Below, in pieces: positions 1-64,000 of a stretch of DNA of 64,000 bases (the first letter of the stretch is position 1; every line of letters begins with the position of its first letter). This stretch comes from Phymorhynchus buccinoides (lineage: Eukaryota > Mollusca > Gastropoda > Neogastropoda > Raphitomidae), in contig CM065712.1 of the NCBI GenBank assembly GCA_017654935.2, forward strand, positions 24,994,547 through 25,058,546, written 5' to 3'. The notes under the pieces are model-generated. The model was not told where the DNA came from. It saw nothing but the letters and a program-made list of their open reading frames with translations, and ran no database searches. Both the position numbers and the translations under genes were made by a program.

Positions 1-60
1 TTTTTGTCCATTTTTTCTGTTGATTTTTTAACTTAATGGAATCGACTTCCCTGTAAGCCT

Positions 61-2732
61 AAACAAAATTGATCAATTTGAAGAACAGAACAAACCCAAT
101 ATCTGTTAACGTATACACATGGTCTAATAGAAGATAACCTTAAACCAATCCGAGTATCAAAGAACTCTCCCATGATTGGTGATTCAGACGAAAAACATAT
201 TGATCTACTCTTAGTAACAGATAGAATCAAAACACACTACACATTAATTCGAACAATGAGCAGACTTATAAACTATACTTCAAAAGATGGGCATAAACAA
301 GAATTTTGTCGAAGATGTTTACTGAGAATTCAAAGCATTCATGCAGCTGTTGAACATAGAAAACATTGTAATTCATCCGTTGACTGCTATATTGAAATTA
401 TTACTCCGAAAGAAGGAAGTAATGTGGTGTTTAAAAACTGGAAGAAACTGCAATTAAGTACTTATGTTGTTTATGCTGATTTCGAGTCAATCATTGTACC
501 CTATCAAGGACCAGCTCCTAAAAAAGAAAAAGGTAATCTATCGCTAACACTGTTTTATTGAACGAAGGTCTATCAGAATATGTTCATGTATCATTTATTT
601 GTTAGTTAGAGCAGACAGGGATACATTTCAGAAGCCTCCCCTCGAAGCTTTATGAGAAGACGCCGATGCTGGCATATAAATCTTTTTAATGAGAAATTTA
701 GTCCTGAGGGACTAGCTGACACATAACAACTATCATAAGACCCACACTAATGCTATATGTAGATTTGTACATTTCATGCAAACGACAAGGTCTGCTAAGA
801 AATGTGTGGAAACTGCCTATATTCTTTCATAACCTGCGTGGTTACGACTCCCATCTCATTCTTCAGGCGGTAACAGATTCCTTTAGGACCGTTAAATGCA
901 TCGCTCAGTCTTCTGAAAAGTACATGACATTCACTTTAGGACAACTGTCTTTTTACGACTCCATGCAGCATCTAATGTGTTCGCTTGAGTCTTTAGGTAG
1001 AGCACTACCAAAATGTCCTATAACAGAAAAATACTTTGATCTCGATCTTGCTCGAAAAGGTGTCTATCCATATGAATACATGGATTCTTGGGAAAGGTTC
1101 GATGAAGACTCTCTCCCTCCAAAAGGAGCACTCTTTTTCAAGTTAAAAGGTGATGACATAAGCGACTCTGAATATGAACACGCACAGAACGCATGGTCTA
1201 AACTAGGTTGCCAGACTATGGGCGACTATCACGATTCCTATTTGATGGCTGATGTTTGCCAGCTTGCTGACATCTTTGAAAACTATCGAAAAACCTGTAT
1301 GTCGCATTACAGATTAGATTCTGCTAACTACATCTCTGCTCCTGGAATGAGTTGGGACGCGTTCTTACGGTTTACTGGAATAAAAAATGATCTACTTTCC
1401 GATCTACCGATGATACAGATGATAGAAGATGGATTACGAGGAGGTATTAGTATGGCTTCTCATGGTTATGCTAAAGCTAATAACAAATACCTCGATGACT
1501 ATGATCCTTCGAAACCATCTAATTACATCATGTACTTAGACGCAAACAATTTGTACGGATGGGCGCTGTCGCAGTCTCTCCCATTACGCAACTTTAAAAT
1601 GAAGCATGGACCGTTTGATGTTGATCGTTGTATAGAACGTTTAGCTACTATAGACGAGGATTCAAAACGTGGTTGGTTATATTTTTGAAGTTGATCTAGA
1701 TTATCCAGAACATATTCATGACCTTCATAATGACTATCCGCTAGCTGCAGAGAGACTTCAAATTGAATCTGATCAACCAAAACTTATTCCTAATCTGCAT
1801 AACAAAAAAAAGTATGTCTTCCATTACAGACTGCTTCAGTTTTATTTACGTCATGGATTAAAGTTAACCGCAATTCATAGAATCATTTCGTTCGATCAGG
1901 AAAAATTCATGAAACCGTATATAACCCAAAACACTAATCTACGAACAAAAGCAACTAACACCTCTGAAAAAGACTTCTTTAAACTGATGAATAACAGCTG
2001 TTTTGGAAAGACTATGGAAAACCTGCACAAACGTAAAGATGTTCGATTAGTCACTCATGAAAACAAAGCGATCAAACTTACTTCCAAACCTAACTATCAA
2101 GATTTTAAAAAGTTTCATGACTGCTTGTATGGAATTATGATGAAACACATTAAGGTAAGACTAGACAAACCTGTCTTTATAGGATTCGCAGTTTTAGAGC
2201 TGTCAAAGTTATTAATGCTAGAATTTTTATACGACTACTTTAAACTGAAGTATCCAGATTCAAAAATGATGTACACAGATACTCATTCATTCTAGACATT
2301 CCGACAGATGATTTTTACAAACATATGGAAACAGAATTAGACGGATACGATACATCTGACTGTCCTAAAGACTCTCCTCTACATTCTGTTACGAATAAAA
2401 AAGTGATTGGGAAAATGAAGGACGAAATGAATGGAGTCGTGATCAAAGAGTACGTAGGATTGACTAGCGTTATAAAAAAGGCTAAAGGAATAAGCAAATC
2501 AGTTGTTCAAAAACTTTTGACTCATAGTAACTACAAAGATGCGCTGTTTAATAAGAAAACGTTTCATCATTTGAATACAACGTTGAGATCAGACTTACAT
2601 AAAATAAACGGTATTAGCACAAATAAAAAATCGCTTGATTCAATTAATACAAAACGTGTGTTTAAATCGCCAGAGTTTTGCTATGCAGTAGGTCATTGGA
2701 GAACTACTACTACTACTGATCATAGTCAGTAG
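61..2732 (+). pseudogene. polB: Protein-primed family B DNA polymerase (Polinton type), frameshifted
   Basis: Replicative polymerase of the element, expected to combine 3'-5' exonuclease and polymerase. Fragments in different frames keep the family order. First is a Cys/His-rich N-terminal part (FCRRC near 295-325), then an exonuclease I motif (DFES, 478-489), exonuclease II (HNLRGYD, about 828-848) and exonuclease III (YLMADV, about 1240-1260). These are followed by polymerase motif A (YLDANNLYG, about 1530-1560), motif B (NNSCFGKTMEN, about 1990-2020) and motif C (YTDT at 2272-2283). The C-terminal thumb-like part runs 2325-2732 to a normal-looking end. Breaks lie at about 79-110, 545-750, 1,670-1,690 and 2,293. 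In motif C a His codon (2284-2286) stands where the second catalytic Asp is expected, and a stop follows two codons later. The extreme N-terminus is off the window or too decayed to read. Confidence 0.85.
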
Positions 2733-2807
2733 ATGTTTTACGTTATACTGTAAGCACCCTTTGGAGTTCTTATTGTTATTTCCCTAGAACAGAGTTTAAT
2801 GTTTCGT

Positions 2808-3443
2808 TTACCCGTCTGTTGCATTTTTTTTAATCGCTTCTATGTCTTGAGGCTGTGAAAAAGACGCTTTGGACTTTTTTTGAAGTTCAAACTTTTGCAT
2901 TTTGTAGTTGTGGTAGTCGGCTTGCAGTCGATTAAACTCATCATCTGTAATTTGAGTGTCTTGCAAAGCTCTACGGATTATTAAATTAAATGAATTAAGC
3001 TTAGCCAGTATTAACTGGACTATGGCAGTATGCTTTTGAAGTTTAACTTTTATTATTTTGTTGAAAACGGATGTAGTCATTGAAAATACACCGAGAGTTA
3101 ATGACACACAACCTAGTGGCAACGCTATGGGTGATCCTACACCCGTCGCTAACAACCCTACAGAGCTTCCTGCTGTTAAAGTACCTAGAGTTCCAAATCC
3201 AGTATTTAAGTATGTTGCAGCATTAAAGATAGAAGAGTACCTTCGTTTAGCTCTGTTATAATTAGCGAGGTCTTTTTCCAATTCTCTTTGTATTTCTGTA
3301 ATGGTAGACAGTCTGAACTTTCTGATTTCAGGATCATCACTTCCAGTCTTTTCTTCGTTAGGCTCTTTAGCCTCAGTATTATCTTTCGGTATTTTTGGAT
3401 ATACTTTAACGGACACCTTTTTATAGTTAATTAAAAAAATCAT
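2808..3443 (-). CDS. Glycine-rich membrane-type protein of the Polinton-like element, function unknown
   Basis: An intact 211-codon ORF. Residues 1-40 are charged and Lys/Glu-rich. A helical charged stretch follows (about 45-70), then a Gly/Ala/Leu-rich hydrophobic region (about 75-125) that could form a helical hairpin in a membrane, then an amphipathic helical tail. Its ATG follows directly on the stop codon of the upstream gene (3444-4262), which fits co-transcription. I recognise the general pattern (a charged helix, a Gly-rich double hydrophobic segment, then a short motif resembling ITDDEF) from uncharacterised proteins in invertebrate Polinton-like elements, but no biochemical role is known to me. 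It is noteworthy for being open while the neighbouring polymerase is not. Confidence 0.6.
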   Translation of the reverse strand: MIFLINYKKVSVKVYPKIPKDNTEAKEPNEEKTGSDDPEIRKFRLSTITEIQRELEKDLANYNRAKRRYSSIFNAATYLNTGFGTLGTLTAGSSVGLLATGVGSPIALPLGCVSLTLGVFSMTTSVFNKIIKVKLQKHTAIVQLILAKLNSFNLIIRRALQDTQITDDEFNRLQADYHNYKMQKFELQKKSKASFSQPQDIEAIKKNATDG

Positions 3444-4262
3444 TTAATTTACACTTGTTATCATTTTGAGAACATCATCAGATAAAATGCTTTTAGTGTA
3501 ATAAAACCCAATGAGATCTAAATTAGTAAGGTTAATGAACGTTAATTCTTTAAGATTGTTTGGATCAACACTTAATATAGCTTTATTACTGGTCGACACA
3601 GCCTTAATTTCTTCACCGTTGTTTTGAATAACAACAGTACATCTCACTGATCCTTTCATTAAGATGTTACTAACACCAGCAGGCGGGGAATCAGGATCAC
3701 CCGCTCTAACAGAAAGTTCAAATATCATAGTAAATTCGTCTGCTAAAACCATTTTAGGAATGAACTCTAATTGTGTGGCTGCGGCTTTTGTCACTGTCTT
3801 TTTTCTATGTAGCATGTACTGCCTCTTTTTATAAGGTTTGATCGCTATTTCTCTTCTGCTGTTGTTTTGCGGAATAAGACTGATATGTAACGGTCCTGAG
3901 TTAAATGATTTGCGAAAGTGTTTGTTACTGTCGAAGAACGTAAATGGACTCAAAAATTCAAACTTAATTTCCCAATCAACGAATGGAACTAGGTGCCATT
4001 TGTTCTCCCTTTGCTTAACAACTTTATATTCAAACTGACCAACATTGTCAGCCACTACATTACGCAGTTGCTCTAGTTTATGAACCTTTTTATCACTTAC
4101 TTCTGCACGTTTATAATAGCCGTCGCTTGTGTACTCAAATCCATACAGTGCTCCTATCTCTCCGTTTAGATCGAAGTCTTCTGTGTCTGCTAGATCCTTC
4201 AGTTCTAAAGTTGTGCATCTAACAGGATCAATCATAACCGGTTGATCTGGTCCACGTGACAT
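3444..4262 (-). CDS. Unknown 272-aa protein of the Polinton-like element
   Basis: An intact ORF from ATG (4262-4260) to TAA (3446-3444). It has no signal peptide or membrane segment that I can see. The sequence is rich in beta-type segments with Phe/Trp/Tyr (about residues 85-180) and has a basic stretch near 140-160. This would suit a structural or attachment protein of a virion, but that is inference from context only. It sits in a minus-strand cassette: 17 bp downstream of the broken gene at 4280-4972 and directly abutting the start of the gene at 2808-3443. I do not recognise a named domain. Confidence 0.6.
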   Translation of the reverse strand: MSRGPDQPVMIDPVRCTTLELKDLADTEDFDLNGEIGALYGFEYTSDGYYKRAEVSDKKVHKLEQLRNVVADNVGQFEYKVVKQRENKWHLVPFVDWEIKFEFLSPFTFFDSNKHFRKSFNSGPLHISLIPQNNSRREIAIKPYKKRQYMLHRKKTVTKAAATQLEFIPKMVLADEFTMIFELSVRAGDPDSPPAGVSNILMKGSVRCTVVIQNNGEEIKAVSTSNKAILSVDPNNLKELTFINLTNLDLIGFYYTKSILSDDVLKMITSVN

Positions 4263-4279
4263 TGTCGTTTTATATCAAA

Positions 4280-4972
4280 TTATTTTATTTCTAATAAAGC
4301 ATTCATGCTGTCACACTGAACTTCTTTTCCTTTTCCGTCAGTTATTCTTATCTTTAGTGAATGATGACGCCAGCAAATTAATTCTTTAAACTGTAAGTTT
4401 GGAAACGTTATAATTTTGTAATCACAGTATGCTGCTTTTGCTGATGGAAGAACTCTTAATACAGCAGACGGTTGGTTATTGAATAAGTTGTTATCCGTAC
4501 TCAGGATATCTAAATGAAAATATAATAAAGAATGTATTCCAAGATTAAGTGAGTTTTCTCCTTCAAAAGTATTGTTATTTTCTGTGACTAAAAAGCTGAA
4601 TATATCCCTGTTGTCAGTTCTAAACCCTAACATTTTTGCTAGTTCTCCTGCAAAGTTGTAACCTACTCCTCTTTGCTCTTTGAATATTAACGTTACTTTT
4701 AAATTTCCATCATTAAGTTTTAAAGTAATGTCAAAATCGCTTAGCATCTATTTTAATGAACAAAAACCATAATAACCGTCGGGTATAGTCAGTTCGACCA
4801 CCCCTTCACTGGTAGTTTTTCTTATCCAATTATTCTTTAAGGATTCGCTTATGTTAACCCATTAAACTTTGTAATAAATTTCATGGAGCGCTACTTTTAG
4901 GGATCCATGACTGTTTTCTATAGGACGTTATAGAGTTATTGGTTTATCTTGATCAGTTATATAAATAAACAT
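4280..4972 (-). pseudogene. Structural-type protein of the Polinton-like element, N-terminal half broken
   Basis: The open C-terminal part spans 4280-4747 and includes a stretch resembling ELAKMLGF, a hydrophobic strand (SLLYFHLDI) and an ending typical of a recurrent family in invertebrate Polinton-like elements that I associate with minor capsid or penton-like proteins. Reading on upstream (4748-4972, minus strand) shows the matching N-terminal half: a possible ATG at 4972-4970, a segment like SLKVALHEIYY, and later PDGYYGFC just before an in-frame TAG. Stops and small frame changes break this half, so the gene is about 230 codons and disrupted. Capsid function is inference; the family resemblance is from memory. 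Confidence 0.5.
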
Positions 4973-4992
4973 TTTTTATTACGGATATATAA

Positions 4993-6209
4993 ATGAATGC
5001 TTTTAAATATAACAAAGACGCTAAATATGCAGTTGGATCATATAACCCTAAAACTATAGCTGTTGATAGTTTAGTTGTTGCAGTGGGGGTTGAATCTTTT
5101 AAAGTTAAGGTCAGTAATCCATTAAACCATTATTTAAATCCTAGCATCAAACATGATAACATTGCAAATGCATGGTTTAGTCATCCAATGCAGTTTTATC
5201 AAAACCAGTTAAACTTTGCTGTGTTTTGTGCAACAACAGGGTGTGGTGTTTCTTTCGCTGATCACTTAAATCATCCTGATCTCATGGTAAAGGCAGTTTA
5301 TAGATTTCATTTCTATTATACATTTAGGCGTATTTTGTCTGAACTGCAGGCACCATTACTACATGACAAGACTTTCAATCCGTTCAACAACAGAATTAAC
5401 ATGAAGGCCTTTGAACGGATTTGTAATGAGTTTAACATTAACCTGAATACAGACTTTAGACAAAAGTTAGATCGTAATCATGGTCTGGGTACACTTTATT
5501 ATTGGGGCGTGCACAGAAAATATAACTATGATTGGAATCCACCTTACACGTCTTTTTCTTCAGGTACGACTGTTCATCTGGGATCTATAGAGCAAGAACA
5601 TAAAAAGGTTGGACAACATTTATTCTTGATACTTCTGAAGGACTGACAAAAGCGGGAATAGAATGAGTAAATGATTCTATTCGTACTTACGTGTGGTGTT
5701 TGCTGGGATCGCAAGCGCAAGTGAGGTCTGAGATAATGGATCCTTCTACTGGGTTTGATGCGCAAAAACAGTATTTAGCTAATTTAGAAGATGCAGTTAA
5801 TTCTACGGTTGATCTGCCGGCAAGTATTAAAAGGTATCAAGACGTTTTGAGATATGCAAGATCGAAGGTAGACTTTGCTGTCGGTAGTGGATTATACATG
5901 CTACCCTCTGATCTCAGACTTCAAATAGGAACAATTGTAAACTATAACAACGAAATCCTTGTAGCTGGAGATAACCAAGCAGTTGGTAAAAACAAAGAAA
6001 TGAATTCTGAAGTAACTGCACCATCGATCATACAAAGAATACACTATCCAATCCCTGTCAGTCAAAAAAAGAATATGAATTCAACGAACCTAACGAATTC
6101 AGTCGATACCCATGAAAACGAAAAGACAGTCGATACCCATGAAAACGAAAAGACAGCATTAGTTCTTTTTCTAACTGCGGCTGGTCTAGTTTATTTTTTA
6201 TTTTGCTAG
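4993..6209 (+). pseudogene. Conserved structural-type gene of Polinton-like elements, frameshifted
   Basis: Two open segments belong together. The first (4993 to about 5,609) encodes 200+ residues with Phe/Tyr/Asn-rich sequence including NFAVFCATTGCGVSF and an HGLGT motif. After a frame change near 5,609 and an in-frame TGA at 5,664-5,666, reading continues in the frame of 5,691-6,209 with NDSIRTYVW, FDAQKQ and YARSKVDF, ending in a hydrophobic C-terminal segment. I know this two-part pattern as one protein of about 400 residues that recurs beside PolB and capsid genes in invertebrate elements; its role is not established. It starts 20 bp from the divergent gene at 4280-4972, so the two probably share a promoter. 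Its 3' end overlaps the convergent gene at 6058-7396. Confidence 0.55.
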
Positions 6210-7396
6210 AGAGTAATCCTACAACTAAAACTATTAGCATCCATAAGTGTTCAGACATAAAACCGACTACTTTGCTTGCAGTAGAAAAAAGCCAACTGAC
6301 AATTGCACCTAATATACCGGGTAGTGCATCTAGAGCTTTTTCTGCTAATTTGTTTAATAGATTCGTTAAATGTTCCAGTTGTTTTTTAATCCAATTCGTA
6401 TCTTTTGATGGTGAAGGTGGAGAAGGTGGCAATTGACCACTACCACCTGTTCCTGTTAAAGCAAACACTAAAGTAGAGATTGCAAACCCTAAAGCTGTCA
6501 TAACGCTCGCAATCGTGACTCCTTGCTCTTTAAATAAAGTTCTTATTCTTTCAGCTAGAGTTGTGTTTTCGTATAACATTATTTGGATGGTTTCTTTTAT
6601 TCTGTTCACTTGTGTGCGTAATTGTTCGCGGTTAGTTGACAGTACTTCTAGTCTTGCTGCTCTCTCTTGTTGAAGATCATTTAGTCTTTGTCTGTCTTTC
6701 ACGTCTTGTCCTAGGTTGTTGTCGTCCGCTTCAACCAACTTTTGTTTTTCTCTGTTTATGTGAGAATCAAGTTCGCTTAACTTTGCTACATTATTTGTTA
6801 ACTCGCCTCTGATAGATTTTAATGATTCGTTGAGGGCCATTATTTCTCTCATAGGTAATGGTGGGTCATGGTGTTTCTTGGGTTTCAATGTTTTTACTTG
6901 GGTTTCTTCATCTTCTAAAGTTATAAAACTGGTTTCCATTTCTATGATGTTGTCCGCAGTTGCGCTTAAGTCTTTAAGAGGAATTGATTTAAGTTGGGAA
7001 TCAGTAGGTAGTTCTTGTAGTGTGTTTTGAAGTGTAGAAACAGCTTGTGTTCTTAGGTCTGGTTCGATATTAAATCGTCTTTGATCGCTAACACTGAGCC
7101 TTTGGCGAACTGTACTCTTTTTTAAAAACTTTGAGGTGTCTGATTTATTTGTAAGTCGGACTAGTTGACCATCATCACCCTTCACAAATAAATGGTTGTC
7201 TTTATATTCAAAGTCATTAGGATCTAAAACATTCAGGTGGTTCTTGTCCTATACTTTCATAAAACGAAAACGATCTTACTTTACCTTCCATTAGTTCACG
7301 TCTTAAAGTTGATTGATGGCGAGACGAAGTAGCTTCACTCATGTCATCTCCAGGATCAAAAACATCATAATCGTGGTCACCTTCTATTCCAGCCAT
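6058..7396 (-). pseudogene. Coiled-coil and transmembrane protein of the Polinton-like element, one frameshift
   Basis: The start ATG is at 7396-7394. The first 50 or so codons read in one frame until about 7,235, where a one-base change shifts to the frame that stays open to 6058 (about 375 codons). The protein has a charged N-terminus, a long Glu/Gln/Lys-rich coiled coil (roughly 6,620-6,800), a hydrophobic segment followed by GTGGSG and a Pro/Ser-rich linker (6,400-6,500), then an amphipathic and hydrophobic C-terminal region (6,190-6,330) with probable membrane helices. This architecture recurs in invertebrate Polinton-like elements and may be a virion membrane or tail-like component; that role is inference. 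It is divergent from the capsid gene with only 51 bp between starts, and its 3' end carries the 27-bp duplication. Confidence 0.6.
6101..6154. repeat. 27-bp perfect tandem duplication in overlapping convergent genes
   Basis: Positions 6101-6127 and 6128-6154 are identical. Being nine codons long it keeps both overlapping reading frames: on the plus strand it repeats VDTHENEKT, on the minus strand LSFRFHGYR. Confidence 0.95.
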
Positions 7397-7447
7397 GTTT
7401 TTATTATAATTATGTTTTTATTTTATTTTTTTTTTAAAAAAAAAGAG
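7397..7447. promoter_or_regulatory. A/T-rich 51-bp divergent promoter region
   Basis: The whole gap between two divergent starts (ATG 7396 minus, ATG 7448 plus) is long T and A runs with TTATAAT-like words. Such a short space must carry both promoters if both genes were transcribed; no specific factor site can be named. Confidence 0.4.
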
Positions 7448-8738
7448 ATGTCACAATCATACGGAACAATTCTTGATCCATACAGACGGTTAAAAGAACC
7501 ACTCGGTGTTAAAGGAACCAGGCAGAGTATCGTTATAAGTAATAATCCTTCAACTATCGATCAAAGACAAATATTATCAGTAAGATTTCCTAGTCTAGGA
7601 TCTAATGAAGTCATTGTGCCAGGCACTGCACGTCTTGCATTTAAAATAGACCTGGAGTCAGAGACGGATCCAAATAGAACTTTAGTTGCTAATCTTGGTA
7701 GAGCGATCGTTAGTAAGATTACTATTAAACTTGAAGGGAGAGAGGTAATGTCTTTAGATAACGCAGATGTCTTTTTGAGTTATTGTGATTTATGGCTCAC
7801 ACAAAATGAAAGGAAAGATAGGATTTATCAAGGAATACAGGGAGATAATGGAATCAAACATAGAATTGGTGCTGAAGATAAAAAAGATAACAATCGAGAT
7901 GAGTTGGTTGCACAAGTTTATGGTAATCGATTTTATATACCTCTTGACTTCGAGCTGTTAAACACGCACTCCCCGTATTATCAGGGTGCTTTACAAGATA
8001 GGCTTATGTATGAATTAACTTTTAATGATTACAGCCCGTGTTATCAGATCAGCGACAGATCCTGATGCAAAATATAGTATTTCAGACATCACATTAGAGT
8101 TTGATGTTGTTCGTCATCAAGAATTAGCTCAGTTGATTTCACAACAATACCAGACAAGATTAGCAATTTACTACAACAGAATTTTAAATCATAGTAAAAT
8201 ACGTAAAAACAAATCAGACACAATTTGGAACATCGATTTGAATGTGTCTGCAAGGTCATTGAAAGGAATTTTGTTGCTGTTTGAAGAGTCTAAAAAAACC
8301 CTTTAACAGATTAAGCGAGAAGTTTTATAATCCTAAAATAACTAAACTGACATGCACGATTGAAGGACAACCGAATCAGTTGTTTGCAAGCGGTCTTCTA
8401 CCTTATCAGCATTTTGATGAAGTACAAAAGTTGTTTGGTGGAGGTGGGCTACAAAAAGACCCTGGTGGCTGATCTTGTTTGCAAAGTACCTTCATCTTCA
8501 TGATGTTAGACTTGAAGATTATTTATCTTCCAAGTATGCTATGTGGCTCGATCTTAGGACAACAGGAGATAACAAACTACATGGTAGTGGAAGAACAGTT
8601 GGTGATGGGTCAGGAGGAATAAACATTCAAATCCATAAAGAAGCGGAAGAGAGTAAGCAAATATTTATTTATGTTTATTTACTATGTGATGCTCAGCTGA
8701 ACATTGAAGACAACAGATTAAAAGATATTGTGTATTAA
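7448..8738 (+). pseudogene. Probable major capsid protein (double jelly-roll type), frameshifted
   Basis: The start ATG at 7448 follows the A/T-rich gap. The first 200 codons are open (7448 to about 8,030) and show the pattern I associate with Polinton-like capsid proteins: RQILSVRFPSLGS, VIVPGTARLAFKI, LGRAIVSKITIKL and YGNRFYIPLDFELL. A frame change near 8,030-8,040 leads to a second open part (to about 8,285), another near 8,285 to a third (to 8,470), and another to 8,475-8,738, which ends normally. Total length would be about 430 codons. Four bases after the stop comes the ATG of the ATPase gene, a capsid-ATPase order seen in related elements. The fold assignment is from family resemblance, not structure. 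Confidence 0.55.
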
Positions 8739-8742
8739 AATA

Positions 8743-8995
8743 ATGGATTTAAAAACTAATTTAAATTTCCTTACAAAAGAACCTCATTGTGGTTTATTTT
8801 GCGGAATGACAGGCTGCGGAGTTGTGGGGCGAAAAAGTGTGTTCGCTTTAGATTTAACACAAACGGTTTATTGTAATCACTTTGAACACATAGTAATATT
8901 CTGCACAATTTTAGAATACAACAAGTCTTATAAAGAAAAAAAGTTCATTTGGGCAGATGACAAAATCTATTTAGTCAATCCAAGTGATAATTCCA
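8743..8995 (+). pseudogene. Probable FtsK/HerA-type packaging ATPase, 3' truncated
   Basis: Only about 85 codons remain. Residues 15-35 carry a Walker A region (GMTGCG, then Lys) and downstream hydrophobic strand (HFEHIVIFCTI), followed by YNKSYKEKKFIWADDKIYLV, the pattern of the genome-packaging ATPases of Polinton-like elements. Within the P-loop, four codons (8819-8830) separate the last Gly from the Lys that should follow it. The Walker B part is missing because retrotransposon sequence begins at about 8,996. The start at 8,743 lies 4 bp after the capsid gene stop. Confidence 0.62.
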
Positions 8996-10027
8996 AGGGG
9001 AAATATGTACATCTGCGGATAGTATTGTTCTTATTAAAAACGGTGAAGTTCTGTGTTTATACATTTATTTACATGATGTTCTGGGAACAACAAAAGAGGG
9101 GGAGGGAGGGACTTCGGAGGGTCTCAGCACACAGTGGGGGGCGGGACAAACGGGTGGAGCGGTACGCAGGCCATCCCTGCGTCAGCAACCCCACCGCAGG
9201 CCCACCCCAGCACAGGGGAGACCAGCTCGACGAAGAAAAATAAGAATAAAAAAGGTTCCCAGAACATGGGGATATAGGCCGTAATGTTTATTTAGTATTA
9301 TATTATATCATTCATACTACGTTCATTCAATTATTAATATTTTGATTTTTGCGGCAATAGCGCAACCAGAAAGGGAGACTACCCGGTTGGTATCGTGGTC
9401 CATATTGGTGGGGACCCCACGTTAAAAATTGTAAAAATGCTTGTTATAAAATGCGAATTAGGTTAAAATATGTTTGGAGGATAAGATATTTACGGTTAAA
9501 ATGTTGTTCATAAATATATAAAAGTCATCTTGGGACAGGTATGAGCTGTGTTGGACCCCGGCAGGCAATCGGCAGCCGTGGTGCATCTTAAAAGTAGTAG
9601 TGAGGTGTATGTTTGCTTTGGTCCTCTTCGTTAAGCGAGAGGACCAATGAAAAGCGTTGCAAATTTTGACAGTGAAGTACTACACGAATATTCGCGATAA
9701 GAGGCGTTCATCACGTAGCTTGTTTCTATCTTTTGATTTTGCCAGGACCAATGAAAATGCTTTAAGGTTTGCCGTGCTTGGCTCTATAGTATGCTGTTGG
9801 TTATAAGGCAGAGACTTACAAAATTTAGCATTTTATTTTGGTTTTGATTTCAGTGTTCATCTGCAGAGTCCCGAGGGGGGAGGGCTACAAAATCCACCCC
9901 GCCCTCGATATCGTACAGGTGAACGTTATGTTACAATATTTTAATTATATAAGATATTGGCATGGGAGCCCGAGCACAAGTGAGAGTGGGATAGAGTGGT
10001 GGTGAGAGAGGTTAACGATTCTTTCTT

Positions 10028-10078
10028 GTATGGGGCGGGGGGAGGGAGGGAGAGGGACCCCTCCTCCCCGCCCCAGAC
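10028..10078 (-). other. Conserved 3'-UTR hairpin with pyrimidine loop (copy A)
   Basis: In RNA sense this is a 13-bp G/C stem enclosing the loop core GUCCCUCUCCCUCCCUCC. In this copy one stem base is changed relative to the perfect stems at 21,755-21,805 and 63,459-63,509. Confidence 0.6.
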
Positions 10079-10443
10079 AGAGGAAAGGCGCCGTGTGCCG
10101 GGGTCCTGCACGAATGCGGAGGGACCCCAGGCGCCATGGCGCGACGCTGTGGCGTGACGGCTACGATGGAAGCCCCCGGAGGTCGGGCCGCGCACCCATC
10201 CACAGGGGGGGGGGGGGGGGGGGGGTGGGGGGGGGGGGGGGGGTGGGGGAGTAAAAAGAAGTGCTCAAAAGGAGCCAGCACTAGTGGTAATGCGTGCTGT
10301 ATGTTAAAAAAGGGGAAGGGGGGGGGGTATCAAGGAGATGGAGTGTGGTCAGGTGCGCGGACCGCTGTCCGGGGGGACCCCTCCCTCACCGGTGTAAAGG
10401 ATATGTGTAGGGCTAAGTTAATAGGTTGTTTTGTGTGTATTAA

Positions 10444-12447
10444 TTAGAATAAGTGGCCAAAGGAGGCGTTCTTGATTGCCTCCCCGAACCATACCAGGGG
10501 GGACCATTCCTGTGGGCCTCTAGATAGGATGGAGTCTTGGGTAAAAGGAATATTTAGAGATTTTAGTTTGTCTAGAAAGGTTGATAGTTGGTTTCGGATG
10601 TGGTCACAGGGTGTGAAAAGGTAATCAAGGTCTAAGATGTTGTTACAATTGCAGGACAGTTCCTTATATTTGCAGAAGTAAGACCTAGTTCTTAACCGGA
10701 GAATTAAAGATTGTATTTTATGTGGGATTGGCAGGAACAGTCCCTCCTGGACAATTTTGGGGTCCCAGGAGTGGGTTTTGGCGTATGTTTCCAATTCTTT
10801 TGCCCACTCCTGGGTAGTTGCTTTTTTTAACAAAGTTTTTATCTCTCCAACAGAGAGTTTGATAGAGATGATGTTGCCGGAGTGACCTAGGGCGGCCGAC
10901 TTGGCATCTTTGTCAACTAGATCATTACCGGTTAAACCGCAGTGGGACGGGATCCATACTATAAGAACCTGGGTGCCTCTGAGGTGTAGTTGATGTGTGA
11001 GATGTCTGATTTCGTTTTTGATTTCTGCGCGGTTGTGATTGTTGCCTTGTAAAGCTTTGATTGAAGAGAGAGAGTCAGTAAATATGACAATCTGGTATGG
11101 AGATATTGGTAGGTTATTAATGAAAGCCAGTGCTTCTAGGATGGCCCAGAGTTCAGCAGAGAAGATAGAAATGTTGTTGTTAAGTTGGAATGATTTAGAA
11201 ATTTTGAGACTTGGAATATTAAAGGCGCACCCTATTTTGTTGTAACTTATAAGGGAGCCGTCTGTGTATATTGATAGGTAATGTCTGAGATCGTATATTT
11301 TCTGTTTGGCTGCTGCTGTAAGACGATTAGAGTCAAGTTCTTTGTTGTAAAGGTAGTGAAGATTAATATCTATGTCTGGTGGATCCCAGTCCCACTGCGG
11401 GGGTCTGTGCTGAGGAAAAGCTGCGATATTACTAAAGGAGATGTCTGCTTTATTCATAAGATCTTGTGTAAAATCGAAAATATTAACAAATTTTTTATAT
11501 TTTTTTGACGTAGCGAAGTATGGGTCAGAAAATGATGTCATAAATTCGTCTTCTGTAAGGATGTTAGTGGCGTAAAGGCGGGTTAGAAGTGAGGCGCAAT
11601 TTAGTTTAATTAGGTGAGGTAGTGGGATCCAGTCGATGTCCCTATAAATCAGCGATGTTATTGCGAATTTTGGGAGGCCCAGGGCAGTCTTTAGGGCCTT
11701 AATTTCAAAGCGTTGGAGGGTTGTGAGGTTAGCTTGTGACAGGGAGTAAAAGGCTTCCATGCCATATGTTAATCTGCTTCTTACAAGTGTTCTTACTAAA
11801 TATGTTAAGAATTTGGGGTCTTTAGCCCATGGCTGTCTTGCAATGATTTTTTATAAAGTTTAGTGCTTTGTGTGCTTTCTGAGTCAGATAGTTGATGTGG
11901 TTGTTCCAGGATAAATTGTATGTTAGAAGGACCCCAAGAAATTTAACTGATTGTACAGGTAGTTTAGGAGTGTTATCAATTTTAATGGTGAGGTCATTGA
12001 CCTTAGTAGTTGAAAAGATTATAAAATCACATTTCTGGGGGGCTACTGTAAAACCGTTGCTGTGTAAATAGTCAGTTATTTTGTTTGTGTTGGTTTGGTG
12101 GATAAGGAGGTGGGGGTCTAAACTGTGGTATTTTCCGGGGGGGGTGTTGATGGACCAGATTGCGATGTCATCAGCGTACATTGAGATCTTACAGTTGTGC
12201 AGTTTTAGTTTATAAATATCGTGGACCATGATGTTAAATAGGATGGGGGCTATGATGCTGCCCTGGGGCACTCCCATGTCAAGGTGGTGAGACATCGACA
12301 AGGATTGACCCACCCTCACTCTTAAGCTCCGGTTATGTAGAAAAGAAAGTATAAAGTTAAATGTGTTGCCCTCAATACCGAGGCTGCTGAGTTTGTCAAG
12401 GAGTTTCCCATGCCAGACTGAGTCATAGGCCCCTTTTATGTCAAAAA
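10444..12447 (-). pseudogene. Family-1 ORF2, C-terminal part: RT (partial), RNase H, zinc motif
   Basis: RT part 11,822-12,447: motif A remnant, GVPQGS at about 12,255, YADDIAIW at about 12,160-12,185. A one-base insertion in an A run near 11,850 ends this frame; the second open part, 10,444-11,760, carries the end of RT and RNase H, with YTDGS (about 11,265), FSAELWAILEAL, FTDSLSS and WIPSHCGLTGND. The C-terminus keeps a Cys-x-Cys...His...Cys zinc-type motif before the final ...FGHLF. RT and RNase H would copy element RNA and remove it from the hybrid. The N-terminal endonuclease and half of RT are gone, so this copy cannot be autonomous. Confidence 0.88.
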
Positions 12448-15263
<2,816 letters not shown>

Positions 15264-15621
15264 TTTTTATATATATAACCATGCTGACCTTGACGTTAGA
15301 CGTTCAAAACCGACAAAATATTTTGTGGCCATATATTTCACATCGTTGAACTTACAATCTTCAAACTTCATATGCAGGTGCATTACTCTGCAAAGTCTGA
15401 ATATCAAATACTGATGAAGATCAAGGTCAAGGACATGGTCCCTTTTTATATATATAACCATGCTGACCTTGACGTTTGACCTTCAAAACCGAAAAAATAT
15501 TTTGTGGCCATATATTTCACATCGTTGAACTTACAATCTTCAAACTTCATATGCAGGTGCATTACTCTGGCAAGTCTGAATATCGAATACTGATGAAGAT
15601 CAAGGTCAAGGACAAGGTCAA
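15264..15621. repeat. 179-bp tandem duplication with AGGTCA half-sites
   Basis: Two copies of a 179-bp unit (from 15,264 and from 15,443) differ at a handful of bases. Each begins with TTTTTATATATATAACC, contains TGACCTTGACG and ends in GATCAAGGTCAAGGAC. Further short GGTCAAGGA units follow to 15,627. This repeat type is common in mollusc genomes. No coding potential is credible. Confidence 0.92.
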
Positions 15622-15792
15622 GGACGTAGGCCTTGGAGGTGTGTAATTGGTGTTTTAGCTATATCTTTCAATTTTATGCAGTTACATGCTTCAAATGTGG
15701 CAGGTTGGTAGACTGGGTGACCTTGGCTGTTGAACTAGTTTCTTTCAGCAGTGGCAATGGTTCAAATACCTTTTGGCCGTACACCCACATAA
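15622..15792. other. Non-genic flank of the gap
   Basis: No recognisable feature; ends at the assembly gap. Confidence 0.5.
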
Positions 15793-16292
15793 NNNNNNNN
15801 NNNNNNNNNNNNNNNNNNNNNNNNNNNNNNNNNNNNNNNNNNNNNNNNNNNNNNNNNNNNNNNNNNNNNNNNNNNNNNNNNNNNNNNNNNNNNNNNNNNN
15901 NNNNNNNNNNNNNNNNNNNNNNNNNNNNNNNNNNNNNNNNNNNNNNNNNNNNNNNNNNNNNNNNNNNNNNNNNNNNNNNNNNNNNNNNNNNNNNNNNNNN
16001 NNNNNNNNNNNNNNNNNNNNNNNNNNNNNNNNNNNNNNNNNNNNNNNNNNNNNNNNNNNNNNNNNNNNNNNNNNNNNNNNNNNNNNNNNNNNNNNNNNNN
16101 NNNNNNNNNNNNNNNNNNNNNNNNNNNNNNNNNNNNNNNNNNNNNNNNNNNNNNNNNNNNNNNNNNNNNNNNNNNNNNNNNNNNNNNNNNNNNNNNNNNN
16201 NNNNNNNNNNNNNNNNNNNNNNNNNNNNNNNNNNNNNNNNNNNNNNNNNNNNNNNNNNNNNNNNNNNNNNNNNNNNNNNNNNNNNNNNNNNN
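15793..16292. other. Assembly gap, exactly 500 N
   Basis: 500 unknown bases, the same length as the gap at 42,345, so a placeholder rather than a measured distance. The 16,293-16,430 sequence after it is a noisy version of the gag gene, typical of a contig end. Confidence 0.97.
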
Positions 16293-17504
16293 AAAAGAAG
16301 TTTCAAAGAATCCCAATTTACATTGTCTCCCATTTTTTCCCATCCTCCCCACCCGAGGGGGGTCATTTAAAAAATACCCCATACCCGGGGTTGGGAGCAA
16401 AAATCATCCAAGACCTTCTCCCATATATACAAGACGCTAAATCCATCATGCGACTGAAAAACAGAGACGGTTCAGACTCTAAGGCTCTGAAAATCACCTT
16501 TAACAAACCCATACTTCCAAAGCTCACTCAAATCTCCATCACAGAATACGTAGTCCATCCCTTCGTGGCCCCTGTCAGGAGGTGTCGAAGGTGTGCACGG
16601 CTGGGTCACAACATCGACCAGTGCCGTGCCACCAAAAACATCTGCACCAAGTGCGCCGGGCCCGGCCATGCAGCCAAAGACTGCACGGCCCCCATGGCCA
16701 AATGCGTAAACTGCGGGGGCCCACACTCAGCGGCCTACAATGGCTGTCCACAGTATCAAATCAGGCTTAAAGCCAACAAGATAAGAGCAGAGTGTTCATC
16801 ACTTACGCTGAGGCCACACGCAGAGCAAAAATAGTCCTGGAAACGGAAAAACAACAACGCGAACAAAGCCTCCAAGGCCAAACAGCAGGCCACCCTACAA
16901 GCCTCCCACCAAACCGTCTTGATGAACTAATCACACGAAAAAATCAACCTGCACACAGCCAAAATGATGGACAGACTCACCACCCACATGGACAAGCTTT
17001 TCAAAACACACACCAAACAGATAAACAACACCCCACCACCCAAACCCACAGAACCCGCCCAAGCCCAATGCCCCATCATCCCTGATAACAACACCCAACA
17101 ACCCAATGGAAAATCCCCAGCAGAAACATTCATGACGGAAATACTGAAACATTTTGCCACGGTATTCATGTCGACATAGCATGAGACTTAGCATGATGCT
17201 AACTTAGAAGCTCTTCCAAAAGTCCTATTAAATCCTATAGGACATTGGAAGAGCTTCTAAGTTAGCATCATGCTAAGTCTCATGCTATCTCGACAGGACA
17301 ACAAATAAACCCACTCTGCTCTTGGAGGGACTGGTTTCCCTCCTGCCACCCACCTGTGACCCCTCAACAATCTCTATGGGTCCAGGCAGTAGTCTCATGA
17401 GACTGGCCGAGCTAGCCTGTGGACTTCCAGGGGCTAGCAGCCAGGAGGGGAAGGGCAGGATGTCCTCACAGTCCTCCCGGAAATCCCAACTACACAAAAC
17501 ATAA
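16293..17504 (+). pseudogene. Family-1 gag (ORF1), broken
   Basis: RNA-binding nucleocapsid-like protein. From 16,430 sequence is clean: a conserved segment (AKSIMRLKNRDG) leads into three zinc knuckles. These are CX2CX4HX4C (CRRCARLGHNIDQC, about 16,584), a second CX2CX4HX4C (CTKCAGPGHAAKDC, about 16,643) and CX2CX3HX6C (about 16,703). A frame change just after (near 16,790) and a 113-bp hairpin insertion (17,176-17,288) interrupt the C-terminal part, which is Thr/Pro/Asn-rich and ends SRKSQLHKT at 17,504. The 5' half is in the gap, and 16,293-16,430 is noisy. Confidence 0.8.
17176..17288. repeat. Perfect 44-bp inverted repeat (MITE-like hairpin) inserted in gag
   Basis: 17,176-17,219 and 17,245-17,288 are exact reverse complements; the 25-base middle contains a further 7-bp stem (GTCCTAT/ATAGGAC). 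It is flanked by TCGAC at 17,171-17,175 and again at 17,290-17,294, possibly a target duplication. The duplicated gag piece at 18,178-18,255 lacks it and shows the uninterrupted site. Confidence 0.85.
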
Positions 17505-18177
17505 ACAACATTCTAAAAATAGTATCTATATAGTAGTTACCCCCCTTCTTTTGTTAAAAGGCGAAGTCCCAAAATTTAGTGTCTTGCAGTGGAACTGTCG
17601 TTCCATTGCAAGAACCATCGACCATTTACTATACTTTCTTCAGACTAATACCACTAAGTACCACATTTTATGTTTACAGTCATTGAGTTCAAAATTTTCC
17701 GATCTTCCAAAAATTTATGGCTATCAATACCCCCCTAATGTAAGTAACGAAATAGGTAGGGTTTATACTGCAACTTACATTAGCCAACACATTAAATACA
17801 CCCCAGTTCCATCCCCCATAGTCACTGATAACGATACTATTTACTCAAACACCATTCAAGCCAAAATCAATGGCACAACAACAAATTTCTTAAATATTTA
17901 TTTTCCAAAAGGCAATGCCACTTGTGACTGGCTTTCCTCACTTCATAATTCTGCCTCCTGGGTCGTGGTGGGGGACTTCAATGCCCACCACCCTGCCTGG
18001 GAGGCCTTCAACTCCAGACCCGATCCTGGAGGTACCAGACTATTTAACGAGATCAATAATTCCGAATTAGTACTTCTAAACGATGGTTCCTCTACTAGAT
18101 TCCCTGACAGCACTAAACAAAAACCCTCCGCCATTGACCTGTCCCTTGTATCTCCTAACCTACTAGTCAGTCACGAG

Positions 18178-18255
18178 TGACGGAAATACTGAAACATTTT
18201 GCCAGGGCCAGGACAACAAATAAACCCACTCTGCTCTTGGAGGGACTGGTTTCCC
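18178..18255 (+). repeat. 78-bp gag fragment inserted in the endonuclease region
   Basis: Matches gag positions 17,133-17,157 joined to 17,294-17,340, without the hairpin that separates them in gag. It replaces a few bases of the endonuclease sequence between the HE of ...SHE and FSDTLFSDHKP, and introduces a stop. Confidence 0.85.
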
Positions 18256-19695
18256 TTTTCCGATACTTTATTTTCCGATCATAAACCGATTTCCATTGAA
18301 TTTAACGTATCACACGAAGAAACCAAAAATACACAAAAACAACACCATAATTACAACTTTGATAAAGCCAATTGGCATCTTTTTAGATCACTTTTGAATA
18401 AATATACAGTTAATAACATTTCACACAATAACTTAGAGACTTATTATGATAATATTAGAAAAACCATTATACAAGCCAGTGATAGGGCGATTCCTGCTCT
18501 TACCATGTACGATAACAGTAAGCCTAGAGCAAAGCCTTGGTGGAGTGAGAGGGTAAGACAGGCAGTGCAAGAAGAAGGCCTGCAATCGCTTTGACCTGCA
18601 CCCCACTCCCCCCAACCACATATCAAAGCTTGAGGCAGAGACTTATTGTGATGACACAATTAATGAGGCCAAAAGGGAATATTTTAATAACCATGATATA
18701 ACTAATTATAAAGACCTAGCTAAAGCTTGGAAAAAATTAAGAAAAATGAATGCTAAAGACAAGGTATGGGAGCCCAGAGTCCTTAGAAACAATATACTCA
18801 CCACCAATAACTACGATACAGCCAATACCCTGGCAGAAACATTCGCCCAGGCCAGCCAAATTAAATCCCTTCCTACCAAAGAAAAAATTAAACGCCAAAG
18901 CCACCCTCACCATACAAAATCTGACGACAACTCACATTTCATTAATGCCCCTCTGAAAATTACCGAGGTTGCTGCATCCATTAATTTAATAAAAAAAACC
19001 TGGTAAAGCCACAGGAGAAGACCCTATCTCCTACAAACTAATAAAAGAACTCCCCCAATCCTTTCATATTATTCTACACGACTTCTATTCCAAGTGTTGG
19101 GAGGGGGGAACCGTGCCTCAGGCATGGAAGGAGGCACAGGTGGTTGGGATCCTGAAGCCAGGAAAACCGGCAAGGGATCCCAAAAGCTACCGCCCCATCT
19201 CCCTCACCCCTCACTTGGGCAAAATTTACGAGCGTATCGTAAAATATAGACTAGAATATTTCCTAGATAAAAATAACATCATCCCCAACTTTCAGGCAGG
19301 CTTTCGCCGTCACAGAAACTGTATGGAACAAGTCGTTAGACTTGTCTCCCATGTCAGACGCTCATTTGCACGTCGCAGAAAAGTCATGGCCACCTTTTTT
19401 GACATAAAAGGGGCCTATGACTCAGTCTGGCATGGGAAACTCCTTGACAAACTCAGCAGCCTCGGTATTGAGGGCAATACATTTAACTTTATACTTTCCT
19501 TTCTACATAACCGGAGCCTAAGAGTGAGGGTGGGTCAATCCTTGTCGATGTTCCACCACCTTGACATGGGAGTGCCCCAGGGCAGCATCATAGCCCCCAC
19601 CCTATATAACATCATGGTCCACGATATTTATAAATTAAAACTGCACAACTGTAAGATCTCAATGTACGCTGATGACATTGCAATTTGGTCCATCA

Positions 19696-19724
<29 letters not shown>
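19696..19724 (+). repeat. Poly-C tract in RT coding region
   Basis: 29 consecutive C in sense orientation where copy A has a short C run; in frame it adds about seven prolines after the YADD region. Length may be an assembly or slippage artefact. Confidence 0.85.
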
Positions 19725-19726
<2 letters not shown>

Positions 19727-21754
19727 AAATTACCACAGTTTAGACCCCCACCTCCTGATCCACCAAACCAATACAAACAAAATAACTGACTATTTACACA
19801 GTAATGGATTCACAGTAGCCCCCCAGAAATGTGATTTTATAGTCTTTTCAACAACTAAGGTCAATGACCTCACCATTAAAATTGATAACACTCATAAACT
19901 ACCTGTACAATCAGTTAAATTTCTTGGGGGTTTTCTAACATACAATTTATCCTGGAACAACCACATCAACTATTTGACTCAGAAAGCACACAAAGCACTA
20001 AACTTTATAAAAATCATTGCAAGACAACCATGGGCTAAAGACCCCAAATTCTTAACATATTTAGTAAGAACACTTGTAAGAAGCAGATTAACATATGGCA
20101 TGGAAGCCTTTTACTCCCTGTCACAAGCTAACCTCACAACCCTCCAACGCTTTGAAATTAAGGCCCTTTTAAAGACTGCCCTGGGCCTCCCAAAGTTCGC
20201 AATAACATCGCTGATATATAGGGACATCGACTGGATCCCACTACCTCACCTAATTAAACTTAATTGCGCCTCACTTCTAACCCGCCTTTACGCCACTAAC
20301 ATCCTTACAGAAGATGAATGTATGACATCATTTTCGGACCCATACTTCGCTACGTCTAAAAAATATAAAAAAATTGTTAATATTTATGATTTTACACAAG
20401 ATCTTATGAATAAAGCAGACATCTCCTTTAGTAATATCGCAGCTTTTCCTCAGCACAGACCCCCGCAGTGGGACTGGGATCCACCAGACATAGATATTAA
20501 TCTTCACTACCTTTACAACAAAGAACTTGACCCTAATCGCCTTACAGCAGCAGCCAAACAGAAAATATACGATCTCAGACATTACCTATCAATATACACA
20601 GACGGCTCCCTTATAAGTTACAACAAAATAGGGTGCGCCTTTAATATTCCAAGTCTCAAAATTTCTAAATCATTCCAACTTAACAACAACATTTCTATCT
20701 TCTCCGCTGAACTCTGGGCCATCCTAGAAGCACTGGCTTTCATTAATAACTTACCAATATCTCCATACCAGATTGTCATATTTACTGACTCTCTCTCTTC
20801 AATCAAAGCTTTACAAGGCAACAATCACAACCGCGCAGAAATCAAAAACGAAATCAGACATCTCACACACCTACTACACCTCAGAGGCACCCAGGTTCTT
20901 ATAGTATGGATCCCGTCCCACTGCGGTTTAACCGGTAACGATCTAGTTGACAAAGATGCCAAGTCGGCCGCCCTAGGTCACTCCGGCAACATCATCTCTA
21001 TCAAACTCTCTGTTGGAGAGATAAAAAGTTTGTTAAAAAAAGCAACTACCCAGGAGTGGGCAAAAGAATTGGAAACATACGCCAAAACCCACTCCTGGGA
21101 CCCCAAAATTGTCCAGGGGGGACTGTTCCTGCCAATTCCACATAAAATACAATCTTTAATTCTCGGGTTAAGAACTAGGTCTTACTTCTGTAAATATAAG
21201 GAACTGTCCTGCAATTGTAACAACATCTTAGACCTTGAACACCTTTTCACACCCTGTGACTACATCCGAAACCAACTATCAACCTTTCTAGACAAACTAA
21301 AACCTCTAAATATCCCTTTTACCCAAGACTCCATCCTATCTAGAGGCCCACAGGAATGGTCCCCCCTGGTATGGTTCGGGGAGGCAATCAAGAACGCCTC
21401 CTTCGGCCACCTATTCTAATTAAAACACATAAAACAACTTATCAACGCAGCCCTACTCATACTCTTTACACCGGTGAGGGAGGGGTCCCCCCGGACAGCG
21501 GTCCGCGCACCTGACCACACTCCATCTCCTTTATGCCCCCCCCCCCTTCCCCTTTTTTAACATACAGCACGCATTACCACTAGTGCTGGCTCCTTTTGAG
21601 CACTTCTTTTTACTCCCCCCCCCCCCCCCCCCCTTGGGTGCGCGGCCCGACCTCCGGGGGCTTCCATCGTAGCCGTCACGCCACAGCGTCGCGCCATGGC
21701 GCCTGGGGTCCCTCCGCATTCGTGCAGGACCCCGGCACACGGCGCCTTTCCTCT

Positions 21755-21805
21755 GTCTGGGGCGGGGAGGAGGGGTCCCTCTCCCTCCCTCCCCCCGCCC
21801 CAGAC
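21755..21805 (+). other. Conserved 3'-UTR hairpin with pyrimidine loop (copy B)
   Basis: GTCTGGGGCGGGG (21,755-21,767) pairs perfectly with 21,793-21,805. The loop side holds GTCCCTCTCCCTCCCTCC. Related modules with different stem sequence but the same loop core occur at 32,188-32,226 and 38,688-38,737 in other families, which argues for a conserved RNA structure. Confidence 0.65.
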
Positions 21806-22021
21806 AAGAAAGAATCGTTAACCTCTCTCACCACCACTCTATCCCACTCTCACTTGTGCTCGGGCTCCCATGCCAACATATATATATTAAAATATTATAA
21901 CATAACGTTCACCTGTACGATATCGAGGGCGGGGTGGATTTTGTAGCCCTCCCCCCTCGGGACTCTGCAGATGAACACGGAAATCAAAACCAAAATAAAA
22001 TGATAAATTTTGTAAGTCTCT

Positions 22022-22215
22022 GCCTTATAACCAACAGCATACTATAGAGCCAAGCACGGCAAACCTTAAAGCATTTTCATTGGTCCTGGCAAAATCAAAA
22101 GATAGAAACAAGCTACGTGATGAACGCCTCATATCGCGAATATTCGTGTAGTACTTCACTGTCAAAATTTGCAACGCTTTTCATTGGTCCTCTCGCTTAA
22201 CGAAGAGGACCAAAG
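22022..22215 (-). promoter_or_regulatory. Candidate antisense promoter in family-1 3' UTR
   Basis: On the minus strand, two GGACCAATGAAAA boxes (near 22,183 and 22,079) lie about 100 bp apart, followed by TTATAAGG near 22,022. CCAAT boxes upstream of a TATA-like word suggest a promoter reading back into the element. Seen in all three family-1 copies. No transcript evidence here. Confidence 0.3.
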
Positions 22216-22246
22216 CAAACATACACCCCACTACTACTTTTAAGAT

Positions 22247-23608
22247 CCCCCCACTCATAAACAACTTCATATAATATAATGGATCTGGACTAGATCTCAT
22301 CTATTTAAATAATAAATTACACATGGTCAAAATATGTCAGACCAAAATATACATAAAACAAACCAGATTTTAATAGCAACTTTTAATATAACTATGAAAC
22401 TTCAATATTCATAAACTAGTTTTTTACCAAATCTTAACCTATTTTTAACATAATAAACAATTTTAAAGATATAGATTTTAATAAAATAATCTTAAACTAT
22501 GCATAAAACGTCCTAATAGGACAGGTACAATCAATAAACAAAGGGTACACACATAGTAGTGGTGTACAAAGGTTCCTGGGAAAAGAAAATGAAATGACTG
22601 GCTCTTATAACCAACTCGTTATAGACGGACCCAGATTAAAACTGAATCTATATACCTAAAAGATCAATTTGTAGGGGTTAGGTCCCACAACTTAATCAAA
22701 ACAAAAAACAATTTTTTTAACATAACTTTTAACAATTTTACATATTCACATATGTGAAAATAACATTACGCTCTGTCCTATGGACAAGATTAAATAAGTT
22801 AAACACTTAACAAATTTTAACATAGATTAAACACAACTTAGGTATATTTTAAATAAGTTTTTCTATAAAAACAATAAATAACTTTACTTGTAAAAGGTCT
22901 AAACAGTTTGTTTGTAAAAGTTGTGTACATAATAACAATGTACATATCAATTTTAATAACTTTTGGTCAAATAACTTTTGGTCTAAGGAACAAAAGACAA
23001 CAGTCGCCATTGGACCAAATAAACTCACAACTAAAACTTCTAAATAGCTATTAGTTGTATTAAGTCCTAAGGGACAAAAACCTAATAGGATAGTCTTATA
23101 CAAAAGTGATGTACATATAGAAAATGGAAATAAAATAATAAATTTTACTTTTACATAACCTTTTTTATAGGTTTTTTTTTAAACTGTATATCAGCTTGTA
23201 TACAGGCATATGCCTGTCAAGAATTTTAATAATAAAGCTCTTCCCGAGCACAAACACGGATTTTTTTTTATTTTATCAAATAGCTCAGTTGAGCATAAAA
23301 TGCATGAATTTTAACTGTAGCCCTGGGTTTTTTTAATCAGACCTCCTCCAATCTGCCAGATTTAAAAGCAAACAGCTAAATATCTTTTAAAAACAAAATA
23401 TTTTATCACAAACATAAATTTTATATTCTTCAGCTTGCGCTATTAAAATAAAAAACTTTTATAAAACTCTGTTAAAACAAATAACCTATTCTTTCAAACT
23501 TCATCTTATAAACTCAAAATCCACCTTTTCTCTAGGATCTTTATAAATTAAAATGCCCCAAATAGTCTGTTGACTCAGAAGGCGTAAAATCTCTATTTTT
23601 CTCTCTCT
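22247..23608 (+). mobile_element. 5'-truncated non-LTR insertion (3' UTR only) nested in family-1 3' UTR
   Basis: 1,362 bp flanked by GAT (22,244-22,246 and 23,609-23,611); copy A at about 9,594-9,597 and the sense context show the same sequence without it. It is entirely non-coding, AT-rich, contains GTAGCCCTGG near 23,322 and ends in the shared tail: GCCCCAAATAGTC...AGAAGGCGTAAAATC and a CTCTATTTTTCTCTCTCT terminus. It is a 3' UTR remnant related to the insertion at 39,618-40,935. Confidence 0.8.
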
Positions 23609-24715
23609 GATGCACCACGGCTGCCGATTGCCTGCCGGGGTCCAACACAGCTCATACCTGTCCCAAGATGACTTTTATATATTTATGAACAACATTTTAA
23701 CCGTAAATATCTTATCCTCCAAACATATTTTAACCTAATTCGCATTTTATAACAAGCATTTTTACAAATTTTAACGTGGGGTCCCCACCAATATGGATCA
23801 CGATACCAACTGGGTAGTCTCCCTTTCTGGTTGCGCTATTGCCGCAAAAATCAAAATATTAATAATTGAATGAACGTAGTATGAATGATATAATATAATA
23901 CTAAATAAACATTACGGCCTATATCCCCATGTTCTGGGAACCTTTTTTATTCTTATTTTTCTTCGTCGAGCTGGTCTCCCCTGTGCTGGGGTGGGCCTGC
24001 GGTGGGGTTGCTGACGCAGGGATGGCCTGCGTACCGCTCCCCCCGTTTGTCCCGCCCCCCACTGTGTGCTGAGACCCTCCGAAGTCCCCCCCTCCCCCTC
24101 TTTTGTTGTTCCCAGAACATCATGTAAATAAATGTATAAACACAGAACTTCACCGTTTTTAATAAGAACAACACTATCCGCGATGTATATATTTCCCCTG
24201 CCTTTATTTAAAGGGGATATTTTAAATTTTATCAATTTATGGGCCTTGCCCTTTGACTTGAAATATCAAGTCATAAATTTTTGTAAATGAATTAAATAAA
24301 TATTTGTAAATATAAATGTACACAAGGCTTTTAATAATAAAATAAAGATATTTCTTGACTTTTAAATCCAGTAGCCCTGGAATTTTAATGTATAGAATTT
24401 CGTCGGTTTGGGTCAGACAAGATACACAAGTTTTTTATAAAAAATACAACATTTTACACACACATAGATTCCTTTTATTAAGAATTACGATTCACAATCT
24501 GTTTTAACACGAACCCAGCTTCCCAATCTTCTCAAACGAATATCTTAACTTGCGCACACAGAGAATTCCACCCCCTCCTCCCAATTATATGTAATGTCCA
24601 CGTTTTGTCTCTGTATGTCTTGTAAAATGTCGTTTTCTTTATTTTTCACATACCCTACTAATACACATGTCCCATATGTGCCTTCCCGGGTCGAGAGGAC
24701 GTAAAACACCAAAAT
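23609..24715 (+). other. Family-1 3' UTR, distal part and 3' terminus
   Basis: Non-coding continuation of family-1 3' UTR after the nested insertion. Contains pyrimidine-rich blocks (24,040-24,110), a CCCCTGCC...AGGGG module near 24,200 (which in the right-arm copy includes an extra ~37-base self-complementary piece), GTAGCCCTGGAATTTTAAT near 24,370, and the terminal tail near 24,668-24,715. The exact boundary with the next element is not resolved. Confidence 0.65.
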
Positions 24716-25316
24716 TCATTCACTTGGGTAAGACCAGATCAGAGCAGAGTTCATTCATTCAGAATCAGAACAGACAGAGAGACAGAATCATTCATCGTCA
24801 TTCACTCTGCACTTGACTGCCAAGCCGAGAGGGTGTCTAGAGAAGAAATCAGCGACAAGAAGAAAAGGAGCTACATCACAGTCGAGTTTCAAAGCTCGCC
24901 TGTTTGAAGTCACACGACAGAAGAGAGAAAGAGAGAAAGCAGGCTACCATTAGGCTCAGGCCTACACTGCTGCTGCACGCAAACCACCGTTTCAAAAGGG
25001 GCCACCTCATCCGGACGAAGTAGCTACACTGCCATCCTCCACACCACCGCGAGGTTCCTCCCTGAGGGCCTTTTCCTCCTGTAAAAAAAAATTGTGAGTA
25101 AATAGAAACCTCAAGACAGTCTTGAGTCCCAGTTCACTCTTGGGCCTCTCTATCCTAACAAAGCCAATAGTTTAAGTGTAGTTCCTCTCGTCCTGGGTTG
25201 GCACCCTTCGAAATCTTTGTGTATATTTATATTTTTCTAATAAACATTTTTACCCACTTCCCTTTATGATTTTTCCCATGTTTTTGGTTCTTTGAATGTT
25301 GAAATAAGTGTGAACT
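24716..25316 (+). promoter_or_regulatory. 5' UTR / internal promoter region of element H
   Basis: About 600 bp between the preceding tail and the gag start, with no coding content. Its start resembles the 5' region of element D (both share a CAGACAGAG... and CCGAGAGG-containing block; D at about 33,650-33,700). Non-LTR elements keep an internal promoter here; no core motif can be named with certainty. Confidence 0.45.
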
Positions 25317-27380
25317 ATGAGCGAAAGTCAGAAAAAAAGAGGGGGAAAGGATCCCCCCGATGTCTCAGACAGACAGGGAGTCTTCCCAGTCCAAATGTGT
25401 CACTGGAAGAACAGGACGTTGTATTTGCAAATACACCAAAGGGGACCTCAGCCGAGGAAGTGTTTACACTCTTCACCCCCACTTGCAAACGACTTAGGAG
25501 AGCTGGTTCTGATTCCAGCCCTCCAAAAAAGGACCAAAAAGAAAACAAGAGAAGAGCTCGCGATTATGGAGGGTGAGGGCCCCAGCTGTCTCCCTCCCAC
25601 TGATCGCGAGTCGCACTCGCAACAAGAAGGAGACAAAGACAGTGAAATTACAACCCCTGTCAGACTCTCCAACAGCGTCGACACCTTAAACAGTGTGGAC
25701 AACAACAAGCATACCAACAACACTGACCCAGAGTCTACCATGTCTGTTCAGGACAACTCACAACAACAACAAACCACAAAAAGAGTACCACCACGTCCAC
25801 ATAGAAACATCAACCAACCATTACCACCACCCACCTTCGTAAAACATCCTGTCATAGTCCAGGACCTGGGCACGGGACCAGCCACCATTAGTGGCCTTGG
25901 CCCACTGTCACAGATGAAGTTGTGGAACAACTCAATTGGTACCATCGTCAGCCAGAGACCCCTTGCGGGCAATCGGTGGCTGATCGGTTGTCAGTCTGCA
26001 GAACAACAAAATCGCCTATCCAAACTCCAAGAAGTGTCTAAAATTCCAATCACGTGCTCTATCCCATCAATCACCACCGAGGGGGTCATCAAACCCATAC
26101 CCCTCAGTGAAAATATCCAAAATCTACTCCCCTACATTTCCGAGGCCAAATCCATCATGCGCCTAAAAAACAGAGATGGAACAGATTCTAAAGCACTCAA
26201 AATCACATTCAATAAACCCATTTTACCCAAATTCACTCATATATCAATCACCGAATACGTAGTACAACCCTTTGTGGCCCCTGTCAGGAGGTGTAGGAAG
26301 TGTGCACGGCTAGGTCATAACATCGACCAATGCCGTGCCACTAAACACATCTGTACCAAGTGCGCCGGGCCCGGCCACGCAGCCAAAGACTGCGTGGCCC
26401 CCATGGCCAAGTGCGTAATCTGTGGGGGCCCACACTCTGCTGCCTACAACGGCTGTCCTCAATATCAGATCAGACTCAAAGCAAATAAAATAAGAGCCTA
26501 GGTCTTCATCACGTACGCGGAAGCAACACGTAGAGCTAAACAGGTCCTTGAGACAGAAAAACAACAACGTGAACAAACCCCCCTTTCACCCCCGCCCCAG
26601 AAATTGATCCATCATGGCGCCTGCCCCCACAACAACAAAAACAACAGCAACCAACCAATACATACGCACACACCTTGTCCAGGAACAAAACCACACAACC
26701 AAATACCCCTGCCCACTCACATGAACAACCAACCATCCACAGTAACTCTCTGACTCCGACCCCCTCACGCCCCCCCCCCCCCCCCCCCTCTCCCCCCAGG
26801 ACCCAGGTCCCCAACAGTGCGCTTTCCTGTGCGAAGTAGACTCTCAAGCACAGTTACAAGAAGGCTTCGAAACAAGGCCACCAAGGCGAAGCTTCTGGCT
26901 CCACAACAGGCTTCCCAGAACCGCCTTGATGAAATCATAACAGAGAAAATTAATCAACACACTGCCAAAATGATGGACAAACTAACAACACACATGGACA
27001 AACTTTTCAAATCACACACAAATCAGCTAAACAACACCCTACAACCCAAACCCACACAACCTGCCCAAGTCCAATGCCCCATCTTCCCTGACAACAACAC
27101 CCAACAAACTAACGGAAAATCTACAGCTGAGGTCTTCATGTCTGAAGTCCTCAAGCATTTTGCCAGGGCCAGAGCAACAAACAAACCCACACTTCTCTTG
27201 GAGGGACTGGCTTCCCTCCTTCCACCCTCCTGTAACCCTTCAATAATCTCCATGGGTCCTGGCAGTAGTTTAATGCAACTGGTCGAGCTAGCCTGTGGAA
27301 TTCCAGGGGCTAGCAGCCAGGAGGGGAAGGGCAGGATGTCGTCGCAGTTCTCCCGGAAATCTCAGTTACACAAAGTATAA
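25317..27380 (+). pseudogene. Element H gag (ORF1), frameshifted
   Basis: The N-terminus reads from 25,317, changes frame for the conserved VFTLFTPT.KRLRR segment (about 25,458-25,510), then returns to the frame that stays open to 26,501. Middle part: a conserved block (FVKHPVIVQDLGTGPATISGLGPLSQMK) and GNRWLIGCQS. Zinc knuckles: CRKCARLGHNIDQC (about 26,293), CTKCAGPGHAAKDC (about 26,352), CVICGGPHSAAYNGC (about 26,412). A TAG at about 26,500 and a 19-base C run at about 26,771 precede the C-terminal part, open 26,817-27,380 and ending SRKSQLHKV. It would bind element RNA. The same breaks occur in the right arm, so most are genuine. Confidence 0.82.
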
Positions 27381-28311
27381 TGCCCATTTCTAAAAATAGT
27401 ATCTGCATAGTAGTAACCTCCCTTTTTTAGTTACAGGCGCAGTCCAAATATTTAGTATCTTGCAGTGGAACTGTCGTTCCATTGCAAGAACAATTGACCA
27501 CTTGCTACACTTCCTTCAGTTTAATACTACTAAATACCAAATTTTATATTTACAATCACTTAATACAAAATTTTCTGATCTTCCAAAAATACTAGGTTAT
27601 CAATATTCCCCTAATGTAAGTAATGAAGAAGGTAGGGTTTATACTGCAACTTACATTAGTCAACACATTAAATACCATTCAGTTGTATCTCCAATAGTCA
27701 CTGACAATGATACAATTTATTCTAACACAATACAAACCAAAATTAATGGTACCACAACAAATTTTTTAAACCTTTACTTTCCTAAAGGTTATTATGCTAA
27801 TGCCACTCGTGACTGGCTATCTTTACTTTCCAAGTCCGCCTCCTGGGTGGTGGTGGGGGATGTCAATGCCCACCACCCCGCCTGGGAGGCTTTCAACACC
27901 AGCCCCGATTCTGGAGGTACAAAACTCTTCGACGAAATTAATAATTCTGATTTAATACTTTTAAATGATGGTTCCGCAACAAGATTGCCAGACAGCTCTA
28001 AACAGAAACCCACTGCCATTGATCTGTCCCTTGTGTCTCCTAACTTCGTAGTCAGTCACGAGTGGTATCCCTTTTCCGATAGTTTATTTTCCGATCATAA
28101 GCCTATTTCAATTGAATTTAACGTCTCATATGAAGAAACAAAAAACACAAAAACAACATCCTAAATACAATTTTGACAAAGCCAATTGGCATTTATTCCG
28201 ATCCCTTTTGAATAAATATAAAGTTAATAACATTTTACACACTAACTTAGAAACATATTATGACTATATTAGACAAACAATATTACAGGCCTGCGAAAAA
28301 TCAATTCCTTT
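27381..28311 (+). pseudogene. Element H ORF2 endonuclease domain, interrupted by insertion
   Basis: APE-type endonuclease with QWNCRSI (27,463), LQS in place of the expected Gln-Glu (Ser codon 27,556-27,558), GDVNAHHPAWE (27,860), AIDLSLVSPN and SDHKPI (28,090). A one-base change in an A run near 28,140 shifts the frame into NFDKANWHLFRSLLNKY. Sequence then stops matching ORF2 at ...KSIP (28,301-28,309), where element Y begins. Confidence 0.8.
28301..28311 (+). repeat. Target-site copy, left of Y
   Basis: TCAATTCCTTT; identical to 33,621-33,631 at the other end of Y, an 11-bp target-site duplication. Confidence 0.8.
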
Positions 28312-31300
28312 GTTTTACACAGCCACTTATGTGCATCTGTCTATCCACCACAACCAAGTACCAAGCCCAGAACCTAACATCACGGGTATACGTTATTCCA
28401 ACACAATCCAGACTAAGATCAATGGTAAACTTACAAGTATAATGAATGTCTATTACCCAATCAGTTACAATACTTTCGATTGGCTCTCTTCCCTGCCCGA
28501 CTCATCATCCTGGGTCGTGGTGGGGGATTTCAACGCGCACCACCCCTCCTGGGAGCTGTTTGGTTCAGTTCCCAGTGGGGGGGGGGGGGTGCGAAGTTGC
28601 TACAAGAGATAAATAACTCCCATTTAATCCTTCTGAATGACGGCTCTTCCACTAGGTACCCAGACTCAGCTCATCAAAAACCCACAGCAATTGATCTCAC
28701 CCTAGTAAGCCCAGATCTCGTACCGAACCACGAATGGTACCCCATATCAGACCCGTTATTATCCGACCACAAACCAATTTCGATAACACTTCATGCCCAA
28801 ATTCCCACTCCCACTCCTCCCCAACAACAACAACAACAATTTAACTTTGAGAAAGCTAATTGGACCCTATTTCAGTCCATCTTAAGTAAACACTCGAACG
28901 AAGATATATTTCATCCTGACCCAGATACTCACTATGGTAAATTAAGACAAGCAATTTTGCAGGCTTGTCAGTTATCTATCCCATTAAAAACATCAATAAT
29001 TCCTAATCGTCCTTCCCCCAAGCCCTGGTGGAACGACCAAGTTAAAAACATTATTAAGAAGAAGAAACAGGCCTGTAACTATTTTGACTGTCACCCAATC
29101 CCATCTAATCACATCCTTAAGCGAAAGGCAGAGAAGGACTGTGAGGATGCTGTCAATCTGGCCAAGAGAGAGTTCTTTGCTGTGGACGAGATAGTCAACT
29201 ATAAGGACCTGGGCACAGCCTGGAAAAAAGTAAACAAAATTAATAATAAAGGCCAATCATGGAGGCCCAGAGTGCTAAAGGACGACAAGTTAACTTCCAC
29301 CGACTCAGAAACAGCCGAGGTTTTTGCAGAAACGTTTGCCCAGGCAAGTCAGACCAAACACCTATCAACAGAAGAGCAAAATAGACGCAGCTCAGTTCCC
29401 TACATTCCAAAAAACAATAATAATTCTCTGTATATTAATTCACCCCTCAATATGACCGAGCTTGCTGACGCCCTTAATCAGATTAGGAAAGTCAATAAAG
29501 CAACAGGAGATGATCCCATCTCCTACAAAATATTGAAAAAATTACCCCCATCTTTTCTTAAAATTTTATTACACTATTATTCCAGATGTTGGGAGGAGGG
29601 GATCGTGCCTCAAACATGGAAAGAGGCACAGGTGGTAGGGATCCTTAAGCCAGGAAAACCGGCTAGGGACCCAAAGAGTTACCGCCCTATCTCCCTCACC
29701 CCGCATACTGGTAAACTTTACGAAAGAATCGTAAAAAACAGGTTAGAACATTTTCTTAAAAAAAAAAATATTATTCCCACTTTCCAGGCAGGTTTTAGAA
29801 GGAATAGGTCCTGCATGGAACAAGTAGTAAGGCTTACCTCCCATGTCAGAAAAGCACTTGCCAGACGCAGGAAAGTCTTTGCCACCTTTTTTGACATAAA
29901 AGGGGCGTATGACTCCGTCTGGCATGGGAGGCTTTTAGAAAAACTCAGCAGGCTCGGCATTGAGGGCAAAACGTACAATTTCATTTACTCCTTTCTTCAG
30001 AACAGAAGTTTTAGGGTTAGGGTGGGCCACTCCCTTTCGACCAGACACTACATGGATATGGGAGTGCCCCAGGGCAGCATCATTGCCCCAATCCTATTTA
30101 ACATCATGCTTCACGACATTTCCAAACTAAAACTTGAAGGCTGCCGCATTTCTATGTTTGCGGATGACATAGCAATATGGTCTCTCCCAACAGCTAGAGG
30201 GATCAAAGTAACGCTTGCACCTGAACTTGGTGCCCACCAGCACAACACCAATTTAGTCATTCATTATCTAACCAGCAACGGATTCACCCTATCATCACAG
30301 AAATGCGATTTTATGGTTTTTTCTAATAGACAGGATAAAAACGAAGATTACAAGATTAACATTCTTGGAAAAGTCAAAAGACCCCCTCCTCAAGTTAAGT
30401 TCTTAGGAGTCATTTTGACACGAAACTTGTCTTGGACAGAACATGTAAACCATCTAATAAAGAAAGCCACCAAGGCTCTAAACTTTATTAAAGTCATTTC
30501 CTACCAGAAATGGGCTCGGGACCCCAAGTTTTTAGTTTCTCTGGTTCGGGCTCTAGTCCGTAGCCGATTAACTTATGGTATGGAAACCTTTTATAACTTA
30601 ACCAAATCTAACCTAAACCAACTCGCTACTTTGGAACTGAAAGCCTTAAAGACTGCCTTGGGCCTACCCTCCTACGCTGTTAATCTTTTGATTTACAGAG
30701 ATATAGGCTGGCTCCCTTTGGAACATCTCATAAAGTTAAATTGTGCCACCTTTTTGACCAGAATCTATAGCACACGGAATCTTACTACAGATGATTTTTT
30801 CACCCAATTTTCTGACCCATATTTTATCAATTCCAAAAAATCAGTTAGTAAATACATTAACATCTTTGACTTCTCCAAGGAGTTGTTTGAGAAATCGGAC
30901 CTGACGATTAACAATATTGCGTTTTACACAAAATACATAGTACCACAGTGGGACTGGGATCCTCCAGTATATGACATCTCCCTCCACCTTCAATACAATA
31001 AAGAGGTAGATACTAACTATCTCACTATTGCAGCCAAAGAAAAAATTTTCAACCTTAGGCATGCCTTGAGCATTTTCACAGACGGCTCCAAATTAAGAGA
31101 CAACCAAATTGGATGCGCATTCACAATTCCCAAATTAAAATTTGTTAAGGCTTTTCAACTAAATAAACATGTTTCCATCTTTTCATCTGAACTTTGGGCT
31201 ATCCTAGAGGCCCTTTCCTATATAAATTATCTCCCGAATGCCCCGCTTAAGATGGTCATCTACTCTGACTCACTTTCCTCCATCAAAGCACTTCAGGGAC

Positions 31301-31902
31301 ACAATAAGAATCGTCTAGAAATTAAAAACGAAATTAAAAACTTAATCCATCAACTCCGTCGCAAGGGTACTGATGTCACTTTGGCATGGATACCATCCCA
31401 CTGTGGTCTTATCGGCAACGATCTGGCCGACCACGAAGCTAAATTGGCAGCCTCCCATAGGGCCGGTACCTTACAGGACATAGGCCTATCCACTGGCGAA
31501 GCCACATCAATACTAAAACGAGCATCTTTCCAGGAGTGGGCCAAGGAATTGGAAACTTTTGCCAAGGCCCACTCCTGGGACCCAAATATAGTACAGGGGG
31601 GATTGTTTCTTACAGTTCCACGTCAAATACAACGACTTATCTTTCGTATAAGAACTAAAGCATTTTATAGTAAATTCAAGAACATCACCTGTGAGTGTAC
31701 AAAAAATCTAAATTTTGACCACCTTTTTCAACCCTGCGCTTACATTCTAAATGAATTTCACGAACTACATCTAAAATTAAAATCTGCTAACATTCCCTTC
31801 ACCCAAAAAAGCCATATTATCCAAAGGTGATAAGGAATGGTCTCCTTTGGTGTGGCTTGCAGAAGCCATACATAATGCTTCATTCAAATCGTACTTCTAA
31901 AT
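28312..31902 (+). pseudogene. Element Y ORF2: partial endonuclease, RT, RNase H (nearly intact)
   Basis: Partial endonuclease with GDFNAHHPSWE (about 28,527), AIDLTLVSPD and SDHKPI (about 28,768). A 13-base G run at 28,577-28,589 shifts the frame; from about 28,590 a reading frame of over 1,000 codons stays open to 31,830. RT: FFDIKGAYDSVWH (about 29,890), GVPQGSIIAP (about 30,062), FADDIAIW (about 30,160). RNase H: FTDGS (31,075), SSELWAILEAL, YSDSLSS, WIPSHCGLIGND. Near 31,806 an A6 run (A5 in the right arm) shifts the last ~25 codons, which otherwise end ...ASFKSYF at 31,902. The only other loss is the 5' truncation of the endonuclease. Confidence 0.88.
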
Positions 31903-32187
31903 AACCACACTCATACTCAGTTAATAATGGTTAGGGTGGAGTCCCTCCGGGCCGCGGGCTGGACACCTGCCCACACTCCTGCTCCCCTCCCCCCCCCTCT
32001 CCCTTTTTATCTAAACATGCGCGTGTGTCGCTGAAGTGGCTCCCTTTTGAGCCCATCATTTTTTATCTCCCTCCCCCATAGTGGACGGGTGTCCGGCGCG
32101 TGCACCGGAGGCTTCTCTCATAGTCGTAAGGCTTTGATGCTGGTGCTCCCCTCCCTGTTAGGGACCACTTAAGCGGCGTCTATCCTC

Positions 32188-32226
32188 TGCTCGAGTCCCT
32201 CTCCCTCCCTCCCTCCGCCTCGAACA
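32188..32226 (+). other. 3'-UTR hairpin with pyrimidine loop (element Y)
   Basis: An imperfect stem (CTGCTCGAG against CTCGAACAAG) encloses the same TCCCTCTCCCTCCCTCC core found in families 1 and D. Confidence 0.5.
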
Positions 32227-32973
32227 AGATAGAATTGTTAACCACCTTACCCCCACCGATAGTCTAATCATTGTGTCCCACGGTTTAAACAGGGGCGGGG
32301 GAGATTTTGTGGCTACCCCCCCCCCCCCTTGGTTAGTCAGTGGATTAATTCTAAAAACTTTAGAGAATATTTTTCACCATACGTAATCAAAAACAACAAC
32401 AACGTCAGTCTCCTGACTGCTAGTCGGCCGGTTGACCTCCCTCGCGATCGTTTGTAGGGGTCGGGTGCGCGCATACACTCCACTCCATACACAACAATTA
32501 AAATTTTACAATTCTACTTACCTCATACATTATACTCTATTACCTACTAAAAAGTATCTTGGAACTACCTCCCAATCTTTTATCGAAATTTTTAAACTAT
32601 ACCCGGACATTATATATACCATGACCAAACTACTTTTATCTACTTTTAATCTTTAAATACTTAACTACCTATACCTAAATTGCAACATGATTACTCTACT
32701 TATTAAGAGAGGACGATCTCTCGTTTGATGTTACTAATTGGCATAGGATAACTTTGAATAACACCACCTAAAAATTACCATGGCACCCTCTATCATAATT
32801 CGGTTTAATGTCAAGATCTATATAGCTTCGCTTCATCCGCCCAAGATAAATTTTTAATAAATCTTTTACTATACATATTCCGTTTAATTAAATTAAATAT
32901 CTTACTAAATCTTTTATCAGCCTAGAATTTTAAAACAAAAACAAAATTTTTAATCAAAGATTATAACTCAAAT

Positions 32974-33145
32974 CCGAGATGTAAATTTTCCCCTGTATAG
33001 GGAAGTCCCGGGGGCAGAGTTATCTTCCCCTGGTAGGACACATTAAAAATTTTTTAGCCCGAGATGTACATTTTCCCCCTAATTTATAGGGATGTCCTGG
33101 GGGTAGATGTTTTCTTCCCCCGGTAGGGCATGTAAAAAAAATTAG
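32974..33145 (+). repeat. Tandem ~85-bp module in Y 3' UTR
   Basis: Two diverged copies of a unit GAGATGTA..TTTTCCCC...AGGGA.GTCC.GGGG...CTTCCCC.GGTAGG (from 32,976 and from 33,061). One related unit lies at the same relative place in family-1 3' UTR (near 24,190-24,225 and 61,020-61,085). Confidence 0.75.
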
Positions 33146-33620
33146 ATTTTTCTTTTACTTACCAACTCCTGTAAAATATTGAACATAAATTTGTAAATAA
33201 ATCTTTTTTTTTTTTAAATAAATAAGGGCCATTAATGTTTTTTTATTATTAAAAACTGAAGTTAAATCTTCTTTTAACATTTGTAGCCCTGAAATTTTAA
33301 TCCCGGGGGAGTTTAGGGTTTCCGGTTGGGTCACAAAAGGCTTAAATAACAAAAGAAATTTTTATCTATTAAAAATTTTAAAAAAATAAAACTATCTAAA
33401 ATTTTATCAAAGTATTACCAGACTCCTTTAAATAGCCTAAAAAAATCTCGTCAGACTAATCTAAAAAACGGTTTGCGCCTCTAAAAATATATTCCCTCTA
33501 ACATTATTTCTGTTCATGTAACGTTTTTATGTTTTGTCCTGTCCCTCAATCTAATCCAAGTAAAATTGTCTCATATGTGCCCTTATGGGCCGAGAGGACG
33601 TAAAAACCTAAGTTTCTTCT

Positions 33621-33631
33621 TCAATTCCTTT
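33621..33631 (+). repeat. Target-site copy, right of Y / left of D
   Basis: TCAATTCCTTT, matching 28,301-28,311; followed by a T-rich stretch and the 5' region of D. Confidence 0.8.
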
Positions 33632-33650
33632 TTTTTATTTTTTATTTATC

Positions 33651-34220
33651 AGACAGAGTCACTCACTATCTAGCAGCCGAGCCGAGAGGACGTGCGCAGA
33701 AAGAGGAGCAACCAAGAAAACTCGCCTGAGTGAACACTTCGCAGCGTGCAAAGCGTGCACAGAAAAAGAAGAGGACCAACGACTTCGACTTCAAGTCAAG
33801 CCAAGAAGAAAAGAAGACCCAATATAGAGCGAGCAGCTTCCACTAGGCTCTGCCTACTGTCTCGCTCTATCCACACCACCGCTGTGCAGGGCGCCAGCAA
33901 ATTCACACCGAGAGAGACTTCCACACCACCACTGACACCTCTAAGCCAACCACGAGGTACCTCCCTGAGGACCCTTTCCTCCAGACCACAAAAAGTTAAG
34001 TAACTCAAACCGTGAGTCAGACTCGAGTCCCAAGTTCATTCTTGGGCCTCCACTTTCATAACAGCTATTAGCATTGTGTTGTTCTCTCTTCCCGGGTTCG
34101 CACCCTTTGGACATCTTTGTGTATATTTTTCCTAACACACCTTTTTTCCACAATCCTCTTATTATTTCTCCCATGCCTTTTGTTTCTTGTTTTTGAACAT
34201 AGGTATAGAAGAGTGAGAAA
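33651..34220 (+). promoter_or_regulatory. 5' UTR of element D
   Basis: Non-coding stretch before the D gag start at 34,221; shares its beginning and a few blocks (CCGAGAGG, CAGACAGAG) with the 5' UTR of H. It presumably holds the internal promoter. Confidence 0.4.
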
Positions 34221-35117
34221 ATGAGCAAAAGTAGAACGATAGGGGGGGGGGGCGACCCCCCCGATCCGCAAAAAGACCGGGAGTCCCCTCAGTCACCCAG
34301 TCCAAACAAAGACCCTCAAAACCCCGAAAGGACCGAAATTTACATCGATGAGGCAGAGATTTCAATTCACCCCCCCAAAGGATCAAACAGTGACGATGTT
34401 TTCACACTGTTCACTCCCTCCAGAAAACGTCTCAGGAGGACTGGATCTGTATCCAGTCCTCAGAAAGCTGACCCAGATCCGAAAAAGACTAGAGAAGAGC
34501 TCGGGACCATGGAGGGCGAGGGCGCTTGCTCTCTTCCCTCCACTGGCCACGTATCACATTCAGTACCAAACAGTGAACCTGACAGCAAGGCCGCGTCTCC
34601 GATCACGACCCCTGTCAGGCGATCTAACAGCCAAGACACTGTTCACAGTGCAACCAACATGCAAACAACAGACACTACTGATTCGGACTCAACGAAGTCC
34701 CACACCAACAACAACAACACCCAAAACCCACAGCCCTGGAAAAAAACACAAAACAGAACCTATAGAAACACAAGCCAACCCCAGCCCCCACCCACCTTTG
34801 TAAAACACCCGGTTATCGTCCAAGACCTGGGTACAGGCCCGGCAACAATCAGCGGCTTAGGGCCCCTCTCCCAAATGAAAATGTGGACTAACTCAATCGG
34901 AATCATTCTAAGCCAGAGACCCCTGGCGGGCAATCGGTGGCTGATCGGCTGCCAATCCACTGACCAACAAAACAAACTAGCCAAACTCCAAGTAGTATCT
35001 CAAATCCCAATTAAGTGCATCATCCCGTCAGCTACCACCAAGGGGGTTATCAAACCCATACCCCTCGGTGAAGACATTCAAGAACTGCTTCCACACATCC
35101 CTGACGCTAAATCCATC
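34221..35117 (+). pseudogene. Element D gag, N-terminal part only
   Basis: Open from the ATG at 34,221. Keeps the VFTLFTPSRKRLRR segment, the FVKHPVIVQDLGTGPATISG block and GNRWLIGCQS, and runs to ...PDAKSI. At this point sequence switches to the end of the endonuclease domain, so all three zinc knuckles and the gag C-terminus are missing. The fused frame ends after 11 more codons at 35,153. Confidence 0.82.
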
Positions 35118-36992
35118 TTGTCCCTTTTCCGACACATTATTTTCGGACCATAAACCCATATCTATCGAATTTAACGTCCCCCATGAAGAAATAAATAGTA
35201 CACAAAAACAACAGCCCAAATACAATTTCGATAAGGCCAATTGGCACCTATTTCGATCTCTCCTTAATAAATATACAGTTAATAATATTTTAAACAATAA
35301 CTTAGAAACTTATTATGACAACATTAGAAAAACAATCCTACAAGCCTGTGAGAAGTCGATTCCTGTCCTTCCCCAGTTTGACAATAGCAAACCTAGGGCG
35401 AAGCCGTGGTGGAGTGACAGGGTTAAACAGGCAGTGCAGGCCAAAAAGAAGGCCTGCAGCCGTTTCGACCTGCACCCCACCCCACCCCCAACCATATTCT
35501 AAAGCTTGAAGCTGAAACCTACTGTAATGATACAATCAATGAATCAAAAAGAGAATACTTTAATAATAACAACGAAGATATCATTAATTACAAAGACCTC
35601 AGTAAAGCCTGGAAAAAACTCAAGAAAATTAATTCGAAAACCACGGTATGGGAGCCCAGAGTCCTCAAAAATAACAAACTCACTACTAACAACTTTGACA
35701 CGGCCAACACCTTAGCGGAAACATTCGCTCAAGCAAGCCAGACTCAATTCCTCCCCACTAAAGAAAAAATTAAGCGTTTAAGTAACCCCCACCACATAAA
35801 ATCGGATGATAACTCGCACTACATTAATGCCCCTCTTAAAATTACCGAGGTTGCTGCATCCATTAACTTAATTAAAAAAACCAGTAAAGCTACAGGAGAA
35901 GATCCTATCTCCTATAAACTAATAAAAGAACTCCCCCAATCTTTTCATAACATCTTACATGATTTCTATTCCCAGTGTTGGGAGGGGGGAACCGTTCCTC
36001 AAGCGTGGAAGGAGGCACAGGTAATAGGGATCCTGAAGCCAGGAAAACCAGCCAGGGATCCCAAAAACTACCGCCCCATCTCCCTCACCCCTCACTTGGG
36101 TAAAATTTACGAGCGTATCGTAAAACATAGACTGGAATATTTTCTAGATAAAAACAACATCATCCCCAAATTTCAAGCAGGGTTCCGTGCACATAGAAAC
36201 TGCATGGAACAAGTCGTCAGACTTACCTCCCATGTCAGACGCTCCTTTGCACATCGCAGAAAAGTCCTGGCCACCTTTTTCGATATAAAAGGGGCCTACG
36301 ACTCAGTCTGGCATGGGAGACTCCTTGATAAACTCAGCAGCCTCGGCATAGAGGGCAACACATTTAATTTTATTATCTCATTCCTACACAACCGCAGTTT
36401 AAGAGTAAAAGTAGGTCAATCCCTGTCCTTGTCTCACCATCTTGACATGGGAGTGCCCCAGGGCAGCATCATAGCTCCTACACTATTTAATATTATGGTC
36501 CACGATATTTACAAATTAAAACTTGATAACTGTAAGATATCTATGTATGCGGACGACATCGCCATCTGGTCCATTAACACCCCCCCTGGAAATTATTACA
36601 GTTTAGATCCCTTCCTCCTAATTCACCAAACCAATACAAACAAAATCACAGACTATTTACACAGTAATGGATTCACTGTTGCCCCCCAGAAATGTGAATT
36701 CATAGTTTTTTCAACAAAAAAGAACGATGACTTCACCCTCAAAATTGATAATGTTATTAAAACTTCTGCACAATCCGTTAAATTTCTTGGAGTCATTCTA
36801 ACACACAACTTATCCTGGAACGACCACATCAATTACTTAATTCAGAAAGCTCATAAAGCTCTTAACTTTATAAAAATCATTTCAAGCCAATCATGGGCAA
36901 AAGATCCCAAATTTCTAACACACTTAGTACGAGCACTGATAAGAAGCAGACTCACATATGGCATGGAAGCCTTTTACTCCCTGTCACAACAA
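35118..36992 (+). pseudogene. Element D ORF2 first part: endonuclease tail and RT (family-1-like)
   Basis: Starts with the last endonuclease motif (SDHKPISIEF, about 35,140) followed by NWHLFRSLLNKYTVNN and KPRAKPWW. Several small frame changes occur between 35,495 and 36,095. RT from 36,096 is open: FFDIKGAYDSVWH (about 36,277), GVPQGSIIAP (about 36,450), YADDIAIW (about 36,546), KFLGVILT (about 36,780). The reading stops matching this family at ...FYSLSQ (about 36,990). Confidence 0.82.
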
Positions 36993-38523
36993 AACAGAGC
37001 CCCAAAGTAAAGTTTTTAGGAGTAACCCTAACTCCAAACCTTAATTGGAATGAACACATTACATACCTAATCAAGAAAGCCAACCAGGCAATAGGTTTCA
37101 TAAAAACCATTTCAACAGAACAATGGGCAAACCCCCCAAATTCCTAACCCTTTTAGTTGGTGCTTTAGTGAGAAGCAGACTAACTTACGGAATGGAAGTT
37201 TTCCACTCCCTAAATAAAGACCAGGTACGAAGGCTGCAATCAGTAGAGTGTAGGGCACTCAAAGCAGCTCTAGGCATACCATTTTACGCAATCAACAAAT
37301 TGGTGTACAGAGATGTAGGATGGCTGCCACTCGAAAAACTTATAAAGTTAAACTGTGCCAAATTCATCATCAGATGGTACGCGGTAAAATCAGAGACAGA
37401 CCAAGAATTTATAATGGATATACACGATCCCTCCTTGGACTACTCAAATTTACAAAAGAAACGTCCTCTTGTATACTTAAAAACAAAAGACATAATGAGG
37501 TACTCAAAAAGCCTATTTGTTAAAGCAAATCTTGAATTAAAGGACATTACCCCTCACCCGGTAACCACCTTCCCTACGTGGGAAAGGGAAGAAACCAACT
37601 TTGATGTAACCTTACACGAGCAATACTCTAAACAAGATATAAATATAATTGGCGCCGCAGCTAAAGAAAAAGTTCATGGCTTAAGACATTGTATGCAAAT
37701 TTTTACAAATGGCTCTAAAATTGATAATAAGATCGGATGCGCTTTTGCCATCCCCTCACTTGATATAGTTAAATCATTTCAATTAAATGATGATCTGTCA
37801 ATCTTTAGTGCTGAACTTTGGGCCCTGTTAGAGGCCTGCAGCTACATAAATAGTTTACCAAACCCACCAATTAACGTGACTATTTTTACAGATTCACTAT
37901 CTTCGATCCAAGCTATTCAAAATGAAACAACAAATAGATCTGAAGTGATAAGTGAAATCAATTTACTGTTACATTGCATTAAAAGAAAAGGAACAAATTT
38001 ACAAATAATATGGATTCCGTCCCACACAGGTATAAAAGGTAATGACCAAGCAGACAGGGCTGCTAAACAAGCAGCCCTGGGCCATGCTGGGACCAAAATA
38101 AATATAAAGCTATCTATTAAAGAAGCAAAGGCAAAACTAAAAACATCAGCTTTTCAGGAATGGGCAGAAGAGCTAAAAGAATACACTAAAACTCATCCAC
38201 AAGATCGTAAGATAGTTTTTCAAGGCCTATTCCTTAATATACAACGATCTTTGCAATCAACAATTTTCAGACTAAGAACAGAATCAGAACGATGTAAATT
38301 TGTAACAATAATATGTAAATGCAATGAGGCATTGAACGTAAACCATCTCTTCAACCCATGCGTACAAATTAAAATAGAACTTAAAGAACTACTAGATAAA
38401 CTGAAATTACACAATATTCAATACACTAAAAAAGACATTCTCACTAAGGGGTCGGAAGGATGGTCCCCAGCCGTATGGCTGGCAGAGACCCTCAGGCAGA
38501 CACCCCTCGGCCGTCACTTTTGA
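36993..38523 (+). pseudogene. Element D ORF2 second part: RT end and RNase H from another family
   Basis: Begins with a second copy of the RT segment KFLGVTLTPNLNWNEH, already present upstream, so about 70 residues are duplicated in diverged form. RNase H 37,690-38,100: the first catalytic motif reads FTNGS (Asn codon 37,708-37,710) instead of TDGS, followed by SAELWALLEA, FTDSLSS and WIPSHTGIKGND. C-terminal zinc-type motif (CKCNEALNVNHLFNPC, about 38,310-38,360) and end at 38,523. The 466-codon part from 37,123 is open. Confidence 0.85.
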
Positions 38524-39532
38524 TAGGCTATAGTAAATCATAAAAGGCCCGTCTTAAAATCTAACTTTTTAATAAAGACAAAAATAAAAGTAAACTGTTT
38601 TAACCGCTCCGTAGTCGCGTCTAGCTTAATATAAATAAGCTTCAGAGTCCCCCCGCATAAGGACTCTGTTCGCGACGACCTGCCTCTGTTTGTTCTGGGG
38701 AGGAGGGGTCCCTCTCCCTCCCTCCCCCCGGCCAAACACGTAGGAATCGCAGCCTTTTTATAACTATTTTTATAAATGTAAATAGTGAACCAAACATTAT
38801 TGGACATTTAATCCCTGTTGGACCCCAGGTTTGGCGGGCGGGGTGGGGGAGAGACTGGAGTCTGTTTTCTCCCTTCCCCCCCCCCCCGTTTAACCTTTTT
38901 TTCCCCTGTGTAAAAAAGCCCCATCTCTTAACTAGGTTTACCAGGATTCGGCCTCATTGGTTTGCGCTTTTTGGAATCCTAGGTATGGAAACTTGTTAAC
39001 TTTTTAAGTAAATCCAACAGGGACCCATTAAAATTTGAATACTATATTGGTTTCAGTAAAAACCAATGCGATAGCTTTGGCTTATTTTAAAAGAGAAAAA
39101 ATGGTCTTTGGCTCGTGACACTTGCTGTCACGAAGTCAAAGATTAGATGTATAGTTCTTTTAACCTTTTTTTTGGAAATAAAGTATTTTGTGTAAATAAA
39201 TACGCCCTCTCCGTAGGGCAGACCTTAACTGATTTTTAAACTTTTTGACTTCATTTTAGAATGGTGGGCCTGGAAATTTTAATCTGAAGATGCTCAAACA
39301 CAATTTTATCACAAATTTTAAATACCAAAATAAAAATTATAACTACTAGCTAGCTAGCTAACGGGTCAAAATAATACGAGCCATGGCACCTAAACTTTAT
39401 TCTAACAACAAACAAAAAACTTTATTAAAAAATACTTAAATATTTTTTCTATCTCCCATCCCCACAACTTTATAAATAAGTAATGTCCCATATGTTCTTT
39501 TAAAGAGCGGGAGGACGTAAAGCATAACCGAC
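38524..39532 (+). other. Element D 3' UTR
   Basis: Non-coding. An 8-bp perfect hairpin (CAGAGTCC/GGACTCTG, 38,644-38,669), the pyrimidine-loop hairpin (38,688-38,737), a C run (38,877), GGGCCTGGAAATTTTAAT (39,265) and the terminal tail (39,483-39,532). Confidence 0.72.
38688..38737 (+). other. 3'-UTR hairpin with pyrimidine loop (element D)
   Basis: GTTTG...GGGGAGG pairs with CCTCCCC...CAAAC around GTCCCTCTCCCTCCCTCC; stem differs in sequence from family 1, loop core is identical. Confidence 0.55.
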
Positions 39533-39545
39533 TCAATTCCTGCTC
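39533..39545 (+). repeat. Target-site copy between D and e2
   Basis: TCAATTCCTGCTC; same 13-mer as 39,605-39,617 and 40,935-40,947. Confidence 0.88.
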
Positions 39546-39605
39546 ATGTCCCATATGTGCCCTTATGGGTCGAGAGGACGTAAAACCCTAAGTTTTCTTC
39601 TTCTT
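39546..39605 (+). mobile_element. e2: 60-bp element consisting only of the 3' tail
   Basis: Just the terminal hairpin (CCCATA/TATGGG), CGAGAGGACGTAAAACCC and a TTCTTC repeat, bounded on both sides by TCAATTCCTGCTC. Read as an extremely 5'-truncated retrotransposon insertion. Confidence 0.7.
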
Positions 39606-39617
39606 CAATTCCTGCTC
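39605..39617 (+). repeat. Target-site copy between e2 and e3
   Basis: TCAATTCCTGCTC. Confidence 0.88.
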
Positions 39618-40935
39618 ATCGTCTTTCTTTCTTTTCCTTTTTGGAAAAGGGACTTTGGCTGGGTCTCTCAGGATGGTGACAGATGGGTATCTCTTGCCAG
39701 CCTGAGACACCTCCGGGTGGTCGCTCCTATTGGCGACGCACCCCAGGCAACGCCCCTAACCGAAGGGAATCCTTAACCAGAACCTTAAAACAACTAACCA
39801 GCAATAAATTAAAATGAATACCCAAGTAATTTTTAATATAACTAGTGGCCTCTGGCGGAGTGTCCCCTCACTCAACCTAGTCAATATTTTTAGTTAGAAT
39901 TAGATATAACTATAAAGGTGAAAACGAAACAGCCTCTTATGAGACTATCTTTTGGATGTTACTTCGTACACCTATTGGGAAGTACTACTCAATTTAATGA
40001 CACACATTGGAGGAGCTAGAGCCCCTACCAATGCATAAAGGATAATAAGACATAACAAACTAAATTTTAATGGTAACTCTTAAAACCATTTTTAATGTTT
40101 ATAAATTTAAAAACTACTTATAATGCACCAGATAAAATCATTTTAATGCTTGTTTTAGCAACTAAAGCAATAGACTTTGGACAAAATATATTTTAGTGAA
40201 GTTCATAAAACTTTTTAACAAGTTTACTAAGTTAAACTTACCCTATATCAATTGAGATCTTAAAATTAACCATAATAAACCATATTTTACTTGTCATTAA
40301 AAATAAAAACCTAATTAAACCAGATAAAGTCACAAACATATGTACAGAACTCTGATGTATATATTTTTGTACAGACAAACATTTTTAATAGTTCTTTTAA
40401 AACTGGGGCACTCCATGATCACTTGATCACGTAATAAAGGGTGTTCTTCTTTTAACAATAAAAAAGTTGTTTTTAAACGCTAGGTCCTGTGACCCTCTGG
40501 TCACTTAAACTTGTATAGCAGACCCTAACCTTTCATTTAAATGTAAATATTGTATAAAATGTTATGAAGGCCTTTGCCTCCTTTTTTAAACTTTTTATAA
40601 ATAAAGCTCCTTGAGCACAATATAAAATTTTTTTTAACTGTAGCCCATCTTTTAAAAATAATATTTTTTATCACTATAAACTCAGATTTTACAAAAATAA
40701 ACCAACTTGCTTCTTTAAAATTTCTTTTCCAAAAAAAACCACAACAAAAAACCCACTCTAAAAAACACCATTATCTACTTTAAAATTCTGCTTCACCAAA
40801 AAACAAAACAAAAACTATCTGTATTCTTGATTAAAATCTTCCTTTTTTCCAGGATCTTTATAATTTCAAATGCCCCAACTGGCCCTTTGGCCCAGAAGGC
40901 GTAAAAACTCTATTTTTTTCTCTCTCTCTCTCTCT
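39618..40935 (+). mobile_element. e3: 5'-truncated non-LTR insertion (3' UTR only)
   Basis: About 1.3 kb of non-coding AT-rich sequence with GTAGCCC (about 40,640), ending in GCCCCAACTGG...AGAAGGCGTAAAAAC and a (CT)n terminus, then the target-site copy. Same tail type as the nested insertion at 22,247-23,608. No coding content; a 76-codon open frame at its left is not supported. Confidence 0.75.
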
Positions 40936-42344
40936 CAATTCCTGCTCTTCCCCTGTTTGACAACAATAAACCTAGGGCAAAACCCTGGTGGAAGAGAAGG
41001 TAAACAGGCATGCAGGCCAAAAGAAGGCCTGCCACCGTTTTGACCTGCACACCCCCCCCCCCCCCCCCCCCTTACCATATCTTAAGCTGGAAAGCAAAAC
41101 TCACGTGCGCGATTTATAAATGAAGCTAAAAGAGATTTTTTAATAAATAAGATATCACTGATTATGAAGAACTTAGTAAAGCTTGGAAACAGCTTAGAAA
41201 ATTTAAAATGCGAAAAAAATACAGTAGGGGACCCATAGTTCTGAAAAACAACATCTAACTACAAATAATATTGACACGGCAATACTCTGGCAGAAACTTT
41301 CGCCCAGGCCGCCAGTCAAATTCTCCCCAAAAGAAAAAAGAAAACGCAAGTAACCCCTTTCACAAAAAATTCACATAACTCTCATTACATCAATGCCCCC
41401 TGACAATGACAGCTTGCTGCATCCATTAATCAAATTAAGGAAAACCAATAGCTACAGGAGAAGACCCTATCTCCTACAAAACAATAAAACAACTTCCCCA
41501 ATCTTTTCACAATATGTTACAATGATTTCTATCCAAGTGCTGTAGGAGCGAGCCCTTGTGCCTCAAGCCTGGAAGGAGGCACAAGGTGGTCGGGATCCTA
41601 AGCCAGAAAACAGCCGGATCCCAAAAGTTACCGCCCCATTTCCCTCCCCCACACCTGGCAAAATTTACGAGCGTATCGTAAAAAACGACTTGAATATTTT
41701 CTTGATAAAAAACACTAATTAATCCCCAAGTTCAAGCAGGTTTCCGTACAACACAGGAACTGTATGGAACAAGTTGTTAGACTACCTCCCACTTCAGAAC
41801 GATCTTTTGCAGCGCAAGAAAAGTCCTGGCCACCTTCTTTGACATAAAAAGGGCCTATGACTCCCTCTGGCCATGGGAGCTATTAGATAAACGCATCAGC
41901 CTCGGTATAGAGGGCAATACATTTAAACTTATTCTTTCTTTTTACACAATAGAAGTTTTAAGAGTAAAGGTTGGCCACTCACTGTCCATGTCCCACCAGC
42001 TTGATATGGATTGCCCCATGGCAGCATCATAGCCCCACGCTTTTTTAACATTATGTTCACACACATTAGTAAATTAAAATTACCAAACGGAGAGATTCTA
42101 TGTATGCCGATGACATAGCAATATGGTCCATAATCCCCCCGCCCCCCCCGGGAAACACACATAACCTTTGATCAGAAAATCTTCTATCCACCAAATCAAC
42201 ACAAACAAAATTACGGACTTACTACATATTTAACGGATTTACAATAGTCCTCCCACAATGTGACAGTTATTTTTTTTTTTCGACAACAAAAGTTGATGAT
42301 CTCACTATCAAGATTGATAATGTTATCCAGTCCCCAGCATATTT
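40936..42344 (+). pseudogene. Element H ORF2 resumed: RT region, low-quality sequence
   Basis: Starts exactly at the target-site sequence as coding DNA (AIPALPLFDNNKPRAKPWW in frame at first) and continues as RT: GILKPG-like, FDIK.AYDS (about 41,840), GVPQGS remnant (about 42,005) and YADDIAIW (about 42,100), all broken by frequent single-base losses. The frequency of indels rises toward the gap and exceeds that elsewhere, so many breaks are probably sequencing errors at a contig end. Confidence 0.72.
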
Positions 42345-42844
42345 NNNNNNNNNNNNNNNNNNNNNNNNNNNNNNNNNNNNNNNNNNNNNNNNNNNNNNNN
42401 NNNNNNNNNNNNNNNNNNNNNNNNNNNNNNNNNNNNNNNNNNNNNNNNNNNNNNNNNNNNNNNNNNNNNNNNNNNNNNNNNNNNNNNNNNNNNNNNNNNN
42501 NNNNNNNNNNNNNNNNNNNNNNNNNNNNNNNNNNNNNNNNNNNNNNNNNNNNNNNNNNNNNNNNNNNNNNNNNNNNNNNNNNNNNNNNNNNNNNNNNNNN
42601 NNNNNNNNNNNNNNNNNNNNNNNNNNNNNNNNNNNNNNNNNNNNNNNNNNNNNNNNNNNNNNNNNNNNNNNNNNNNNNNNNNNNNNNNNNNNNNNNNNNN
42701 NNNNNNNNNNNNNNNNNNNNNNNNNNNNNNNNNNNNNNNNNNNNNNNNNNNNNNNNNNNNNNNNNNNNNNNNNNNNNNNNNNNNNNNNNNNNNNNNNNNN
42801 NNNNNNNNNNNNNNNNNNNNNNNNNNNNNNNNNNNNNNNNNNNN
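42345..42844. other. Assembly gap, exactly 500 N, at the centre of the inverted repeat
   Basis: Placeholder-length gap between the two arms. About 525 bases before it (41,819-42,344) have no partner in the right arm. Confidence 0.97.
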
Positions 42845-43758
42845 TTCCGCCGGCGTGGCAAAAGATCGTCCTGACGTGTGTATGTAAGTCTAACAACTTG
42901 TTCCTCAGTTCCTGTGTGTACGGAAGACCTGCTTGAAACTTGGGGATAATATTGTTTTTGATCAGAAAATCTTCAAGTCTGTTTTTTAACGATACGCTCG
43001 TAAATTTTGCCAAGGTGTGTGGGTGAGGGAATGGGGCGTTAACTTTTGGGATCCCTGGCTGGTTTTCCTGGCTTTAGGATCCCGACCCCTGTGCCTCCTT
43101 CCAGGCTTGAGGCCACAAGTTCCCTCCTCCCAGCACTTGGAATAGAAATCATGTAACATATTGTGAAAGATTGGGGAAGTTGTTTTATTGGTTTTGTAGG
43201 AGATAGGGTCTTTCTCCTGTAGCTTTATTGGTTTTCCTAATTTGATTAATGGATGCAGCAAGCGCGGTCATTTTCCAGGGCATTGAATGGTAATGAGAGT
43301 TATGTGATTTTTTTTTGTGAACATGGGTTTACTTTTGGCGTTTTCTTTTTTGCTTTGTGGGGAGAAATTTGACTTGGCTGGCCTGGGCGAAAGTTTCTGC
43401 CAGAGTATTTGCCGTGTCAATATTATTTGTAGTTAGTATGTTGTTTTTCAGAACTCTGGGCTCCCATACAGTATTTTTAGCGTTAATTTTTCTAAGCTTT
43501 TTCCAAGCTTTACTTAAGTCTTCATAATCAGTGATATCTTCTTTATTAAAAAATCTCTTTTTGCTTCATTTATAATATCGTCGCAGTGAGTTTCTGCTTC
43601 CAGCTTAAGAAATGGTTAAGGGTGGGGGGGGGGGGGGGGTGTGCAGGTCAAAACGGTTGCAGGCCTTCTTTTTGGCCTGCACTGCCTGTTTTACCTTCTC
43701 TTCCACCAGGGTTTTGCCCTAGGTTTATTGTTGTCAAACAGGGGAAGAGCAGGAATTG
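42845..43758 (-). pseudogene. Element H ORF2 fragment, right arm
   Basis: Inverted counterpart of 40,936 to about 41,818: from the target-site sequence (43,747-43,758) through the linker and early RT (IYERIVK-type segment near 43,000), then cut by the gap. Better sequence than the left arm in places but still with indels, including a run of about 18 G at 43,622. Confidence 0.75.
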
Positions 43759-45157
43759 AGAGCAAGAAGAGAGAGAGAAAATTATAGTTTTTACGCCTTC
43801 TGGGCCAAAGGGCCAGTTGGGGCATTTGAAATTATAAAGATCCTGAAAAAAAAGGAAGATTTTGATCAAGAATACAGATAGTTTTTGTTTTTTTTTTTGG
43901 TGAAGCAGAATTTTAACGTAGATAATGTAGTGTTTTTTTATGTGTCTTTGGTTTTTGTTGTGGTTTTTTTTTTGAAAAAGAAATTGTTAAGAAGCAAGTT
44001 GGTTTAATTTTTGTAAAATCTGAGTTTATAGTGATAAAATATTTTATTTTAAAAAGATATTTTAGCTGTTTGCTTTTTTGCATGTCTGGCAGGTTGGAGG
44101 AAGTCTATGATTAAAAAACCCCAGGGCTACAGTTAAAACACATTTTTATATTGTGCTCAAGGAGCTTTATTTATAAAAAGTTTAAAAAGGAGGCAAAGGC
44201 CTTCATAACATTTTATACAATATTTACATTTAAATGAAAGGTTAGGGTCTGCTATACAAGTTTAAGTGACCAGAGGGTCACAGGACCTAGCGTTTAAAAA
44301 CAACTTTTTTTATTGTTAAAAGAAGAACACCCTTTATTACGTGATCAAGTGATCATGGAGTGCCCCAGTTTTAAAAGAACTATTAAAAATGTTTGTCTGT
44401 ACAAAAATATATACATCAGAGTTCTGTACATATGTTTGTGACTTTATCTGGTTTAATTAGGTTTTTATTTTTAATGACAAGTAAAATATGGTTTATTATG
44501 GTTAATTTTAAGATCTCAATTGATATAGGGTAAGTTTAACTTAGTAAACTTGTTAAAAAGTTTTATGAACTTCACTAAAATATATTTTGTCCAAAGTCTA
44601 TTGCTTTAGTTGCTAAAACAAGCATTAAAATGATTTTATCTGGTGCATTATAAGTAGTTTTAAATTTATAAACATTAAAAATGGTTTTAAGAGTTACCAT
44701 TAAAATTTAGTTTGTTATGTCTGAGGCTATTATCCTTTATGCATTGGTAGGGGCTCTAGCTCCTCCAATGTGTGTCATTAAATTGAGTAGTACTTCCCAA
44801 TAGGTGTACGAAGTAACATCCAAAAGATAGTCTCATAAGAGGCTGTTTCGTTTTCACCTTTATAGTTATATCTAATTCTAACTAAAAATATTGACTAGGT
44901 TGAGTGAGGGGACACTCCGCCAGAGGCCACTAGTTATATTAAAAATTACTTGGGTATTCATTTTAATTTCTTGCTGGTTAGTTGTTTTAAGGTTATGGTT
45001 AAGGATTCCCTTCGGTTAGGGGCGTTGCCTGGGGTGCGTCGCCAATAGGGGCGACCACCCGGAGGTGTCTCAGGCTGGCAAGAGATACCCATCTGTCACC
45101 ATCCTGAGAGACCCAGCCAAAGTCCCTTTTCCAAAAAGGAAAAGAAAGAAAGACGAT
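43759..45157 (-). mobile_element. e3 copy, right arm (3' UTR only)
   Basis: Reverse complement of 39,618-40,935 with the same tail and flanking target-site copies (43,747-43,758 and 45,158-45,169). Non-coding. This copy includes a short piece near 44,060-44,130 that is absent or shortened in the left arm. Confidence 0.78.
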
Positions 45158-45169
45158 GAGCAGGAATTG

Positions 45170-45229
45170 AAGAAGAAGAAAACTTAGGGTTTTACGTCCT
45201 CTCGACCCATAAGGGCACATATGGGACAT
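45170..45229 (-). mobile_element. e2 copy, right arm (60-bp 3' tail)
   Basis: Same 60-bp tail as 39,546-39,605, between target-site copies at 45,158-45,169 and 45,230-45,241. Confidence 0.7.
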
Positions 45230-45475
45230 GAGCAGGAATTGAGTCGGTTATGCTTTACGTTCTCCCGCTCTTTAAAAGAACATATGGGACATTACTATAT
45301 CTTACTAAAAGTTATGGGGATCGGGATATAGAAAAAAAATAATTTAAGTATTTTTCAATAAAGTTTTTTGTTTGTTGTTAGAAGTAAAGTTTAGGTGCCG
45401 AATGGCTCGTACTAATTTGACCCGTTAGCTAGCTAGCTAGTAGTTATAATTTTTATATTGGTATTTAAAATTTGT

Positions 45476-46755
45476 GGACAGCAAGCATATATGTAATAGC
45501 GACCACACGCCATCATTCTTCTAACAATGATCTTGGGCCATACTTCAGGAGTTAAATTATTCCGAGACCCAGAGCCGTGATTTATATAAAATGAAGTCAA
45601 ATAAAGTATTGTTAAAAACACAGTTAAACGGTCGTTAGCACTACGGAATGGACAATTGAAAACTCTCTCTCTTCTCTAATGAGGCGTATTTAATTCTACA
45701 CACTACTACTTATTTTTTTTCTCTCTCTCTCTTAATAAAAGGTTAACTAATAAATCCTCATATACCATCTAATCTCTTCGACTTTCGCTGACTAGCAAGT
45801 GTCACTGAGCACAAAGACCATTTCTTCTCTTCTTAACAAATTCTAAGCCAAAGCTATCGTCATTGCAGTTCTTCATACTGAAATCCTCAATCACAGCTGT
45901 CTTAATAAGTCTTTAAATGGCTGTCCCTCTGGAATTTCAGTTAAAAAGTTATATCATATCGTTATTTTAAGGAACTACGAGTAAACTATCTAAAAGGCGG
46001 CATAACTCCTATGAGGCCGACGCAAATAGCCTTGGTAAATCTAGTTAAGATAGTTATGACTGGGGTAGGGGCTCTTATACAAGCAGTGGAAACAACAATA
46101 CTAAGACTGCGATTAAGACGAGCGAACGCATAAATAATATCTGAGAACGTGGGGGGGGGGGGGGGGGATGGGAAGATAGGTTGACTTTGAATAACAGATA
46201 TGTCCAAGTCTCGTCCCACACCTACTATGTGTCCACTACTTGCCCGCCTTAACACCTAGGGAGACTCCAACATGAGGAATATTAAATGTCATGCAATAAT
46301 GTTTGCGTTCACTATTACATTTATCAAAATATAGTTATAACAAAGGCTGATACCGATTGCGTCCTAGTGTTTGGTCCGGGAAGGTGAGGGTATTGTGGGA
46401 GATGAAGGGGACCTCATATACAATGCTCCCAGAACAAAGATGAGCACGAGTCGTCGCGAACAGGTTAGATCCCTATAATGCTATGGTGGTATGTGGTGAA
46501 ACTCTGAAGCCACACGTATTGTACACTATTAAGCTTTAGATCTGTCGGCTAACTGGAAGGCGGTTAAAATAGTGTTTACTTTTTCTTTGGTCTCCTTAAT
46601 TAATAAAGTAAGATTTTAAGGGCGTCGTTTATTCATGAACATTTAACTATAGCCTATCAAAGCTGACGGGCCTGAGGGGTGAATGTGCGCTGAGGGTCTC
46701 TGCCATGCCATTAGGCTGTGAGGAGCATCCTTCTACTCGAACTCTCCTTAGTGAG
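45476..46755 (-). other. Error-rich stretch matching element D 3' UTR
   Basis: Aligns base by base in short words with 38,430-39,305 reversed (for example TTCGCGACGAC, CCAAACAC, GATAGGCTATAG), but with very many extra inserted bases: about 1,280 here against about 870 in the left arm. It looks like unpolished long-read sequence, not a different locus. Open frames inside it should not be annotated. Confidence 0.8.
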
Positions 46756-49700
46756 CTACATGATGTCTTTTTTTGTGTATTGGATATTGTGTAGTTTCAG
46801 TTTATCTAGTAGTTCTTTAAGTTCTGTTTTAATTTGTACGCATGGGTTAAAGAGATGATTTACGTTTAATGCTTCATTGCATTCACATGTTATTGTTACA
46901 AATTTACATCGTTCTGATTCTGTTCTTAGTCTGAGTATTGTTGATTGTAAAGATCGTTGTATATTAGGAAACAGGCCTTGGAAAACTATCTTATGATCTT
47001 GTGGATGAGTTTTGGTGTATTCTTTTAGCTCTTCTGCCCACTCCTGAAAAGATGATGTTTTTAGTTTTGTCTTCGCTTCTTTGATAGATAGTTTTATATC
47101 TATTTTTGTCCCAGCATGGCCCAGGGCTGCTTGTTTTGCAGCACTGTCTGCTTGGTCATTACCTTTTATACCTGTGTGGGACGGAATCCATATTATTTGT
47201 AAATTTGTTCCTTTTCTTTTAATACAGTGTAACAGTAAGTTGATTTCACTTATCACTTCATGATCTATTTGTTGTTTCATTTTGCCAATAGCTTGAATAG
47301 AATGATAGTGAATCTGTAAAACATAGTCACGTTAATTGGTGGGTTTGGTAAACTATTTATGTAGCTGCAGGCCTCATAACAGGGCCCAAAGTTCAGCACT
47401 AAAGATTGACAGATAATCATTTAATTGAAATGATTTAACTATATCAAGTGAGGGGATGGCAAAAGCGCATCCGATCTCTGATTATCAATTTTAGAGCCAT
47501 ACCTGTGTAAAAATTTGCATACAATGTCTTAAGCCATGAACTTTTTCTTTAGCTGCGGCGCCAATTATATTTATATCTTGTTTAGAGTATTGTTCGTGTA
47601 ATGTTACATCAAAGTTGGTTTCTTCCCTTTCCCACGTAGGGAAGGTGGTTACTGGGTGAGGGGTAATGTCCTTTAATTCAAGATTTGCTTTAACAAATAG
47701 GCTTTTTGAGTACCTCATTATGTCTTTTGTTTTTAAGTATACAAGAGGATGTTTTTTTTGTAAATTTGAGTAGTCCAAGGAGGGTTCGTGTATATCCATT
47801 ATAAATTCTTGGTCTGTCTCTGATTTTACCGCGTACCATCTGATGATGAATTTGGCACAGTTTAACTTTATAAGTTTTTCGAGTGGCAGCCATCCTACAT
47901 CTCTGTACACCAATTTGTTGATTGCGTAAAATGGTATGCCTAGAGCTGCTTTGAGTGCCCTACACTCTACTGATTGCAGCCTTTGTACCTGGTCTTTATT
48001 TAGGGAGTGGAAAACTTCCATTCCGTAAGTTAGTCTGCTTCTCACTAAAGCACCAACTAAAAGGGTTAGGAATTTGGGGGGTTTGCCCATTGTTCTGTTG
48101 AAATGGTTTTTATGAAACCTATTGCCTGGTTGGCTTTCTTGATTAGGTATGAAATATGTTCATTCCAGTTAAGGTTTGGAGTTAGGGTTACTCCTAAAAA
48201 CTTTACTTTGGGGCTCTGTTTTGTTGTGACAGGGAGTAAAAGGCTTCCATGCCATATGTGAGTCTGCTTCTTATCAGTGCTCGTACTAAGTGTGTTAGAA
48301 ATTTGGGATCTTTTGCCCATGATTGGCTTGAAATGATTTTTATAAAGTTAAGAGCTTTATGAGCTTTCTGAATTAAGTAATTGATGTGGTCGTTCCAGGA
48401 TAAGTTGTGTGTTAGAATGACTCCAAGAAATTTAACGGATTGTGCAGAAGTTTTAATAACATTATCAATTTTGAGGGTGAAGTCATCGTTCTTTTTTGTT
48501 GAAAAAACTATGAATTCACATTTCTGGGGGGCAACAGTGAATCCATTACTGTGTAAATAGTCTGTGATTTTGTTTGTATTGGTTTGGTGAATTAGGAGGA
48601 AGGGATCTAAACTGTAATAATTTCCAGGGGGGGTGTTAATGGACCAGATGGCGATGTCGTCCGCATACATAGATATCTTACAGTTATCAAGTTTTAATTT
48701 GTAAATATCGTGGACCATAATATTAAATAGTGTAGGAGCTATGATGCTGCCCTGGGGCACTCCCATGTCAAGATGGTGAGACAAGGACAGGGATTGACCT
48801 ACTTTTACTCTTAAACTGCGGTTGTGTAGGAATGAGATAATAAAATTAAATGTGTTGCCCTCTATGCCGAGGCCCTGCTGAGTTTATCTAGGAGTCTCCC
48901 ATGCCAGACTGAGTCGTAGGCCCCTTTTATATCGAAAAAAAAGGTGGCCAGGACTTTTCTGCGATGTGCAAAGGAGCGTCTGACATGGGAGGTAAGTCTG
49001 ACGACTTGTTCCATGCAGTTTCTATGTGCACGGAACCCTGCTTGAAATTTGGGGATGATGTTGTTTTTATCTAGAAAATATTCCAGTCTATGTTTTACGA
49101 TACGCTCGTAAATTTTACCCAAGTGTGGGGTGAGGGAGATGGGGCGGTAGTTTTTGGGATCCCTGGCTGGTTTTCCTGGCTTCAGGATCCCTATTACCTG
49201 TGCCTCCTTCCACGCTTGAGGAACGGTTCCCCCCTCCCAACACTTGGAATAGAAATCATGTAAGATGTTATGAAAGGATTGTGGGAGTTCTTTTATTAGA
49301 TTTAGTAGGAGATAGGGTCTTCTCCTGTAGCCTTAGTGGGGGTGTTTTTTAATTAAAGTTAATGGATGCAGCAACATCATGGTAATTTTAAGAGGGGCCA
49401 TTAATGTAGTGCGAGTTATCATCCGATTTTATGTGGTGGGGGTTACTTAAACGCTTAATTTTTTCTTTAGTGGGGAGGAATTGAGTCTGGCTTGCTTGAG
49501 CGAATGTTTCCGCTAAGGTGTTGGCCGTGTCAAAGTTGTTAGTAGTGAGTTTGTTATTTTTGAGGACTCTGGGCTCCCATACCGTGGTTTTTCGAATTAA
49601 TTTTCTTGAGTTTTTTTTTCCAGGCTTTAACTGAGGTCTTTGTAATAATTAATGATATCTTCGTTGTTATTATTAAAGTATTCTCTTTTTGATTCATTGA

Positions 49701-50118
49701 TTGTATCAATTACAGTAGGTTTCAGCTTCAAGCTTTAGAATATGGTTGGGGGTGGGGTGGGGTGCAGGTCGAAAACGGCTGCAGGCCTTCTTTTTGGCCT
49801 GCACTGCCTGTTTAACCCTGTCACTCCACCACGGCTTCGCCCTAGGTTTGCCTATTGTCAAACTGGGGAAGGACAGGAATCGACTTCTCACAGGCTTGTA
49901 GGATTGTTTTTCTGATGTTGTCGTAATAAGTTTCTAAGTTATTGTTTAAAATATTATTAACTGTATATTTATTAAGGAGGGATCGGGAAAGGTGCCAATT
50001 GGCCTTATCAAAGTTGTATTTGGGCTGTTGTTTTTGTGTACTATTTATTTCTTCGTGGGGGACGTTAAATTCGATAGAAATGGGTTTATGGTCCGAAAAT
50101 AATGTGTCGGAAAAGGGA
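46756..50118 (-). pseudogene. Element D ORF2 copy, right arm (chimeric RT, RNase H)
   Basis: From 50,118 down: endonuclease tail (SDHKPISIEF), linker, RT of the first family (49,122 to 48,212, with one frame change near 48,870), then the second family's RT end and RNase H (48,211 to 46,756). RNase H is interrupted near 47,300-47,510, where sequence quality is poor. Same architecture as 35,118-38,523. Confidence 0.8.
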
Positions 50119-51020
50119 CAAGATGGATTTAGCGTCAGGGATGTGTGGAAGCAGTTCTTGAATGTCTTCACCGAGGGGTATGGGTTTGATAACCCCCTTG
50201 GTGGTAGCTGACGGGATGATGCACTTAATTGGGATTTGAGATACTACTTGGAGTTTGGCTAGTTTGTTTTGTTGGTCAGTGGATTGGCAGCCGATCAGCC
50301 ACCGATTGCCCGCCAGGGGTCTCTGGCTTAGAATGATTCCGATTGAGTTAGTCCACATTTTCATTTGGGAGAGGGGCCCTAAGCCGCTGATTGTTGCCGG
50401 GCCTGTACCCAGGTCTTGGACGATAACCGGGTGTTTTACAAAGGTGGGTGGGGGCTGGGGTTGGCTTGTGTTTCTATAGGTTCTGTTTTGTGTTTTTTTC
50501 CAGGGCTGTGGGTTTTGGGTGTTGTTGTTGTTGGTGTGGGACTTCGTTGAGTCCGAATCAGTAGTGTCTGTTGTTTGCATGTTGGTTGCACTGTGAACAG
50601 TGTCTTGGCTGTTAGATCGCCTGACAGGGGTCGTGATCGGAGACGCGGCCTTGCTGTCAGGTTCACTGTTTGGTACTGAATGTGATACGTGGCCAGTGGA
50701 GGGAAGAGAGCAAGCGCCCTCGCCCTCCATGGTCCCGAGCTCTTCTCTAGTCTTTTTCGGATCTGGGTCAGCTTTCTGAGGACTGGATACAGATCCAGTC
50801 CTCCTGAGACGTTTTCTGGAGGGAGTGAACAGTGTGAAAACATCGTCACTGTTTGATCCTTTGGGGGGGTGAATTGAAATCTCTGCCTCATCGATGTAAA
50901 TTTCGGTCCTTTCGGGGTTTTGAGGGTCTTTGTTTGGACTGGGTGACTGAGGGGACTCCCGGTCTTTTTGCGGATCGGGGGGGTCGCCCCCCCCCCTCCT
51001 ATCGTACTACTTTTACTCAT
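50119..51020 (-). pseudogene. Element D gag copy, N-terminal part, right arm
   Basis: Counterpart of 34,221-35,117. A change in the C run near 50,990 puts the start ATG (51,020) out of frame with the conserved body, which is open from 50,730. It lacks the zinc knuckles in the same way as the left copy. Confidence 0.8.
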
Positions 51021-51611
51021 TTTCGCACACTTCTGTACCTATGTTCAAAAACAAGAAACAAAAGGCATGGGAGAAATAATAAGAGGATTGTGGAAAAAAG
51101 GTGTGTTAGGAAAAATATACACAAAGATGTCCAAAGGGTGCGAACCCGGGAAGAGAGAACAACACAATGCTAATAGCTGTTATGAAAGTGGAGGCCCAAG
51201 AATGAACTTGGGACTCGAGTCTGACTCACGGTTTGAGTTACTTAACTTTTTGTGGTCTGGAGGAAAGGGTCCTCAGGGAGGTACCTCGTGGTTGGCTTAG
51301 AGGTGTCAGTGGTGGTGTGGAAGTCTCTCTCGGTGTGAATTTGCTGGCGCCCTGCACAGCGGTGGTGTGGATAGAGCGAGACAGTAGGCAGAGCCTAGTG
51401 GAAGCTGCTCGCTCTATATTGGGTCTTCTTTTCTTCTTGGCTTGACTTGAAGTCGAAGTCGTTGGTCCTCTTCTTTTTCTGTGCACGCTTTGCACGCTGC
51501 GAAGTGTTCACTCAGGCGAGTTTTCTTGGTTGCTCCTCTTTCTGCGCACGTCCTCTCGGCTCGGCTGCTAGATAGTGAGTGACTCTGTCTGATAAATAAA
51601 AAATAAAAAAA

Positions 51612-51619
51612 AGGAATTG
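51612..51619 (-). repeat. Target-site core between Y and D, right arm
   Basis: CAATTCCT in sense orientation, counterpart of 33,622-33,629. Confidence 0.75.
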
Positions 51620-54600
51620 AAGAAGAAACTTAGGTTTTTACGTCCTCTCGGCCCATAAGGGCACATATGAGACAATTTTACTTGGATTAGATTGAGGGAC
51701 AGGACAAAATATAAAAAAACGTTACATGAACAGAAATAATGTTAGAGGGAATATATTTTTAGAGGCGCAAACCGTTTTTTAGATTAGTCTGACGAGATTT
51801 TTTTAGGCTATTTAAAGGAGTCTGGTAATACTTTGATAAAATTTTAGATAGAGTTTTATTTTTTTAAAATTTTTAATAGATAAAAATTTATTTTGTTATT
51901 TTAAGCCTTTTGTGACCCAACCGAAAACCCTAAACTCCCCCCGGGATTAAAATTTCAGGGCTACAAATGTTAAAAGAAGATTTAACTTCAGTTTTTAATA
52001 ATAAAAAAAACATTAATGGCCCTTATTTATTTAAAAAAAAAGAATTTATTTACAAATTTATGTTCAATATTTTACAGGAGTTGGTAAGTAAAAGAAAAAT
52101 CTAATTTTTTTTACATGCCCTACCGGGGGAAGAAAACATCTAGCCCCAGGACATCCCTATAAATTAGGGGGAAAATGTACATCTCGGGCTAAAAGATTTT
52201 AATGTGTCCTACCAGGGGAAGATAACTCTGCCCCCGGGACTTCCCTATACAGGGGAAAATTTACATCTCGGACTTTTAGTTATAATCTTTGATTAAAAAT
52301 TTTTATTTTTGTTTTAAAATTCTGAGCTGATAAAAGATTTAGTAAGATATTTAATTTAATTAAACGGAATATGTATAGTAAAAGATTTATTAAAAATTTA
52401 TCTTGGGCGGATGAAGCGAAGCTATATAGATCTTGACATTAAACCGAATTATGATAGAGGGTGCCATGGTAATTTTTAGGTGGTGTTATTCAAAGTTATC
52501 CTATGCCAATTAGTAACATCAAACGAGAGATCGTCCTCTCTTAATAAGTAGAGTAATCATGTTGCAATTTAGGTATAGGTAGTTAAGTATTTAAAGATTA
52601 AAAATAGATAAAAGTAGTTTAGTCATGGTATATATAATGTCCGGGTATAGTTTAAAAATTTCGATAAAAGATTGGGAGGTAGTTCCAAGATACTTTTTAG
52701 TAGGTAATAGAGTATAATGTATGAGGTAAGTAGAATTGTAAAATTTTAATTGTTGTGTATGGAGTGGAGTGTATGCGCGCACCCGACCCCTACAAACGAT
52801 CGCGAGGGAGGTCAACCGGCCGACTAGCAGTCAGGAGACTGACGTTGTTGTTGTTTTTGATTACGTATGGTGAAAAATATTCTCTAAAGTTTTTAGAATT
52901 AATCCACTGACTAACCAAGGGGGGGTAGCCACAAAATCTCCCCCGCCCCTGTTTAAACCGTGGAACACAATGATTAGACTATCGGTGGGGGTAAGGTGGT
53001 TAACAATTCTATCTTGTTCGAGGCGGAGGGAGGGAGGGAGAGGGACTCGAGCAGAGGATAGACGCCGCTTAAGTGGTCCCTAACAGGGAGGGGAGCACCA
53101 GCATCAAAGCCTTACGACTATGAGAGAAGCCTCCGGTGCACGCGCCGGACACCCGTCCACTATGGGTGAGGGAGATAAAAAATGATGGGCTCAAAAGGGA
53201 GCCACTTCAGCGACACACGCGCATGTTTAGATAAAAAGGGAGAGGGGGGGGGAGGGGAGCAGGAGTGTGGGCAGGTGTCCAGCCCGCGGCCCGGAGGGAC
53301 TCCACCCTAACCCTTATTAACTGAGTGTGAGTATGGTTATTTAGAAGTACGATTTGAATGAAGCATTATGTATGGCTTCTGCAAGCCACACCAAAGGAGA
53401 CCATTCCTTATCACCTTTGGATAATATGGCTTTTTGGGTGAAGGGATTGTTAGCAGATTTTAATTTTAGATGTAGTTCGTGAAATTCCTTTAGAATGTAA
53501 GCGCAGGGTTGAAAAAGGTGGTCAAAATTTAGATTTTTTGTACACTCACAGGTGATGTTCTTGAATTTACTATAAAATGCTTTAGTTCTTATACGAAAGA
53601 TAAGTCGTTGTATTTGACGTGGAACTGTAAGAAACAATCCCCCCTGTACTAAATTTGGGTCCCAGGAGTGGGCTTTGGCAAAAGTTTCCAGTTCCCTGGC
53701 CCACTCCTGGAAAGATGCTCGTTTTAGTATTGATTTGGCTTCGCCAGTGGATAGGCCTATGTCCTGTAAAGTACCGGCCCTATGGGAGGCTGCCAATTTG
53801 GCTTCGTGGTCGGCCAGATCGTTGCCAATAAGACCACAGTGGGATGGTATCCATGCCAAAGTGACATCAGTACCCTTGCGATGTAGTTGGTGGATTAAGT
53901 TTTTAATTTCGTTTTTAATTTCTAGACGATTCTTATTGTGTCCCTGAAGTGCTTTGATGGAGGAAAGTGAGTCAGAGTAGATGACCATCTTAAGCGGGGC
54001 ATTCGGGAGATAATTTATATAGGAAAGGGCCTCTAGGATAGCCCAAAGTTCAGATGAAAAGATGGAAACATGTTTATTTAGTTGAAAGGCCTTAACAAAT
54101 TTTAATGTAGGAATAGTGAATGCGCATCCAATTTGGTTGTCGCTTAATTTGGAGCCGTCTGTGAAAATGCTCAAGGCATGCCTAAGGTTGAAATTTTTTT
54201 CTTTGGCTGCAATAGTGAGATAGTTAGTATCTACCTCTTTATTGTATTGAAGGTGGAGGGAGATGTCATATACTGGAGGATCCCAGTCCCACTGTGGTAC
54301 TATGTATTTTGTGTAAAACGCAATATTGTTAATCGTCAGGTCCGATTTCTCAAACAACTCCTTGGAGAAGTCAAAGATATTAATGTATTTACTAACTGAT
54401 TTTTTGGAATTGATAAAATATGGGTCAGAAAATTGGGTGAAAAAATCATCTGTAGTAAGATTCCGTGTGCTATAGATTCTGGTCAAAAAGGTGGCACAAT
54501 TTAACTTTATGAGATGTTCCAAAGGGAGCCAGCCTATATCTCTGTAAATCAAAAGATTAACAGCGTAGGAGGGTAGGCCCAAGGCAGTCTTTAAGGCTTT

Positions 54601-56928
54601 CAGTTCCAAAGTAGCGAGTTGGTTTAGGTTAGATTTGGTTAAGTTATAAAAGGTTTCCATACCATAAGTTAATTGGCTGCGGACTAGAGCCCGAACCAGA
54701 AAAACTAAAAAACTTGGGGTCCCGAGCCCATTTCTGGTAGGAAATGACTTTAATAAAGTTTAGAGCCTTGGTGGCTTTCTTTATTAGATGGTTTACATGT
54801 GCTGTCCAAGACAAGTTTCGTGTCAAAATGACTCCTAAGAACTTAACTTGAGGAGGGGGTCTTTTGACTTTTCCAAGAATGTTAATCTTGTAATCTTCGT
54901 TTTTATCCTGTCTATTAGAAAAAACCATAAAATCGCATTTCTGTGATGATAGGGTGAATCCGTTGCTGGTTAGATAATGAATGACTAAATTGGTGTTGTG
55001 CTGGTGGGCACCAAGTTCAGGTGCAAGCGTTACTTTGATCCCTCTAGCTGTTGGGAGAGACCATATTGCTATGTCATCCGCAAACATAGAAATGCGGCAG
55101 CCTTCAAGTTTTAGTTTGGAAATGTCGTGAAGCATGATGTTAAATAGGATTGGGGCAATGATGCTGCCCTGGGGCACTCCCATATCCATGTAGTGTCTGG
55201 TCGAAAGGGAGTGGCCCACCCTAACCCTAAAACTTCTGTTCTGAAGAAAGGAGTAAATGAAATTGTACGTTTTGCCCTCAATGCCGAGCCTGCTGAGTTT
55301 TTCTAAAAGCCTCCCATGCCAGACGGAGTCATACGCCCCTTTTATGTCAAAAAAGGTGGCGAAGACTTTCCTGCGCCTGGCAAGTGCTTTTCTGACATGG
55401 GAGGTAAGCCTTACTACTTGTTCCATGCAGGACCTATTCCTTCTAAAACCTGCCTGGAAAGTGGGAATAATATTTTTTTTTTTAAGAAAATGTTCTAACC
55501 TGTTTTTTACGATTCTTTCGTAAAGTTTACCAGTATGCGGGGTGAGGGAGATAGGGCGGTAACTCTTTGGGTCCCTAGCCGGTTTTCCTGGCTTAAGGAT
55601 CCCTACCACCTGTGCCTCTTTCCATGTTTGAGGCACGATCCCCTCCTCCCAACATCTGGAATAATAGTGTAATAAAATTTTAAGAAAAGATGGGGGTAAT
55701 TTTTTCAATATTTTGTAGGAGATGGGATCATCTCCTGTTGCTTTATTGACTTTCCTAATCTGATTAAGGGCGTCAGCAAGCTCGGTCATATTGAGGGGTG
55801 AATTAATATACAGAGAATTATTATTGTTTTTTGGAATGTAGGGAACTGAGCTGCGTCTATTTTGCTCTTCTGTTGATAGGTGTTTGGTCTGACTTGCCTG
55901 GGCAAACGTTTCTGCAAAAACCTCGGCTGTTTCTGAGTCGGTGGAAGTTAACTTGTCGTCCTTTAGCACTCTGGGCCTCCATGATTGGCCTTTATTATTA
56001 ATTTTGTTTACTTTTTTCCAGGCTGTGCCCAGGTCCTTATAGTTGACTATCTCGTCCACAGCAAAGAACTCTCTCTTGGCCAGATTGACAGCATCCTCAC
56101 AGTCCTTCTCTGCCTTTCGCTTAAGGATGTGATTAGATGGGATTGGGTGACAGTCAAAATAGTTACAGGCCTGTTTCTTCTTCTTTATAATGTTTTTAAC
56201 TTGGTCATTCCACCAGGGCTTGGGGGAAGGACGATTGGGAATTATTGATGTTTTTAATGGGATGGATAACTGACAGGCCTGCAAAATTGCTTGTCTTAAT
56301 TTACCATAGTGAGTATCTGGGTCAGGATGAAATATATCTTCGTTCGAGTGTTTACTTAAGATGGACTGAAATAGGGTCCAATTAGCTTTCTCAAAGTTAA
56401 ATTGTTGTTGTTGTTGTTGGGGAGGAGTGGGAGTGGGAATTTGGGCATGAAGTGTTATCGAAATTGGTTTGTGGTCGGATAATAACGGGTCTGATATGGG
56501 GTACCATTCGTGGTTCGGTACGAGATCTGGGCTTACTAGGGTGAGATCAATTGCTGTGGGTTTTTGATGAGCTGAGTCAGGGTACCTAGTGGAAGAGCCG
56601 TCATTCAGAAGGATTAAATGGGAGTTATTTATCTCTTGTAGCAACTTCGCACCCCCCCCCCACTGGGAACTGAACCAAACAGCTCCCAGGAGGGGTGGTG
56701 CGCGTTGAAATCCCCCACCACGACCCAGGATGATGAGTCGGGCAGGGAAGAGAGCCAATCGAAAGTATTGTAACTGATTGGGTAATAGACATTCATTATA
56801 CTTGTAAGTTTACCATTGATCTTAGTCTGGATTGTGTTGGAATAACGTATACCCGTGATGTTAGGTTCTGGGCTTGGTACTTGGTTGTGGTGGATAGACA
56901 GATGCACATAAGTGGCTGTGTAAAACAA
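51620..56928 (-). mobile_element. Element Y copy, right arm
   Basis: Inverted copy of 28,312-33,620 including the duplicated 3'-UTR module (about 52,135-52,275) and the same 5' truncation point at the target site (56,929-56,936). Confidence 0.82.
53341..56928 (-). pseudogene. Element Y ORF2 copy, right arm
   Basis: Partial endonuclease (10-base C run near 56,652 shifts frame), RT open from about 56,640 to 54,710, then a one-base homopolymer difference (TTTTTT against TTTTT) near 54,705 shifts into the frame 54,660-53,341, which carries RNase H and an intact C-terminus (...ASFKSYF). The left copy is open where this one breaks, and the reverse at the C-terminus. A few amino-acid differences from the left copy (for example in the HQL.RKGTDV and STGEA.SIL segments) are base substitutions. 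Confidence 0.87.
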
Positions 56929-57860
56929 AGGAATTGATTTTTCGCAGGCCTGTAATATTGTTTGTCTAATATAGTCATAATATGTTTCTAAGTTAGTGTG
57001 TAAAATGTTATTAACTTTATATTTATTCAAAAGGGATCGGAATAAATGCCAATTGGCTTTGTCAAAATTGTATTTAGGATGTTGTTTTTGTGTTTTTTGT
57101 TTCTTCATATGAGACGTTAAATTCAATTGAAATAGGCTTATGATCGGAAAATAAACTATCGGAAAAGGGATACCACTCGTGACTGACTACGAAGTTAGGA
57201 GACACAAGGGACAGATCAATGGCAGTGGGTTTCTGTTTAGAGCTGTCTGGCAATCTTGTTGCGGAACCATCATTTAAAAGTATTAAATCAGAATTATTAA
57301 TTTCGTCGAAGAGTTTTGTACCTCCAGAATCGGGGCTGGTGTTGAAAGCCTCCCAGGCGGGGTGGTGGGCATTGACATCCCCCACCACCACCCAGGAGGC
57401 GGACTTGGAAAGTAAAGATAGCCAGTCACGAGTGGCATTAGCATAATAACCTTTAGGAAAGTAAAGGTTTAAAAAATTTGTTGTGGTACCATTAATTTTG
57501 GTTTGTATTGTGTTAGAATAAATTGTATCATTGTCAGTGACTATTGGAGATACAACTGAATGGTATTTAATGTGTTGACTAATGTAAGTTGCAGTATAAA
57601 CCCTACCTTCTTCATTACTTACATTAGGGGAATATTGATAACCTAGTATTTTTGGAAGATCAGAAAATTTTGTATTAAGTGATTGTAAATATAAAATTTG
57701 GTATTTAGTAGTATTAAACTGAAGGAAGTGTAGCAAGTGGTCAATTGTTCTTGCAATGGAACGACAGTTCCACTGCAAGATACTAAATATTTGGACTGCG
57801 CCTGTAACTAAAAAAGGGAGGTTACTACTATGCAGATACTATTTTTAGAAATGGGCATTA
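56929..57860 (-). pseudogene. Element H endonuclease copy, right arm
   Basis: Same domain, same Ser at the Gln-Glu position and same frame change near 57,095 as the left copy at 27,381-28,311. Confidence 0.8.
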
Positions 57861-59916
57861 TACTTTGTGTAACTGAGATTTCCGGGAGAACTGCGACGAC
57901 ATCCTGCCCTTCCCCTCCTGGCTGCTAGCCCCTGGAATTCCACAGGCTAGCTCGACCAGTTGCATTAAACTACTGCCAGGACCCATGGAGATTATTGAAG
58001 GGTTACAGGAGGGTGGAAGGAGGGAAGCCAGTCCCTCCAAGAGAAGTGTGGGTTTGTTTGTTGCTCTGGCCCTGGCAAAATGCTTGAGGACTTCAGACAT
58101 GAAGACCTCAGCTGTAGATTTTCCGTTAGTTTGTTGGGTGTTGTTGTCAGGGAAGATGGGGCATTGGACTTGGGCAGGTTGTGTGGGTTTGGGTTGTAGG
58201 GTGTTGTTTAGCTGATTTGTGTGTGATTTGAAAAGTTTGTCCATGTGTGTTGTTAGTTTGTCCATCATTTTGGCAGTGTGTTGATTAATTTTCTCTGTTA
58301 TGATTTCATCAAGGCGGTTCTGGGAAGCCTGTTGTGGAGCCAGAAGCTTCGCCTTGGTGGCCTTGTTTCGAAGCCTTCTTGTAACTGTGCTTGAGAGTCT
58401 ACTTCGCACAGGAAAGCGCACTGTTGGGGACCTGGGTCCTGGGGGGAGAGGGGGGGGGGGGCTTGTGAGGGGGTCGGAGTCAGAGAGTTACTGTGGATGG
58501 TTGGTTGTTCATGTGAGTGGGCAGGGGTATTTGGTTGTGTGGTTTTGTTCCTGGACAAGGTGTGTGCGTATGTATTGGTTGGTTGCTGTTGTTTTTGTTG
58601 TTGTGGGGGCAGGCGCCATGATGGATCAATTTCTGGGGCGGGGGTGAAAGGGGGGTTTGTTCACGTTGTTGTTTTTCTGTCTCAAGGACCTGTTTAGCTC
58701 TACGTGTTGCTTCCGCGTACGTGATGAAGACCTAGGCTCTTATTTTATTTGCTTTGAGTCTGATCTGATATTGAGGACAGCCGTTGTAGGCAGCAGAGTG
58801 TGGGCCCCCACAGATTACGCACTTGGCCATGGGGGCCACGCAGTCTTTGGCTGCGTGGCCGGGCCCGGCGCACTTGGTACAGATGTGTTTAGTGGCACGG
58901 CATTGGTCGATGTTATGACCTAGCCGTGCACACTTCCTACACCTCCTGACAGGGGCCACAAAGGGTTGTACTACGTATTCGGTGATTGATATATGAGTGA
59001 ATTTGGGTAAAATGGGTTTATTGAATGTGATTTTGAGTGCTTTAGAATCTGTTCCATCTCTGTTTTTTAGGCGCATGATGGATTTGGCCTCGGAAATGTA
59101 GGGGAGTAGATTTTGGATATTTTCACTGAGGGGTATGGGTTTGATGACCCCCTCGGTGGTGATTGATGGGATAGAGCACGTGATTGGAATTTTAGACACT
59201 TCTTGGAGTTTGGATAGGCGATTTTGTTGTTCTGCAGACTGACAACCGATCAGCCACCGATTGCCCGCAAGGGGTCTCTGGCTGACGATGGTACCAATTG
59301 AGTTGTTCCACAACTTCATCTGTGACAGTGGGCCAAGGCCACTAATGGTGGCTGGTCCCGTGCCCAGGTCCTGGACTATGACAGGATGTTTTACGAAGGT
59401 GGGTGGTGGTAATGGTTGGTTGATGTTTCTATGTGGACGTGGTGGTACTCTTTTTGTGGTTTGTTGTTGTTGTGAGTTGTCCTGAACAGACATGGTAGAC
59501 TCTGGGTCAGTGTTGTTGGTATGCTTGTTGTTGTCCACACTGTTTAAGGTGTCGACGCTGTTGGAGAGTCTGACAGGGGTTGTAATTTCACTGTCTTTGT
59601 CTCCTTCTTGTTGCGAGTGCGACTCGCGATCAGTGGGAGGGAGACAGCTGGGGCCCTCACCCTCCATAATCGCGAGCTCTTCTCTTGTTTTCTTTTTGGT
59701 CCTTTTTTGGAGGGCTGGAGGAAGAACCAGCTCTCCTAAGTCTTTTGCGAGTGGGGGTGAAGAGTGTGAACACTCCCTCGGCTGAGGTCCCCTTGGGTGT
59801 ATTTGCAAATACAACGTCCTGTTCTTCCAGTGACACATTTGGACTGGGAAGACTCCCTGTCTGTCTGAGACATCGGGGGGATCCTTTCCCCCTCTTTTTT
59901 TCTGACTTTCGCTCAT
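57861..59916 (-). pseudogene. Element H gag copy, right arm
   Basis: Counterpart of 25,317-27,380: body with three zinc knuckles open 59,916-58,732, TAG at the same place, C-terminal part 58,421-57,861. The C run of the left copy is interrupted here (near 58,441-58,461). About eight substitutions from the left arm are clustered within about 90 bases around 59,720-59,800, over the VFTLFTPT segment. Confidence 0.82.
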
Positions 59917-61655
59917 AGTTCACACTTATTTCAACATTCAAAGAACCAAAAACATGGGAAAAATCATAAAGGGAAGTGGGTAAAAATGTTTATTAGAAAA
60001 ATATAAATATACACAAAGATTTCGAAGGGTGCCAACCCAGGACGAGAGGAACTACACTTAAACTATTGGCTTTGTTAGGATAGAGAGGCCAAGAGTGAAC
60101 TGGGACTCAAGACTGTCTTGAGGTTTCTATTTACTCACAATTTTTTTTTACAGGAGGAAAAGGCCCTCAGGGAGGAACCTCGCGGTGGTGTGGAGGATGG
60201 CAGTGTAGCTACTTCGTCCGGATGAGGTGGCCCCTTTTGAAACGGTGGTTTGCGTGCAGCAGCAGTGTAGGCCTGAGCCTAATGGTAGCCTGCTTTCTCT
60301 CTTTCTCTCTTCTGTCGTGTGACTTCAAACAGGCGAGCTTTGAAACTCGACTGTGATGTAGCTCCTTTTCTTCTTGTCGCTGATTTCTTCTCTAGACACC
60401 CTCTCGGCTTGGCAGTCAAGTGCAGAGTGAATGACGATGAATGATTCTGTCTCTCTGTCTGTTCTGATTCTGAATGAATGAACTCTGCTCTGATCTGGTC
60501 TTACCCAAGTGAATTAATTTTGGTGTTTTACGTCCTCTCGACCCGGGAAGGCACATATGGGACATGTGTATTAGTAGGGTATGTGAAAAATAAAGAAAAC
60601 GAACATTTTACGAGACATACAGAGACAAAACGTGGACATTACATATAATTGGGAGGAGGGGGTGGAATTCTCTGTGTGCGCAAGTTAAGATATTCGTTTG
60701 AGAAGATTGGGAAGCTGGGTTCGTGTTAAAACAGATTGTGAATCGTAATTCTTAATAAAAGGAATCTATATGTGTGTAAAATGTTGTATTTTTTTAAAAA
60801 CTTGTGTATTTTGTCTGACCCAAACCGACGAAATTCTATACATTAAAATTCCAGGGCTACTGGATTTAAAAGTCAAGAAATATCTTTATTTTATTATTAA
60901 AAGCCTTGTGTACATTTATATTTACAAATATTTATTTAATTCATTTACAAAAATTTATGACTTGATATTTCAAGTCAAAGGGCAAGGCCCATAAATTGAT
61001 AAAATTTAAAATATCCTACCGGGGGAGAGAACTCTCTCCCCAGTGACTTCCCTGTAAATAAAGGCAGGGGAAATATATACATCGCGGATAGTGTTGTTCT
61101 TATTAAAAACGGTGAAGTTCTGTGTTTATACATTTATTTACATGATGTTCTGGGAACAACAAAAGAGGGGGAGGGAGGGACTTCGGAGGGTCTCAGCACA
61201 CAGTGGGGGGCGGGACAAACGGGGGGAGCGGTACGCAGGCCATCCCTGCGTCAGCAACCCCACGCAGGCCCACCCCAACACAGGGGAGACCAGCTCAACG
61301 AAGAAAAATAAGAATAAAAAAGGTTCCCAGAACATGGGGATATAGGCCGTAATGTTTATTTAGTATTATATTATATCATTCATACTACGTTCATTCAATT
61401 ATTAATATTTTGATTTTTGCGGCAATAGCGCAACCAGAAAGGGAGACTACCCAGTTGGTATCGTGATCCATATTGGTGGGGACCCCACGTTAAAATTTGT
61501 AAAAATGCTTGTTATAAAATGCGAATTAGGTTAAAATATGTTTGGAGGATAAGATATTTACGGTTAAAATGTTGTTCATAAATATATAAAAGTCATCTTG
61601 GGACAGGTATGAGCTGTGTTGGACCCCGGCAGGCAATCGGCAGCCGTGGTGCATC

Positions 61656-63016
61656 AGAGAGAGAAAAATAGAGATTTTACGCCTTCTGAGTCAACAGACT
61701 ATTTGGGGCATTTTAATTTATAAAGATCCTAGAGAAAAGGTGGATTTTGAGTTTATAAGATGAAGTTTGAAAGAATAGGTTATTTGTTTTAACAGAGTTT
61801 TATAAAAGTTTTTTATTTTAATAGCGCAAGCTGAAGAATATAAAATTTATGTTTGTGATAAAATATTTTGTTTTTAAAAGATATTTAGCTGTTTGCTTTA
61901 AAATCTGGCAGATTGGAGGAGGTCTGATTAAAAAAAACACCAGGGCTACAGTTAAAATTCATGCATTTGATGCTCAACTGAGCTATTTGATAAAATAAAA
62001 AAAAATCCGTGTTTGTGCTCGGGAAGAGCTTTATTATTAAAATTCTTGACAGGCATATGCCTGTATACAAGCTGATATACAGTTTTAAAAAACCTATAAA
62101 AAAGGTTATGTAAAAGTAAAATTTATTATTTTATTTCCATTTTCTATATGTACATCACTTTTGTATAAGACTATCCTATTAGGTTTTTGTCCCTTAGGAC
62201 TTAATACAACTAATAGCTATTTAGAAGTTTTAGTTGTGAGTTTATTTGGTCCAATGGCGACTGTTGTCTTTTGTTCCTTAGACCAAAAGTTATTAGACCA
62301 AAAGTTATTAAAATTGATATGTACATTGTTATTATGTACACAACTTTTACAAACAAACTGTTTAGACCTTTTACAAGTAAAGTTATTTATTGTTTTTATA
62401 GAAAAACTTATTTAAAATATACCTAAGTTGTGTTTAATCTATGTTAAAATTTGTTAAGTGTTTAACTTATTTAATCTTGTCCATAGGACAGAGCGTAATG
62501 TTATTTTCACATATGTGAATATGTAAAATTGTTAAAAGTTATGTTAAAAAAATTGTTTTTTGTTTTGATTAAGTTGTGGGACCTAACCCCTACAAATTGA
62601 TCTTTTAGGTATATAGATTCAGTTTTAATCTGGGTCCGTCTATAACGAGTTGGTTATAAGAGCCAGTCATTTCATTTTCTTTTCCCAGGAACCTTTGTAC
62701 ACCACTACTATGTGTGTACCCTTTGTTTATTGATTGTACCTGTCCTATTAGGACGTTTTATGCATAGTTTAAGATTATTTTATTAAAATCTATATCTTTA
62801 AAATTGTTTATTATGTTAAAAATAGGTTAAGATTTGGTAAAAAACTAGTTTATGAATATTGAAGTTTCATAGTTATATTAAAAGTTGCTATTAAAATCTG
62901 GTTTGTTTTATGTATATTTTGGTCTGACATATTTTGACCATGTGTAATTTATTATTTAAATAGATGAGATCTAGTCCAGATCCATTATATTATATGAAGT
63001 TGTTTATGAGTGGGGG
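61656..63016 (-). mobile_element. Nested 3'-UTR-only insertion, right arm
   Basis: Counterpart of 22,247-23,608, with GAT at both junctions; absent from copy A. Confidence 0.78.
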
Positions 63017-63458
63017 GATCTTAAAAGTAGTAGTGGGGTGTATGTTTGCTTTGGACCTCTTCGTTAAGCGAGAGGACCAATGAAAAGCGTTGCAAATTTT
63101 GACAGTGAAGTACTACACGAATATTCGCGATATGAGGCGTTCATCACGTAGCTTGTTTCTATCTTTTGATTTTGCCAGGACCAATGAAAATGCTTTAAGG
63201 TTTGCCGTGCTTGGCTCTATAGTATGCTGTTGGTTATAAGGCAGAGACTTACAAAATTTATCATTTTATTTTGGTTTTGATTTCCGTGTTCATCTGCAGA
63301 GTCCCGAGGGGGGAGGGCTACAAAATCCACCCCGCCCTCGATATCGTACAGGTGAACGTTATGTTATAATATTTTAATATATATATGTTGGCATGGGAGC
63401 CCGAGCACAAGTGAGAGTGGGATAGAGTGGTGGTGAGAGAGGTTAACGATTCTTTCTT

Positions 63459-63509
63459 GTCTGGGGCGGGGGGAGGGAGGGAGAGGGACCCCTCCTCCCC
63501 GCCCCAGAC
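63459..63509 (-). other. Conserved 3'-UTR hairpin (copy C)
   Basis: Same perfect 13-bp stem and pyrimidine loop as 21,755-21,805. Confidence 0.6.
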
Positions 63510-63855
63510 AGAGGAAAGGCGCCGTGTGCCGGGGTCCTGCACGAATGCGGAGGGACCCCAGGCGCCATGGCGCGACGCTGTGGCGTGACGGCTACGATGG
63601 AAGCCCCCCGGAGGTCGGGCCGCGCACCACCACAAGGGGGGGGGGGGGGGGGGGAAGTAAAAAGAAGTGCTCAAAAAGGAGCCAGCACTAGTGGTAATGC
63701 GTGCTGTATGTTAAAAAAGGGGAAGGGGGGGGGGCATAAAGGGAGATGGAGTGTGGTCAGGTGCGCAGACCGCTGTCCGGGGGGACCCCTCCCTCACCGG
63801 TGTAAAGAGTATGAGTAGGGCTGCGTTGATAAGTTGTTTTATGTGTTTTAATTAG

Positions 63856-64000
63856 AATAGGTGGCCGAAGGAGGCGTTCTTAATTGCCTCCCCGAACCAT
63901 ACCAGGGGGGACCATTCCTGTGGGCCTCTAGATAGGATGGAGTCTTGGGTAAAAGGGATATTTAGAGGTTTTAGTTTGTCTAGAAAGGTTGATAGTTGGT
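63856..64000 (-). pseudogene. Family-1 ORF2 C-terminal end, partial at window edge
   Basis: Encodes the last ~48 codons ending ...NASFGHLF, matching 21,271-21,419; the rest is beyond the window. Confidence 0.85.

What the first reader, a model, noticed from the sequence alone, without database searches (positions are those of the whole stretch)
28301..40947. Four retrotransposon insertions stacked at one site inside another retrotransposon's ORF2
Element H ORF2 stops at TCAATTCCT (28,301-28,309) and resumes as coding sequence at TCAATTCCTGCTC (40,935-40,947, the codons for ...IPALP). Between lie Y, D, e2 and e3, all in H's orientation. Each junction carries a copy of the site: 28,301, 33,621, 39,533, 39,605 and 40,935. 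Y has an 11-bp duplication (TCAATTCCTTT); e2 and e3 have a 13-bp one (TCAATTCCTGCTC). The elements have different 5' ends and families, yet landed at the same base. This looks like target-specific insertion into a relative's ORF2, a self-parasitic hot spot that would spare host genes. I know of no described family with this target.
Basis: partly seen in the sequence, partly recalled or inferred. Interest (0 to 1): 0.88.

Follow-up and report, generated by a model that had tools for sequence, protein, structure and literature searches.

The report
Retrotransposons reusing one ORF2 insertion site
In this genome, LINE and SINE retrotransposons have inserted repeatedly, in the same direction, at one exact base inside a gene of related LINEs (in at least seven separate copies, four deep in the window), likely because each insertion duplicates its target and so recreates the site; similar piling-up is seen at unrelated sites too.

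Summary
The stack is real. Five copies of TCAATTCCT mark the junctions of four same-direction insertions (Y, D, e2, e3) that split LINE H's ORF2, whose frame resumes behind them. A copy without N on another chromosome rules out a product of the scaffold join; the window's own second copy is an inverted arm around a 500-N gap.

Genome-wide, 63 places hold the right half of this ORF2 site. I read the upstream flank of all 63: 52 are empty and 11 carry a LINE or SINE 3' end at exactly this base, at least 7 independent events. None of 22 distinct empty flanks (50 bp) carries a full LINE/SINE insertion. The site is a true recurrent hot spot.

It is not the family's target: 17,212 copies of the 3' motif exist, 20 sampled insertions lie elsewhere, and 16 target sites show no clear common motif. 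Six of those 20 places are themselves clusters of units (the shared duplication is clear in two, partial in four), and a second reused base lies in a LINE 3' UTR. Best reading: target-primed insertion in which the duplication regenerates a favoured site; why a site is favoured is open. New variant of known nested or target-specific LINE behaviour.

The parts
24720..28309 (+). LINE H: ORF1 and the left part of ORF2 up to the site (5' end approximate)
   Evidence: self-BLAST, frames, sequence
28301..28309 (+). site copy at the H/Y junction (TCAATTCCT)
28310..33620 (+). Y: 5'-truncated LINE; open frame 28429-31830 with endonuclease (partial), RT and RNase H
33621..33629 (+). site copy at the Y/D junction
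33630..39532 (+). D: LINE with an internal deletion near 35120 and a join near 36990 to another element; its own ORF2 site (35356) is empty
35356..35368 (+). empty homologous site inside D (TCGATTCCTGTCC)
39533..39545 (+). site copy at the D/e2 junction (TCAATTCCTGCTC)
39546..39604 (+). e2: about 59 bp, extreme 3' end of a Y-type element
39605..39617 (+). site copy at the e2/e3 junction
39618..40934 (+). e3: about 1.3 kb 5'-truncated element with the second type of 3' end (CCCAGAAGGCGTAAAAACTC)
40935..40947 (+). site copy at the e3/H junction, start of H's resumed ORF2
40935..42344 (+). H: right part of ORF2 up to the N gap
42345..42844 (.). 500-N scaffold gap
42845..64000 (-). inverted second copy of the stack region
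18487..18499 (+). empty homologous site in LINE H1 (GCGATTCCTGCTC)
22247..23608 (+). e3-like element inserted elsewhere (H1 3' UTR), with a short GAT duplication; not at TCAATTCCT

Best explanation
A group of LINEs and the SINEs that share their 3' end have inserted at one exact base of ORF2 in at least seven separate copies of related LINEs, and the four-deep stack in the window likely grew because each insertion duplicates its target and so recreates the site. Shown: exact junctions, one orientation, target duplications, independently occupied copies, and same-site stacks on unrelated sequences elsewhere. Inferred: the LINE-encoded apurinic-type endonuclease nicks the bottom strand at the start of the duplicated segment, target-primed reverse transcription lays down the new copy, and a staggered second cut leaves a fresh copy of the site on both sides, so a favoured site stays usable; SINEs are predicted to use the same machinery in trans. 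Not explained: what makes a site favoured, since 16 sites show no clear common motif; DNA shape, chromatin or a long degenerate recognition are untested possibilities.
For: Five exact junction copies and an interrupted, resumed ORF2. The stack without N on C29. 11 of 63 site-bearing places occupied at this base, at least 7 independent events, 0 full LINE/SINE insertions in 22 distinct empty 50-bp flanks. SINE insertions at the site with 12-14 bp repeats on both sides at C2 (two places), C11 and C3122. Stacks with repeated duplications at other sites; 8 of 98 gaps between 99 listed 3' ends on C1 are 300 bp or less, all 8 on one strand, 0.19 expected. Second reused base in a LINE 3' UTR. Domains in pieces of ORF2: RT, RNase H and endonuclease.
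Against: Sixteen target sites show no common motif, so recognition of the site by the endonuclease is not shown. Duplication copies within some stacks differ by several bases (TTAGTTTCGAATGA, TTAGTGTCGAAT, TTAGTGTTGACATA), more than simple recent copying predicts, and the rightmost unit of that stack is not followed by the site. In four of the six sampled clusters the shared duplication is partial, A-rich or seen on one side. Growth direction is undecided: the left unit is younger in 8 of 13 neighbouring pairs. The e3-like copy has only a 3-bp duplication.
Confidence: 0.6

Rival explanations
1. A strictly target-specific LINE family (like R1 or Tx1L) whose endonuclease recognises the ORF2 site; copies elsewhere are strays.
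For: At least 7 independent exact hits in 63 site-bearing places.
Against: 17,212 exact 3' motifs in the genome, 20 of 20 sampled places on C1 are elsewhere, and different LINE types and SINEs share the site.
Confidence: 0.08
2. RNA-guided return: transcripts that read through into the 3' flank carry the target sequence and anneal to the same site in other copies of the repeat.
For: No motif shared between sites; reuse within one repeat family; C2 and C18 SINEs share the tail CGTCG before the site.
Against: Several different families share one base, and each would need its own founder there.
Confidence: 0.12
3. Tail docking: new insertions are drawn to the 3' tail of an existing copy and use whatever sequence follows it.
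For: Stacks occur on unrelated sequences and in one orientation.
Against: At least 7 separate LINE copies were hit at the same ORF2 base, six of them without a stack being seen; empty copies show no prior tail.
Confidence: 0.1
4. One concerted event: the reverse transcriptase copies the target overhang and jumps to further RNAs, so a stack arises at once.
For: Same duplication between all units, mixed truncated units.
Against: Units in one stack differ in divergence from their subfamily consensus, e.g. 2.6-10.2% in L042 and 0.0 versus 4.6% in L052; single insertions at the ORF2 base exist.
Confidence: 0.06
5. Assembly artefact or tandem duplication.
For: Inverted arms meeting at a 500-N gap in the window.
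Against: C29 carries the stack without N; neighbouring units differ in family and 5' truncation; single insertions at the same base lie on six further contigs or pairs of contigs.
Confidence: 0.04

Closest known systems
Zepp LINE clusters of Chlorella/Coccomyxa (PMC3446292, passages read)
   Same: LINEs inserted into earlier copies of themselves, forming nested clusters.
   Different: Zepp clusters are reported as one per chromosome, likely centromeric. Here stacks are dispersed, involve several LINE types and SINEs, and reuse one exact base with the duplication repeated.
Target-specific endonuclease LINEs (R1 and Tx1 clades; PMC4640811 introduction read; Tx1L into the transposon Tx1D is recalled)
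   Same: Exact insertion site in a multicopy sequence; that paper names transposons among known targets.
   Different: Most copies here are at other sites, and no recognition motif was found in 16 sites.
LINE/SINE partners with a shared 3' end; snRNA-headed SINEs (class recalled)
   Same: Short elements with U4- or U2-like heads (Rfam, below gathering score) carry the LINE 3' end.
   Different: Reuse of the same base by both partners is not something I saw described in the listings.

Membership tests
Strictly target-specific LINE (R1/Tx1 type) | Nearly all copies at one target sequence | tested here: not met
   11 of 63 site places occupied against 17,212 exact 3' motifs genome-wide; 20 of 20 sampled C1 places elsewhere
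Strictly target-specific LINE (R1/Tx1 type) | Same exact base used in independent copies of a multicopy target | tested here: met
   at least 7 independent events at the ORF2 base
Strictly target-specific LINE (R1/Tx1 type) | Endonuclease cuts the target sequence specifically | not testable with these tools
   needs purified protein
Apurinic-endonuclease LINE of the I superfamily | ORF2 with endonuclease, RT and RNase H | tested here: met
   Pfam Exo_endo_phos_2, RVT_1, RNase_H in the Y frame
Apurinic-endonuclease LINE of the I superfamily | RT phylogeny within the I group | not tested
   no named reference set was at hand; the clade name is recalled from domain order
Zepp-like nested cluster | LINE copies nested in one another | tested here: met
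   stack in the window and on C29
Zepp-like nested cluster | Clusters confined to one place per chromosome | tested here: not met
   several same-strand clusters within the first 15.6 Mb of C1
snRNA-headed SINE | Head similar to a small nuclear RNA | tested here: inconclusive
   U4 and U2 matches with E 0.00015 to 0.09, all below the gathering score

The most novel reading that the evidence does not exclude
A whole LINE/SINE community in which an insertion site, once used, stays a preferred site: each insertion regenerates its target, giving multi-family stacks genome-wide and homing-like sites in the group's own ORF2 and 3' UTR, so the elements channel a notable share of new copies onto earlier copies of themselves.
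Probability: 0.35. Interest if true: 0.78.

Novelty: new variant of a known kind. Interest (0 to 1): 0.62.

Why it matters
Target choice by endonuclease LINEs is usually seen as either nearly random or locked to one multicopy gene. Here one genome appears to show a middle state: exact reuse of unrelated bases by several families and their SINEs, including sites inside their own relatives. If confirmed it offers thousands of natural experiments on what makes a DNA site attractive for target-primed insertion, and a way for such elements to pile onto themselves. It also warns that arrays of SINE/LINE units with one repeated duplication need not be tandem duplications.

Tried and rejected
Assembly concatenation: rejected for the stack (C29 copy without N). 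Tandem duplication of one unit: rejected, neighbouring units differ in family and 5' truncation. Strict ORF2 specificity: rejected for the group as a whole. TCAATTCCT as part of the elements' own 3' end: rejected, other 3' ends with the same motif are followed by other sequence. Stack 2 target as a second ORF2 motif (ISVEF): considered, dropped because its left flank matched none of the window's LINEs. Nick-site consensus: not found in 16 sites; two columns just exceed the 95% null and none the 99% null. Growth direction by SINE age: inconclusive. Viral-contig search with the Y frame: 44 pattern matches, no relative. Protein search: 154 relatives among the 7986 candidates scored, best 54% identity, the best ones without a name. 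Papers: the searches (0 papers) listed nothing whose title or abstract start describes same-base reuse by several LINE/SINE families; I saw listings only, except passages of PMC3446292, passages of PMC4585706 and part 1 of 5 of PMC4640811. Two papers were not held. One search failed for a term that was too short.

The genome tool warns that counts of repeats are lower bounds, and 17,212 counts exact motifs only. Of the C3, C12 and C3164 insertions I read only the 3' tail, not the left junction; the C18 left junction was only partly in the window fetched. The sample of 20 is roughly every fifth of the first 99 listed places of one chromosome, not a random draw from the genome. In it, 17 of 20 tails have an upstream repeat longer than in their own shuffled control; L040, L051 and L054 do not. 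A count at the reused site of the repeat in L050/L051 did not complete.
Full report
What was claimed. Four retrotransposons (Y, D, e2, e3) sit between the two halves of LINE H's ORF2, each junction marked by TCAATTCCT, and this may be target-specific insertion into a relative's ORF2.

The observation. The five + strand copies are at the stated coordinates (13 in the window on both strands, 1.05 expected, 0 of 100 shuffles with as many). From left to right H ends in codons ...EKSIP; then come Y (5'-truncated; its frame 28429-31830 is open for 1133 codons), D, e2 (about 59 bp, the extreme 3' end of a Y-type element), e3 (about 1.3 kb, a second type of 3' end), and then SIPALPLFDNNKPRAKPWW in H's frame (H's right part has frame breaks further on). 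The two halves of the window are inverted copies meeting at a 500-N gap, so the window shows one stack twice. The arms differ mostly by substitutions: about 97.7-100% identity in most 1-kb bins, 84-90% at 38.0-39.9 kb, 88.6% in the last bin. A third copy on contig C29 holds the stack and the continuation of H without N, 99.1% identical to the left arm over 18 kb. The stack is therefore not a product of the scaffold join.

What the elements are. Pieces of ORF2 match endonuclease, reverse transcriptase and RNase H families; H's ORF1 has no Pfam match but ends in CCHC-like repeats by eye. The closest database proteins are unnamed, at 54% identity and less. From domain order this is an I-superfamily-like LINE (name recalled, no tree made). 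The 3' ends share ...CATATG...CGAGAGGACGTAAAA or the related ...CCCAGAAGGCGTAAAA, then a short tail with CT, TTC, CGT or CATT units. Elsewhere, elements of about 190 bp carry the same 3' end and a U4- or U2-like head (Rfam E 0.00015 to 0.09, all below the gathering score): SINEs that likely depend on these LINEs.

Is the site reused? The genome was held (2.12 Gb). GAGGACGTAAAA followed within 30 bp by TCAATTCCT occurs 15 times, with no match to the reversed control. Six are the stack copies. Five are U4-headed SINEs at the same ORF2 base of other LINE copies (C2 twice, C11, C18:39.6 Mb, C3122). Two are incidental and belong to a stack with another duplication (C18:54.4 Mb), and two are not in recognisable ORF2 (C4, C27). 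Without regard to what lies upstream, the right half of the site occurs at 63 places, reversed control 0 (up to 3 mismatches). I read the upstream flank of all 63: 13 in stretches already fetched, 10 and 40. Eleven are occupied: the five SINE places, three stack copies, a LINE tail at C3:77709180, and another LINE tail at C12:58623887 and C3164:44158 (same tail, counted as one event). Fifty-two are empty. Counting duplicates once leaves seven independent events. Among the 47 empty flanks (22 distinct), none carries a full LINE or SINE insertion in the 50 bp upstream; two have small oddities (L072, 6 extra bp at the site; L099, a 17-bp piece like the U4 head about ten bases upstream). If insertions were uniform over these 51 positions, all seven at one base would have a chance of about 6e-11, and uniform insertion in the genome predicts 0.0005-0.003 hits.

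Is it the family's target? No. There are 17,212 exact GAGAGGACGTAAAA motifs against 37 for the reversed control. I sampled 20 places, roughly every fifth of the first 99 listed on C1. In 17 of 20 the tail is followed by a segment repeated upstream and longer than in its shuffled control (typically 11-15 bp once tail overlap is allowed for). Targets include a tandem repeat, the RT region of another LINE, and sequence that I did not identify. Sixteen target contexts (15 besides the ORF2 site) show no motif; two columns just exceed the 95% null. In the window an e3-like element sits in H1's 3' UTR, and H1's own 3' end is followed by other sequence.

Stacking is general. Of 98 gaps between the 99 listed 3' ends on C1, 8 are 300 bp or less, all 8 on one strand, where 0.19 are expected. 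Six of the 20 sampled places hold two or more units (L042, L047, L049, L052, L056, L058): the repeated duplication is clear in L042 and L058, partial in L049 and L056, A-rich in L052, and seen on one side of L047. On C29 one stack repeats TTAGTKTYGA-like copies ten times, with a left flank that matched none of the window's LINEs; the copies differ by up to several bases and the last unit is not followed by one. A smaller stack repeats TTATCATC. L050, L051 and L058 lie within a few bases of each other in copies of one other repeat. A second reused base lies in a LINE 3' UTR: ATAAGAATTTTAAAC, used by a LINE at C29:18944052-18945876 (its left copy differs at two positions) and by a SINE at C1:14280110.

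How it most likely works. Shown: exact, same-direction reuse of a base by different elements, with the target duplicated. Inferred: target-primed insertion by the LINE machinery, shared with SINEs; because both sides receive the duplicated segment, the used site is restored and can be used again. Which copy is reused is not settled: the 11-bp match on both sides of Y includes the T-run that starts D, which suggests that Y came last and to the left; SINE divergences fit this in 8 of 13 neighbouring pairs, which is not decisive. What marks a site as favoured is unknown. Rivals (strict target, RNA-guided return, tail docking, one concerted event, artefact) are listed with their tests.

Known kinds. 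LINEs that target transposons and nested LINE clusters (Zepp) are known. The mix seen here (dispersed stacks, several LINE types plus SINEs at one base, an ORF2 site in relatives) did not appear in the listings. I rate it a new variant of a known kind.

Noticed in passing
window 21271-42344 and 42845-64000: Large inverted repeat meeting at a 500-N gap, likely two haplotypes or duplicate contigs joined in scaffolding; D's 3' UTR differs strongly (84-90%) between the arms.
   Followed up: partly
L011:6154-6199 (C29:18946153-18946198): Type I hammerhead ribozyme above the Rfam gathering score, directly behind a LINE 3' end; perhaps a Penelope-like element or retrozyme (labels recalled).
   Followed up: partly
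window 24710-24730 and C29:18946105: Two H1-type 3' ends at different loci are both followed by TTGGGTAAGACC; perhaps another reused target.
   Followed up: no
L001 (C4:64880708): H1-type 3' end followed, after a tail of about 40 bp, by TCAATTCCTGCTC and then a long TC microsatellite; not among the 63 site places and unexplained.
   Followed up: partly
L099 (C30:24366335): A 17-bp piece resembling the U4 SINE head (TTTGGCCGAGGCGTGGT) about ten bases upstream of an otherwise empty ORF2 site.
   Followed up: no
L018 9332-9478 (C29:18889.3 kb): U2-like headed SINE (Rfam U2, below the gathering score) inside a SINE/LINE stack.
   Followed up: partly
window 33680-33700 and 33585-33600: The motif CCGAGAGGACGT occurs both near the 5' end of D and at LINE 3' ends.
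   Followed up: no
window 720-1688: Frame with a DNA polymerase type B domain (DNA_pol_B_2), perhaps of a Maverick/Polinton-like element (label recalled).
   Followed up: no
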